Shown one piece after another: positions 1 through 64,000 of a stretch of 64,000 bases of DNA. Position 1 is the first letter of the stretch. Each line of letters begins with the position of its first letter. This DNA comes from Siphonodentalium dalli (Eukaryota > Mollusca > Scaphopoda > Gadilida > Siphonodentaliidae): assembly GCA_032622095.1 (NCBI GenBank), contig CP136061.1, positions 85,906,324 to 85,970,323 on the forward strand. The letters run 5' to 3'. The position numbers were made by a program, and so were the translations under genes. Below the pieces are notes generated by a model. That model did no database searches, had not been told where the DNA came from, and saw nothing but the letters and a program-made list of their open reading frames with translations.

Positions 1-269
1 TGAGCAAACCTATGTTCTAAGAGCAATGCTCGCCATGTTTCGGAGGCAATAAAATATATAAGAATGCTGCTGTGCCGTACCTCCTATATACATTACAATG
101 GTGTCAGCCAAGCATTTTAAACACAAAAACTTAAAATATAACATGCAGAGTGACTGGTACAAAACAATGTCCTTCCTAGTTCAACACACCATATAATCAA
201 TATCGAAGCATATAGCTTAGAAATATGTGCCTTACGGTTTACTGTACTACTGAGTTCATTTTAAATGAG

Positions 270-1108
270 TTTTTTAAAGTGTACCTTGCAGTTCTAGGTT
301 GATTCTGCACATGATTTTATGTAATCGCAGATATATCTAGTATCGCTAGTGTTTAAAAGATTCAGACGAATTTTGTGCAATAGGGGCAGAATTAATGTTT
401 ACTTTGTTCAAGAAAACATCACGTTGTTGAACATATTTCATGCAGTGTAAAAAAAAAGTGTTATTCATCTTCTAATATATAACGTCAGGATTTTCTGTCT
501 TTTCTATCAGGTTTAGGTCGTTTGTGTACCTCTTTCTATTGCCAATGTGTGTGTGCTTATTAGTCTGAATGATGTTAATAACTTTGTTTGTGATTTAGAA
601 ATGCCAAATTTTAAGTAGTTCTGGCAATCAAATTTAGAGTATATTTTTCCAAATACTTGAAGCTTATTGTCCGAGTCTTTGCTGGCGATATTCTTTAAAG
701 TTTTCTGAGTGGATTTCAAATAATTGTCATAATGTTTTTTTCCAAGCTAATGCTATTCAGTGTACTGGTGTTATCCATTTCAAATATTTTAATAATGTTG
801 TTAACAGCTGTGAACCATGATTTGTGGCCTCACAAGAACAGTTCTTGGTTAAGATCATAGACCTCCTTGATGAAACGGTTTGATGGAAGCATTTTTAGGC
901 GTTTATAATACTTAAATGTAAACTTGGAAATGAAAACATATGGTGACCGTCCTAGTTCATATCGACTAGCTAAATTAGACGCTTTCCGGTGTATACCTAA
1001 AATTTATTTGCAGAATCTTGTGTTAATCTTTTCAAAAAGGGTTGTATCTTTGATTAATGCTTTCTCTGCAAAATCACTAATCCATATTTCAGATCCACAT
1101 ACAAGCCT
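270..1108 (-). pseudogene. Non-LTR retrotransposon RT C-terminal remnant, copy 1
   Basis: Read on the minus strand from 1108 downward, the translation matches the C-terminal part of LINE ORF2 proteins: a GSEIW motif, then a KINTRFCK..LGIHRKASN block, then an ELGR(S/F)P block. Further on come TSFRLISTHTLAIERG and, in another frame, an EDE.HFFLHC motif typical of the region after the RT domain. It is dead: there is a nonsense codon near 1005 in this copy, a TGA between the two main open segments shared with the other copies, and a frameshift after LAIERG. The 5' end is truncated where foldback sequence begins. The RT catalytic core and endonuclease are absent. The clade is not assignable by eye; a CR1/jockey-like relationship is possible. 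Confidence 0.75.
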
Positions 1109-1905
1109 GGCAATTAACCCCCAAAATGCCGCCATCGCCGAATATGTTTACCGATTACGATGCTAACAGCCCGGACCGCCCCTGTTGCGTCTAGGGGTGA
1201 TTTTAGTGTCCATATCTGTGCGCGGGTGTCAATGAAACCTACATACGCACGGATGGTGGTCACGGCCAAACAGAAGTACCGATATTAACCCCTAAACTTG
1301 TGAGATTCAGTCAGAATTATAAAATTGGGCCCCCAATAAAAGAAAACTCACAACCCGAACCCCCTGTTAGCTTCGTTATCGGTAAACATATTCGGCGATG
1401 GCGGCATTTTGGGGGTTAATTGCCAGGCTTTCGTGGGCGATTCGCCCTTGTTTCTTCGTGAGTGTAGTCGAGGGTAGTTCCGCAAGAGGGGGGCGATACG
1501 GGGGTCCGGGCTGTGAGTTTTTTTTATTGGGGGCACAATGTTGTAATTCTGGCTGAATCTGGCCAGTTTATGGGTTAATATCGGTACTTGTGTTTAACCG
1601 TGACCACCTTCCGTGTGTATGTGGGGTTCGACGACACCCGCGCACAGATATGGCCACTAAAATCACCCCTTGACACAACAGGGGCGGTCCGGGCTGTTAG
1701 CTTCATTCGCGGCGAACATATTCGCCACTGCCGGTATTTTGAGGGTTAATAGCGACACTTCTGTGTGATCGCGACCCCTGTCCGTGCGTGAGTGGGTTTC
1801 CATGACACCACTGCACATATATTGGCACTAAAATCACCCCTATACTCCACAGGGGCGGTCAGGGTTGGTCCGGGCTGGTCCGGGCGGTGTTTAGTCACAC
1901 TGTCA
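1109..1905. repeat. GC-rich foldback repeat, copy 1
   Basis: The left arm, about 1109-1350, is the imperfect reverse complement of about 1500-1756, around a loop of about 150 bp. Landmarks are CCCGGACCGCCCCTGTTG near 1171 against its complement near 1676, and the CCCCCAATAAAAG block near 1330 against CTTTTATTGGGGG-like sequence near 1515. A third module at 1757-1900 is a direct repeat of part of the right arm (CACTAAAATCACCCC, then CAGGGGCGGTC). It is markedly richer in GC and CpG than its surroundings. No transposase is seen; it could be a foldback or MITE-type element. Confidence 0.7.
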
Positions 1906-4900
1906 CACCCCTTATTAAATTGTAACAAAAAGTTGAGTGGCAAGTTCTATGTTAGATATGTTGAAGTCCAGAATCTTTGATTTAAAGTGGATATGTCATA
2001 ATTTGGCTATAACTATCCGCCGAATTCTATAACGGCTCTCCAGCAGTCGGTATAATATCTATAAATAGAAACATTACCTGCAACAGTTAGTCTCGTACCT
2101 GACTCAATCCTACCGATAGAGTCACGTACAGGCTGAAATTGTAAACAATAACAAACCATACACGTGGTCGACGGCGATCACAGAAATGTGCCAACTGTAA
2201 ATATTGATTTAATTACTACTTTTACGACTAATTGTCGCCGAAATTGTCATCGCATTGTGCAAACATATACATTATATGATTTGGGAAATTCTCCGCTTTG
2301 TAGTGACAATGAAATTATACAAAATCGTGCGATCAAGTGCAGCCATTACCTGAATTCGCGCAATACCGGGTATGTCTATTTACGCTGCCGTGTTCAAATT
2401 TACTGGCCCATATCGTATATTTCAAACCCTATTACCCGATAAGATGTCATAAACCATTTATAAACTATAATTTACATGCTGGTTGTTTGATTTGTCATAA
2501 TTTTCACCTGATTACTATTTTATTGTTTATCAGTCAAGTACATTTCGTCTTGTTTTCTGGTCACAGAACCGAAAAATAGGGTCAATAGGTTGTTCACGAC
2601 TTATTTAGGTGAGTGTTCTATAATAGAATGAGTATACTTGCAAGATGAAATGACTATATTTATTTCGATACATTGCAGTTGGGGGGGGGGGGAACCTGCA
2701 GCAAGGTATTCCACGGGGTATCCAGCTAACTGGGACCTTGGCTAACTGGGACCTTGGCTAACTGGAACAAGAGCTAGCAAATGTCTCAAATATTCAGATT
2801 ATCTGTTACTCTCACAACAACTAAAGTATTCAAGTCCAGCATAGTGACTGCCAAAAGCATTTAGTATAATTGAAGTTGCTCCACTAGACTAACAAAAGTG
2901 GTATGGAATAATGCTAGATAATGGGCTGGTTGACCGACCAATCATGAAATAGTTAGAAATTATGGAATTGTGTGTATAATATGCACAATGACGTAGGTTT
3001 GCAGATATCAGCAATTTATAGAATAATATTTCCAATTGCAGCCTGCTAAATGTCCTCTTTATGTATTTATTTTCAAAATATGTCAATTCTAGTTGAATTG
3101 GAGCTTAACAAATGATATTTCATCATTATCATGGATATGTCTACAAAATTGTCAACAATGACCCGAAAGTGAAGATTAAGTTCACTGTCCTGAGATGTTG
3201 TCAGCTTAAAATGTATTACAGCCAAAATAGCCAAAACACATGTTTGGATCATGTAATAGCTTGCAGGGGAAACTGATATCCCAATGGATATGCAGTACAT
3301 GAGATAAGCTGGGAAATTTATAATTTGTAAATTGGATGCATAAACCTTTCATGAAAAACAATTATAGCAGTTCTTTTAGTTTGAAATGTTCCATTTTATA
3401 AGTTATACCTTATAGAGTAAGTTATACTAGTGTTTTTGTGCACCTTTCAGATTTTGATGGGTTAGTACTGTATATGTCCACTTCCATCGATTCATTAGAA
3501 TTTCCATTTAGCAGTGTCCAATTTGACCACCCAGGTAGACCTAGAATACTCTCATGACAAACTCACCTGGAAACTCCAATACATGATTGCATGTATGTGT
3601 GTAATTGTACCGGTATGTGGTACTGCCTATCAGCTAGTTTAAAAAAAAATCTTTATTAAACTTTTTTTCAATTAAATCAGCTTCTGAAACATGGTAAACT
3701 GTCACTTGAACTAGAGCAGATAACTTTCTAGTCATATGAGTGATATCAGTAGGGTTTTATGTGGTGTTAGCAGCTGGTTTTAGACCAAAATTAGTGAAAT
3801 ATTAGGGGTGGGTGACCAAAAATTTGAATAACAAATTATATTTTTTGCAGGTTTGGGGTGGCGGTTCCCCGAAAATATCAGATGCAAAACACGGCATACC
3901 TTCCTGCAAACTTTATATTATAATATACATGTAATATTAAATCAATTGGGATAATGCATGATGAAATTCAACCACTGGGAATCTCAATTTTTAAATGTCA
4001 GGCCAGGTCAGGCTGCTTATTTTCTGTTACATGAACTGCCCTGGTCAATATTAATTCAATACAAAATGTTGATTTAAATACATTAAGTTCTAGTATAATT
4101 GATTAAAGGGAAATTTCTTATTGCTAGTTACCGATAGATGATGATTGCATTATATAAAACTGAGTGGTGAAAGAATTGCAGAATCTGAATTACATAAATA
4201 TTCTTACAAAGGTGCTCAGATTGTGTAGTTTCAAACCTTTTGGTATCGGTAGTTTTTTTTTGCAACTACATGTACTATAAAAGCCGTATCAACGAAAATG
4301 CAGTTACAGCTATATGTCAGCTGTCGCGATATTATTTAACTGCCAAAATATCGTGAAGAAAATAATGTGGGCTGTACACGCATGTAAGATGGTGTCGGTC
4401 GGTACACGCGTTTAAGATGGTGTTGGTTTTCATACCGCGGGTTTGTCCATTAATCGAAATACTGTACAGCACTATAGTGTCAACATGTGGAATCTAACAT
4501 GCCACATCATTAAATTTGCTGTGGGATATTTCCCCTAATTTTGAAGGCTGGTTTCTCCCCCCCCCCGCCTCTAAACATTCCTGTCGCTCGGACAAATGGC
4601 ATCGCTGGTCAGTTTATTTCTTACAGTATATTCAGGTATAAGCATTTCGCTATATACGTCAATTCACCAATGTGCCCCCCCCCAATCCACCACTCTGCAA
4701 CTAGGGATCTACGAATCGGCAATTTACCGCAGATTCGAAATCTGATATCGAATCGGGTTGCCCATGTCAAAATAAATAGCCACCAGTCAGTCCAGGTTTT
4801 ATTATTATATAGCGTCGGGAAATTTCAGTGTACCAAAGTCCTAGTTTGTTGACAGAAAATAGCATCACATGTGCAATTCTCCTTCTCCTGTTGTTTTAGT

Positions 4901-4909
4901 TATATATAC
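1906..4909. other. AT-rich non-genic body of duplication unit, copy 1
   Basis: I see no supportable gene here. Visible items: a segment at 2089-2150 resembling the mobile-element tail at 19377-19430 (ACTCAATC(C/G)TACCGATAGA, then GAAATTGTAAA); a run of 12 G near 2681; three 17-bp repeats of GCTAACTGGGACCTTGG at 2722-2771; C-runs near 4558 and 4676. Short open frames are present in one or two duplicate copies but are not consistently maintained in copy 3, and they show no domain. Confidence 0.6.
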
Positions 4910-5932
4910 ATTTCATTGTCTGATAATCATTTGTAACTTTGTGACAAAAAACACGTGGCATTTTTGAAACGATTCCCAAATGTAACTTTGTAACCCTTTT
5001 TTTAACAAGGATAGGTGAAATATTTTAATTTTTCTAGTTGGAGTTATTCTCTGATAATCATTGGTAACTTTGTAACAAAAAACAAGTGGCATTTTTAAAC
5101 GACTTCAAATGTAACTATGCGACAAAAAACACTTCGCATTTTTGAACCGACTTCCAAATGTAACTTTGTAACCCTTTTTAAACAAGGATGGGTCAAATAT
5201 TTTCATCTTTCTAGTTGGAGTAATTCTCTGATAATGATTGGTAACTTTGTGACAAAACCACGTCGCATTTTTGAAACGACTTTCAAATGTAACTGTGTAA
5301 CCCTTTTTAAACAAGAATGGGTGAAATATTTTCATTTTTCTAGTTGGAGTTATTCTCTGATAATCATTGGTAACTTTGTGACAAAAAACACGTTGCATTT
5401 TTTAAATGACTTCCAAATGTAACCATGTGACAATTAAACACGTCGCATTTTTGAACCAACTTCCAAATGTAACTTTGTAACCCTTTTTAAACAAGGATGG
5501 GTGAAATATTTTCATTTTTATAGTTGGAGTAATTCTCTGATAAGCATTAGTAACTTTGTGACAAAAAACACGTCCCATTTTTTAAACGATTTCCAAATGT
5601 AACTTTGTAACCCTTTTGTAAACAAGGATGAGTGAAATATTTTAATTTTTCAAGTTGGAGTTATTCTCTGATAATCATTGGTAACTTTGTGACAAAAAAC
5701 ACGTGGCATTTTTGAAACGACTTCCAAATGTAACTATGTGACAAAAAACACGTCGCATTTTTTAAACGACTTCCAAATGTAACTTTGTAACCCTTTTTAA
5801 ACAAGGATGGGTGAAATATTTTCATTTTTATAGTTGGAGTAATTCTCTGATAATCATTGGTAACCTTGTAAAAAAAAACAAGTGGCATTTTTTAAACAAC
5901 TTCCAACTGTAACTTTGTAACACATGCCGGCT
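4910..5932. repeat. Minisatellite with alternating 130/180-bp spacing, copy 1
   Basis: The landmark CTCTGATAATCATTGG recurs at about 5051, 5229, 5358, 5538, 5668 and 5849, giving alternating spacings of about 130 and 180 bp. The longer unit contains one extra module of about 48 bp (CCAAATGTAACTNTGTGAC, then an A-run, then CGTCGCATTTTT). Partly open frames on both strands arise from this repetition and are not genes. Confidence 0.88.
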
Positions 5933-5951
5933 CTTGATCATTATCGCCCAC

Positions 5952-6093
5952 CTTGAAAACTGGATAATAACACATAAACTACCATAACAACTTTCAAGTG
6001 GGACATTGGCTGGTGTGTTATCAGGGTCGCCCCAGTCAACATACATGCAAATACCTCTATTCGAAGTTGGATTTATCAAAATAAACACACCGT
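5952..6093 (-). CDS. Candidate exon 2 of unknown gene, copy 1
   Basis: On the minus strand, 142 bp encode about 47 residues, beginning GVFILINPTSNRG and continuing through CMYVDWGDPDN to a cysteine-containing hydrophobic segment. It ends at a good splice-donor match (CAAG/GTGGGC at 5952/5951). The acceptor AG (6095-6094) has a poor pyrimidine tract. The frame is phase-compatible with the exon at 6752-6863. The family is not recognised; four cysteines and a hydrophobic first exon would suit a secreted or membrane protein. The only further copy in view is the duplicate at 15458-15599, which is no independent evidence of selection. Confidence 0.3.
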
Positions 6094-6263
6094 CTTTCAA
6101 GTCGAGATATGTACATAATATAGTTTTGTTTAATTTTGAGTGATTTATCGAAAGCTTTCATGAGGGCGTGGTGTTCTCGTGTAGATATCTACATATAACC
6201 ATACATCGTATGATTGTGCGCTTTTTTATGTCTGATTGCCCACTGGATTGCCTGCCAATATCC

Positions 6264-6456
6264 CCGTATGTATGTATGAATATGTGCATATATGTATGCG
6301 AGGGTGGGTGTGTGTATGTACGTGTGTATATTTGTATGTATGCGTGTGCATTAGTGTGTATGTAGGTGCGTGTACGTATGTATGGATGTGTATGTATATA
6401 TGTATGCATGTGTATGGGTGTATCTTTTATATATATGAATGTATGTATGTATGGCC
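6264..6456. repeat. TATG-type microsatellite, copy 1
   Basis: Imperfect runs of GTAT/GTGT/ATGT tetranucleotides span this stretch. Frames open on both strands here (repeated Thr-Tyr-Ile-His on the minus strand, Tyr/Val/Cys-rich on the plus) reflect the simple repeat and are not genes. Confidence 0.9.
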
Positions 6457-6751
6457 TGTTGTATGTACAACCAACAATCTGCTTACATACCTGTCTATCT
6501 ATAAACGTGCATGATTGTCTCTTCTAATCTCTGGCTGACTTATCTGTCTACCACATAGTTTAATGCTTATTTATTTATTTGATTTTTGTATTGTATTGTG
6601 TAAACATTCCAATTATATTGTAAAAGCTCTTCATTAACGGAGGAAATAAAGGATATATATATATTTCTTGCACCAAATATCGACATATCTATCTCCGAGA
6701 ACCCCATTTTGAACCTTTTTCCTAAAATGTATACATGTATAAATTACTCAC

Positions 6752-6863
6752 AAATCAGGTTAATAATATGATATGATGTAAGATCCGGCGAAATAACGAC
6801 TAATCCTGTTCCAATAAATGCGATAAACATCAAAAGGAAACCAAGCAATCTCCATTTTGACAT
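6752..6863 (-). CDS. Candidate first coding exon with signal peptide/TM, copy 1
   Basis: On the minus strand an ATG at 6863 opens 37 codons: MSKWRLLG, then about 16 mainly hydrophobic residues (FLLMFIAFIGTGLVVI), then SPDLTSYHIINLI. It ends at a near-perfect donor, GTGAGTAA, in phase 1. Upstream of the ATG (6864-6960) the minus strand is rich in CpG and CGCG, unlike the AT-rich surroundings, as expected of a 5' leader or promoter. Unspliced, the frame closes two codons after the donor. The intron to 6093 would be about 660 bp and contains the TATG microsatellite. The protein is not recognised; it could be a signal peptide or signal anchor. Confidence 0.35.
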
Positions 6864-6970
6864 CACGAAATATGAACACGAAACCGTGTGCGCCAGTTAT
6901 AACGACTAACTGGGCGCGCTTACGCGAACGCAAGATTGTATTGATTTCAAGATCTTATTGATAGCAAACC

Positions 6971-7415
6971 CAAGCCTGCAAATAGCGTGTCTGTCATTTG
7001 CAGAATGAGGTCCACAGAAGGTGAATTTAGTGATGCTATCCCGTACAGCGGGCTAGCATCACCAAATTCACACTATGTGGACCTCATTCTGCTTAGGCCT
7101 CATCTTCTGGGAAGTGTCTATAGTGTCAAATTAACATTGTTTTTAGTTACATTTCCCTTCTAGGAAGTTTCTATATCCCCTAATTTGCAGAAGATAAAAT
7201 TCATAATTGATGTGCCCAATGGGTGAACATCACCAACTTCAGTTGGGGAACTTCAATCTGATCCTAGCTCTGCCATAGCAGTTGAGGGCCTTAGCAGAAT
7301 GAGGTCCCCAGAAGGTGAATTTGGTGATGCTATCCCGCTGTGCGGGATAGCATCACTAAATTTACCCTCTGAGGACCTCATTCTGCAAATGACAGACACG
7401 CTATTTGCAGGCTTG
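6971..7415. mobile_element. 445-bp hairpin-rich MITE-like element, copy 1
   Basis: Terminal inverted repeats of about 45 bp begin CAAGCCTGCAAATAGCG (6971) and end with the complement (GCTATTTGCAGGCTTG, 7415). Each terminal repeat runs into an internal near-perfect palindrome: 7000-7092 and 7294-7386, each about 93 bp, beginning GCAGAATGAGGTCC and ending GGACCTCATTCTGC. The roughly 200 bp between them are non-coding. There is no transposase, so this is a non-autonomous element or a remnant. It lies exactly at the boundary between duplication units. Confidence 0.8.
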
Positions 7416-7682
7416 AGCAAACCTATGTTCTAAGAGCAATGCTCGCCATGTTTCGGAGGCAATAAAATATATAAGAATGCTGCTGTGCCGTACCTCCTAT
7501 ATACATTACAATGGTGTCAGCCAAGCATTTTAAACACAAAAACTTAAAATAATACATGCAGAGTGACTGGTACAAAACAATGTCCTTCCTAGTTCAACAC
7601 ACCATATAATCAATATCGAAGCATATAGCTTAGAAATATGTGCCTTACGGTTTACTGTACTACTGAGTTCATTTTAAATGAG

Positions 7683-8522
7683 TTTTTTAAAGTGTACCTT
7701 GCAGTTCTAGGTTGATTCTGCACATGATTTTATGTAATCGCAGATATATCTAGTATCGCTAGTGTTTAAAAGATTCAGACGAATTTTGTGCAATAGGGGC
7801 AGAATTAATGTTTACTTTGTTCAAGAAAACATCACGTTGTTGAACATATTTCATGCAGTGTAAAAAAAAAGTGTTATTCATCTTCTAATATATCACGTCA
7901 GGATTTTCTGTCTTTTCTATCAGGTTTAGGTCGTTTGTGTACCTCTTTCTATTGCCAATGTGTGTGTGCTTATTAGTCTGAATGATGTTAATAACTTTGT
8001 TTGTGATTTAGAAATGCCAAATTTTAAGTAGTTCTGGCAATCAAATTTAGAGTATATTTTTCCAAATACTTGAAGCTTATTGTCCGAGTCTTTGCTGGCG
8101 ATATTCTTTAAAGTTTTCTGAGTGGATTTCAAATACTTGTCATAATGTTTTTTTTCCAAGCTAATGCTATTCAGTGTACTGGTGTTATCCATTTTAAATA
8201 TTTTAATAATGTTGTTAACAGCTGTGAACCATGATTTGTGGCCTCACAAGAACAGTTCTTGGTTAAGATCATAGACCTCCTTGATGAAACGGTTTGATGG
8301 AAGCATTTTTAGGCGTTTATAATACTTAAATGTAAACTTGGAAATGAAAACATATGGTGACCTTCCTAGTTCATATCGACTAGCTAAATTAGACGCTTTC
8401 CGGTGTATACCTAAAATTGATTTGCAGAATCTTGTGTTAATCTTTTCAAAAAGGGCTGTATCTTTGATTAATGCTTTCTCTGCAAAATCACTAATCCATA
8501 TTTCAGATCCATATACAAGCCT
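7683..8522 (-). pseudogene. Non-LTR retrotransposon RT C-terminal remnant, copy 2
   Basis: This is the duplicate of the copy-1 remnant. Here the first segment is open for 101 residues (8549 down to 8244), through the GSEIW, KINTRFCK and ELGRSP motifs. It ends at a TGA, after which a second open segment in the same frame (8243 down to 7926) continues to LAIERG. The codon that is stop in copy 1 is serine here and tyrosine in copy 3. The open segment starts in foldback-derived sequence, so its N-terminal ten or so residues are not LINE-derived. No functional protein is expected. Confidence 0.75.
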
Positions 8523-9313
8523 GGCAATTAACCCCCAAAATGCCGCCATCGCCGAATATGTTTACCGATTACGATGCTAACAGCCCGGACCGCCCCTGTT
8601 GCGTCTAGGGGTGATTTTAGTGTCCATATCTGTGCGCGGGTGTCAATGAAACCTACATACGCACGGATGGTGGTCACGGCCAAACAGAAGTACCGATATT
8701 AACCCCTAAACTTGTGAGATTCAGTCAGAATTATAAAATTGGGCCCCCAATAAAAGAAAACTCACAACCCGAACCCCCTGTTAGCTTCGTTATCGGTAAA
8801 CATATTCGGCGATGGCGGCATTTTGGGGGTTAATTGCCAGGCTTTCGTGGGCGATTCGCCCTTGTTTCTTCGTGAGTGTAGTCGAGGGTAGTTCCGCAAG
8901 AGGGGGGTTATACGGGGGTCCGGGCTGTGAGTTTTTTTATTGGGGGCACAATGTTGTAATTCTGGCTGAATCTGGCCAGTTTATGGGTTAATATCGGTAC
9001 TTGTGTTTAACCGTGACCACCTTCCGTGTGTATGTGGGGTTCGACGACACCCGCGCACAGATATGGCCACTAAAATCACCCCTTGACACAACAGGGGCGG
9101 TCCGGGCTGTTAGCTTCATTCGCGGCGAACATATTCGCCGATGCCGGTATTTTGAGGGTTAATAGCGACACTTCTGTGTGATTGCGACCCCTGTCCGTGC
9201 GTGAGTGGGTTTCCATGACACCACTGCACATATATTGGCACTAAAATCACCCCTATACTCCACAGGGGCGGTCCGGGTTGGTCCGGGCTGGTCCGGGCGG
9301 TGTTTAGTCACAC
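8523..9313. repeat. GC-rich foldback repeat, copy 2
   Basis: Same organisation as copy 1: two inverted arms of about 240-250 bp around a loop of about 150 bp, then a further direct module ending in a GGTCCGGG triplet run near 9280. Substitutions relative to copy 1 are few. Confidence 0.7.
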
Positions 9314-9715
9314 TGTCACACCCCTTATTAAATTGTATCAAAAAGTTGAGTGGCAAGTTCTATGTTAGATATGTTGAAGTCCAGAATCTTTGATTTAAAG
9401 TGGATATGTCATAATTTGGCTATAACTATCCGCCGAATTCTATAACGGCTCTCCAGCAGTCGGTACAAGAAAACCATAGTCAGAAATGGTAACGCCACCA
9501 AGATCGTATTATTAGCCATAAATATAAATAATAATACAATTATTCTATAAACTAGCTTTCAAATTTTATGCGGGAAATTTGCGTACTTCCATATTTCAAG
9601 TTTTCCCGTTTCTCGTGGCATACATTACTTTCATCAAACTGTCTTCTTTATTACACAAGCTGATAGGCCCGACTTCACCCGGGCTGTTTCACATCTGCTT
9701 TCCGGTGAAAGGTGC

Positions 9716-10235
9716 GATTTGACCTTCAATTGACTATTTCGAAAGTCAAGGTCAGGTCAGGGTCATGATTTGTCCAGTCCAAAACACCCCCACCCGTAGA
9801 AAACTACCCATAGGTATCAAATTTCGTCGAAATCCGTCCGTTTTACCCAACTTGACCTTTAATTAACAATTTTGAAGGTCAAGGTAAGGTCAGAGTCATG
9901 ATTTGACCCGTCCAAAACACCCCCCCCCCCGACAAAAGTACCCATAGGTATCAAATTTCGTCGAAATCTATCCGTTTTATCCGAGTTGACATTTGATTGG
10001 CCATATTGAAGGTCAAGGTCAGGCCGAGGTCACGATTTGACCCGTTCAAAACTCTCCTCAGACCAAAGTATCCCTAGTATCAAATTTCGCCGAAATTTGT
10101 CCGTTTTACCCAAATTGACCTTGTATTGACAGTTTTAAAGGTCAAGGTCAGGTCGGGGTCACGATTTGACCCGTTCAAAACACTTCCCGGACACAAATAC
10201 CCATAGGTATCAAATTACGTTGAAATCTATGGAAA
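9716..10235. repeat. ~130-bp tandem repeat, four units, inside the insertion
   Basis: Units contain TTGACCTT..AATTG, then AAGGTCAAGGTCAGGTC, then GATTTGACCCGT..AAAAC, then CCCATAGGTATCAAATT and GAAATCNNTCCGTTTT. The start landmark recurs at about 9721, 9854, 9988 and 10117. No coding capacity. Confidence 0.85.
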
Positions 10236-10849
10236 GCCGAGGAGGACATGTTGGTTGCTAATTGCTAGATATACGACGCGGTATTTTGAAGGTGTTTCAA
10301 ACTAGGAGATAGAAGTATTCTGCCTTTCAAATGGTGATGAATTATAGTAGTTTATTCAAATTTTATGGCATAAATTGTTATTAAAACCGTATATACTATA
10401 AAAAATTAATGACTCGAAAATTAAGTGGGCCTTTAAACAAAGTCACAATTGCATTTAGGCTCATCTCATACTCGTCCATTCAGCGATATTCTACTGCGCA
10501 GTTTGTTATAGCCTCCAGTATTTATTGAGCGTTATACCCCCAACTGTTATAATTCGCCTTTAGCAGGCGTACTCTTGCCTCAGATTATTGAGATATTAGG
10601 TCACACATAATCACATTAAATCGCATCGTAACATAGCAATTGTGTGGGCTCCTTGGCGTGAATATGTAATGAGAAATAAGGTCATACGTAATGACATTAA
10701 ACTCAAGAAAACCCTCGAAAACAAAACAAAATCACATTTAATGTTTTACGTTATTTCCTTCATAAAAAGAATCTTCGTGATAATGAACCCTCTCGTTACT
10801 TTAGAATATAGAATTAACCTTAAAATAAAAAAAATCTTTGGAACACAGA

Positions 10850-10955
10850 ACCTTCGGAATAACGAACCTTCGGATTGGTGAACCTTCGGAATAGCGAACA
10901 TTCAGAGAAATTTCGGAATAGTGGACCTTCGGGATAGTGAACCTTCGGAATAGAG
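10850..10955. repeat. 15-bp CCTTCGGAATAGNGAA minisatellite
   Basis: About seven degenerate units of CCTTCGGAATAGCGAA occur here, and a related block of four lies at 11387-11445. Both sit in the same position relative to the ~240-bp flanking module repeated at 10683 and 11163. Confidence 0.85.
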
Positions 10956-10970
10956 CCATGCCCCCCAATA

Positions 10971-11170
10971 TTCATATTATATGCCCAGAGTTCAAAGGTA
11001 TGGACCCATAAAATTCTAAACTTGGCCCTTAAAATAATGAACTCCAAATTGGAGCACACACAGAACACCACTTAAGTCAACTGAACCTATGTCATGTCCC
11101 AATGCGGGAGGGTCCATATATACCACAACATTCATAGTATATGCCAAGAATTCAAAGGTATGGGCCCACG
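10971..11170 (-). repeat. Diverged ~160-bp satellite monomers inside the insertion
   Basis: TTCATATTATAT at 10971 and TTCATAGTATAT at 11131 are 160 bp apart. Between them lie, in the same order and orientation as the inverted satellite units at 19448-19867: GGCCCTTAA, AT(G)GTGAAC, CCAAATTGGAGC, TAAGTCAACT, GTCATGT and GGTCCATATA. One complete and one partial monomer are present, clearly diverged but colinear over the full unit. Confidence 0.82.
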
Positions 11171-11253
11171 TAATGACATAAAATCTCAAGAAAACCAGCG
11201 AAAACAAAACAAAATCACATTTAATCTTCTAAGTTAAGTTATTTCCTCCTGTA

Positions 11254-11292
11254 TCTGTATCGGTGTGCGCGCATGATCAGTTCGGATGTGAG
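11254..11292. repeat. GTGTGCGC hairpin in extra segment
   Basis: GTGTGCGC at 11254 and GCGCACAC ending near 11292 form a perfect 8-bp stem with a ~23-base loop. It lies in about 57 bases that interrupt one copy of the internal macro-repeat (TTATTTCC...ATAAAGAATC) and are absent from the other copy near 10752. Confidence 0.6.
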
Positions 11293-11464
11293 CGCACACT
11301 CCATATAAAGAATCTTTGTGAAAATGAACCCTCTCAAATTAGTCTCAATACTTTAAAATATAGAATTAACCTAAAAATAACAAAAACCTTCGGAATAGAG
11401 AACCTTCGGAATAGCGGACCTTCGGGATAGCAAACCTTCATAATAGAAGCATGTCCCCACAATT

Positions 11465-11642
11465 ACACCGGTGACGTAAACACATGTGCCAATCTTAGTT
11501 GTACTCTCGTAATTATCGGTACGATGAAACGGTGACGGAATCTGACGAGGTTTGCCGAATGTACAATCACCCAGTGAATTATCGATCGCCCATGCGATAC
11601 AAAAAAACCAAAAGCAATAAACACCACACTACGGTGGCGTAA
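11465..11642 (+). mobile_element. Terminal tail of the insertion (conserved element end)
   Basis: The tail begins ACACCGGTGACGTAAAC, contains TATCGGTACGAT at about 11515-11526, and ends ACACCACACTACGGTGGCGTAA with CCAC/GTGG pairing. The same ordered parts occur, reversed, at 19296-19447. Confidence 0.7.
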
Positions 11643-14498
11643 TAATATCTATAAATAGAAACATTACCTGCAACAGTTAGTCTCGTACCTGACTCAATCC
11701 TACCGATAGAGTCACGTACAGGCTGAAATTGTAAACAATAACAAACCATACACGTGGTCGACGGCGATCACAGAAATGTGCCAACTGTAAATATTGATTT
11801 AATTACTACTTTTACGACTAATTGTCGCCGAAATTGTCATCGCATTGTGCAAACATATACATTATATGATTTGGGAAATTCTCCGCTTTGTAGTGACAAT
11901 GAAATTATACAAAATCGTGCGATCAAGTGCAGCCATTACCTGAATTCGCGCAATACCGGGTATGTCTATTTACGCTGCCGTGTTCAAATTTACTGGCCCA
12001 TATCGTATATTTCAAACCCTATCACCCGATAAGATGTCATAAACCATTTGTAAACTATAATTTACATGCTGGTTGTTTGATTTGTCATAATTTTCACCTG
12101 ATTACTATTTTATTGTTTATCAGTCAAGTACATTTCGTCTTGTTTTCTGGTCACAGAACCGAAAAATAGGGTCAATAGGTTGTTCACGACTTATTTAGGT
12201 GAGTGTTCTATAATAGAATGAGTATACTTGCAAGATGAAATGACTATATTTATTTCGATACATTGCAGTTGGGGGGGGGGGAACCTGCAGCAAGGTATTC
12301 CACGGGGTATCCAGCTAACTGGGACCTTGGCTAACTGGGACCTTGGCTAACTGGAACAAGAGCTAGCAAATGTCTCAAATATTCAGATTATCTGTTACTC
12401 TCACAACAACTAAAGTATTCAAGTCCAGCATAGTGACTGCCAAAAGCATTTAGTATAATTGAAGTTGCTCCACTAGACTAACAAAAGTGGTATGGAATAA
12501 TGCTAGATAATGGGCTGGTTGACCGACCAATCATGAAATAGTTAGAAATTATGGAATTGTGTGTATAATATGCACAATGACGTAGGTTTGCAGATATCAG
12601 CAATTTATAGAATAATATTTCCAATTGCAGCCTACTAAATGTCCTCTTTATGTATTTATTTTCAAAATATGTCAATTCTAGTTAAATTGGAGCTTAACAA
12701 ATGATATTTCATCATTATCATGGATATGTCTACAAAATTGTCAACAATGACCCGAAAGTGAAGATTAAGTTCACTGTCCTGAGATGTTGTCAGCTTAAAA
12801 TGTATTACAGCCAAAATAGCCAAAACACATGTTTGGATCATGTAATAGCTTGCAGGGGAAACTGATATCCCAATGGATATGCAGTACATGAGATAAGCTG
12901 GGAAATTTATAATTTGTAAATTGGATGCATAAACCTTTCAGTGAAAAACAATTATAGCAGTTCTTTTAGTTTGAAATGTTCCATTTTATAAGTTATACCT
13001 TATAGAGTAAGTTATACTAGTGTTTTTGTGCACCTTTCAGATTTTGATGGGTTAGTACTGTATATGTCCACTTCCATCGATTCATTAGAATTTCCATTTA
13101 GCAGTGTCCAATTTGACCACCCAGGTAGACCTAGAATACTCTCATGACAAACTCACCTGGAAACTCCAATACATGATTGCATGTATGTGTGTAATTGTAC
13201 CGGTATGTGGTACTGCCTCTCAGCCAGTTTAAAAAAAAATCTTTATTAAACTTTTTTTCAATTAAATCAGCTTCTGAAACATGGTAAACTGTCACTTGAA
13301 CTAGAGCAGATAACTTTCTAGTCATATGAGTGATATCAGTAGGGTTTTATGTGGTGTTAGCAGCTGGTTTTAGACCAAAATTAGTGAAATATTGGGGTGG
13401 GTGACCAAAAATTTGAATAACAAATATTTTGTTTTGCAGGTTTGGGGTGGTGGTTCCCCGAAAATACCAGATGCAAAACACGGCATACCTTCCTGCAAAC
13501 TTTATATTATAATATACATGTAATATTAAATCAATTGGGATAATGCATGATGAAATTCAACCACTGGGAATCTCAATTTTTAAATGTCAGGCCAGGTCAG
13601 GCTGCTTATTTTCTGTTACATGAACTGCCCTGGTCAATATTAATTCAATACAAAATGTTGATTTAAATACATTAAGTTCTAGTATAATTGATTAAAGGGA
13701 AATTTCTTATTGCTAGTTACCGATAGATGATGATTGCATTATATAAAACTGAGTGGTGAAAGAATTGCAGTATCTGAATTACATAAATATTCTTACAAAG
13801 GTGCTCAGATTGTGTAGTTTCAAACCTTTTGGTATCGGTAGTTTCTTTTTGCAACTACATGTACTATAAAAGCCGTATCAACGAAAATGCAGTTACAGCT
13901 ATATGTCAGCTGTCGCGATATTATTTAACTGCCAAAATATCGTGAAGAAAATAATGTGGGCTGTACACGCATGTAAGATGGTGTCGGTCGGTACACGCGT
14001 TTAAGATGGTGTTGGTTTTCATACCGCGGGTTTGTCCATTAATCGAAATACTGTACAGCACTATAGTGTCAACATGTGGAATCTAACATGCCACATCATT
14101 AAATTTGCTGTGGGATATTTTCCCTAATTTTGAAGGCTGGTTTCTCCCCCCCCCCGCCTCTAAACATTCCTGTCGCACGGACAAATGGCATCGCTGGTCA
14201 GTTTATTTCTTACAGTATATTCAGGTATAAGCATTTCGCTATATACGTCAATTCACCAATGTGCCCCCCCCCAATCCACCACTCTGCAACTAGGGATCTA
14301 CGAATCGGCAATTTACCGCAGATTCGAAATCTGATATCGAATCGGGTTGCCCATGTCAAAATAAATAGCCACCAGTCAGTCCAGGTTTTATTATTATATA
14401 GCGTCGGGAAATTTCAGTGTACCAAAGTCCTAGTTTGTTGACAGAAAATAGCATCACATGTGCAATTCTCCTTCTCCTGTTGTTTTAGTTATATATAC
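11643..14498. other. AT-rich non-genic body of duplication unit, copy 2
   Basis: Counterpart of copy-1 bases 2053-4909, resuming exactly after the 2.2-kb insertion. It has the same G-run (near 12271), the same 17-bp repeats (near 12310-12358) and the same C-runs (near 14146 and 14264). No gene is supported. Confidence 0.6.
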
Positions 14499-15428
14499 AT
14501 TTCATTGTCTGATAATCATTTGTAACTTTGTGACAAAAAACACGTGGCATTTTTGAAACTATTTCCAAATGTAACTTTGTAACCCTTTTTTTAACAAGGA
14601 TAGGTGAAATATTTTAATTTTTCTAGTTGGAGTTATTCTCTGATAATCATTGGTAACTTTGTAACAAAAAACAAGTGGCATTTTTAAACGACTTCAAATG
14701 TAACTATTCGACAAAAAACACGTCGCATTTTTGAACCGACTTCCAAATGTAACTTTGTAACCCTTTTTAAACAAGGATGGGTCAAATATTTTCATCTTTC
14801 TAGTTGGAGTAATTCTCTGATAATGATTGGTAACTTTGTGACAAAAAACACGTGGCATTTTTGAAACGACTTCCAAATGTAACTATGTGACAAAAAACAC
14901 GTCGCATTTTTTAAACGACTTCCAAATGTAACTTTGTAACCCTTTTTAAACAAGGATGGGTGAAATATTTTCATTTTTATAGTTGGAGTAATTCTCTGAT
15001 AATCATTGGTAACCTTGTAAAAAAAAACAAGTGGCATTTTTAAACGACTTCCAACTGTAACTATGCGACAAAAACACGTCGCATTTTTGAACCGACTTCC
15101 AAATGTAACTTTGTAACCCTTTTTAAACAAGGATGGGTGAAATATTTTCATTTTTATAGTTGGAGTAATTCTCTGATAAGCATTAGTAACTTTGTGACAA
15201 AAAAACATGTCGCATTTTTGAAACGACTTCCAAATGTAACTTTGTAACCCCTTTTAAACAAGGATAGGTGAAATATTTTAATTTTTCTAGTTGGAGTTAT
15301 TCTCTGATAATCATTGGTAACTTTGTGACAAAAAACACGTGGCATTTTTTAAACGACTTCCAAATGTAACTATGTGACCAAAAACACGTCGCATTTTTTA
15401 AACAACTTCCAAATGTAACTTTGTAACA
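14499..15428. repeat. Minisatellite with 130/180-bp spacing, copy 2
   Basis: Same family as in copy 1, but about 90 bp shorter. The landmark spacing runs approximately 129, 177, 179, 177, 134, so at least one short unit has been lost or converted since the duplication. Confidence 0.88.
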
Positions 15429-15457
15429 CATGCCGGCTCTTGATCATTATCGCCCAC

Positions 15458-15599
15458 CTTGAAAACTGGATAATAACACATAAACTACCATAACAACTTT
15501 CAAGTGGGACATTGGCTGGTGTGTTATCAGGGTCGCCCCAGTCAACATACATGCAAATACCTCTATTCGAAGTTGGATTTATCAAAATAAACACACCGT
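15458..15599 (-). CDS. Candidate exon 2 of unknown gene, copy 2
   Basis: Duplicate of the candidate exon at 5952-6093, with the same open frame, donor (CAAG/GTGGGC) and weak acceptor. No frame-disrupting change is visible relative to copy 1. Confidence 0.3.
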
Positions 15600-15769
15600 C
15601 TTTCAAGTCGAGATATGTACATAATATAGTTTTGTTTAATTTTGAGTGATTTATCGAAAGCTTTCATGAGGGCGTGGTGTTCTCTTGTAGATATCTACAT
15701 ATAACGATACATCGTATGATTGTGCGCTTTTTTATGTCTGATTGCCCACTGGATTGCCTGCCAATATCC

Positions 15770-15960
15770 CCGTATGTATGTATCAATATGTGCATATATG
15801 TATGCGAGGGTGGGTGTGTGTATGTACGTGTGTATATTTGTATGTATGCGTGTGCATTCGTGTGTATGTAGGTGCGTGTACGTATGTATGTATGTATATG
15901 TATATATGTATGCATGTGTATGGGTGTATGTTTTATATATATGAATGTATGTATGTATGG
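15770..15960. repeat. TATG-type microsatellite, copy 2
   Basis: Counterpart of the copy-1 microsatellite with small differences in repeat interruptions, for example more uninterrupted GTAT units near 15884. Confidence 0.9.
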
Positions 15961-16262
15961 CCTGTTGTATGTACAACCAACAATCTGCTTACATACCTGT
16001 CTATCTATAAACGTGCATGACTGTCTCTTCTAATCTCTGGCTGACTTATATGTCTACCACATAGTTTAATGCTTATTTATTTATTTATTTGATTTTTGTA
16101 TTGTATTGTGTAAACATTCCAATTATATTGTAAAAGCTCTTCGTTAACGGAGGATATAAAGGATATATATATATTTCTTGCACCAAATCTGGACATATCT
16201 ATCTCCGGAGAACCCCATTTTGAACCTTTTTCCTAAAGTGTATACATGTAGAAATTACTCAC

Positions 16263-16374
16263 AAATCAGGTTAATAATATGATATGATGTAAGATCCGGC
16301 GAAATAACGACTAATCCTGTTCCAATAAATGCGATAAACATCAAAAGGAAACCAAGCAATCTCCATTTTGACAT
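16263..16374 (-). CDS. Candidate first coding exon with signal peptide/TM, copy 2
   Basis: Duplicate of 6752-6863: ATG at 16374, the same 37 codons with a hydrophobic core, and the same GTGAGTAA donor. It is intact and identical in reading to copy 1. The CpG-rich leader region is also retained, with small indels. Confidence 0.35.
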
Positions 16375-16483
16375 CACGAAATATGAACACGAAACCGTGT
16401 GCGCCAGTTATAACGACTAACCTGGGCGCGCTTACGCGAACGCAAGATTGTATTGAGTTCAAGATCTTATTGATAGCAAACCC

Positions 16484-16928
16484 AAGCCTGCAAATAGCGT
16501 GTCTGTCATTTGCAGAATGAGGTCCACAGAAGGTGAGTTTAGTGATGCTATCCCGCACAGCGGGCTAGCATCACCAAATTCACCCTATGTGGACCTCATT
16601 CTGCTTAGGCCTCATCTTCTGGGAAGTGTCTATAGTATCAAATTAACATTGTTTTTAGTTACATTTCCCTTCTAGGAAGTTTCTATATCCCCTAATTTGC
16701 AGAAGATAAAATTCATAATTGATGTGCCCAATGGGTGAACATCACCAACTTCAGTTGGGGAACTTCAATCTGATCCTAGCTCTGCCATAGCAGTTGAGGG
16801 CCTTAGCAGAATGAGGTCCCCAGAGGGTGAATTTGGTGATGCTAGCCCGCTGTGCGGGATAGCATCACTATATTCACCCTCTGAGGACCTCATTCTGCAA
16901 ATGACAGACACGCTATTTGCAGGCTTGA
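16484..16928. mobile_element. 445-bp hairpin-rich MITE-like element, copy 2
   Basis: Same terminal repeats and two internal palindromes (about 16513-16605 and 16807-16899) as copy 1, with a few substitutions in the hairpin loops. It marks the right end of duplication unit 2. Confidence 0.8.
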
Positions 16929-16976
16929 GCAAACCTATGTTTCGGAGGCATACAATATATAACATTACAACTCTAT

Positions 16977-17112
16977 CCACACTATCCACACTCTAATGAT
17001 CGAGGGGAGCCTGCGGCGCATAAGATAATTATACCTATTATTTATGTGGGTAGTAACCTCTATAGATAGATATGGCAAGAAACGTGAGCAAAACGTTAAG
17101 GGGGTATGTTTT
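16977..17112. other. Short unique stretch between duplication unit and 83-bp satellite
   Basis: Contains three TATCCACAC-type repeats and ATATGGCAAGAAACGTG (about 17068-17084). The latter recurs inside the satellite at about 17798. No gene seen. Confidence 0.6.
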
Positions 17113-19295
17113 TGTCCCATGTAGAAAGCCTTGATACAGAGCGGGACAAGCGTTACAGAAGCTGACAAAATATGTTTTTATTTCTCATCGTTATCTGCGT
17201 CTCAGTAGTAACCCTTGATACAGAGCGATACAAGCGTTACAGAATCTTACAGAGTTGATTTTATTTCTAGTGATTATCTGCGTCCCAGTAGTAACCCTTG
17301 ATACAGAGCGATACAAGCGTTACAGAATCTTACAGAGTTGATTTTATTTCTAGTGATTATCTGCGTCCCAGTAGTAACCCTTGATACAGAGCGATACAAG
17401 CGTTACAGCAGTTAAAAATCGTTTTTATTTCTCGTCGTTATCTGCGTCCCAGTAGTTACCCTTGATACAAAGCGATACAAGCGTTACAGCAGTTAAAAAA
17501 TCGTTTTTATTTCTAGTGATTATCTGCGTCCCAGTAGTAACCCTTGATACAGAGCGATACAAGCGTTACAGAATCTTACAGAGTTGATTTTATTTCTCAT
17601 CGTTATCTGCGTCCCAGTAGTTACCCTTGATACAGAGCGATACAAGCGTTACAGAAGTTTAAGGAATCGTTTTTATTTCTCATCGTTATCTGCGTCCCAG
17701 TAGTAACCCTTGATACAGAGCGATACAAGCGTTACAGCAGTTAAAAAATCTTTTTTATTTCTAGTGATTATCTGCGTCCCAGTAGTAACCCTTCATATAT
17801 GGCAAGAAACGTGGTCAAAATTTTTTGGGTATTCGTATTTTTAGGTGCTAACTGCTACATCAAAGTAAAGTCAAAGATATCTATTGCCGGAAAAGCGGTT
17901 TCGTCTTTTGGTTTCCGAACTGTACATTTGTTTACATATTTTCCCGATTCAAAATGGATGACCAAACGCGAAATCTGGAGAAAAGGGAGTTTAAAACTCG
18001 ATTCTAGCAGTGCTATGCTGCTAAACTGCTGAGAATTAAAAAACAAGATCGTTTTTATTTCTAGTGATTATCTGCGTCCCAGTAGTAACCCTTGATACAG
18101 AGCGATACAAGCGTTACAGCAGTTAAAAATCGTTTTTATTTCTCGTCGTTATCTGCGTCCCAGTAGTAACCCTTGATACAAAGCGATACAAGCGTTACAG
18201 CAGTTAAAAATTCGTTTTTATTTCTAGTGATTATCTGCGTCCCAGTAGTAACCCTTGATAAAGAGCGATACAAGCGTTACAGAAGTTTAAGGAATCGTTT
18301 TTATTTCTCATCGTTATCTGCGTCCCAGTAGTAACCCTTGATACAGAGCGATACAAGCGTTACAGCAGTTAAAAAATCGTTTTTATTTCTAGTGATTATC
18401 TGCGTCCCAGTAGTAACCCTTGATACAGAGTGATACAAGCGTTACAGCAGTTAAAAATAGTTTTTAATTCTCGTCGTTATCTGCGTCCCAGTAGTAACCC
18501 TTGATACAGAGCGATACAAGCGTTACAGCAGTTAAAAAATCGTTTTTATTTCTAATCGTTATCTGCGTCCCAGTAGTAACCCTTGATACAGAGCGATACA
18601 ACCGTTACAGCAGTTAAAAAATCGTTTTTATTTCTAGTGATTATCTGCGTCCCAGTAGTAACCCTTGATACAGAGCGATACAAGCGTTACAGCAGTTAAA
18701 AATTCGTTTTTATTTCTGATCGTTATCTGCGTCTCAGTAGTAACCCTTGATACAGAGCGATACAAGCGTAACAGAATCTTACAGAGTTGATTTTATTTCT
18801 AGTGATTATCTGCGTCCCAGTAGTAACCCTTGATACAGAGCGATACAAATGTTACAGAATCTTACAGAGTTGATTTTATTTCTAGTGATTATCTGCGTCC
18901 CAGTAGTAACCCTTGATACAGAGCGATACAAGCGTTACAGCAGTTAAAAAATCGTTTTTATTTCCAGTGATTATCTGCGTCTCAGTAGTAACCCTTGATA
19001 CAGAGCGATGCAAGCGCTACAGCAGTTAAAAAATCGTTTTTATTTCTCATCGTTATCTGCGCCCCAGTAGTAACCCTTGATACAGAGCGATACAAGCGTT
19101 ACAGCAGTTAAAAAATCGTTTTTATTTCTCATCGTTATCTGCGTCCCAGTAGTAACCCTTGATACAGAGCGATACAAGCGTTACAGCAGTTAAAAATCGT
19201 TTTTATTTCTAGTGATTATCTGCGTCCCAGTAGTAACCCTTGATACAGAGCGATACAAGCGTTACAGAATCTTACAGAGTTGATTTTATTTCTCA
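17113..19295 (+). repeat. 83-bp satellite array, about 24 units
   Basis: The landmark ACCCTTGATACAGAGCGATA recurs every 81-87 bp (17211, 17294, 17377, 17458 and so on). The unit contains ATCTGCGTCCCAGTAGTA, then ACCCTTGATACAGAG, then GATACAAGCGTTACAG. It comes in two main 3' variants: CAGTTAAAAAATCG and AATCTTACAGAGTTGA. The first unit is diverged. The array is interrupted at 17794-18048 and ends where an element end begins (TTACGCCAC at 19296). Confidence 0.95.
17794..18048 (+). other. Non-satellite interruption with coding-like stretch
   Basis: It starts with ATATGGCAAGAAACGTG, matching the DNA just left of the array (17068). A frame is open from 17799 to 18032 (77 residues). In another frame an ATG in a good context (AAAATGGATG, about 17953) opens 17 codons before a TAG and stays open after it. 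The protein is not recognised. It could be captured flanking DNA including an old 5' exon. Confidence 0.45.
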
Positions 19296-19447
19296 TTACG
19301 CCACATGTGGTGTATCTAGTTTCTGTGATTTTGATATTGTGTGGTGGACGGGGCGTATGCATTCTTGGAGAATTTTTGTACCTTACTCAATCGTACCGAT
19401 AGAATCTCGTAGATGCCGAAATTGTAAAGTTAACGCCACCGGTGTAT
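19296..19447 (-). mobile_element. Element end bordering the 162-bp array
   Basis: Read on the minus strand: ACACCGGTGGCGTTAAC (19445-19429), ATCGGTACGATTGAG (about 19399-19385), then ACACCACATGTGGCGTAA ending at 19296, followed by host TGAGAAATAAAA of the 83-bp satellite. An uninterrupted satellite unit reads CGATGAGAAATAAAA, so the insertion lies between A and T. This is the same order of parts as the tail at 11465-11642. Bases 19377-19430 also resemble 2093-2148. Confidence 0.7.
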
Positions 19448-19867
19448 AATATGTTTAGATATGTCCAGATATGTCGCAACGTTCATATTATATCCCAAGA
19501 ATCAAGATATTTAGACTCCTACGCATTTGCTATGATGGGCCCTTAACATGGTGAACCCCAAATCGGAGCCCGTGCAGTGAAAACCTAAGTCAACTATATA
19601 CTAGTCATGTACGGATGCAGGACGGTCCAGATACGTCCCAAAGTTCATATTATATTTCCAGAATCCAGATATTTAGATTCCTACCCATTCTCTATGATCA
19701 GCCCTTAACATGGTGAACCCCAAATTGGAGCCCGTGCTGTGAAAACCTAAATCAACTATATATTAGTCATATAGGGATGCAGGACGATTCATATATGTCC
19801 CAACGTTCATATTATACCGCAAGAATCCAGATATTTAGACTCCTACCCATTCTCTATGATGGGCCCT
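19448..19867 (-). repeat. 162-bp satellite, inverted block (about 2.6 units)
   Basis: Monomers run opposite to the rest of the array (GGGCCCTTAACATGGTGAAC orientation). The switch occurs at 19861-19867, inside the palindromic GGGCCC core, where the inverted unit ends and a forward unit begins at CATCCGTACATGAC. Confidence 0.95.
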
Positions 19868-22239
19868 CATCCGTACATGACTAATATATAGTTGACTTAG
19901 GTTTTTACCGCACGGGCTCCAATTTGGGGTTCACCATGTTAAGGGCCCATCATGGCAAATGCGTAGGAGTCTAAATATCTTGATTCTTGTGATATAATAT
20001 GAACGTTGGGACATATATGAATCGTCCTGCATGAGTACATGACTAATATATAGTTGACATAGGATTTCACCGCACAGGCTCCAATTTGGGGTTCACCATG
20101 TTAAGGGCCCATCATAGAGAATGGGTAGGAATCTAAATATCTGGATTCTTGCGGTATAATATGAACGTTGGGACATATATGAATTGTCCTGCATCCCTAT
20201 ATGACTAATATATAGTTGACTTAGGTTTTCACCGCACATGCTCCGATTTGTGGTTCACCATGTTAAGGGTCCATCATAGCAAATGCGTAGGAGTCTAAGT
20301 ATCTTGATTCTTGGGATATAATATGAACGTTGGGAAATATATGAATCGTCCTGCATCAGTACATGACTAATATATAGTTGACTTAGGGTTTCACCGCACA
20401 GGCTCCAATTTGGGGTTCACCATGTTAAGGGCCCATCATAGAGAATGGGTAGGAGTCAAAATATCTGGATTCTGGAAATATAATATGAACGTTGGGACAT
20501 ATATGAATCGTCATGCATCCCTATATGACTAATATATAGTTGACTTAGGGTTTCACCGCACGGGCTCCAATTTGGGGTTCACCATGTTAAGGGCCCTTCG
20601 CAGAGAATGGGTAGGGGTCTAAATATCTGGATTCTTGCGATATAATATGAACGTTGGGACATATATGAATCGTCCTGCATCCGTACATGACTAATATATA
20701 GTTGACTTAGGGTTTCACCGCACGGGCTCCATTTTGGGGTTCACCATGTTAAGGGCCCATCATAGACAATGGGTAGGAGTCAAAATATCTGGATTCTGGA
20801 AATATAATATGAACGTTGGGACATATCTGGACCGTCCTGCATACATACATGACTAATATATAGTTGACTTAGGGTTTCACCGCACGGGCTCCGATTTGGG
20901 GTTCACCATGTTAAGGGCCCATCATAGCAAATGCGTAGGAGTCTAAATATCTTGATTCTTGCGGTATAATATGAACGTTGGGACATATATGAATCGTCCT
21001 GCATCCCTATATGACTAATATATAGTTGATTTAGGATTTCAACGCACGGGCTCCAATTTGGGGTTCGCCATGTTAAGGGCCCATCATAGAGAATGTGTAG
21101 GAGTATAAATATCTGGATTCTTGCGGTATAATATGAACGTTGGGACATATATGAATCGTCCTGCATCCCTATATGACTAATATATAGTTGATTTAGGTTT
21201 TCACCGCACAGGCTCCAATTTGGGGTTCACCATGTTAAGGGCTGATCATAGAGAATGGGTAGGAATCTAAATATCTGGATTCTGGAAATAGAATATGAAC
21301 TTTGGGACATATCTGGACCGTCCTGCATCCCTACATGACTAATATATAGTTGATTTAGGATTTCACCGCAAGGGCTCCGATTTGGGGTTCACCATGTTAA
21401 GGGCCCGTCATAGAGAATGGGTAGGAGTCTAAATATCTGGATTCTTGGGATATAATATGAACGTTGGGAAATATATGAATCGTCCTGCATCAGTACATGA
21501 CTAATATATAGTTGACTTAGGGTTTCACCGCACAGGCTCCAATTTGGGGTTCACCATGTTAAGGGCCCATCATAGAGAATGGGTAGGAGTCAAAATATCT
21601 GGATTCTGGAAATATAATATGAACGTTGGGACATATATGAATCGTCCTGCATCCCTATATGACTAATATATAGTTGACTTAGGGTTTCACCGCACGGGCT
21701 CCAATTTGGGGTTCACCATGTTAAGGGCCCTTCGCAGAGAATGGGTAGGGGTCTAAATATCTGGATTCTTGCGATATAATATGAACGTTGGGACATATAT
21801 GAATCGTCCTGCATCCCTATATGACTAATATATAGTTGATTTAGGATTTCAACGCACGGGCTCCAATTTGGGGTTCGCCATGTTAAGGGCCCATCATAGA
21901 GAATGTGTAGGAGTATAAATATCTGGATTCTTGCGGTATAATATGAACGTTGGGACATATATGAATCGTCCTGCATCCCTATATGACTAATATATAGTTG
22001 ATTTAGGTTTTCACCGCACAGGCTCCAATTTGGGGTTCACCATGTTAAGGGCTGATCATAGAGAATGGGTAGGAATCTAAATATCTGGATTCTGGTAATA
22101 GAATATGAACTTTGGGACATATCTGGACCGTCCTGCATCCCTACATGACTAATATATAGTTGATTTAGGATTTCACCGCAAGGGCTCCGATTTGGGGTTC
22201 ACCATGTTAAGGGCCCGTCATAGAGAATGGGTAGGAGTC

Positions 22240-24500
22240 TAAATATCTGGATTCTTGGGATATAATATGAACGTTGGGACATATATGAATCGTCCTGCAT
22301 CCGTACATGACTAATATATAGTTGACTTAGGTTTTCACCGCACATGCTCCGATTTGTGGTTCACCATGTTAAGGACCCATCATAGTAAATGCGTAAGAGT
22401 CTAAATATCTTGATTCTTGGGATATAATATGAATGTTGGGACATATATGAATCGTACTGCATCCGTACATGACTAATATATAGTTGACTTAGGTTTTCAC
22501 CGCGCGGGCTCCGATTTGGGGTTCACCATGTTAAGGGTCCATCATAGCAAATGCGTAGGAGTCTAAGTATCTTGATTCTTGGGATATAATATGAACGTTG
22601 GGAAATATATGAATCGTCCTGCATCAGTACATGACTAATATATAGTTGACTTAGGGTTTCACCGCACGGGCTCCAATTTGGGGTTCACCATGTTAAGGGC
22701 CCATCATAGAGAATGGGTAGGAGTCAAAATATCTGGATTCTGGAAGTATAATATGAACGTTGGGACATATATGAATCGTCCTGCATCCCTATATGACTAA
22801 TATATAGTTGACTTAGGGTTTCACCGCACGGGCTCCAATTTGGGGTTCACCATGTTAAGGGCCCTTCGCAGAGAATGGGTAGGGGTCTAAATATCTGGAT
22901 TCTTGCGATATAATATGAACGTTGGGACATATATGAATCGTCCTGCATCCGTACATGACTAATATATAGTTGACTTAGGGTTTCACCGCACGGGCTCCAT
23001 TTTGGGGTTCACCATGTTAAGGGGCCATCATAGAGAATGGGTAGGAGTCAAAATATCTGGATTCTGGAAATATAATATGAACGTTGGGACATATCTGGAC
23101 CGTCCTGCATACATACATGACTAATATATAGTTGACTTAGGGTTTCACCGCACGGGCTCCGATTTGGGGTTCACCATGTTAAGGGCCCATCATAGCAAAT
23201 GCGTAGGAGTCTAAATATCTTGATTCTTGCGGTATAATATGAACGTTGGGACATATATGAATCGTCCTGCATCCCTATATGACTAATATATAGTTGATTT
23301 AGGATTTCAACGCACGGGCTCCAATTTGGGGTTCGCCATGTTAAGGGCCCGTCATAGAGAATGGGTAGGAGTCTAAATATCTGGATTCTTGGGATATAAT
23401 ATGAACGTTGGGACATATATGAATCGTCCTGCATCCGTACATGACTAATATATAGTTGACTTAGGTTTTCACCGCACATGCTCCGATTTGTGGTTCACCA
23501 TGTTAAGGACCCATCATAGTAAATGCGTAAGAGTCTAAATATCTTGATTCTTGGGATATAATATGAATGTTGGGACATATATGAATCGTACTGCATCCGT
23601 ACATGACTAATATATAGTTGACTTAGGTTTTCACCGCGCGGGCTCCGATTTGGGGTTCACCATGTTAAGGGTCCATCATAGCAAATGCGTAGGAGTCTAA
23701 GTATCTTGATTCTTGGGATATAATATGAACGTTGGGAAATATATGAATCGTCCTGCATCAGTACATGACTAATATATAGTTGACTTAGGGTTTCACCGCA
23801 CGGGCTCCAATTTGGGGTTCACCATGTTAAGGGCCCATCATAGAGAATGGGTAGGAGTCAAAATATCTGGATTCTGGAAATATAATATGAACGTTGGGAC
23901 ATATATGAATCGTCCTGCATCCCTATATGACTAATATATAGTTGACTTAGGGTTTCACAGCACGGGCTCCAATTTGGGGTTCACCATGTTAAGGGCCCTT
24001 CGCAGATAATGGGTAGGGGTCTAAATATCTGGATTCTTGCGATATAATATGAACGTTGGGACATATATGAATCGTCCTGCATCCGTACATGACTAATATA
24101 TAGTTGACTTAGGGTTTCACCGCACGGGCTCCATTTTGGGGTTCACCATGTTAAGGGCCCATCATAGAGAATGGGTAGGAGTCAAAATATCTGGATTCTG
24201 GAAATATAATATGAACGTTGGGACATATCTGGACCGTCCTGCATACATACATGACTAATATATAGTTGACTTAGGGTTTCACCGCACGGGCTCCGATTTG
24301 GGGTTCACCATGTTAAGGGCCCATCATAGCAAATGCGTAGGAGTCTAAATATCTTGATTCTTGAGGTATAATATGAACGTTGGGACATATATGAATCGTC
24401 CTGCATCCCTATATGACTAATATATAGTTGATTTAGGATTTCAACGCACGGGCTCCAATTTGGGGTTTGCCATGTTAAGGGCCCATCATAGAGAATGTGT
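22240..24500 (+). repeat. Seven-monomer (1,134-bp) block duplication
   Basis: The rare variant AAGGACCCATCATAGTAAAT occurs at 22371 and 23505, 1,134 bp (7 x 162) apart, with matching neighbours such as ATCGTACTGCATCCG and GCGCGGGCTCC. A shorter 810-bp (5-monomer) repetition links 20903-21166 with 21713-21976. Confidence 0.85.
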
Positions 24501-24579
24501 AGGAGTATAAATATCTGGATTCTTGCGGTATAATATGAACGTTGGGACATATATGAATCGTCCTGCATCCCTATATGAC

Positions 24580-27500
24580 TAATATATAGTTGATTTAGGG
24601 TTTCACCGCACGGGCTCCAATTTGGGGTTCACCATGTTAAGGGCTGATCATAGAGAATGGGTAGGAATCTAAATATCTGGATTCTGGAAATAGAATATGA
24701 ACTTTGGGACATATCTGGACCGTCCTGCATCCGTACATGACTAATATATAGTTGACTTAGGTTTTCACCGCACGGGCTCCGATTTGGGGTTCACCATGTT
24801 AAGGGTCCATCATAGCAAATGCGTAGGAGTCTAAATATCTTGTTTCTTGGGATATAATATGAACGTTGGGACATATATGAATCGTCCTGCATCAGTACAT
24901 GACTAATATATAGTTGACTTAGGGTTTCACCGCACGGGCTCCAATTTGGGGTTTACCATGTTAAGGGCCCATCATAGAGGATGGGTAGGAGTCTAAATAT
25001 CTTGATTCTTGCGGTATAATATGAACGTTGGGACATATATGAATCGTCCTGCATCCCTATATGACTAATATATAGTTGATTTAGGATTTCACCGCACGGG
25101 CTCCAATTTGGGGTTCACCATGTTAAGGGCCAATCATAGAGAATGGGTAGGATTCTAAATATCTGGATTCTTGAGATATAATATGAACGTTGGGACATAT
25201 ATGAATCGTCCTGCATCCGCACATGACTAATATATAGTTGACTTAGGGTTTCACCGCACGGGCTCCGATTTGGGAATCACCATGTTAAGGGCCAATCATA
25301 GAGAATGGGTAGGAGTCTAAATATCTGGATTCTTGGGATATAATATGAACGTTGGGACATATATGAATCGTCCTGCATCCCTATATGACTAATATATAGT
25401 TGACTTTGGGTTTTACCGCCCGGGCTCCAATTTGGGGTTCACCATGTTAACGGCCCATCATAGCAAATGCGTAGGAGTCTAAATATCTTGATTCTTGCGG
25501 TATAATATGAACGTTGGGACATATATGAATCGTCCTGCATCCCTATATGACTAATATATAGTTGATTTAGGATTTCAACGCACGGGCTCCAATTTGGGGT
25601 TCAGCATGTTGAGGGCCCATCATAGAGAATGGGTATGAGTCTAAATATCTGGATTCTTACGGTATAATATGAACGTTGGGGCATATATGAATCGTCCTGC
25701 ATCCCTATATGACTAATATATAGTTGATTTAGGTTTTCACCGCACAGGCTCCAATTTGGGGTTCACCATGTTAAGTGCCCATCATAGAGAATGGGTAGGA
25801 GTCAAAATATCTGGATTCTGGAAATATAATATGAACGTTGGGACATATCTGGACGGTCCTGCATCCATACATGACTAATATATAGTTGACTTAGGTTTTC
25901 ACCGCACAGGCTCCTATTTGGGGTTCACCATGTTAAGGGCCCATCATAGCAAATGCGTAGGATTCTAAATATCTGGATTCTTGGGATATAATATGAACGT
26001 TGGGAAATATATGAATCGTCCTGCATCCGTACATGACTAATATATAGTTGACTTAGGGTTTCACTGCACGGGCTCCAATTTGGGGTTCACCATGTTAAGG
26101 GCCCATCATAGAGAGTGGGTGTCTAAATATCTTGATTCTTGCGATATAATATGAACGTTGGGACATATATGAATCGTCCTGCATCCCTGTATGACTAATA
26201 TATAGTTGATTTAGGATTTCACGCACGGGCTCCGATTTGGTGTTCACCATGTTAAGGGACCATCATAGCAAATGCGTAGGAGTCTAAATATCTGGATTAT
26301 TGGGATATACTATGAACGTTGGGACATATATGAATCGTCCTGCATCCGTACATGACTAATATATAGTTGACAGGGTTTCACCGCACGGGCTCCAATTTGG
26401 TGTTCACCATGTTAAGGGCCCTTCATAGAGAATGGGTAGGAGTCTAAATATCTGGATTCTTGCTATATAATATGAACGTTGGGACATATATGAATCGTCC
26501 TGCATCCGTACATGACTAATATATAGTTGACTTAGGGTTTCACTGCACGGGGTCCAATTTGGGGTTCACCAAGTTAATGGCCCATCATAGAGAAAGGGTA
26601 GGAGTCTAAATATCTGGATTCTTGCTATATAATATGAACGTTGGGACATATATGAATCGTCCTGCATCCCTGTATGACTATTATATAGTTGATTTAGGAT
26701 TTCACCGCACGGGCTCCGATTTGGTGTTCACCATGTTAAGGGCCCATCATAGCAAATGCGTAGGAGTCTAAATATCTGGATTATTGGGATATACTATGAA
26801 CGTTGGGACATATATGAATCGTCCTGCATCCGTACATGACTAATATATAGTTGACAGGGTTTCACCGCACGGGCTCCAATTTGGTGTTCACCATGTTAAG
26901 GGCCCTTCATAGAGAATGGGTAGGAGTCTAAATATCTGGATTCTTGCGATATAATATGAACGTTGGGACATATATGAATCGTCCTGCATCCGTACATGAC
27001 TAATATATAGTTGACTTAGGGTTTCACTGCACGGGCTCCAATTTGGGGTTCACCAAGTTAATGGCCCATCATAGAGAAAGGGTAGGAGTCTAAATATCTG
27101 GATTCTTGCTATATAATATGAACGTTGGGACATATATGAATCGTCCTGCATCCGTACATGACTAATATATAGTTGATTTAGGATTTCACCACACGGGCTC
27201 CGATTTGGGGTTTACCATGTTAAGGGCCCATCATAGCAAATGCGTAGGAGTCTAAATATCTGGATTCTTGGGTTATAATATGAACGTTGGGACATATATG
27301 AATCGTCCTGCATCCGTACACGACTAATATATAGTTGACTTAGGTTTTCGCCACACGGGCTCAGATTTGGGGTTTACCATGTTAATTAAGGGTCCATCAT
27401 AGCAAATGCGTAGGAGTCTAAATATCTTGATTCTTGGGATATAATATTAACGTTGGGACATATATGAATCGTCCAGTATCAGTACATGACTAATATATAG

Positions 27501-30500
27501 TTGACTTAGGGTCTCACTGCACGGGCTCCAATTTGGGGTTCACCATGTTAAGGGCCCATCATAGAGGATGGGTAGGAGTCTAAATATCTTGATTCTTGCG
27601 GTATAATATGAACGTTGGGACATATATGAATCGTCCTGCATCCCTATATGACTAATATATAGTTGATTTAGGATTTCAACGCACGGGCTCCAATTTGGGG
27701 TTCGCCATGTTAAGGGCCCATCATAGAGAATGTGTAGGAGTATAAATATCTGGATTCTTGCGGTATAATATGAACGTTGGGACATATATGAATCGTCCTG
27801 CATCCCTATATGACTAATATATAGTTGGTTTAGGTTTTCACCGCACGGGCTCCAATTTGGGGTTCACCATGTTAAGGGCTGATCATAGAGAATGGGTAGG
27901 AATCTAAATATCTGGATTCTGGAAATAGAATATGAACTTTGGGACATATCTGGACCGTCCTGCATCCCTACATGACTAATATATAGTTGATTTAGGATTT
28001 CACCGCACGGGCTCCGAGTTGGGGTTCACCATGTTAAGGGCCCGTCATAGAGAATGGGTAGGAGTCTAAATATCTGGATTCTTGGTATATAATATGAACG
28101 TTGGGACATATATGAATCGTCCTGCATCCGTACATGACTAATATATAGTTGACTTAGGTTTTCACCGCACGGGCTCCAATTTGGGGTTCACCATGTTAAG
28201 GGCCCATCATAGAGGATGGGTAGGAGTCTAAATATCTGGATTCTTGCGGTGTAATATGAACGTTGGGACATATATGAATCGTCCTGCATCCCTATTCGAC
28301 TAATATATAGTTGATTTAGGATTTCACCGCACGGGCTCCGATTTGGGGTTCACCATGTTAAGGGCCCTTCATAGAGAATGAGTAGGAGTCTAAATATCTG
28401 GATTCTTGGGATATAATATGAACGTTGGGACATATATGAATCGTCCTGCATCCGCAGATGACTAATATATAGTTGACTTAGGGTTTCACCGCACGGGCTC
28501 CAATTTGGGGTTCACCATGTTAAGGGCCCATCATAGCAAATGCGTAGGAGTCTAAATATCTTGATTCTTGCGGTATAATATGAACGTTGGGACATATATG
28601 AATCGTCCTGCATCCCTATATGACTAATATATAGTTGATTTAGGGTTTCACCGCACGGGCTCCAATTTGGGGTTCACCATGTTAAGGGCTGATCATAGAG
28701 AATGGGTAGGAATCTAAATATCTGGATTCTGGAAATAGAATATGAACTTTGGGACATATCTGGACCGTCCTGCATCCGTACATGACTAATATATAGTTGA
28801 CTTAGGTTTTCACCGCACGGGCTCCGATTTGGGGTTCACCATGTTAAGGGTCCATCATAGCAAATGCGTAGGAGTCTAAATATCTTGTTTCTTGGGATAT
28901 AATATGAACGTTGGGACATATATGAATCGTCCTGCATCAGTACATGACTAATATATAGTTGACTTAGGGTTTCACCGCACGGGCTCCAATTTGGGGTTTA
29001 CCATGTTAAGGGCCCATCATAGAGGATGGGTAGGAGTCTAAATATCTTGATTCTTGCGGTATAATATGAACGTTGGGACATATATGAATCGTCCTGCATC
29101 CCTATATGACTAATATATAGTTGATTTAGGATTTCACCGCACGGGCTCCAATTTGGGGTTCACCATGTTAAGGGCCAATCATAGAGAATGGGTAGGATTC
29201 TAAATATCTGGATTCTTGAGATATAATATGAACGTTGGGACATATATGAATCGTCCTGCATCCGCACATGACTAATATATAGTTGACTTAGGGTTTCACC
29301 GCACGGGCTCCGATTTGGGAATCACCATGTTAAGGGCCAATCATAGAGAATGGGTAGGAGTCTAAATATCTGGATTCTTGGGATATAATATGAACGTTGG
29401 GACATATATGAATCGTCCTGCATCCCTATATGACTAATATATAGTTGACTTTGGGTTTTACCGCCCGGGCTCCAATTTGGGGTTCACCATGTTAACGGCC
29501 CATCATAGCAAATGCGTAGGAGTCTAAATATCTTGATTCTTGCGGTATAATATGAACGTTGGGACATATATGAATCGTCCTGCATCCCTATATGACTAAT
29601 ATATAGTTGATTTAGGATTTCAACGCACGGGCTCCAATTTGGGGTTCAGCATGTTGAGGGCCCATCATAGAGAATGGGTATGAGTCTAAATATCTGGATT
29701 CTTACGGTATAATATGAACGTTGGGGCATATATGAATCGTCCTGCATCCCTATATGACTAATATATAGTTGATTTAGGTTTTCACCGCACAGGCTCCAAT
29801 TTGGGGTTCACCATGTTAAGTGCCCATCATAGAGAATGGGTAGGAGTCAAAATATCTGGATTCTGGAAATATAATATGAACGTTGGGACATATCTGGACG
29901 GTCCTGCATCCATACATGACTAATATATAGTTGACTTAGGTTTTCACCGCACAGGCTCCTATTTGGGGTTCACCATGTTAAGGGCCCATCATAGCAAATG
30001 CGTAGGATTCTAAATATCTGGATTCTTGGGATATAATATGAACGTTGGGAAATATATGAATCGTCCTGCATCCGTACATGACTAATATATAGTTGACTTA
30101 GGGTTTCACTGCACGGGCTCCAATTTGGGGTTCACCATGTTAAGGGCCCATCATAGAGAGTGGGTGTCTAAATATCTTGATTCTTGCGATATAATATGAA
30201 CGTTGGGACATATATGAATCGTCCTGCATCCCTGTATGACTAATATATAGTTGATTTAGGATTTCACGCACGGGCTCCGATTTGGTGTTCACCATGTTAA
30301 GGGACCATCATAGCAAATGCGTAGGAGTCTAAATATCTGGATTATTGGGATATACTATGAACGTTGGGACATATATGAATCGTCCTGCATCCGTACATGA
30401 CTAATATATAGTTGACAGGGTTTCACCGCACGGGCTCCAATTTGGTGTTCACCATGTTAAGGGCCCTTCATAGAGAATGGGTAGGAGTCTAAATATCTGG

Positions 30501-32672
30501 ATTCTTGCTATATAATATGAACGTTGGGACATATATGAATCGTCCTGCATCCGTACATGACTAATATATAGTTGACTTAGGGTTTCACTGCACGGGGTCC
30601 AATTTGGGGTTCACCAAGTTAATGGCCCATCATAGAGAAAGGGTAGGAGTCTAAATATCTGGATTCTTGCTATATAATATGAACGTTGGGACATATATGA
30701 ATCGTCCTGCATCCCTGTATGACTATTATATAGTTGATTTAGGATTTCACCGCACGGGCTCCGATTTGGTGTTCACCATGTTAAGGGCCCATCATAGCAA
30801 ATGCGTAGGAGTCTAAATATCTGGATTATTGGGATATACTATGAACGTTGGGACATATATGAATCGTCCTGCATCCGTACATGACTAATATATAGTTGAC
30901 AGGGTTTCACCGCACGGGCTCCAATTTGGTGTTCACCATGTTAAGGGCCCTTCATAGAGAATGGGTAGGAGTCTAAATATCTGGATTCTTGCGATATAAT
31001 ATGAACGTTGGGACATATATGAATCGTCCTGCATCCGTACATGACTAATATATAGTTGACTTAGGGTTTCACTGCACGGGCTCCAATTTGGGGTTCACCA
31101 AGTTAATGGCCCATCATAGAGAAAGGGTAGGAGTCTAAATATCTGGATTCTTGCTATATAATATGAACGTTGGGACATATATGAATCGTCCTGCATCCGT
31201 ACATGACTAATATATAGTTGATTTAGGATTTCACCACACGGGCTCCGATTTGGGGTTTACCATGTTAAGGGCCCATCATAGCAAATGCGTAGGAGTCTAA
31301 ATATCTGGATTCTTGGGTTATAATATGAACGTTGGGACATATATGAATCGTCCTGCATCCGTACACGACTAATATATAGTTGACTTAGGTTTTCGCCACA
31401 CGGGCTCAGATTTGGGGTTTACCATGTTAATTAAGGGTCCATCATAGCAAATGCGTAGGAGTCTAAATATCTTGATTCTTGGGATATAATATTAACGTTG
31501 GGACATATATGAATCGTCCAGTATCAGTACATGACTAATATATAGTTGACTTAGGGTCTCACTGCACGGGCTCCAATTTGGGGTTCACCATGTTAAGGGC
31601 CCATCATAGAGGATGGGTAGGAGTCTAAATATCTTGATTCTTGCGGTATAATATGAACGTTGGGACATATATGAATCGTCCTGCATCCCTATATGACTAA
31701 TATATAGTTGATTTAGGATTTCAACGCACGGGCTCCAATTTGGGGTTCGCCATGTTAAGGGCCCATCATAGAGAATGTGTAGGAGTATAAATATCTGGAT
31801 TCTTGCGGTATAATATGAACGTTGGGACATATATGAATCGTCCTGCATCCCTATATGACTAATATATAGTTGGTTTAGGTTTTCACCGCACGGGCTCCAA
31901 TTTGGGGTTCACCATGTTAAGGGCTGATCATAGAGAATGGGTAGGAATCTAAATATCTGGATTCTGGAAATAGAATATGAACTTTGGGACATATCTGGAC
32001 CGTCCTGCATCCCTACATGACTAATATATAGTTGATTTAGGATTTCACCGCACGGGCTCCGAGTTGGGGTTCACCATGTTAAGGGCCCGTCATAGAGAAT
32101 GGGTAGGAGTCTAAATATCTGGATTCTTGGTATATAATATGAACGTTGGGACATATATGAATCGTCCTGCATCCGTACATGACTAATATATAGTTGACTT
32201 AGGTTTTCACCGCACGGGCTCCAATTTGGGGTTCACCATGTTAAGGGCCCATCATAGAGGATGGGTAGGAGTCTAAATATCTGGATTCTTGCGGTGTAAT
32301 ATGAACGTTGGGACATATATGAATCGTCCTGCATCCCTATTCGACTAATATATAGTTGATTTAGGATTTCACCGCACGGGCTCCGATTTGGGGTTCACCA
32401 TGTTAAGGGCCCTTCATAGAGAATGAGTAGGAGTCTAAATATCTGGATTCTTGGGATATAATATGAACGTTGGGACATATATGAATCGTCCTGCATCCGC
32501 AGATGACTAATATATAGTTGACTTAGGGTTTCACCGCACGGGCTCCAATTTGGGGTTCACCATGTTAAGGGCCCATCATAGCAAATGCGTAGGAGTCTAA
32601 ATATCTTGATTCTTGCGGTATAATATGAACGTTGGGACATATATGAATCGTCCTGCATCCCTATATGACTAA
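24580..32672 (+). repeat. Tandem duplication of a 4,045-bp (25-monomer) block
   Basis: Rare variants recur at exactly 4,045 bp: TGTTTCTTGGGATATAATA at 24841 and 28886, GATTTGGGAATCACCATG near 25266 and 29311, and CATGTTAATTAAGGGTCC near 27379 and 31424. The blocks, about 24580-28627 and 28628-32672, appear identical wherever compared, so the duplication is very recent, or an assembly duplication. Confidence 0.92.
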
Positions 32673-32679
32673 TATATAG

Positions 32680-35600
32680 TTGATTTAGGATTTTACCGCA
32701 CGGGCTCCAATTTGGGGTTCACCATGTTAAGGGCCCATCATAGAGAATGGGTAGGAGTCTAAATATCTGGATTCTTGTGGTATAATATGAATGTTGGGAC
32801 ATATATGAATCGTCCTGCATCCCTATATGACTAATATATAGTTGATTTAGGATTTCACAGCACGGGCTCCAATTTGGGGTTCACCATGTCAAGGGCCCAT
32901 TATAGAGAATGGGTAGGAGTCTAAATATCTGGATTCTTGCGGTATAATATGAACGTTGGGACATATATGAATCGTCCTGCATCCCTGTATGACTAATATA
33001 TAGTTGATTTAGGATTTCACCGCACGGGCTCCAATTTGGGGTCACCAAGTTAAGGGCCCATCATAGAGAATGGGTAGGAGTCAAAATATCAGGATTCTGG
33101 AAATATAATATGAACGTTGGGACATATCTGGACCGTCCTGCATCCATACTTGACTAATATATAGTTGACTTAGGGTTTCACCGCACGGGCTCCAATTTGG
33201 GGATCACCATGTTAAGGGCCCATCATAGAGAATGGGTAGAAGTCAAAATATCTGGATTCTTGTGGTATAATATGAATGTTGGGGCATATATGGACCATCC
33301 TGCATCCATACATGATTAATATACAGTTGACTTAGGTTTTCACCGCACGGGCTCCGATTTGGGGTTCACCATGTTAATGGGCCATCATAGATAATGGGTA
33401 GTAGTCTAAATATCTGGATTCTTGCGATATAATATGAATGTTGGGACATATATGAATCGTCCTGCATCCCTATATGACTAATATATAGTTGATTTAGGAT
33501 TTCACCGCACGGGCTCCGATTTGGGGTTCACCATGTTAAGGGCCCATCATAGCAAATTATGCGTAGGAGTCTAAATATCTGGATTATTGGGATATAATAT
33601 GAACGTTGGGACATATATGAATCGTCCTGCATCCGTACATGACTAATATATAGTTGACTTAGGGTTTCACCGCACGGGCTCCAATTTGGGGTTCACCATG
33701 TTAAGGGCCCCTCATAGAGAATGGGTAGGAGTCTAAATATCTGGATTCTTGCGATATAATATGAACGTTGGGACATATATGAATCGCCCTTCATCCGTAC
33801 ATGACTAATATTTAGTTGACTTAGGGTTTAACTGCACGGGCTCCAATTTGGGGTTCACCAAGTTAAGGGCCCATCATAGAGAATGGGTAGGAGTCTAAAT
33901 ATCTGGATTCTTGCGATATAATATGAACGTTGGGACATATATGAATCGTCCAGCATCCCTGTATGACTAATATATAGTTGATTTAGGATTTCACCGCACG
34001 GGCTCCGATTTGGGGTTCACCATGTTAAGGGCCCATCATAGCAAATGCGTAGGAGTCTAAATATCTGGATTCTTGGGATATAATATTAACGTTGGGACAT
34101 ATATGAATCGTCCTGCATCCGTACATGACTAATATATAGTTGACTTCGGGTTTCACTGCACGGGCTCCAATTTGGGGTTCACCAAGTTAAGGGCCCATCA
34201 TAGAGAATGGGTAGGAGTCAAAATATCTGGATTCTGGAAATATAATATGAACGTTGGGACATATCTGGACCGTCGGGCATCCATACATGACTAATATATA
34301 GTTGACTTAGGTTTTCACCGCACGCGCTCCAACTTAGGGTTCACCATGTTAAGGGCCCATCATAGAGAATGGGTAGGAGTCTAAATATCTTGATTCTTGG
34401 GATATAATATGAACGTTGGGACATATATGAATCGTCATGCATCCCTATATGACTAATATATAGTTGATTTAGGATTTCACCGCACGGACTCCGGTTTCGG
34501 GTTCACCATGTTGAGGGCCCATCATAGAGAATGGGTAGGAGTCTAAATATCTGGATTCTTGCGATATAATATGAACGTTGGGACATATATGAATCGTCAT
34601 GCATCCCTATATGACTAATATATAGTTGATTTAGGATTTTACCGCACGGGCTCCAATTTGGGGTTCACCATGTTAAGGGCCCATCATAGAGAATGGGTAG
34701 GAGTCTAAATATCTGGATTCTTGTGGTATAATATGAATGTTGGGACATATATGAATCGTCCTGCATCCCTATATGACTAATATATAGTTGATTTAGGATT
34801 TCACAGCACGGGCTCCAATTTGGGGTTCACCATGTCAAGGGCCCATTATAGAGAATGGGTAGGAGTCTAAATATCTGGATTCTTGCGGTATAATATGAAC
34901 GTTGGGACATATATGAATCGTCCTGCATCCCTGTATGACTAATATATAGTTGATTTAGGATTTCACCGCACGGGCTCCAATTTGGGGTCACCAAGTTAAG
35001 GGCCCATCATAGAGAATGGGTAGGAGTCAAAATATCAGGATTCTGGAAATATAATATGAACGTTGGGACATATCTGGACCGTCCTGCATCCATACTTGAC
35101 TAATATATAGTTGACTTAGGGTTTCACCGCACGGGCTCCAATTTGGGGATCACCATGTTAAGGGCCCATCATAGAGAATGGGTAGAAGTCAAAATATCTG
35201 GATTCTTGTGGTATAATATGAATGTTGGGGCATATATGGACCATCCTGCATCCATACATGATTAATATACAGTTGACTTAGGTTTTCACCGCACGGGCTC
35301 CGATTTGGGGTTCACCATGTTAATGGGCCATCATAGATAATGGGTAGTAGTCTAAATATCTGGATTCTTGCGATATAATATGAATGTTGGGACATATATG
35401 AATCGTCCTGCATCCCTATATGACTAATATATAGTTGATTTAGGATTTCACCGCACGGGCTCCGATTTGGGGTTCACCATGTTAAGGGCCCATCATAGCA
35501 AATTATGCGTAGGAGTCTAAATATCTGGATTATTGGGATATAATATGAACGTTGGGACATATATGAATCGTCCTGCATCCGTACATGACTAATATATAGT

Positions 35601-36507
35601 TGACTTAGGGTTTCACCGCACGGGCTCCAATTTGGGGTTCACCATGTTAAGGGCCCCTCATAGAGAATGGGTAGGAGTCTAAATATCTGGATTCTTGCGA
35701 TATAATATGAACGTTGGGACATATATGAATCGCCCTTCATCCGTACATGACTAATATTTAGTTGACTTAGGGTTTAACTGCACGGGCTCCAATTTGGGGT
35801 TCACCAAGTTAAGGGCCCATCATAGAGAATGGGTAGGAGTCTAAATATCTGGATTCTTGCGATATAATATGAACGTTGGGACATATATGAATCGTCCAGC
35901 ATCCCTGTATGACTAATATATAGTTGATTTAGGATTTCACCGCACGGGCTCCGATTTGGGGTTCACCATGTTAAGGGCCCATCATAGCAAATGCGTAGGA
36001 GTCTAAATATCTGGATTCTTGGGATATAATATTAACGTTGGGACATATATGAATCGTCCTGCATCCGTACATGACTAATATATAGTTGACTTCGGGTTTC
36101 ACTGCACGGGCTCCAATTTGGGGTTCACCAAGTTAAGGGCCCATCATAGAGAATGGGTAGGAGTCAAAATATCTGGATTCTGGAAATATAATATGAACGT
36201 TGGGACATATCTGGACCGTCGGGCATCCATACATGACTAATATATAGTTGACTTAGGTTTTCACCGCACGCGCTCCAACTTAGGGTTCACCATGTTAAGG
36301 GCCCATCATAGAGAATGGGTAGGAGTCTAAATATCTTGATTCTTGGGATATAATATGAACGTTGGGACATATATGAATCGTCATGCATCCCTATATGACT
36401 AATATATAGTTGATTTAGGATTTCACCGCACGGACTCCGGTTTCGGGTTCACCATGTTGAGGGCCCATCATAGAGAATGGGTAGGAGTCTAAATATCTGG
36501 ATTCTTG
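32680..36507 (+). repeat. Tandem duplication of a 1,946-bp (12-monomer) block
   Basis: GGATTTTACCGCACGGG at 32688 recurs at 34634. The 3-bp-longer variant GCAAATTATGCGTAGG (about 33552 and 35498) and the one-base-shorter GGGGTCACCAAG variant recur at the same offset. Divergence resumes at about 34562 against 36508. Confidence 0.9.
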
Positions 36508-37977
36508 TGGTATAATATGAATGTTGGGACATATATGAATCGTCCTGCATCCCTATATGACTAATATATAGTTGATTTAGGATTTCTCCGCACGGGCTCA
36601 AATTTGGGGTTCACCATGTCAAGGGTCCATCATAGAGAATGGATAGGAGTCTAAATATCTGGATTCTTGCGGTATAATATGAACGTTGGGACTAATATGA
36701 ATCGTCCTGCATCCCTATATGACTAATATATAGTTGATTTAGGTTTTCACCGCACGGGCTCCAATTTGGGGTTTACTATGTTAAGGGCTGATCATAGAGA
36801 ATGGGTAGGAATCTAAATATCTGGATTCTGAAAATATAATATGAACGTTGGGACATATCTGGACCGTCCTGCATCCGTACATGACTAATATATAGTTGAC
36901 TTAGGTTTTCACCACACGGGCTCCGATTTGGGGTTCACCATGTTAAGGGTCCATCATAGCAAATGCGTAGGAGTCTAAATATCTTGATTCTTGGGATATA
37001 GTATGAACGTTGGGACATATATGAATCGTCTTGCATCAGTACATGACTAATATATAGTTGACTTAGGGTCTTACCGTACGGGCTCCAATTTGGGGTTCAC
37101 CAAGTTAAGGGCCCATCATAGAGAATGGGTAGGAGTCAAAATATCTGGATTCTGGAAATATAATATAAACGTTGGGACATATCTGGACTGTCCTGCATCC
37201 ATACATGACTAATATATAGTTGACTTAGGTTTTCACCGCACGCGCTCCAATTTAGGGTTCACCATGTTAAGGGCCCATCATAGAGAATGGGTAGGAGTCT
37301 AAATATCTGGATTCTTGCGATATAATATGAACGTTGGGACATATATGAATCGTCATGCATCCCTATATGACTAATATATAGTTGATTTAGGATTTCACCG
37401 CACGGACTCCGGTTTGGGGTTCACCATGTTGAGGGCCCATCATAGAGAATGGGTAGGAGTCTAAATATCTGGATTCTTGTGGTATAATATGAATGTTGGG
37501 ACATATATGAATCGTCCTGCATCCCTATATGACTAATATATAGTTGATTTAGGATTTCACCGCACGGGCTCAAATTTGGGGTTCACCGTGTCAAGGGTCC
37601 ATCATAGAGAATGGATAGGAGTCTAAATATCTGGATTCTTGCGGTATAATATGAACGTTGGGACATATATGAATCGTCCTGCATCCCTATATGACTAATA
37701 TATAGTTGATTTAGGTTTTCACCGCACGGGCTCCAATTTGGGGTTCACCATGTTAAGGGCTGATCATAGAGAATGGGTAGGAATCTAAATATCTGGATTC
37801 TGAAAATATAATATGAACGTTGGGACATATCTGGACCGTCCTGCATCCGTACATGACTAATATATAGTTGACTTAGGTTTTCACCGCACGGGCTCCGATT
37901 TGGGGTTCACCATGTTAAGGGTCCATCATAGCAAACGCGTAGGAGTCTAAATATCTTGATTCTTGGGATATAGTATG

Positions 37978-40900
37978 AACGTTGGGACATATATGAATCG
38001 TCCTGCATCCCTATATGACTAATATATAGTTGATTTAGGATTTCACCGCACGCGCTCCAATTTGGGGTTCACCATGTTAAGAGCCCATCATAGAGAATGG
38101 GTAGGAGTCTAAATATCTGGATTCTTGGGATATAATATGAACGTTGGGACATATATGAATCGTCCTTCTTCCGTACATGACTAATATATAGTTGATTTAG
38201 GGTTTCACCGCACGGGCTCCAATTTGGGGTTCACCATGTTAATGGCCCTTCATAGAGAATGGGTAGGAGTATAAATATCTGGATTCTTGCGATATAATAT
38301 GAACGTTGGGACACAGATGACTCGTCCTGCACCCGTACATAACTAATATATAGTTTACTTAGGGTTTCACCGCACGGGCTCCAATTTGGGGTTCACCATG
38401 TTAAGGGCCCATCATAGAGAATGGGTAGGAGTCAAAATATCTGGATTCTGGAAATATATTATGAACGTTGGGACATATCTGGACCGTCCTGCATCCATAC
38501 ATGACTACTATATAGTTGACTTAGTTTTTCACCACACGGGCTCCGATTTGGGGTTCACCATGTTAAGGGCCCATCATAGCAAATGAGTAGGAGTCTAAAT
38601 ATCCTGATTCTTGAGGTATAATATGAACGTTGGGACATATATGAATCGTCCTGCATCCCTATATGACTAATATATAGTTGATTTAGGATTTCACGGCACG
38701 GGCTCCAATTTGGGGTTCACCATGTTAAGGGCCCATCATAGAGAATGGGTAGGAGTCTAAATATCTGGATTATTGCGGTATAATATGAACGTTGGGGCAT
38801 ATATGAATCTTCCTGCATCCCTATATGACTAATATATAGTTGATTTAGGTTTTCATCGCAATGGCTCCGATTTAGGGTTCACCATGTTAAGGGCCCATCA
38901 TAGCAAATGCGTAGGAGTCTAAATATCTTGATTCTTGGGTTATAATATGAACGTTGGTACATATATGAGTCGTCCTGCATCCGTACATGACTAATATATA
39001 GTTTACTTAGGGTTTCACCGCACGGGCTCCAATTTGGGGTTCTCCATGTTAAGGGCCCATCATAGAGAATGGGTAGGAATCAAAATATCTGGATTCTGGA
39101 AATATATTATGAACGTTGGGACATATCTGGACCGTCCTGCATCCATACATGACTACTATATAGTTGACTTAGTTTTTCACCACACGGGCTCCGATTTGGG
39201 GTTCACCATGTTAAGGGCCCTTCATAGCAAATGAGTAGGAGTCTAAATATCTTGATTCTTGAGGTATAATATGAACGTTGGGACATATATGAATCGTCCT
39301 GCATCCCTATATGACTAATATATAGTTGATTTAGGTTTTCACAGCACGGGCTCCAATTTGGGGTTCACCATGTTAAGTGCCCATCATAGAGAATGGGTAG
39401 GAGTCAAAATATATGGATTCTGGAAATATAATATGAACGTTGGGACATATCTGGACGGTCCTGCATCCATACATGACTAATATATAGTTGACTTAGGTTT
39501 TCACCGCATGGGCTCCGATTTGGGGTTCACCATGTTAAGGGCCCATCATAGAGAATGGGTAGGAGTCAAAATATCTGGATTCTTGAGGTATAATATGAAT
39601 GTTGGGACATATATGAATCGTCCTGCATCCCTATATGACTAATATATAGTTGATTTAGGATTTCACCGCACGGGCTCCGATTTGGGGTTCACCATGTTAA
39701 GGGCCCATCATAGCAAATTATGCGTAGGAGTCTAAATATCTGGATTATTGGGATATAATATGAACGTTGGGACATATATGAATCGTCCTGCATCCGTACA
39801 TGACTAATATATAGTTGACTTAGGGTTTCACCGCACGGGCTCCAATTTGGGGTTCACCATGTTAAGGGCCCTTCATAGAGAATGGGTAGGAGTCTAAATA
39901 TCTGGATTCTTGCGATATAATATGAACGTTGGGACATATATGAATCGTCCTTCATCCGTACATGACTAATATATAGTTGACTTAGGGTTTCACTGCACGG
40001 GCTCCAATTTGGGGTTCACCAAGTTAAGGGCCCATCATAGAGAATGGGTAGGAGTCTAAATATCTGGATTCTTGCGATATAATATGAACGTTCGGACATA
40101 TATGAATCGTCCAGCATCCCTGTATGACAAATATATAGTTGATTTAGGATTTCACCGCACGGGCTCCAATTTGGGGTTCACCAAGTTAAGGGCCCATCAT
40201 AGAGAATGGGTAGGAGTCAAAATATCTGGATTCTGGAAATATATTATGAACGTTGGGACATATCTGGACCGTCCTGCATCCATACATGACTAATATATAG
40301 TTGACTTAGGTTTTCACCGCACAGGCTCCAATTTGGGGTTCACCATGTTAAGGGCCCATCATAGAGAATGGGTAGGAGTCTAAATATCTGGATTCTTGCG
40401 ATATAATATGAACGTTGGGACATATATGAATCGTCCTGCATCCCTATATGACTAATATATAGTTGATTTAGGATTTCACCGCACGGACTCCGGTTTGGGG
40501 TTCACCATGTTGAGGGCCCATCATAGAGAATGGGTAGGAGTATAAATATATGGATTCTTGTGGTATAATATGAATGTTGGGACATATATGAATCGTCCTG
40601 CATCCCTATATGACTAATATATAGTTGATTTAGGTTTTCACCGCACGGGCTCCAATTTGGGGTTCACCATGTTAAGGGCTGATCATAGAGAATGGGTAGG
40701 AATCTAAATATCTGGATTCTGAAAATATAATATGAACGTTGGGACATATCTGGACCGTCCTGCATCCATACATGACTACTATATAGTTGACTTAGTTTTT
40801 CACCACACGGGCTCCGATTTGGGGTTCACCATGTTAAGGGCCCATCATAGCAAATGAGTAGGAGTCTAAATATCTTGATTCTTGGGATATAGTATGAACG

Positions 40901-43900
40901 TTGGGACATATATGAATCGTCTTGCATCAGTACATGACATATATATAGTTGACTTAGGGTCTTACCGCACGGGCTCCAATTTGGGGGTCACCATGTTAAG
41001 GGCCCATCATAGAGAATGGGTAGGAGTCAAAATATCGGGATTCTGGAAATATAATATGAACGTTGGGACATATATGAATCGTCCTGCACCCCTATATGAC
41101 TAATATATAGTTGATTTAGGATTTCACCGCACGCGCTCCAATTTGGGGTTCACCATGTTAAGAGCCCATCATAGAGAATGGGTAGGAGTCTAAATATCTG
41201 GATTCTTGCGATATAATATGAACGTTGGGACATATATGAATCGTCCAGCATCCCTGTATGACTAATATATAGTTGATTTAGGATTTCACCGCACGGGCTC
41301 CGATTTGGGGTTCACCATGTTAAGGGCCCATCATAGCAAATGCGTAGGAGTCTAAATATCTGGATTCTTGGGATATAATATTAACGTTGGGACATATATG
41401 AATCGTCCTGCATCCGTACATGACTAATATATAGTTGACTTAGGGTTTCACTGCACGGGCTCCAATTTGGGGTTCACCAAGTTAAGGGCCCATCATAGAG
41501 AATGGGTAGGAGTCAAAATAACTGGATTCTGGAAATATAATATGAACGTTGGGACATATCTGGACCGTCCTGCATCCATACATGACTAATATATAGTTGA
41601 CTTAGGTTTTCACCACACGCGCTCCAATTTAGGGTTCACCATGTTAAGGGCCCATCATAGAGAATGGGTAGGAGTCTAAATATCTGGATTCTTGCGATAT
41701 AATATGAACGTTGGGACATATATGAATCGTCATGCATCCCTATATGACTAATATATAGTTGATTTAGGATTTCACCGCACGGACTCCGGTTTGGGGTTCA
41801 CCATGTTGAGGGCCCATCATAGAGAATGGGTAGGAGTCTAAATATCTGGATTCTTGTGGTATAATATGAATGTTGGGACATATATGAATCGTCCAGCATC
41901 CCTATATGACTAATATATAGTTGATTTAGGATTTCACCGCACGGGCTCAAATTTGGGGTTCACCATGTCAAGGGTCCATCATAGAGAATGGATAGGAGTC
42001 TAAATATCTGGATTCTTGCGGTATAATATGAACGTTGGGACATATATGAATCGTCCTGCATCCCTATATGACTAATATATAGTTGATTTAGGTTTTCACC
42101 GCACGGGCTCCAATTTGGGGTTCACCATGTTAAGGGCTGATCATAGAGAATGGGTAGGAATCTAAATATCTGGATTCTGAAAATATAATATGAACGTTGG
42201 GACATATCTGGACCGTCCTGCATCCGTACATGACTAATATATAGTTGATTTAGGATTTTACCGCACGGGCTCCGATTTGGGGTTCACCATGTTAAGGGCC
42301 CATCATAGCAAATGCGTAGGAGTCTAAATATCTGGATTCTTGGGATATAATATTAACGTTGGGACATATATGAATCGTCCTGCATCCGTACATGACTAAT
42401 ATATAGTTGACTTAGGGTTTCACTGCACGGGCTCCAATTTGGGGTTCACCAAGTTAAGGGCCCATCATAGAGAATGGGTAGGAGTCAAAATATCTGGATT
42501 CTGGAAATATAATATGAACGTTGGGACATATCTGGACCGTCCTGCATCCATACATGACTAATATATAGTTGACTTAGGTTTTCACCGCACGCGCTCCAAT
42601 TTAGGGTTCACCATGTTAAGGGCCCATCATAGAGAATGGGTAGGAGTCTAAATATCTGGATTCTTGCGATATAATATGAACGTTGGGACATATATGAATC
42701 GTCATGCATCCCTATATGACTAATATATAGTTGATTCAGGATTTCACCGCACGGACTCCGGTTTGGGGTTCACCATGTTGAGGGCCCATCATAGAGAATG
42801 GGTAGGAGTCTAAATATCTGGATTCTTGTGGTATAATATGAATGTTGGGACATATATGAATCGTCCTGCATCCCTATATGACTAATATATAGTTGATTTA
42901 GGATTTCACCGCACGGGCTCCAATTTGGGGTTCACCGTGTCAAGGGTCCATCATAGAGAATGGATAGGAGTCTAAATATCTGGATTCTTGCGGTATAATA
43001 TGAACGTTGGGACATATATGAATCGTCCTGCATCCCTATATGACTAATATATAGTTGATTTAGGTTTTCACCGCACGGGCTCCAATTTGGGGTTCACCAT
43101 GTTAAGGGCTGATCATAGAGAATGGGTAGGAATCTAAATATCTGGATTCTGAAAATATAATATGAACGTTGGGACATATCTGGACCGTCCTGAATCCGTA
43201 CATGACTAATATATAGTTGACTTAGGTTTTCACCGCACGGGCTCCGATTTGGGGTTTACCATGTTAAGGGTCCATCATAACAAATGCGTAGGAGTCTAAA
43301 TATCTTGATTCTTGGGATATAGTATGAACGTTGGGACATATATGAATCGTCTTGCATCAGTACATGACTAATATATAGTTGACTTAGGGTCTTACCGAAC
43401 GGGCTCCAATTTGGGGGTCACCATGTTAAGGGCCCATCATAGAGAATGGGTAGGAGTCAAAATATCGGGATTCTGGAAATATAATATGAACGTTGGGACA
43501 TATAAGAATCGTCCTGCATCCCTATATGACTAATATATAGTTGATTTAGGATTTCACCGCACGCGCTCCAATTTGGGGTTCACCATGTTAAGAGCCCATC
43601 ATAGAGAATGGGTAGGAGTCTAAATATCTGGATTCTTGGGATATAATATGAACGTTGGGACATATATGAATCGTCCTTCTTCCGTACATGACTAATTTAT
43701 AGTTGATTTAGGGTTTCACCGCACGGGCTCCAATTTGAGGTTCACCATGTTAATGGCCCTTCATAGAGAATGGGTAGGAGTATAAATATCTGGATTCTTG
43801 CGATATAATATGAACGTTGGGACACAGATGACTCGTCCTGCACCCGTACATAACTAATATATAGTTTACTTAGGGTTTCACCGCACGGGCTCCAATTTGG

Positions 43901-46433
43901 GGTTCACCATGTTAAGGGCCCATCATAGAGAATGGGTAGGAGTCAAAATATCTGGATTCTGGAAATATATTATGAACGTTGGGACATATCTGGACCGTCC
44001 TGCATTCATACATGACTACTATATAGTTGACTTAGTTTTTCACCACACGGGCTCCGATTTGGGGTTCACCATGTTAAGGGCCCATCATAGCAAATGAGTA
44101 GGAGTCTAAATATCTAGATTCTTGAGGTATAATATGAACGTTGGGACATATATGAATCGTCCTGCATCCCTATATGACTAATATATAGTTGATTTAGGAT
44201 TTCACGGCACGGGCTCCAATTTGGGGTTCACCATGTTAAGGGCCCATCATAGAGAATGGGTAGGAGTCTAAATATCTGGATTATTGCGGTATAATATGAA
44301 CGTTGGGGCATATATGAATCTTCCTGCATCCCTATATGACTAATATATAGTTGATTTAGGTTTTCACCGCAATGGCTCCGATTTAGGGTTCACCATGTTA
44401 AGGGCCCATCATAGCAAATGCGTAGGAGTCTAAATATCTCGATTCTTGGGATATAATATGAACGTTGGTACATATATGAGTCGTCCTGCATCCGTACATG
44501 ACTAATATATAGTTTACTTAGGGTTTCACCGCACGGGCTCCGATTTGGGGTTCACCATGTTAAGGGCCCATCATAGAGAATGGGTAGGAGTCAAAATATC
44601 TGGATTCTGGAAATATATTATGAACGTTGGGACATATCTGGACCGTCCTGCATCCATACATGACTACTATATAGTTGACTTAGTTTTTCACCACACGGGC
44701 TCCGATTTGGGGTTCACCATGTTAAGGGCCCTTCATAGCAAATGAGTAGGAGTCTAAATATCTTGATTCTTGAGGTATAATATGAACGTTGGGACATATA
44801 TGAATCGTCCTGCATCCCTATATGACTAATATATAGTTGATTTAGGTTTTCACAGCACGGGCTCCAATTTGGGGTTCACCATGTTAAGTGCCCATCATAG
44901 AGAATGGGTAGGAGTCAAAATATATGGATTCTGGAAATATAATATGAACGTTGGGACATATCTGGACGGTCCTGCATCCATACATGACTAATATATAGTT
45001 GACTTAGGTTTTCACCACATGGGCTCCGATTTGGGGTTCACCATGTTAAGGGCCCATCATAGAGAATTGGTAGGAGTCAAAATATCTGGATTCTTGAGGT
45101 ATAATATGAATGTTGGGACATATATGGACCATCCTGCATCCGTACATGATTAATATATAGTTGACTTAGGTTTTCACCGCACGGGCTCCGATTTGGGGTT
45201 CACCATGTTAAGGGCCCATCATAGAGAATGGGTAGGAGTCTAAATATCTGGATTCTTGCGGTATAATATGAATGTTGGGACATATATGAATCGTCCTGCA
45301 TCCCTATATGACTAATATATAGTTGATTTAGGATTTCACCGCACGGGCTCCGATTTGGGGTTCACCATGTTAAGGGCCCATCATAGCAAATTATACGTAG
45401 GAGTCAAAATATCTGGATTATTGGGATATAATATGAACGTTGGGACATATATGAATCGTCCTGCATCCGTACATGACTAATATATAGTTGACTTAGGGTT
45501 TCACCGCACGGGCTCCAATTTGGGGTTCACCATGTTAAGGGCCCTTCATAGAGAATGGGTAGGAGTCTAAATATCTGGATTCTTGCGATATAATATGAAC
45601 GTTGGGACATATATGAATCGTCCTTCATCCGTACATGACTAATATATAGTTGACTTAGGGTTTCACTGCACGGGCTCCAATTTGGGGTTCACCAAGTTAA
45701 GGGCCCATCATAGAGAATGGGTAGGAGTCTAAATATCTGGATTCTTGCGATATAATATGAACGTTCGGACATATATGAATCGTCCAGCATCCCTGTATGA
45801 CAAATATATAGTTGATTTAGGATTTCACCGCACGGGCTCCAATTTGGGGTTCACCAAGTTAAGGGCCCATCATAGAGAATGGGTAGGAGTCAAAATATCT
45901 GGATTCTGGAAATATATTATGAACGTTGGGACATATCTGGACCGTCCTGCATCCATACATGACTAATATATAGTTGACTTAGGTTTTCACCGCACAGGCT
46001 CCAATTTGGGGTTCACCATGTTAAGGGCCCATCATAGAGAATGGGTAGGAGTCTAAATATCTGGATTCTTGCGATATAATATGAACGTTGGGACATATAT
46101 GAATCGTCCTGCATCCCTATATGACTAATATATAGTTGATTTAGGATTTCACCGCACGGACTCCGGTTCGGGGTTCACCATGTTGAGGGCCCATCATAGA
46201 GAATGGGTAGGAGTATAAATATCTGGATTCTTGGGGTATCTTATGAATGTTGGGACATATATGAATCGTCCTGCATCCCTATATGACTAATATATAGTTG
46301 ATTTAGGTTTTCACCGCACGGGCTCCAATTTGGGGTTCACCATGTTAAGGGCTGATCATAGAGAATGGGTAGGAATCTAAATATCTGTATTCTGAAAATA
46401 TATTATGAACGTTGGGACATATCTGGACCGTCC
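37978..46433 (+). repeat. 2.8-2.9-kb block repeated at 5.5-kb offset
   Basis: About 37978-40760 matches about 43489-46433 at an offset of 5,511 bp, rising to 5,673 bp after one extra monomer near 45130-45290. Markers: CGCGCTCCAATTTGGGG (38051, 43562), GACACAGATGACTCGTCC, GATGACTACTATATAG-type units, and TTCGGACATATATG. A GTCTTACCG variant also links units near 37069, 40960, 43390 and 49716. Substitutions show this layer is older than the 4,045-bp duplication. Confidence 0.82.
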
Positions 46434-49400
46434 TGCATCCATACATGACTAATATATAGTTGATTTAGGTTTTCACCGCACAGGCTCCAATTTGGGGTTC
46501 ACCATGTTAAGGGCCCATCATAGAGAATGGGTAGGAGTCTAAATATCTGGATTCTTGCGATATAATATGAACGTTGGGACATATATGAATCGTCCTGCAT
46601 CCCTATATGACTAATATATAGTTGATTTAGGATTTCACCGCACGGACTCCGGTTCGGGGTTCACCATGTTGAGGGCCCATCATAGAGAATGGGTAGGAGT
46701 ATAAATATCTGGATTCTTGGGGTATAATATGAATGTTGGGACATATATGAATCGTCCTGCATCCCTATATGACTAATATATCGTTGATTTAGGATTTCAC
46801 CGCACGGGCTCCAATTTGGGGTTCACCATGTTAAGAGCCGATCATAGAGAATGGGTAGGAGTCAAACTATCTGGATTCTTGGGATATAATATGAACGTTG
46901 GAACATATAGGAATCGTCCTGCTTCCGTACATGACTAATATATAGTTGACTTAGGGTTTCACCGCACGGGCTCCAATTTGGGGTTTACCATGTTAATGGC
47001 CCTTCATAGAGAATGGGTAGGAGTATAAATATCTGGATTCTTGCGATATAATATGAACGTTGGGACACAGATGTCTCGTCCTGCATCCGTACATAACTAA
47101 TATATAGTTGACTTAGGGTTTCACCGCACGGGCTCCAATTTGGGGTTCACCATGTTAAGGGCCCATCATAGAGAATGGGTAGGAGTCAAAATATCTGGAT
47201 TCTGGAAATATATTATGAACGTTGGGACATATCTGGACCGTCCTGCATCCATACATGACTACTATATAGTTGACTTAGGTTTTCACCGCACGGGCTCCGA
47301 TTTGGGGTTCACCATGTTAAGGGCCCATCATAGCAAATGAGTAGGAGTCTAAATATCTTGATTCTTGCGGTATAATATGAACGTTGGGACATATATGAAT
47401 CGTCCTGCATCCCTATATGACTAATATATAGTTGATTTAGGATTTCACCGCACGGGCTCCAATTTGGGGTTCACCATGTTAAGGGCCCATCATAGAGAAT
47501 GGGTAGGAGTCTAAATATCTGGATTATTGCGGTATAATATGAACGTTGGGGCATATATAAATCTTCCTGCATCCCTATATGACTGATATATAGTTGATTT
47601 AGGTTTTCACCGCAATGGCTCCGATTTAGGGTTCACCATGTTAAGGGCCCATCATAGCAAATGCGTAGGAGTCTAAATATCTTGATTCTTGGGATATAAT
47701 ATGAACGTTGGTACATATATGAGTCGTCCTGCATCCGTACATGACTAATATATAGTTGATTTAGGTTTTCACCGCACGGGCTCCAATTTGGGGTTCACCA
47801 TGTTAAGTGCCCATCATAGAGAATGGGTAGGAGTCAAAATATATGGATTCTGGAAATATAATATGAACGTTGGGACATATCTGGACGGTTCTGCATCCAT
47901 ACATGACTAATATATAGTTGACTTTGGTTTTCACCGCATGGGCTCCGATTTGGGGTTCACCATGTTAAGGGCCCATCATAGAGAATGGGTAGGAGTCAAA
48001 ATATCTGGATTCTTGTGGTATAATATGAATGTTGGGACATATATGGACCATCCTGCATCCGTACATTATTAATATATAGTTGACTTAGGTTTTCACCGCA
48101 AGGGCTCCGATTTGGGGTTCACCATGTTAAGGGCCCATCATAGAGAATGGGTAGGAGTCTAAATATCTGGATTATTGCGGTATAATATGAATGTTGGGAC
48201 ATATATGAATCGTCCTGCATCCCTATATGACTAATATATAGTTGATTTAGGATTTCACCGCACAGGCTCCGATTTGGGGTTCACCATGTTAAGGGCCCAT
48301 CATAGCAAATTATGCGTAGGAGTCTAAATATCTGGATTATTGGGATATAATATGAACGTTGGGACATATATGAATCGTCCTGCATCCGTACATGACTAAT
48401 ATATAGTTGACTTAGGGTTTCACCGCACGGGCTCCAATTTGGGGTTCACCAAGTTAAGGGCCCTTCATAGAGAATGGGTAGGAGTCTAAATATCTGGATT
48501 CTTGCGATATAATATGAACGTTGGGACATATATGAATCGTCCTTCATCCGTACATGACTAATAAATAGTTGACTTAGGGTTTTACTGCACGGGCTCCAAT
48601 TTGGGGTTCACCAAGTTAAGGGCCCGTCATAGAGAATGGGTAGGAGTCTAAATATCTGGATTCTTGCGATATAATATGAACGTTGGGACATATATCAATC
48701 GTCCAGCATCCCTGTATGACTAATATATAGTTGATTTAGGATTTCACCGCACGGGCTCCGATTTGGGGTTCACCATGTTAAGGGCCCATCATAGCAAACG
48801 CGTAGGAGTCAAAATATCTGGATTCTTGGGATATAATATTAACGTTGGGACATATATGAATCGTCCTGCATCCGTACATGACTAATATATAGTTGACTTA
48901 GGGTTTCACTGCACGGGCTCCAATTTGGGGTTCACCAAGTTAAGGGCCCATCATAGAGAATGGGTAGGAGTCAAAATATCTGGATTCTGGAAATATAATA
49001 TGAACGTTGGGACATATCTGGACCGTCCTGCATCCATACATGACTAATATATAGTTGACTTAGGTTTTCACCGCACAGGCTCCAATTTGGGGTTCACCAT
49101 GTTAAGGGCCCATCATAGAGAATGGGTAGGAGTCTAAATATCTGGATTCTTGCGATATAATATGAACGTTGGGACATATATGTATCGTCCTGCATCCCTA
49201 TATGACTAATATATAGTTGATATAGGATTTCACCGCACGGACTCCGGTTTGGGGTTCACCATGTTGAGGGCCCATCATAGAGAATGGGTAGGAGTCTAAA
49301 TATCTGGATTCTTGTGGTATAATATGAATGTTGGGACATAAATGAATCGTCCTGCATCCCTATATGACTAATATATAGTTGATTTAGGTTTTCACCGCAC

Positions 49401-50869
49401 GGGCTCCAATTTGGGGTTCACCATGTTAAGGGCTGATCATAGAGAATGGGTAGGAATCTAAATATCTGGATTCTGAAAATATAATATGAACGTTGGGACA
49501 TATCTGTACCGTCCTGCATCCGTACATGACTAATATATAGTTGACTTAGGTTTTCACCGCACGGGCTCCGATTTGGAGTTCACCATGTTAAGGGTCCATC
49601 ATAGCAAATGCCTAGGAGTCTAAATATCTTGATTCTTGGGATTTAGTATGAACGTTGGGACATATATGAATCGTCTTGCATCAGTACATGACTAATATAT
49701 AGTTGACTTAGGGTCTTACCACACGGGCTCCAATTTGGGGGTCACCATGTTAAGGGCCTATCATAGAGAATGGGTAGGAGTCAAAATATCGGGATTCTGG
49801 AAATATAATATGAACGTTGGGACATATATGAATCGTCCTGCATCCCTATATGACTAATATATAGTTGATTTAGGATTTCACCGCACGGGCTCCAATTTGG
49901 GGTTCACCATGTTAAGAGCCCATCATAGAGAATGGGTAGGAGTCTAAATATCTGGATTCTTGGGATATAATATGAACGTTGGGACATATATGAATCGTCC
50001 TGCTTCCGTACATGACTAATATATAGTTGACTTAGGGTTTCACCGCACGGGCTCCAATTTGGGGTTCACCATGTTAATGGCCCTTCATAGAGAATGGGTA
50101 GGAGTATAAATATCTGGATTCTTGCGATATAATATGAACTTTTGGACATAGATGAATCGTCCTGCATCCGTACATAACTAATATATAGTTGACTTAGGGT
50201 TTCACCGCACGGGCTCCAATTTGGGGTTCACCATGTTAAGGGCCCATCATAGAGAATGGGTAGTAGTCAAAATATCTGGATTCTGGAAATATATTATGAA
50301 CATTGGGACATATCTGGACCGTCCTGCATCCATACTTGACTACTATATAGTTGACTTAGGTTTTCACCGCACGGGCTCCGATTTGGGGTTCACCATGTTA
50401 AGGGCCCATCATAGCAAATGCGTAGGAGTCTAAATATCTTGATTCTTGCGGTATAATATGAACGTTGGGACATATATGAATCGTCCTGCATCCCTATATG
50501 ACTAATATATAGTTGATTTAGGATTTCACCGCACGGGCTCCTATTCGGGGTTCACCATGTTAAGGGACATCATAGAGAATGGGTAGGAGTCTAAATATCT
50601 GGATTATTGCGGTATAATATGAACGTTGGGGCATATATGAATCTTCCTGCATCCCTATATGACTAATATATAGTTGATTTAGGTTTTCACCGCACGGGCT
50701 CCAATTTGGGGTTCACCATGTTAAGGGCTGATCATAGAGAATGGATAGGAATCTAAATATCTGGATTCTGGAAATATAATATGAACTTTGGGACATATCT
50801 GGACCGTCCTGCATCCGTACATGACTAATATATAGTTGACTTAGGTTTTCACCGCACGGGCTCCGATTT

Positions 50870-51236
50870 TTTAACTGCTGTAACGCTTGTATCGCTCTGT
50901 ATCAAGGGTTACTACTGGGACGCAGATAACGATGAGAAATAATAACGATTTTTAAACTGCTGTAACGCTTGTATCGCTCTGTATCAAGGGTTACTACTGA
51001 GACGCAGATAATCACTGGAAATAAAAACGATTTTTAACTGCTGTAACGCTTGTATCACTCTGTATCAAGGGTTACTACTGGGACGCAGATAATCACTAGA
51101 AATAAAATCAACTCTGTAAGATTCTGTAACGCTTGTATCGCTCTGTATCAAGGGTTACTACTGGGACGCAGATAATCACTAGAAATAAAATCAACTCTGT
51201 ACGTTTCTGTAACGCTTGTATCGCTCTGTATCAAGG
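50870..51236 (-). repeat. 83-bp satellite, inverted right-hand block (about 4.5 units)
   Basis: Same unit as 17113-19295 but reverse complemented (TATCAAGGGTTACTACTGGG and so on). It joins the 162-bp array at a GATTT common to both repeats and joins duplication copy 3 at GTAC. The 162-bp array is therefore bracketed by 83-bp satellite in opposite orientations. Confidence 0.95.
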
Positions 51237-51239
51237 GTA

Positions 51240-52064
51240 CCTTGCAGTTCTAGGTTGATTGTGCACATGATTTTATGTAATCGCAGATATATCTAGTATC
51301 GCTAGGGTTTAAAAGATTCAGACGAATTTTGTGCAATAGGGGCAGAATTAATGTTTACTTTGTTCAATAAAACATCACGTTGTTGAACATATTTCATGCA
51401 GTGTAAAACAAAGTGTTATTCATCTTCTAATATATCACGTCAGGATTTTCTGTCTTTTCTATCAGGTTTAGGTCGTTTGTGTACCTCTTTCTATTGCCAA
51501 TGTGTGTGTGCTTATTAGTCTGAATGATGTTAATAACTTTGATTGTGATTTAGAAATGCCAAATTTTAAGTAGTTCTGGCAATCAAATTTAGAGTATATT
51601 TTTCCAAATACTTGAAGCTTATTGTCCGAGTCTTTGCTGGCGATATTCTTTAAAGTTTTCAGAGTGGATTTCAAATAATTGTCATAATGTTTTTTTCCAA
51701 GCTAATGCTATTCAGTGTACTGGTGTTATCCATTTCAAATATTTTAATAATGTTGTTAACAGCTGTGAACCATGATTTGTGGCCTCACAAGAACAGTTCT
51801 TGGTTAAGATCATAGACCTCCTTGATGAAACGGTTTGATGGAAGCATTTTTAGGCGTTTATAATACTTAAATGTAAACTTGGAAATGAAAACATATGGTG
51901 ACCTTCCTAGTTCATATCGACTAGCTAAATTAGACGCTTTCCGGTGTATACCTAAAATGTATTTGCAGAATCTTGTGTTAATCTTTTCAAAAAGGGTTGT
52001 ATCTTTGATTAATGCTTTCTCTGCAAAATCACTAATCCATATTTCAGATCCATATACAAGCCTG
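51240..52064 (-). pseudogene. Non-LTR retrotransposon RT C-terminal remnant, copy 3
   Basis: This is the third copy, with the same motifs and the same shared TGA. The downstream end (plus-strand left) is cut by the junction with the inverted 83-bp satellite at about 51240. The tyrosine at the position that is stop in copy 1 and serine in copy 2 fits the usual LINE consensus at this place, so copy 3 may hold the older state. It is a pseudogene. Confidence 0.75.
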
Positions 52065-52855
52065 GCAATTAACCCCCAAAATGCCGCCATCGCGGAATAT
52101 GTTTACCGATTGCGAAGCTAACAGCCCGGACCGCCCCTGTTGCGTCTAGGGGTGATTTTAGTGTACATATCTGTGCGCGGGTGTCAAAGAAACCTACATA
52201 CGCACGGATGGTGGTCACGGCCAAACAGAAGTACCGATATTAACCCCTAAACTTGTGAGATTCAGTCAGAATTATAAAATTGGGCCCCCAATAAAAGAAA
52301 ACTCACAACCCGAACCCCCTGTTAGCTTCGTTATCGGTAAACATATTCGGCGATGGCGGCATTTTGGGGGTTAATTGCCAGGCTTTCGTGGGCGATTCGC
52401 CCTTGTTTCTTCGTGAGTGTAGTCGATGGTAGTTCCGCAAGAGGAGGGCGATACGGGGGTCCGGGCTGTGAGTTTGTTTTATTGGGGGCACAATGTTGTA
52501 ATTCTGGCTGAATCTGGCAAGTTTATGGGTTAATATCGGTACTTCTGTTTAACCGTGACCACGCTCCGTGTGTATGTGGGTTTCGACGACACCCGCGCAC
52601 AGATATGGCCACTAAAATCACCCCTTGACGCAACAGGGGTGGTCCGGGCTGTTAGCTTCATTCGCGGTGAACATATTCGCCGATGCCGGTATTTTGAGGG
52701 TTAATAGCGACACTTCTGTGTGATCGCGACCCCTGTCCGTGCGTGAGTGGGTTTCCATGACACCACTGCACATATATTGGCACTAAAACCACCCCTATAC
52801 TCCACAGGGGCGGTCCGGGTTGGTCCGGGCTGGTCCGGGCGGTGTTTAGTCACAC
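52065..52855. repeat. GC-rich foldback repeat, copy 3
   Basis: Third copy with the same inverted-arm and direct-module layout. It differs from copies 1 and 2 by scattered substitutions. Confidence 0.68.
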
Positions 52856-55151
52856 TGTCACACCCCTTATTAAATTGTATCAAAAAGTTGAGTGGCAAGT
52901 TCTATGTTAGATATGTTGAAGTCCAGAATCTTTGATTTAAAGTGGATATGTCATAATTTGGCTATAACTATCCGCCGAATTCTATAACGGCTCTCCAGCA
53001 GTCGGTATAATATCTATAAATAGAAACATTACCTGCAACAGTTAGTCTCGTAACTGACTCAATCCTACCGATAGAGTCACGTACAGGCTGAAATTGTAAA
53101 CAATAACAAACCATACACGTGGTCGGCGGCGATCACAGAAATGTGCCAACTGTAAATATTGATTTAATTACTACTTTTACGACTAATTGTTGCCTAAATT
53201 GTCATCGCATTGTGCAAACATATACATTATATTATTTGGGCAATTCTCCGCTTTGTAGTGACAATGAAATTATACAAAATCGTGCGATCAAGTGCAGCCA
53301 TTACCTGAATTCGCGCAATACCGGGTATGTCTATTTACGCTGCCGTATTCAAATTTACTGGCCCATATCGTATATTTCAAACCCTATCACCCGATAAGAT
53401 GTCATAAACCATTTGTAAACTATAATTTACATGCTTGTTGTTTGATTTGTCATAATTTTCACCTGATTACTATTTTATTGTTTATCAGTCAAGTACATTT
53501 CGTCTTGTTTTCTGGTCACAGAACAGAAAAATAGGGTCAATAGGTTGTTCACGACTTATTTATGTGAGTGTTCTATAATAGAATGAGTATACTTGCAAGA
53601 TGAAATGACTATATTTATTTCGATACATTGCAGTTGGGGGGGGGGGGGTAACCTGCAGCAAGGTATTCCACGGGGTATCCAGCTAACAGGGACCTTGGCT
53701 AAATGGGACCTTGGCTAACTGGAACAAGAGCGAGCAAATGTCTCAAATATTAACGTGACTATCAATGGCTTGAAAATGACTGTCATCAGTGCATACAACT
53801 AATCAGTGAATTATTTGCATGTGTATCAATTCAGATTATCTGTTACTCTCACAACAACTAAAGTATTCAAGTCCAGCATAGTGACTGCCAAAAGCATTTA
53901 GTATAATTGAAGTTGCTCCACTAGACTAACAAAAGTGGTATGGAATAATGCTAGATAATGGGCTGGTTGACCGACCAACCATGAAATAGTTAGAAATTAT
54001 GGAATTGTGTGTATAATATGCACAATGACGTAGGTTTGCAGATATCAGCAATTTATAGAATAATATTTCCAATTGCAGCCTGCTAAATGACCTCTTTATG
54101 TATTTATTTTCAAAATATGTCAATTCTAGTTGAATTGGAGCTTAACAAATGATATTTCATCATTATCATGGATATGTCTACAAAATTGTCAACAATGACC
54201 CGAAAGTGAAGATTAAGTTCACTGTCCTGAGATATTGTCAGCTTAAAATGTATTACAGCCAAAATAGCCAAAACACATGTTTGGATCATGTAATAGCTTG
54301 CAGGGGAAACTGATATCCCAATGGATATGCAGTACCTGAGATAAGCTGGGAAATTTATAATTTGTAAATTGGATGCATAAACCTTTCAGTGAAAAACAAT
54401 TATAGCAGTTCTTTTAGTTTGAAATGTTCCATTTTATAAGTTATACCTTATAGAGTAAGTTATACTGGTGTTTTTGTGCACCTTTCAGATTTTGATGGTT
54501 TAGTACTGTATATGTCCACTTCCATCGATTCATTAGAATTTCCATTTAGCAGTGTCCAATTTGACCACCCAGGTAGACCTAGAATACTCTCATGACACAC
54601 TCACCTGGAAACTCCAATACATGATTGCATGTATGTGTGTAATTGTACCGGTATGTGGTACTGCCTATCAGCCAGTTAAAAAAAAAATCTTTATTAAACT
54701 CTTTTTCAATTAAATCAGCTTCTGAAACATGGTAAACTGTCACTTGAACTAGAGCAGATAACTTTCTAGTCATATGAGTGATATCAGTAGGGTTTTATGT
54801 GGTTTTAGCAGCTGGTTTTAGACCAAAATTAGTGAAATTTTGGGGGTGGGTGACCAAAAATTTGAATAAAAAAAAATGTTTTTTTGCAGGTTTGGGGTGG
54901 TGGTTCCCCGAAAATACCAGATGCAAAACACGGCATACCTTCCAGCAATTTGTTTTATTATAATATACATGTAATATTATATCAATTGGGATAATGCATG
55001 ATGAAATTCAACCACTGGGAATCACAATTTTTAAATGTCAGGTCAGGCTACTTATTTTCTGGCTTGGTACATGAACTGCCCTGGTCAATATTAATTCAAT
55101 ACAAAATGTTGATTTAAATACATTAAATTCTAGTATAATTGATTAAAGGGA
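52856..55151. other. AT-rich non-genic body of duplication unit, copy 3 (partial)
   Basis: Counterpart of copy-1 bases 1906-4110. It contains the G-run (near 53636), a slightly diverged set of 17-bp GCTAACTGGGACC repeats, and 80 bases at 53751-53830 missing from copies 1 and 2. No gene is supported. Confidence 0.6.
53751..53830. other. 80-bp indel specific to copy 3
   Basis: Copies 1 and 2 read CTCAAATAT followed directly by TCAGATTATC. Copy 3 has 80 additional bases between them. No target-site duplication of three or more bases is evident, so a deletion in the common ancestor of copies 1 and 2 is as likely as an insertion in copy 3. Confidence 0.85.
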
Positions 55152-55580
55152 CATGTCGTGAACAGATATATACAATTTCCATGGTCATAAGAAGGGAATT
55201 AGGGGTCCTTGGGGCCTTGCTTCCCTCCTATGGTGTACTTGTTGACTTAAAATTGGGTAGAAACCCCTATTTTCATATCAACATCCCTCTCCCTTGAATA
55301 TGTGTCTCAAACTGGAGCTGTAAATTTTTTTCAGTAAATGCCTACTAAATGGACATCTCCTGCACAGATATATAGCATGTCCATGCTCACAAAAAGGGAA
55401 TTCGTGGTTACTGGGGGCCTTCTTCCCTCATATGGTAGGCCTACATGTATATAGACTTGAAAATTGAAGAAAAAACATACTTCCAAATGCATATCAGCAT
55501 CCCATGAATGTGTCTCCACCCTGGAGCTCTAGTATATTTGATTAAAGGGACGTCTCCTCCACAGATATATACAATTTCCA
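55140..55580. repeat. ~205-bp degenerate tandem repeat (two units plus part)
   Basis: Landmarks recur at about 55141, 55345 and 55543: GATTAAAGGGAC or AAATGGACATCTCC, ACAGATATATA, CCATGGT/CCATGCT, AAGGGAATT, CTTCCCTC, and CTGGAGCT. The first unit grows directly out of the end of duplication copy 3. No gene. Confidence 0.75.
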
Positions 55581-55589
55581 TGGTTATCG

Positions 55590-56115
55590 ATCTAGATCAA
55601 AACGATCAAGGGAATGTTCAACACCGACCTGACAAACACCTCTACAGTACAGGATTCAAAGTGCCACAATTTTATGGTTAGTTTAATAGGCTACCGGTAT
55701 ATATGATCTATTTTATCTCATGTAAAGTAAAATATAATATTATAATAATTTCTCATAATAATCATGCAATCTAAAGTTCATATTTTAGAACACCAGCGGT
55801 CTCCAGTCAGATTCGAACTGACAATCCCCTCAGTGTAAACTGAGGTGCACTCACCAATGTGCTGTAGAAACTGATATAAAACTGGCATTAAAAAACAAAC
55901 AAATTTGAGTAAACCCCCCCCCCCCCCCCCCCCGGCCAATGCATGTACTAATACTATGAATTGTTTATTATTTTCTTTACATGTGACAAAATAGATCATA
56001 TATACCGGTAGCTTATAAAACAAACCATAAATTGTGGCGCTTTGAATCCTGTACTAGTAGAGGTATTTGTCGGGTCGGTGTTGAAAATTCCCTTGAGTGT
56101 TTTGATCTACTAGTA
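55590..56115. repeat. Inverted repeat of ~145-bp arms enclosing a tRNA-like sequence
   Basis: Arm 55590-55740 matches the reverse complement of about 55960-56115 at roughly 90 percent by eye. Shared blocks include TCAACACCGAC, GTACAGGATTCAAAG, ACCGGTATATATGATCTATT and CATGTAAAG. The ~220-bp loop holds a tRNA-like sequence (55799-55871) and a run of about 19 C (near 55916). It could be a MITE or an inverted duplication of a host exon. Confidence 0.82.
55799..55871 (-). tRNA. tRNA-like sequence, Val(UAC)-like, possibly pseudo-tRNA or SINE head
   Basis: On the minus strand 73 nt fold as a cloverleaf. The acceptor is GTTTCTA against TGGAGAC (7 pairs including two G-U wobbles). The D stem is GCAC/GTGC with loop ATTGGTGA. 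The anticodon stem is CCTCA/TGAGG, with loop GTTTACAC holding TAC. The variable region is GGATT and the T arm is GTCAG-TTCGAAT-CTGAC. The T loop fits a pol III B box, and the D region partly fits an A box. The anticodon loop is 8 nt instead of 7, so this may be a decayed tRNA or the tRNA-derived part of a SINE. No CCA is encoded and no pol III T-run terminator was noted immediately downstream. Confidence 0.5.
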
Positions 56116-56183
56116 CATGTAGACATTGATGACGGCGCCGGATTATTTTCATCATTCGGTATAAAACTTGGTATTCGCTCCAT
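56013..56183 (-). CDS. Candidate 56-residue exon ORF behind a strong acceptor
   Basis: On the minus strand a pyrimidine-rich tract ending TTTCATTTAG (AG at 56186-56185) is followed by ATGGAGCGAATACC and a 56-codon frame. The frame is rich in Ser, Thr, Arg and Lys, with RSKHSREFSTPTRQ in its middle, and ends at a TAA at 56015-56013. The C-terminal half is encoded within the right arm of the inverted repeat. The left arm encodes a related but interrupted peptide on the plus strand. The family is not recognised; it may be a host exon copied in inverse. Confidence 0.3.
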   Translation of the reverse strand: MERIPSFIPNDENNPAPSSMSTCTSRSKHSREFSTPTRQIPLLVQDSKRHNLWFVL

Positions 56184-56186
56184 TCT

Positions 56187-56790
56187 AAATGAAATTAATA
56201 AAAATTGATTACACACAAGAAAGACATTCTTAATTTTAACTGTATCATTGCTAAAAAATCAACATATGAAATTATGAATCATGATTGATTGACCTTTCAA
56301 GATTCATAAACAGCAATAGTCACAAAATGTCACAGGACAAATGAACCCATCGGCCCATCGTGGAATTTTTGGTGTCAAAATAATGGTCTGAGTGTTGCTA
56401 AGAAATCAACATCTAAATATACATTATGGGCCAGCGACTTTTTCGCCTATGAATAAAAAACAAACCCCACATGCTTGAAACGCATGAGTCGAAAACAGGT
56501 AACTGGTCACAATTAAACACACTTTTCATATCATTCCCGAAATCAATAAACACTGTAACTGTTGTATACTGAAACACTAATGGTGTAACTTATTGATTAT
56601 CGATATAAATAGATGTAATCAAATATAAATTGTAGATAAAAATGATGATCTTACTGTAGTAATACAAATCGTAAATAAATTGCAATCGAAAATATCACGT
56701 GTCAACCGCATCTCATGAATATATCCATGAGCTCAGCCTATACCAGGCCTCAAATACGTTTGCTGGCCTGGGTACTAGGCTAGCAACAGT
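56187..56790. other. AT-rich intergenic DNA
   Basis: No gene, tandem repeat or RNA is supported here. Only short spurious frames are present. Confidence 0.5.
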
Positions 56791-56931
56791 ATGACTGCAT
56801 GGCTGGAGAAGCCGGCCGCCTGTACCACTGTAGATATAGAACCTGTTGATTCATCTACTATATTTCTAAATGGAAGAAGAAAGCGATCGGCAAAAAAGTT
56901 ATTGGCTCGTCATTCCAACATGATCCTATAG
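56791..56931 (+). CDS. Small ORF of 46 codons with coding-like composition
   Basis: ATG at 56791, TAG at 56929-56931. The peptide has an acidic middle (TTVDIEPVDSS) followed by a strongly basic stretch (NGRRKRSAKKLLARHSN), which is unlike the low-complexity noise around it. The local sequence is richer in GC. No splice donor or Kozak context decisively supports it, and the family is not recognised. It could be a chance ORF or a fragment of a nuclear-protein exon. Confidence 0.22.
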   Translation: MTAWLEKPAACTTVDIEPVDSSTIFLNGRRKRSAKKLLARHSNMIL

Positions 56932-57924
56932 CGCTTGCAAGTTCACGAAGTGAAAGAATATGTGCAAGGAGGGTGGGTGCAAGAGGGCATTGGCGGTGTT
57001 TGACTTGCGGCGCTTTTTGCAGCCAATTTTGCAAATGCGCTGTGTATATAGTGAGCGGTGAAATCCAAATTGGGCCTTAGTTTGCAAGTTACCCCATTGG
57101 TATAAAAATGTGTAACAAACTTTTTATGGAAGGTAAATCCATATATCATTTACGAAAATGACTCGTGGCCTTATCTGAATTGGCGGAAGCTATGTGTGGT
57201 AAGACTATTTGTGAGTTTTCGCAAATAACAGAATCATGACTATTCAGACAAACTGTCACTCGTCAACTAGTAGCACCCATATGTTATCGTTTTTTGGTTT
57301 TGGTTTTTTGGGGAAAAAATGGAGCATTTCCTACCTAAAATGTAAACCTTATTACCATAAATATACCCACAAATGTTGAGATAATAGGCAAAACTATAAC
57401 CCGCCCCAGTGCCATAAAATTCAAAACAAAGCCATCACTGACAATAGGAACCAATAATGTTGAATAATGCGACGTATTTGGTTTTATTTAATATCAATCA
57501 CACATAAGAAGTGTCAGCCTGTAACAAGAAATTCAATTAATTGAGGAAAAAAACCCACTGTCCTGAGTGGTATTGATAAGCTATTGGAGGGTCTACCACT
57601 TCGCATGCAAAATAACACGAATGACATTAACAGCTTGAAGATGGGAATGACCCACCATATATGGTAGATATTCAACCAGGCTCTGCTTAAGTTTGTTAAT
57701 TGATGACTGATGTACATGTACAGTACACACAAATAGTAGTAACAATTAACGTTATGATTTTGAAACTAACCATGCTAGAATACTGACAGTAAGGTGGTAT
57801 TAACTACTACGAGTACTATTAATAATAAAAGTACTATTCTATCATAATATATGTGGGCATGATGTATGGGAAATATTAAAGGACAAACCAATAGTTACAA
57901 TACAATTATAACAATGTTTTTTAA
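56932..57924. other. AT-rich intergenic DNA
   Basis: Contains a TTTTGG-rich stretch (57290-57320) and minus-strand open frames at 56943-57149 and 57514-57732 with no recognisable domain or splice context. No gene is supported. Confidence 0.45.
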
Positions 57925-58480
57925 TTAAGCGCAAGAAGAGCTAAATGCACTTAAGCACAATAATGAATATTCCTTATCGCATTTAAGCGCAATAAGGGAA
58001 TCTCTATTGTGCTTAAGCATAATAAAGGAATATTTAATTGCTCTTAAGCGCAATGAAGAATATTCAAATTGCGCTTATAAAGCCCAATAAGGAATCTCTT
58101 AATAAGGAATAATATATTATATATAGACATTATAGTACATATACAACTCCTTATAATTCAGGTGGTGTAGTCCATCTTCATGGTACAATGGGTGGAACAA
58201 ATATAGGATTATTCTACTATTTGCAGAAGGGTGATCTAATGAGAGAGATATTAATTGCGCTTAAGTGCAATGGGGATGTAATTGCGGTTAAGCGTAATAA
58301 GGAATGTGTTATTGCAATAAGAATATTCCTTATTGCTTAAGCGCAATAAGGTATATCAAATTGCGCTTAAGCACAATCATCACTTAAGGAACATTCCTAT
58401 TGCACATAAGCTCCATGAGAAATATTCTCATTGGGCTTAAGCGCAATTAGAGATCCCTTAAGTTATTGCGGTTAATCGAA
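57925..58480. repeat. Cluster of about 13 ATTGCGCTTAAGCGCAAT palindromes
   Basis: Near-palindromic 18-mers with consensus ATTGCGCTTAAGCGCAAT recur irregularly, for example near 57926, 57950, 57980, 58008, 58038, 58068, 58253, 58280, 58335, 58362, 58398, 58430 and 58466. Most are followed by AAGGAAT or GAATATTC. Some are half-sites, others nearly perfect hairpins. Spacing is mostly 25-35 bp with one gap (58100-58250). Confidence 0.8.
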
Positions 58481-58492
58481 ATTGTCTATTAA

Positions 58493-58790
58493 ATGTCAAT
58501 TTGGTTTCCCATAGAGATCATCAATGATGTCTATGCACAAGGGATCCACGCCAATCTTCTCTGTTGGGATTCCAATTGTTGGATTATTAAATATGCACAT
58601 ATGCTTAAGATACAGTCGCGCACAAGGCACGCTCCTGTAGGTCGGGTTTTGGCCCCCAGTGAATTAAAATGTCTTTGAAATAATCGGTCTCTCCCCATAA
58701 ACATCCATATATTCAAAATACATGTTTCTGGAGCAGAATTAGGTAGTCCATATTGGACGCCATAATGGAATTTAATTTTCTGTTTAATTT
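58493..58790. other. Intergenic DNA without supported gene
   Basis: Overlapping short frames on both strands (61 codons each) have no domain, so neither is annotated. A small palindrome, TAGTCCATATTGGAC, lies near 58743. Confidence 0.4.
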
Positions 58791-58811
58791 TCAGACATAT
58801 TTATTAGTTAT

Positions 58812-59018
58812 TTGGATGGAGTTATCATTAAACCTCACATCCTTATATTGGTTATGTGGATGGGGTTATCATTAAACCTCACATCCTTATATTGGTTATG
58901 TAAGATGGAGTTATAATTAAACCTCACATCCTTATATTGGTTATTTAAATGGAGTTATCATTATACCTCACATCCTTATATTGGTTATTTAGATAGAGTT
59001 ATCATTAAACCTCACATA
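58812..59018. repeat. 44-bp tandem repeat, about five units
   Basis: The unit is built of GGTTATNTGGATGGAGTTATC, ATTAAACCTCACATC and CTTATATT. CACATCC recurs at 58836 and 58880 and at similar spacing onward. The last unit decays at 59016. Confidence 0.9.
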
Positions 59019-59204
59019 AGTGTGTTGGGGATTTTGAACCTTGACTTGGGACCTTTGGTTTTGGTGAGTTTGAAGCCTGTTTACATTTCGAAATGTTGTC
59101 AGTTTTGTATCGTCTGCAGCGGAACTCGGCATGTTGAAGCAAAAGTTACAAGGCATTGCACCGGTATGATTTTGGCATTGTTGAACAGAAAAGAAATACA
59201 GAAT

Positions 59205-60080
59205 ACAAATTAGTATCAAATGATAAAATGTATACTATACGTAACGAGACTATAATACAAATGAAAAAATTGGGGAGAGGTGGGCGATACGGGGAAATAT
59301 GGGTTGATACCGATATAAATTTGTAGAGCGATAATGACCAATGTTGATATATTATGCATCTCAACTCTACTGTTGCAACAAGGCTATAACATAGGGGGGT
59401 CAGAATCTTAGTTATCTCTATATAGTGCCAGAATAGTTATTTATGGACTTCTATAGTGGTACAATGCATATTAGAATCAAATGATAAAAATATGTATATA
59501 ACACAACTATACCAATGAAAATAAAAATAATAATTTGGGCCGGGATTAGATGTTGGGTTTGTAATATGGAGAAAAAGGAGTTCATACGATGAACTGACAT
59601 ATATTAATAGACCTATTGCGATCAATGTTGCCATGTAATGCATCGCAACTGTACTGTAGCGACAATGATATAAAATTGGGGGGGGGGGGTCTGAAATTAT
59701 CTCTATCTCTATAGATGTCACCAGAATTATATAGAAAGGAATAGCAATTGATATACGTATACGGCATAGTAATACCATAGACATAAGTATCACATGATAC
59801 AAATATGTATGTAACTCGACTATACCGATGAAAAAAAAAAAAAAATTGGACCGCGATTAGAGGTTGGGTTGGTTACATGTGGATAATTGGATATGCGGTT
59901 CATACCGATGAAACGATATAAATTAGTAGAGCGATAAAGACCAATGTTGACACTTAGTCAGGCTATGCGAGATAATAGGGGTTGATACGATAGACCAAAA
60001 TAAATTTGTCGAGTGATAGTGACCAATGTTGACGTATAAAGTAACGTGACTGTACTGTCGCACAATTATCAGGTAGAAAT
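59205..60080. repeat. Degenerate tandem repeat of ~260-315 bp, three to four units
   Basis: Landmarks recur: ATCAAATGATAAAA (59214, 59473; ATCACATGATACAAA at 59788), ACTATACCAATGAAAA-like sequence, GAGCGATAATGACCAATGTTGA (about 59326, 59937, 60013), and ACTGTACTGTNGC. It includes a G-run near 59680 and an A-run near 59833. The 121-codon minus-strand frame at 59437-59802 falls within this repeat, has no recognisable domain, and is not called as a gene. Confidence 0.72.
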
Positions 60081-60149
60081 GGTCCAATATGTACCCTGGT
60101 GTCCAATATGGAGCAGCTCAGAAAACATTCGCAGGGCCCTAAATTTTAT

Positions 60150-60690
60150 TTAACACAGGATTTCCCATTCAAATCGATGTATGTCGATAAAACTGTTACT
60201 TTTCAAAATTTTAAGCTGAGACTTGGTGTGTCTGCGTGGAATACTTATATATTCCTAAAATGACAGGTTCCAGCACGTAATTATGTTTTAGATGGAAGAA
60301 ATTAAATTTTTTCGATGATAAATGTTAACATAGGATTTGCCATTCAAATCGATTTATGTCGATAAAACTCTTATTTTTCAAAGTTTTAAGCTGAGACTTG
60401 GTATGTCTGCGTGGAATACTTATATATTCCTAAAATGACAGAGTCCATTACATAATTAAGTTTTAGATGGAAGTAATGAATTTTTTGCGATGATAAATTT
60501 TAATATGGGATTTTCCAATTCAAATCGATTTATGTCGATAAAACTGTTTTTTTTTCTTCAAAATTTTAAGCTGAGACTTGGTGTGTCTGCGTGGAATACT
60601 TATATATTCATAAAATGACAGGGTCCAGCACGTAATTATCTTTTAGATGGAAGAAATTGATTTGTTTCGATGATAAAAATCCAGCGTGGG
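60150..60690. repeat. ~177-bp tandem repeat, three units
   Basis: GCTGAGACTTGGTNTGTCTG recurs at 60215, 60390 and 60570 (175 and 180 bp). Each unit runs from AACATAGGATTTNCCATTC through TATGTCGATAAAAC, GCGTGGAATACTTATATATTC and TTTTAGATGGAAG to GATGATAAAT. No coding function. Confidence 0.92.
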
Positions 60691-60945
60691 CTGGGCGCTC
60701 AAATTGTAAACAATCATTTTCTCAAGTGTCGTTTTGGTCAAAATATCGCTTTCTCGACGGAGAGATCTGATCCGAATAATAGCTAAGATTTTACCGATTA
60801 TGGTACATTTTTAGAGAATCGAGTGGAAAAAACTTTTGCAGATCAAACACGCGAATTCTGCCAATTACAGTTGTAGACGAGCGCTGTCAGAATCAGATTG
60901 ACAACAAACACTTACAAATTGAACAACTGCAGGCATCAAACTCAC

Positions 60946-61047
60946 CCTTTTGGGAGGTAAATCCAATAAAACGATATCAAAACAATCCTTCCTAAGCACA
61001 TTCAAAGATATCCCACAAGTTTTTAATATCTTAGGACGCAGAAACAC
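60946..61047 (-). CDS. Weak candidate exon with consensus splice donor
   Basis: On the minus strand a frame through CGISLNVLRKDCFDIVLLDL ends at CCCAAAAGG/GTGAGTTTG, a strong donor (60946/60945). A matching acceptor is not convincing; the nearest AG is inside GACTGAG near 61056, and the frame has a TGA just upstream. The protein is not recognised. The only other support is composition. Confidence 0.2.
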
Positions 61048-61092
61048 TCAGTCGAAATGAGTGAATTTAATTCACGCTTCCGAGACGAAGCG
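61046..61092. repeat. Three consecutive short hairpins before the LTR
   Basis: Back to back lie ACTCA-GTCGAAA-TGAGT (61046-61062), GTGAATT-T-AATTCAC (61061-61075) and CGCTTC-CGAGAC-GAAGCG (61075-61092). Adjacent hairpins overlap by one or two bases. They sit eight bases before the proposed LTR start and could belong to host DNA or to an LTR longer than proposed. Confidence 0.6.
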
Positions 61093-61099
61093 AGACATG

Positions 61100-61223
61100 T
61101 GTTATGATGATAAGAAGAAGTAACGATCCGCTTCATTTTGTTATAAATGATTCCTGTTTTTGTGTGAACCTTTTCCGGTTAATAAATATCATCATGGCCT
61201 CGTATCACGACACAATTACAACA
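61100..61223 (+). mobile_element. Probable 5' LTR of a Ty3/gypsy element
   Basis: It starts TGTTATGATG and ends TTACAACA immediately before the primer-binding site, giving TG...CA ends with short inverted TGTT/AACA. It contains a TATAAA-like box (61142) and an AATAAA signal (61181). The right boundary is well fixed by the PBS. The left boundary is a best guess, since the 3' LTR lies outside the window and cannot be compared. Confidence 0.6.
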
Positions 61224-61240
61224 TGGTGTCAGAAGTGAGC
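61224..61240 (+). promoter_or_regulatory. Primer-binding site, tRNA-Leu-like
   Basis: TGGTGTCAGAAGTGAG directly follows the LTR. It is complementary to a tRNA 3' end of the type ..CTTCTGACACCA, as in tRNA-Leu, the primer commonly seen in this element group. Confidence 0.7.
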
Positions 61241-61254
61241 CATTTCTAAACGAA

Positions 61255-61716
61255 ATGGACAAGTTTGGGCCTCCAGAGGTGATGTCATTTGAAGGGAATA
61301 TATCTGACAACTGGTCTAGATGGAAGCAAGAGTTCGAATTCTTCTTGACAGCCACTGAGAGAGACGGCAAAAGTAACAAAATAAAAACGTCAATCCTGTT
61401 GACCCGAATTGGTAAACGAGGACGTGAAATTTACAATACTTTTCAGTTTGGCGAAGCTGCAGGCGAGAATATGAACTATGACATTGTTATAGCGAAATTC
61501 GAAACCTATTGCAAACCCAGGAAGAATTTGACTCTCTTAAGATATGTCTTTTTCACTAGTAAACAAAGTGAAGGTGAAAGTTTTGATGATTTTGTTACTG
61601 AACTGAAACAAAAAGCGAATGGCTGTGAATTAGGAGGGCTCAAAGATACTTTGATTAGGGACATCATTGTCTGCGGTATCTCGGATAATAGGCTCAGGGA
61701 ACGTCTTCTCCGATAA
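61255..61716 (+). pseudogene. gag: Gag capsid part, ended by an in-frame TAA
   Basis: It gives 153 residues. The N-terminal FGPPEVMSFEG and NWSRWKQEFEFFLTAT, the later FETYCKPRKN, and SFDDFVTELKQKANGCE..LIRDIIVCGI are the usual conserved blocks of gag in Mag-like elements. The reading frame continues in phase after the TAA with TLELGHAAEE-like sequence, so the stop is a lesion inside gag and not its natural end. Confidence 0.85.
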
Positions 61717-61785
61717 TCTGAACTTACTCTTGATAAAACTCTCGAACTTGGACATGCTGCTGAAGAAACTCGAGTTCATGCCAAA

Positions 61786-63336
61786 ATGTTGGAACGAGCT
61801 AATTCTACAAATGCGCATGCCAATGTTGATTATGTTAAGAAGAAAACACATGTGCATTCTAATAAAGGTGCTACTGGTTATCCAAAAACTCCACAGGACA
61901 TAATACAGAAATGTCAATATTGTTCAAAATCACATAAACGTGGTGACTGTTTTGCATGGGGGAAAATCTGTAGAAGAAAAAATCATTATTCAAACTCTCT
62001 GGCATGTACGAAGTCGAAGAACAATCGTAAAACTCTTCACGAAGTTGAAACAGGATTCTTCATCGGTACAGTTGACTGTAAAGTGCAAGATGATCCAGAA
62101 AAGGAAGTGCAAACAGATGACTCTTCTGAAATCAACAATTTTGTATATTCAGTGCAACGATCTGAATGGATGGTAAACATTCGATCGAATAACAGTGATG
62201 TTCAATATAAACTTGATACAGGGGCTCAATGTAACGTTATGCCAATGTCTACATTCAAGAATATGTCTCACTCAAAGCTCCATCCGTGCAAAGTGAAATT
62301 AACTGCATATAATGGAGGTGAAATTCCTGTTGTTGGTAAGGCACTAATCCGACTAGATCACCAAAATTCTACAGTTCCAGTGTTGTTTATCGTTGCCGAA
62401 ACAGACTCTCCACCTTTAATTGGACTGGAAACATGTGAGAAGTTAGGATTCGTAAAGAGAGTTCTGATGATCAAAACTGACAATAAAATCCCAGACTTTG
62501 TCAATGACTATGAGGATGTTTTTGGTGAAATAGGTTGTTTAGACAAAATTCATCGAATTGAACTGAAACAAGATGTTACACCAGTAATTCAGGCTGCCAG
62601 GATAATTTCACAATCTCTATATGAACCTCTCAAAGAAGAGTTGAACAGGATGGAAAAAATGGACATAATCGAAAAGGTGACTGAACCAAGTGACTGGGTG
62701 AGTTCTCTCGTTGTGGTACAGAAATTTTCAGGAAAAATTCGTGTTTGTGTCGACCCAAAGGACTTAAATAAAGCTATCAAGCGTCATCATTACCATCTGC
62801 CAACCACTGAAGAAATCGTTGCAAAGATGTCAGGGGCGAAGATATTCAGTAAAATTGACGCATCTTCTGGATACTGGAATTTGAAAGTTGATGCAGAATT
62901 ATTAACATTCAATTCACCATTTGGCAGATGGCGTTTCAAGCGGCTTCCATTTGGAATCCTATCGGCAAGCGAACTATTCCAATGGGACATTGCAGAAATA
63001 ATCCAGGAACTACCTGGCACAGAAAATTCGCAAGATGATATTATTATATGGGCAGATAATCAACAATTACATGACGCACGACTTAAAGCTGCTCTTGACA
63101 GGGTGCGATCTTCTGGACTGAATTTAAATGAATCAAAATGTGTCTTCAGTGAGAATAGAGTTATATATTTGGGACATATTATTTCTTCAAAAGGACTGAA
63201 AGCTGATCCTAGTAAAATAACAGCTATCTTGGAAATGCCTGCTCCTGAAAACAAGAAGGACCTACAAAGATTCTTGGGTATGGTGAACTATCTCGGAATT
63301 CTTCCGAATCTCTCATCATTGACAGATCCTTTTTAG
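61786..63336 (+). pseudogene. pol: Zinc knuckle, protease and reverse transcriptase part
   Basis: 516 open residues, counted from the first ATG after the gag stop. A knuckle-like segment (CQYC...C...C, residues 43-74) lacks the usual second CxxC. The protease motif DTGAQCN starts at residue 144 (62215). RT blocks: RVCVDPKDLNKAI (319-331), FSKIDASSGYW (354-364), LPFGILSASELFQ (387-399), the catalytic block reading QDDIIIWAD (416-424) where VDD or YxDD is expected, then LGHIISSKGL and LQRFLGMVNYLG. About two or three residues are missing before TFNSPFG, and several more before QDD. The frame ends in a TAG where RT normally continues to RNase H. Confidence 0.9.
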
Positions 63337-63337
63337 A

Positions 63338-64000
63338 CGGCTCCTTGAAAAAGAGGAAGAATGCAACTTTCCAGCCGAACAACTTGATGCTGTAAACCAT
63401 CTAAAAGTTGCTGTTACAAATACGCCGATACTTCAATATTTTGACCCAACTTTACAAGTAAAAGTTTAATGTGATAGCTCAAGTATAGGCCTTGGCGCTC
63501 TATTGGCCAAAAACGTGACGACAAATGGATGCAAGTTGCATATGGAAGTCGTTCGTTAACTCCATCAGAAGTTAATTACTCGCAAATAGAGAAGGAAACA
63601 CTCAGCATCTTGTTCGCGTGTGAAATTTTTTATGAGTATGTATATGGTCGTAAATTCGTTGTCGAAAATGATCATAAGCCACTCCAAAGTATTTTCACAC
63701 GACCACTTGTGAAATCTCCACCAAGAATTCAACGATTCTTACTACGTCTCCAAAGATATGATTTCGAGATGAGTTATGTGAAAGGGTCTCTCCTACATGT
63801 TTCTGATGCATTAAGTAGAGCTTCACTACCAGAGTGCGATTCAGAAATCCCAGATAAAGATGTGTCGTATCATATTCACTCCGTTCTTGGAATGCTACCA
63901 ATGAGTTCAGGAAAGTTAGAAGAATTCCGTGATGAATCTCTCAAAGATCCTATTCTGTGTGCTATAAAGAATTCCTTAAAAATAGGGTTACCCGAAGTTC
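63338..64000 (+). pseudogene. pol: RNase H part and downstream linker, window-truncated
   Basis: In the +1-shifted frame from 63338, the RT-RNase H connection reads NTPILQYFDP, then a TAA, then CDSSSIGLGALL, the first RNase H block. From about 63514, in the original frame, come VAYGSRSLTPSE, QIEKETLSILFACE, FVVENDHKPL and YVKGSLLHVSDALSR, the remaining RNase H blocks. The frame is open to 64000, before any integrase HHCC is reached. Confidence 0.88.

Follow-up and report, generated by a model that had tools for sequence, protein, structure and literature searches.

Helitron2, FoHeli, Cg_HINE and DINE-1 with the HINEs are the closest described systems. Helitron2 elements (Bao and Jurka 2013, PMC3627910) start with a 5′ T, the 5′ inverted repeat lies at the 5′ end and folds into a hairpin, the 3′ inverted repeat is found 20–30 bp inside the element, upstream of a 3′ hairpin, and most copies lack a target duplication. 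The insertion at 9466–11642 of the window (the whole 64,000-nucleotide stretch of Siphonodentalium dalli DNA analysed here) shares the 5′ T, the 5′ hairpin, the 3′ inverted repeat with its hairpin and the missing duplication. Unlike the Chlamydomonas example in that paper, which inserts between TTTT and T/C, it targets TYA/T (the first slash in a target marks the insertion point), and its RepHel partner was not found in 18 of 151 RepHel matches.

FoHeli, a Helitron2 of Fusarium, also has asymmetric inverted repeats with hairpins and extra internal termini, and its target TNAT/T is close to the TYAT seen here, whereas autonomous copies are known in Fusarium and the end sequences differ (PMC5148889). 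In the Pacific oyster, the Cg_HINE elements, which are non-autonomous Helentrons, are similar in their subterminal inverted repeats, hairpin and lack of target duplication, and their tandem cores of about 140–180 bp count as a further similarity (PMC7492417). However, Cg_HINE targets TT and keeps a constant monomer orientation, whereas the insertion has a 134-bp repeat as its core, the 162-bp array of the window is not its core, and the monomers at the window's tail are reversed. DINE-1 and HINEs likewise combine subTIRs, a 3′ hairpin, central repeats and high copy number without coding capacity, but their target is TT and their terminal sequences differ (PMC4067079). We consider it very likely that 9466–11642 is a minus-strand Helitron2-type rolling-circle transposon, that the left edge of the array is a broken related element, and that the 162-bp array is the core of another dispersed element.

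Boundaries and target of the insertion

The host site of the insertion is found unoccupied twice in the window (Table 1), and comparison of the filled site with both empty sites reveals no target duplication; the host/element joint is ambiguous by one base, as one A can be assigned to either. The same termini are common to 15 further full-length copies, both ends of which are among the 40 best-scored matches and 100% identical there. Because they were selected at this identity at both ends, these are the young copies. GCGTAA forms a sharp end in all 16 copies of the family (the window and the 15), followed by T in 15 and by C in L012. The insertion is a genuine, recent, non-autonomous mobile element. 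A preliminary description had proposed such an element, splitting A from T without target duplication, and the two empty sites and the TYA/T flanks bear this out. In copies of this family and of the second family described below, neither flanking homology beyond GCGTAA nor true target-site duplications were seen, and on these two of its own refuting conditions the preliminary description held.

Table 1. Features of the window (strand:., none given)
Feature	Position	Strand	Evidence
Non-autonomous Helitron2-type element of 2,177 bp, running from 11642 (true 5′ end) to 9466 (3′ end)	9466–11642	-	Empty sites; ends shared by 15 more copies
Empty site 1, CGGTA/TAATATCT	2052–2053	.	Flanks of 9466–11642 uninterrupted
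Empty site 2, CGGTA/TAATATCT	53007–53008	.	Flanks of 9466–11642 uninterrupted
5′ end TTACGCCACC.. with terminal hairpin including asymmetric terminal inverted repeat	11621–11642	-	Fold
3′ asymmetric inverted repeat (TAACGCCACC on +)	9490–9499	-	
Conserved 3′ terminus, hairpin ACCAT..ATGGT at 9473–9490	9466–9489	-	Fold; genome-wide 24-mer count
Tandem core of 3.9 copies of a 134-bp repeat that is unrelated to the 162-bp satellite	9719–10230	.	
Sole part of the element resembling the satellite: 191 bp, 69% identical to the 162-bp consensus	10964–11154	+	
'Tail' of the preliminary description, internal ACACCGGTGACGT motif to 5′ end	11465–11642	.	
83-bp satellite, insertion target of broken element	17114–19295	+	
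Broken 5′ end (163 nt), second Helitron2-type family, in 83-bp satellite	19296–19458	+	
2.5 satellite monomers, inverted relative to main array, touching tail	19463–19867	.	
Main array of about 191 monomers of 162 bp, lacking the native flanks of its carrier element	19868–50869	.	
83-bp satellite, orientation opposite to left-hand block	50868–51238	-	

Across the wider group, the 5′ flank reads T in 36/36, Y in 34/36 and A in 35/36 cases, and the 3′ flank reads T in 23/23. These numbers include several copies, L010, L021 and L060 among them, whose positions are duplicated or internal. Within the one-base ambiguity, this is the splitting of A from T that characterizes Helitron1. A canonical Helitron1 with degenerate ends would account for this target and the lack of duplication, and canonical RepHel frames are plentiful in the genome. 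Nevertheless, we regard it as very unlikely: neither 5′-TC nor CTRR-3′ is present in the insertion, its copies or the folded elements, the ends being TTACG.. and ..TTCTTG in either reading, and asymmetric inverted repeats with a 5′ hairpin are Helitron2 features according to PMC3627910. The TT insertion of Helentrons and HINEs was not found either, the target here being TYA/T, and this difference from the TT named for those elements counts against the Helitron2-type reading.

Termini and orientation of the group

In element orientation, the group begins with TTACG.. at the 5′ end and carries the motif CAAGAAAANCATAGTC.. at the 3′ end. The 5′ T and an asymmetric inverted repeat 0–2 bp from the end are present at 11642, and a 5′ terminal hairpin involving the repeat forms in the insertion and in four of five further folded elements. 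The 3′ inverted repeat lies 24 nt inside the 3′ end and is followed by the 3′ hairpin, the arrangement described for Helitron2, and two empty sites plus one retroelement-like site confirm insertion without duplication. An 8-nt exact inverted match joins the 5′ end to the 3′ subterminal stretch, equalled in 40 of 20,000 shuffles. Each hairpin folds in 5/6 elements from four families; L057 lacks the one at the 5′ end and L058 the one at the 3′ end, which speaks against the Helitron2-type reading.

The 3′-terminal 24-mer has 7,255 exact occurrences genome-wide compared to 0 for the reversed control, and the 5′ end with its target has 3,800 genome matches versus 125. Among the listed 5′ ends, 38 of 46 have a partner 3′ motif on the same strand no more than 10 kb away (0.015 expected each), giving lengths of 1.4–6.8 kb. 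The Helitron2-type group has thousands of copies, for which exact termini and a target rule are now given. The hairpin end and Helitron-like character proposed in the preliminary description agree with the terminal folds, and its closing remark on an 'unusual Helitron group' fits the Helitron2 termini. Its orientation must be reversed, as the side of the 'tail hairpin' is the 5′ end; the insertion is a case in point that terminal hairpins can be misread as to direction.

Search for an autonomous partner

To find a RepHel frame bearing the ends of the group, we took downstream pieces of 10 loci, upstream pieces of 14 and 5 more upstream. No such frame was found in these 18 distinct loci of 151 RepHel matches, most covered on one side or for a few kb only. 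A near-perfect 3′ motif lies beside a RepHel frame once (L031), but is oriented with the frame outside the element. L029, L033 and L046 gave loose matches that we attribute to chance. The ends of Helentrons were not definable from pairs of copies. The genome also holds RepHel with OTU or endonuclease domains.

The outcome in these 18 loci would suit some other class of element whose movement leaves no target duplication, such as another HUH or a tyrosine recombinase transposon. We consider this very unlikely, since both hairpins and the asymmetric inverted repeats sit in Helitron2 positions. For a Helitron2-type element, a RepHel protein supplied in trans would nick at the 5′ end, one strand would be displaced and copied as far as the 3′ hairpin signal, and the copied strand would be joined after TYA in the target.

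The 162-bp array and its left edge

For the insertion, the preliminary description read '~160-bp monomers, then ACACCGGTG'; it read the same order at the left edge of the array and inferred that the 31-kb array arose by expansion of the core of one such family, the hairpin tail being the 3′ end. In the insertion, the tandem core is the 134-bp repeat, and the single satellite-like stretch (E about 1e-15 against the 162-bp satellite) stops 310 bp before 11465. Given this shared stretch, the insertion and the satellite have some history in common, a point against our reading. The length of internal repeats varies between elements of the group (L011, L012).

At the array, the tail is 97% identical over 163 bp to other copies of the second family, where the homology ends. 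GCGTAA is again a sharp end, followed by T, in 14/14 tails (the window and 13 in 12 loci). The tail at the array splits the 83-bp satellite between GATAACGA and TGAGAAAT, and the unsplit site is present in neighbouring units (10 matches on the plus strand and 1 on the minus strand, one mismatch allowed). The split satellite site of the preliminary description stands. The tail is very likely not the end of an intact element at the array. Within the window, the 3′-terminal motif of the group is confined to 9466, and three further loose matches are unrelated.

The idea of an expanded core draws on a tail that has the proper terminus and touches the array, on the 191 bp resembling a monomer, and on the variable repeat length in L011 and L012. 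Several observations make it extremely unlikely. The junction between tail and array is covered by the window's own copy only, among the best 150 of 336 matches (40 of 875 candidates scored). The 2.5 monomers adjoining the tail run in the opposite direction to the remaining 191, the array has no 3′ end, and its right end runs into 83-bp satellite in the opposite orientation. No 162-bp monomers lie beside the tail in 12/12 other second-family loci, and a group terminus was found at 0/7 array edges in four other loci (L063 and L065, wholly inside arrays, gave no edge). Both of these results go against the expanded core under refuting conditions that the preliminary description had set itself. 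The second tail family was dropped as the carrier of the array because the junction is unique and the other loci lack monomers.

Arrays elsewhere have different, conserved flanks. The left junction of the carrier was found in 10 places at an identity of at least 98% and the right junction in 21 at at least 94%; both are absent from the window. Array lengths range from 8.7 to 26.7 kb in 10 paired loci, and the left end is sharp in 39/39 other matches, 12 of which begin 2–3 bases later. The 162-bp array forms the core, variable in length, of this other dispersed element. An earlier idea of arrays without fixed flanks was abandoned once the conserved junctions appeared. The carrier may be a canonical Helitron, as its left end reads TCC; the base preceding TCC in the copy seen is G. 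These results separate two often-merged ideas, transposons carrying satellite cores and transposons jumping into satellites.

For the left edge, a related element may formerly have occupied its habitual site in the neighbouring 83-bp satellite. As the junction is unique and inverted, a later deletion and inversion would have brought what was left of its 5′ end, 163 nt, up to the array; this history is a reconstruction, not an observation.

Satellite units between elements

At C1:25.93 Mb, three elements alternate with two satellite units over 10.8 kb (element, unit, element, unit, element), each bridge being exactly one 81-bp unit. The block has exact element termini on both sides against a retroelement-like coding repeat, and its outer flanks, when joined, form a TCA/T site that is uninterrupted in 26 paralogues. 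The block apparently moved as a whole. On the simplest reading, a single transposition would have begun with the third element, at its 5′ end, run through two 3′ ends and terminated at the final one, taking both satellite units with it. Further candidate junctions of element, 83-bp unit and element are listed at C2:70.90, C4:49.76 and C6:133.74 Mb.

Read-through events have reportedly been shown for Helraiser. Whether Helitron2-type elements move satellite DNA as such bridged multimers we judge to be an even question. If they do, this would be a natural Helraiser-like read-through with satellite units as cargo, making the dispersal of satellite units directly testable. As different families repeatedly hit the same base of the unit, rolling-circle transposition would be a direct route for copying and scattering it.

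At least three families have inserted repeatedly into the 83-bp satellite. At C1:75.87 Mb, the order is array, 2.66 kb, 83-bp satellite, element and satellite, and the arrangement from array to element 3′ end is also present in L069 and L070.

Termini and target of the insertion

We searched a genome of 2.23 Gb in 9 contigs, the window being part of one of them; L numbers denote loci fetched elsewhere in this genome, and C numbers its contigs. As the preliminary description proposed, the insertion lacks a target duplication: its flanks are joined without it at two empty sites within the window (2052|2053 and 53007|53008), and comparison with these gives the insertion site as CGGTA|TAATATCT, where one A at the joint can be assigned to host or element. 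A host segment occurs three times at ~97-99% identity (window 1-16941 and 51233-55151), twice in tandem and once past the 162-bp array. Next to the insertion site, 51 bp of host DNA is similar (84-86%) to part of a second family's tail (window 2095-2145, 11685-11735 and 53050-53100), so the insertion may be seated inside an older relative.

The same description took the GGTGGCGTAA hairpin for the 3′ end. The opposite reading gives the Helitron2 arrangement of ends, with the element starting TTACGCCACC and ending GGTGGCGTTACCATTTCTGACTATGGTTTTCTTG. In the predicted fold, the first bases form a 5′ hairpin that includes an inverted repeat; the matching repeat lies ~24 nt inside the 3′ end and is followed, at 7 nt from that end, by the hairpin ACCAT-8 nt-ATGGT. 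The two ends match exactly, in inverted orientation, over 8 nt, a match attained in 40 of 20,000 shuffles. Folding of six elements belonging to four families predicts a 5′ hairpin in all but L057 and a 3′ hairpin in all but L058 (five of six each). The definition of Helitron2 given in PMC3627910 describes this same layout: a 5′ T, a 5′ repeat contained in a hairpin at 0-2 bp from the terminus, and a 3′ repeat 20-30 bp inside the end and upstream of a hairpin.

Genome-wide searches with each insertion end (40 scored of 1,224 and of 1,164 candidates) returned 100% identity in all of the best 40 for either end. Fifteen further copies, fetched as having both ends among the matches listed, all share the ends of the window copy. 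With the latter included, the base before CAAG is A in 16/16 and the base after GCGTAA is T in 15/16, the other being C (L012). Internal duplications (L010-L012) make the copies vary in length, from ~2.16 to 3.56 kb; in L010, the GCGTAA (5′) end shows a head-to-tail repeat of 289 bp whose seam carries the terminus. Across the fetched loci, the 5′ flanks have T at -3 (36/36), T or C at -2 (34/36) and A at -1 (35/36), and the 3′ flanks have T in 23/23; the target is therefore TYA|T, or TYAT| owing to the one-base ambiguity. It is near to the TNAT|T described for Fusarium FoHeli1/2 in PMC5148889 and unlike the TT described for Helentrons and HINEs in PMC4067079 and PMC7492417.

Abundance and coding partner

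The 3′-terminal 24-mer has 7,255 exact genome matches compared to 0 for its reversed control, and the 5′ end with its target has 3,800 compared to 125. Of the 46 5′ ends listed for the first 33 Mb of contig 1, 38 are paired with a same-strand 3′ motif within 10 kb (expected 0.015 each), giving elements of 1.4 to 6.8 kb, and the 3′ motif is common to the GGTGG and TGTGG tail types. Two distant places have 3′ motifs exactly 545 bp apart (C1:24,448,305 and 24,448,850; C1:28,181,866 and 28,182,411).

No Helitron Rep-helicase (RepHel) frame was found in the elements inspected (L018, L020, L025, L057-L060 and L001); L057 contains reverse-transcriptase-like frames, judged by eye to be a nested retroelement. 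RepHel (PF14214) has at least 151 genome matches (150 of 457 candidates scored), among them frames of 2,300-2,900 codons. Pieces of these frames include PIF1 helicase, an OTU domain in one, and an endonuclease domain above the Pfam cut-off in one and below it in another. In the pieces beside 18 of the 151 matches, no element ends enclose a RepHel frame, so that the putative Helitron2 membership of the insertion's group rests on its termini.

A satellite target and a bridged trimer

The window's broken second-family element, the L060 family and the element in L072 all split the same base of the 83-bp satellite. An element-unit-element query gave 33 rows with a 3′ end at the split site and 10 more with the 5′ end only, counted by eye among 100 matches listed (best 40 of 2,570 candidates).

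Coordinates of the features described
Feature	Location	Coordinates
Insertion (Helitron2-type, 2,177 bp)	window, minus strand	9466-11642
Broken second-family element, 163-nt 5′ end	window	19296-19458
152-bp tail of that element	window	19296-19447
162-bp array, 2.5 inverted monomers	window	19463-19867
162-bp array, main part (~191 monomers)	window	19868-50869
Bridged block: three Helitron2-type elements linked by two single 81-bp satellite units	L060 + L066	C1:25,929,450-25,942,400
Sharp left end (TCCTTCAGTTAGCC) of the 162-bp array's carrier element	L071:26	C1:75,861,225

In the bridged block, elements 1 and 2 are 99.2% identical, and element 3 matches them at ~94-98%, in pieces, comparable to the independent copy L059 (97-98%). 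The outer ends are exact and the outer flanks are not satellite. When joined, these flanks preserve an open reading frame; the joint is crossed uninterrupted by 26 of 29 genome matches, of which the best covers all 256 bases at 98%. The block therefore occupies a TCA|T site that is otherwise ordinary. A single read-through transposition would suffice to explain it: Helraiser is described as bypassing its 3′ end and carrying flanking DNA along (PMC4778049), and PMC5148889 already describes Helitrons in tandem. Alternatively, one insertion could have been enlarged later by recombination with a satellite-borne series, and alternating ends of that kind occur among the matches listed at C2:70.90 Mb. 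Satellite-bridged multimers had no description in a limited search of related open-licence literature (tandem or concatemeric Helitrons, bivalve Helitron satellites).

Carrier of the 162-bp array

Three loci, at C1:75.87, C4:161.17 and C3:23.68 Mb, share the order of DNA to the right of the array: 2.66 kb (>99% identical), then four 83-bp units, then a Helitron2-type 3′ end that interrupts the satellite at a distance of 2.96 kb from the array; the element at C1:75.87 Mb is 94% like the window insertion and ends at the same satellite position. The array|right-flank junction is found in 21 places at ≥94% and the left-flank|array junction in 10 at ≥98% (own copies counted), the array spanning 8.7 to 26.7 kb across these 10. 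To the left of the array, homology has an abrupt start at a distance of ~2.9 kb: among the best 40 of 254 candidates, all 39 other matches start at query bases 26-29 (27 at 26, six at 28 and six at 29). The conserved junctions, variable spans and abrupt left onset show the 162-bp array to be the core, variable in length, of a different dispersed element, neither of whose flanks is present in the window. The preliminary description was right to assign this satellite to a mobile element, but the carrier is not the insertion's element. A terminus of the insertion's group was found at 0 of 7 array edges read in 4 other loci; two further fetched pieces, L063 and L065, contain no edge. DNA directly before the 83-bp satellite in the carrier (L068 4880-4970) resembles the window's 130/177-bp satellites (4915-5922 and 14504-15428) at 83-84%.

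Left edge and possible history of the window's array

A genome-wide search with the 152-bp tail led to 12 further loci containing 13 second-family tails, all ending GCGTAA|T. Homology with the window extends ~163 nt and then stops; in these 12 loci, at least 2.5 kb of other DNA follows and no 162-bp monomers, contrary to the suggestion that the tail adjoins ~160-bp monomers. A query across the window's tail-array junction was covered by the window alone among 150 matches listed of 336 (best 40 of 875 candidates). The 2.5 monomers adjoining the tail run in the opposite direction to the other 191, and the 83-bp satellite beyond the far side of the array has the opposite orientation. Judged from this layout, the array edge would not be a simple insertion, for which collinear flanks would be expected. 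The order from array to 83-bp satellite, as in other loci, is found on both sides of 19867 in mirror image, and an inverted duplication with deletions could have produced this arrangement. On the left of the array, 2.66 kb and all but 163 nt of the satellite-borne element are missing; on the right, 2.66 kb is missing.
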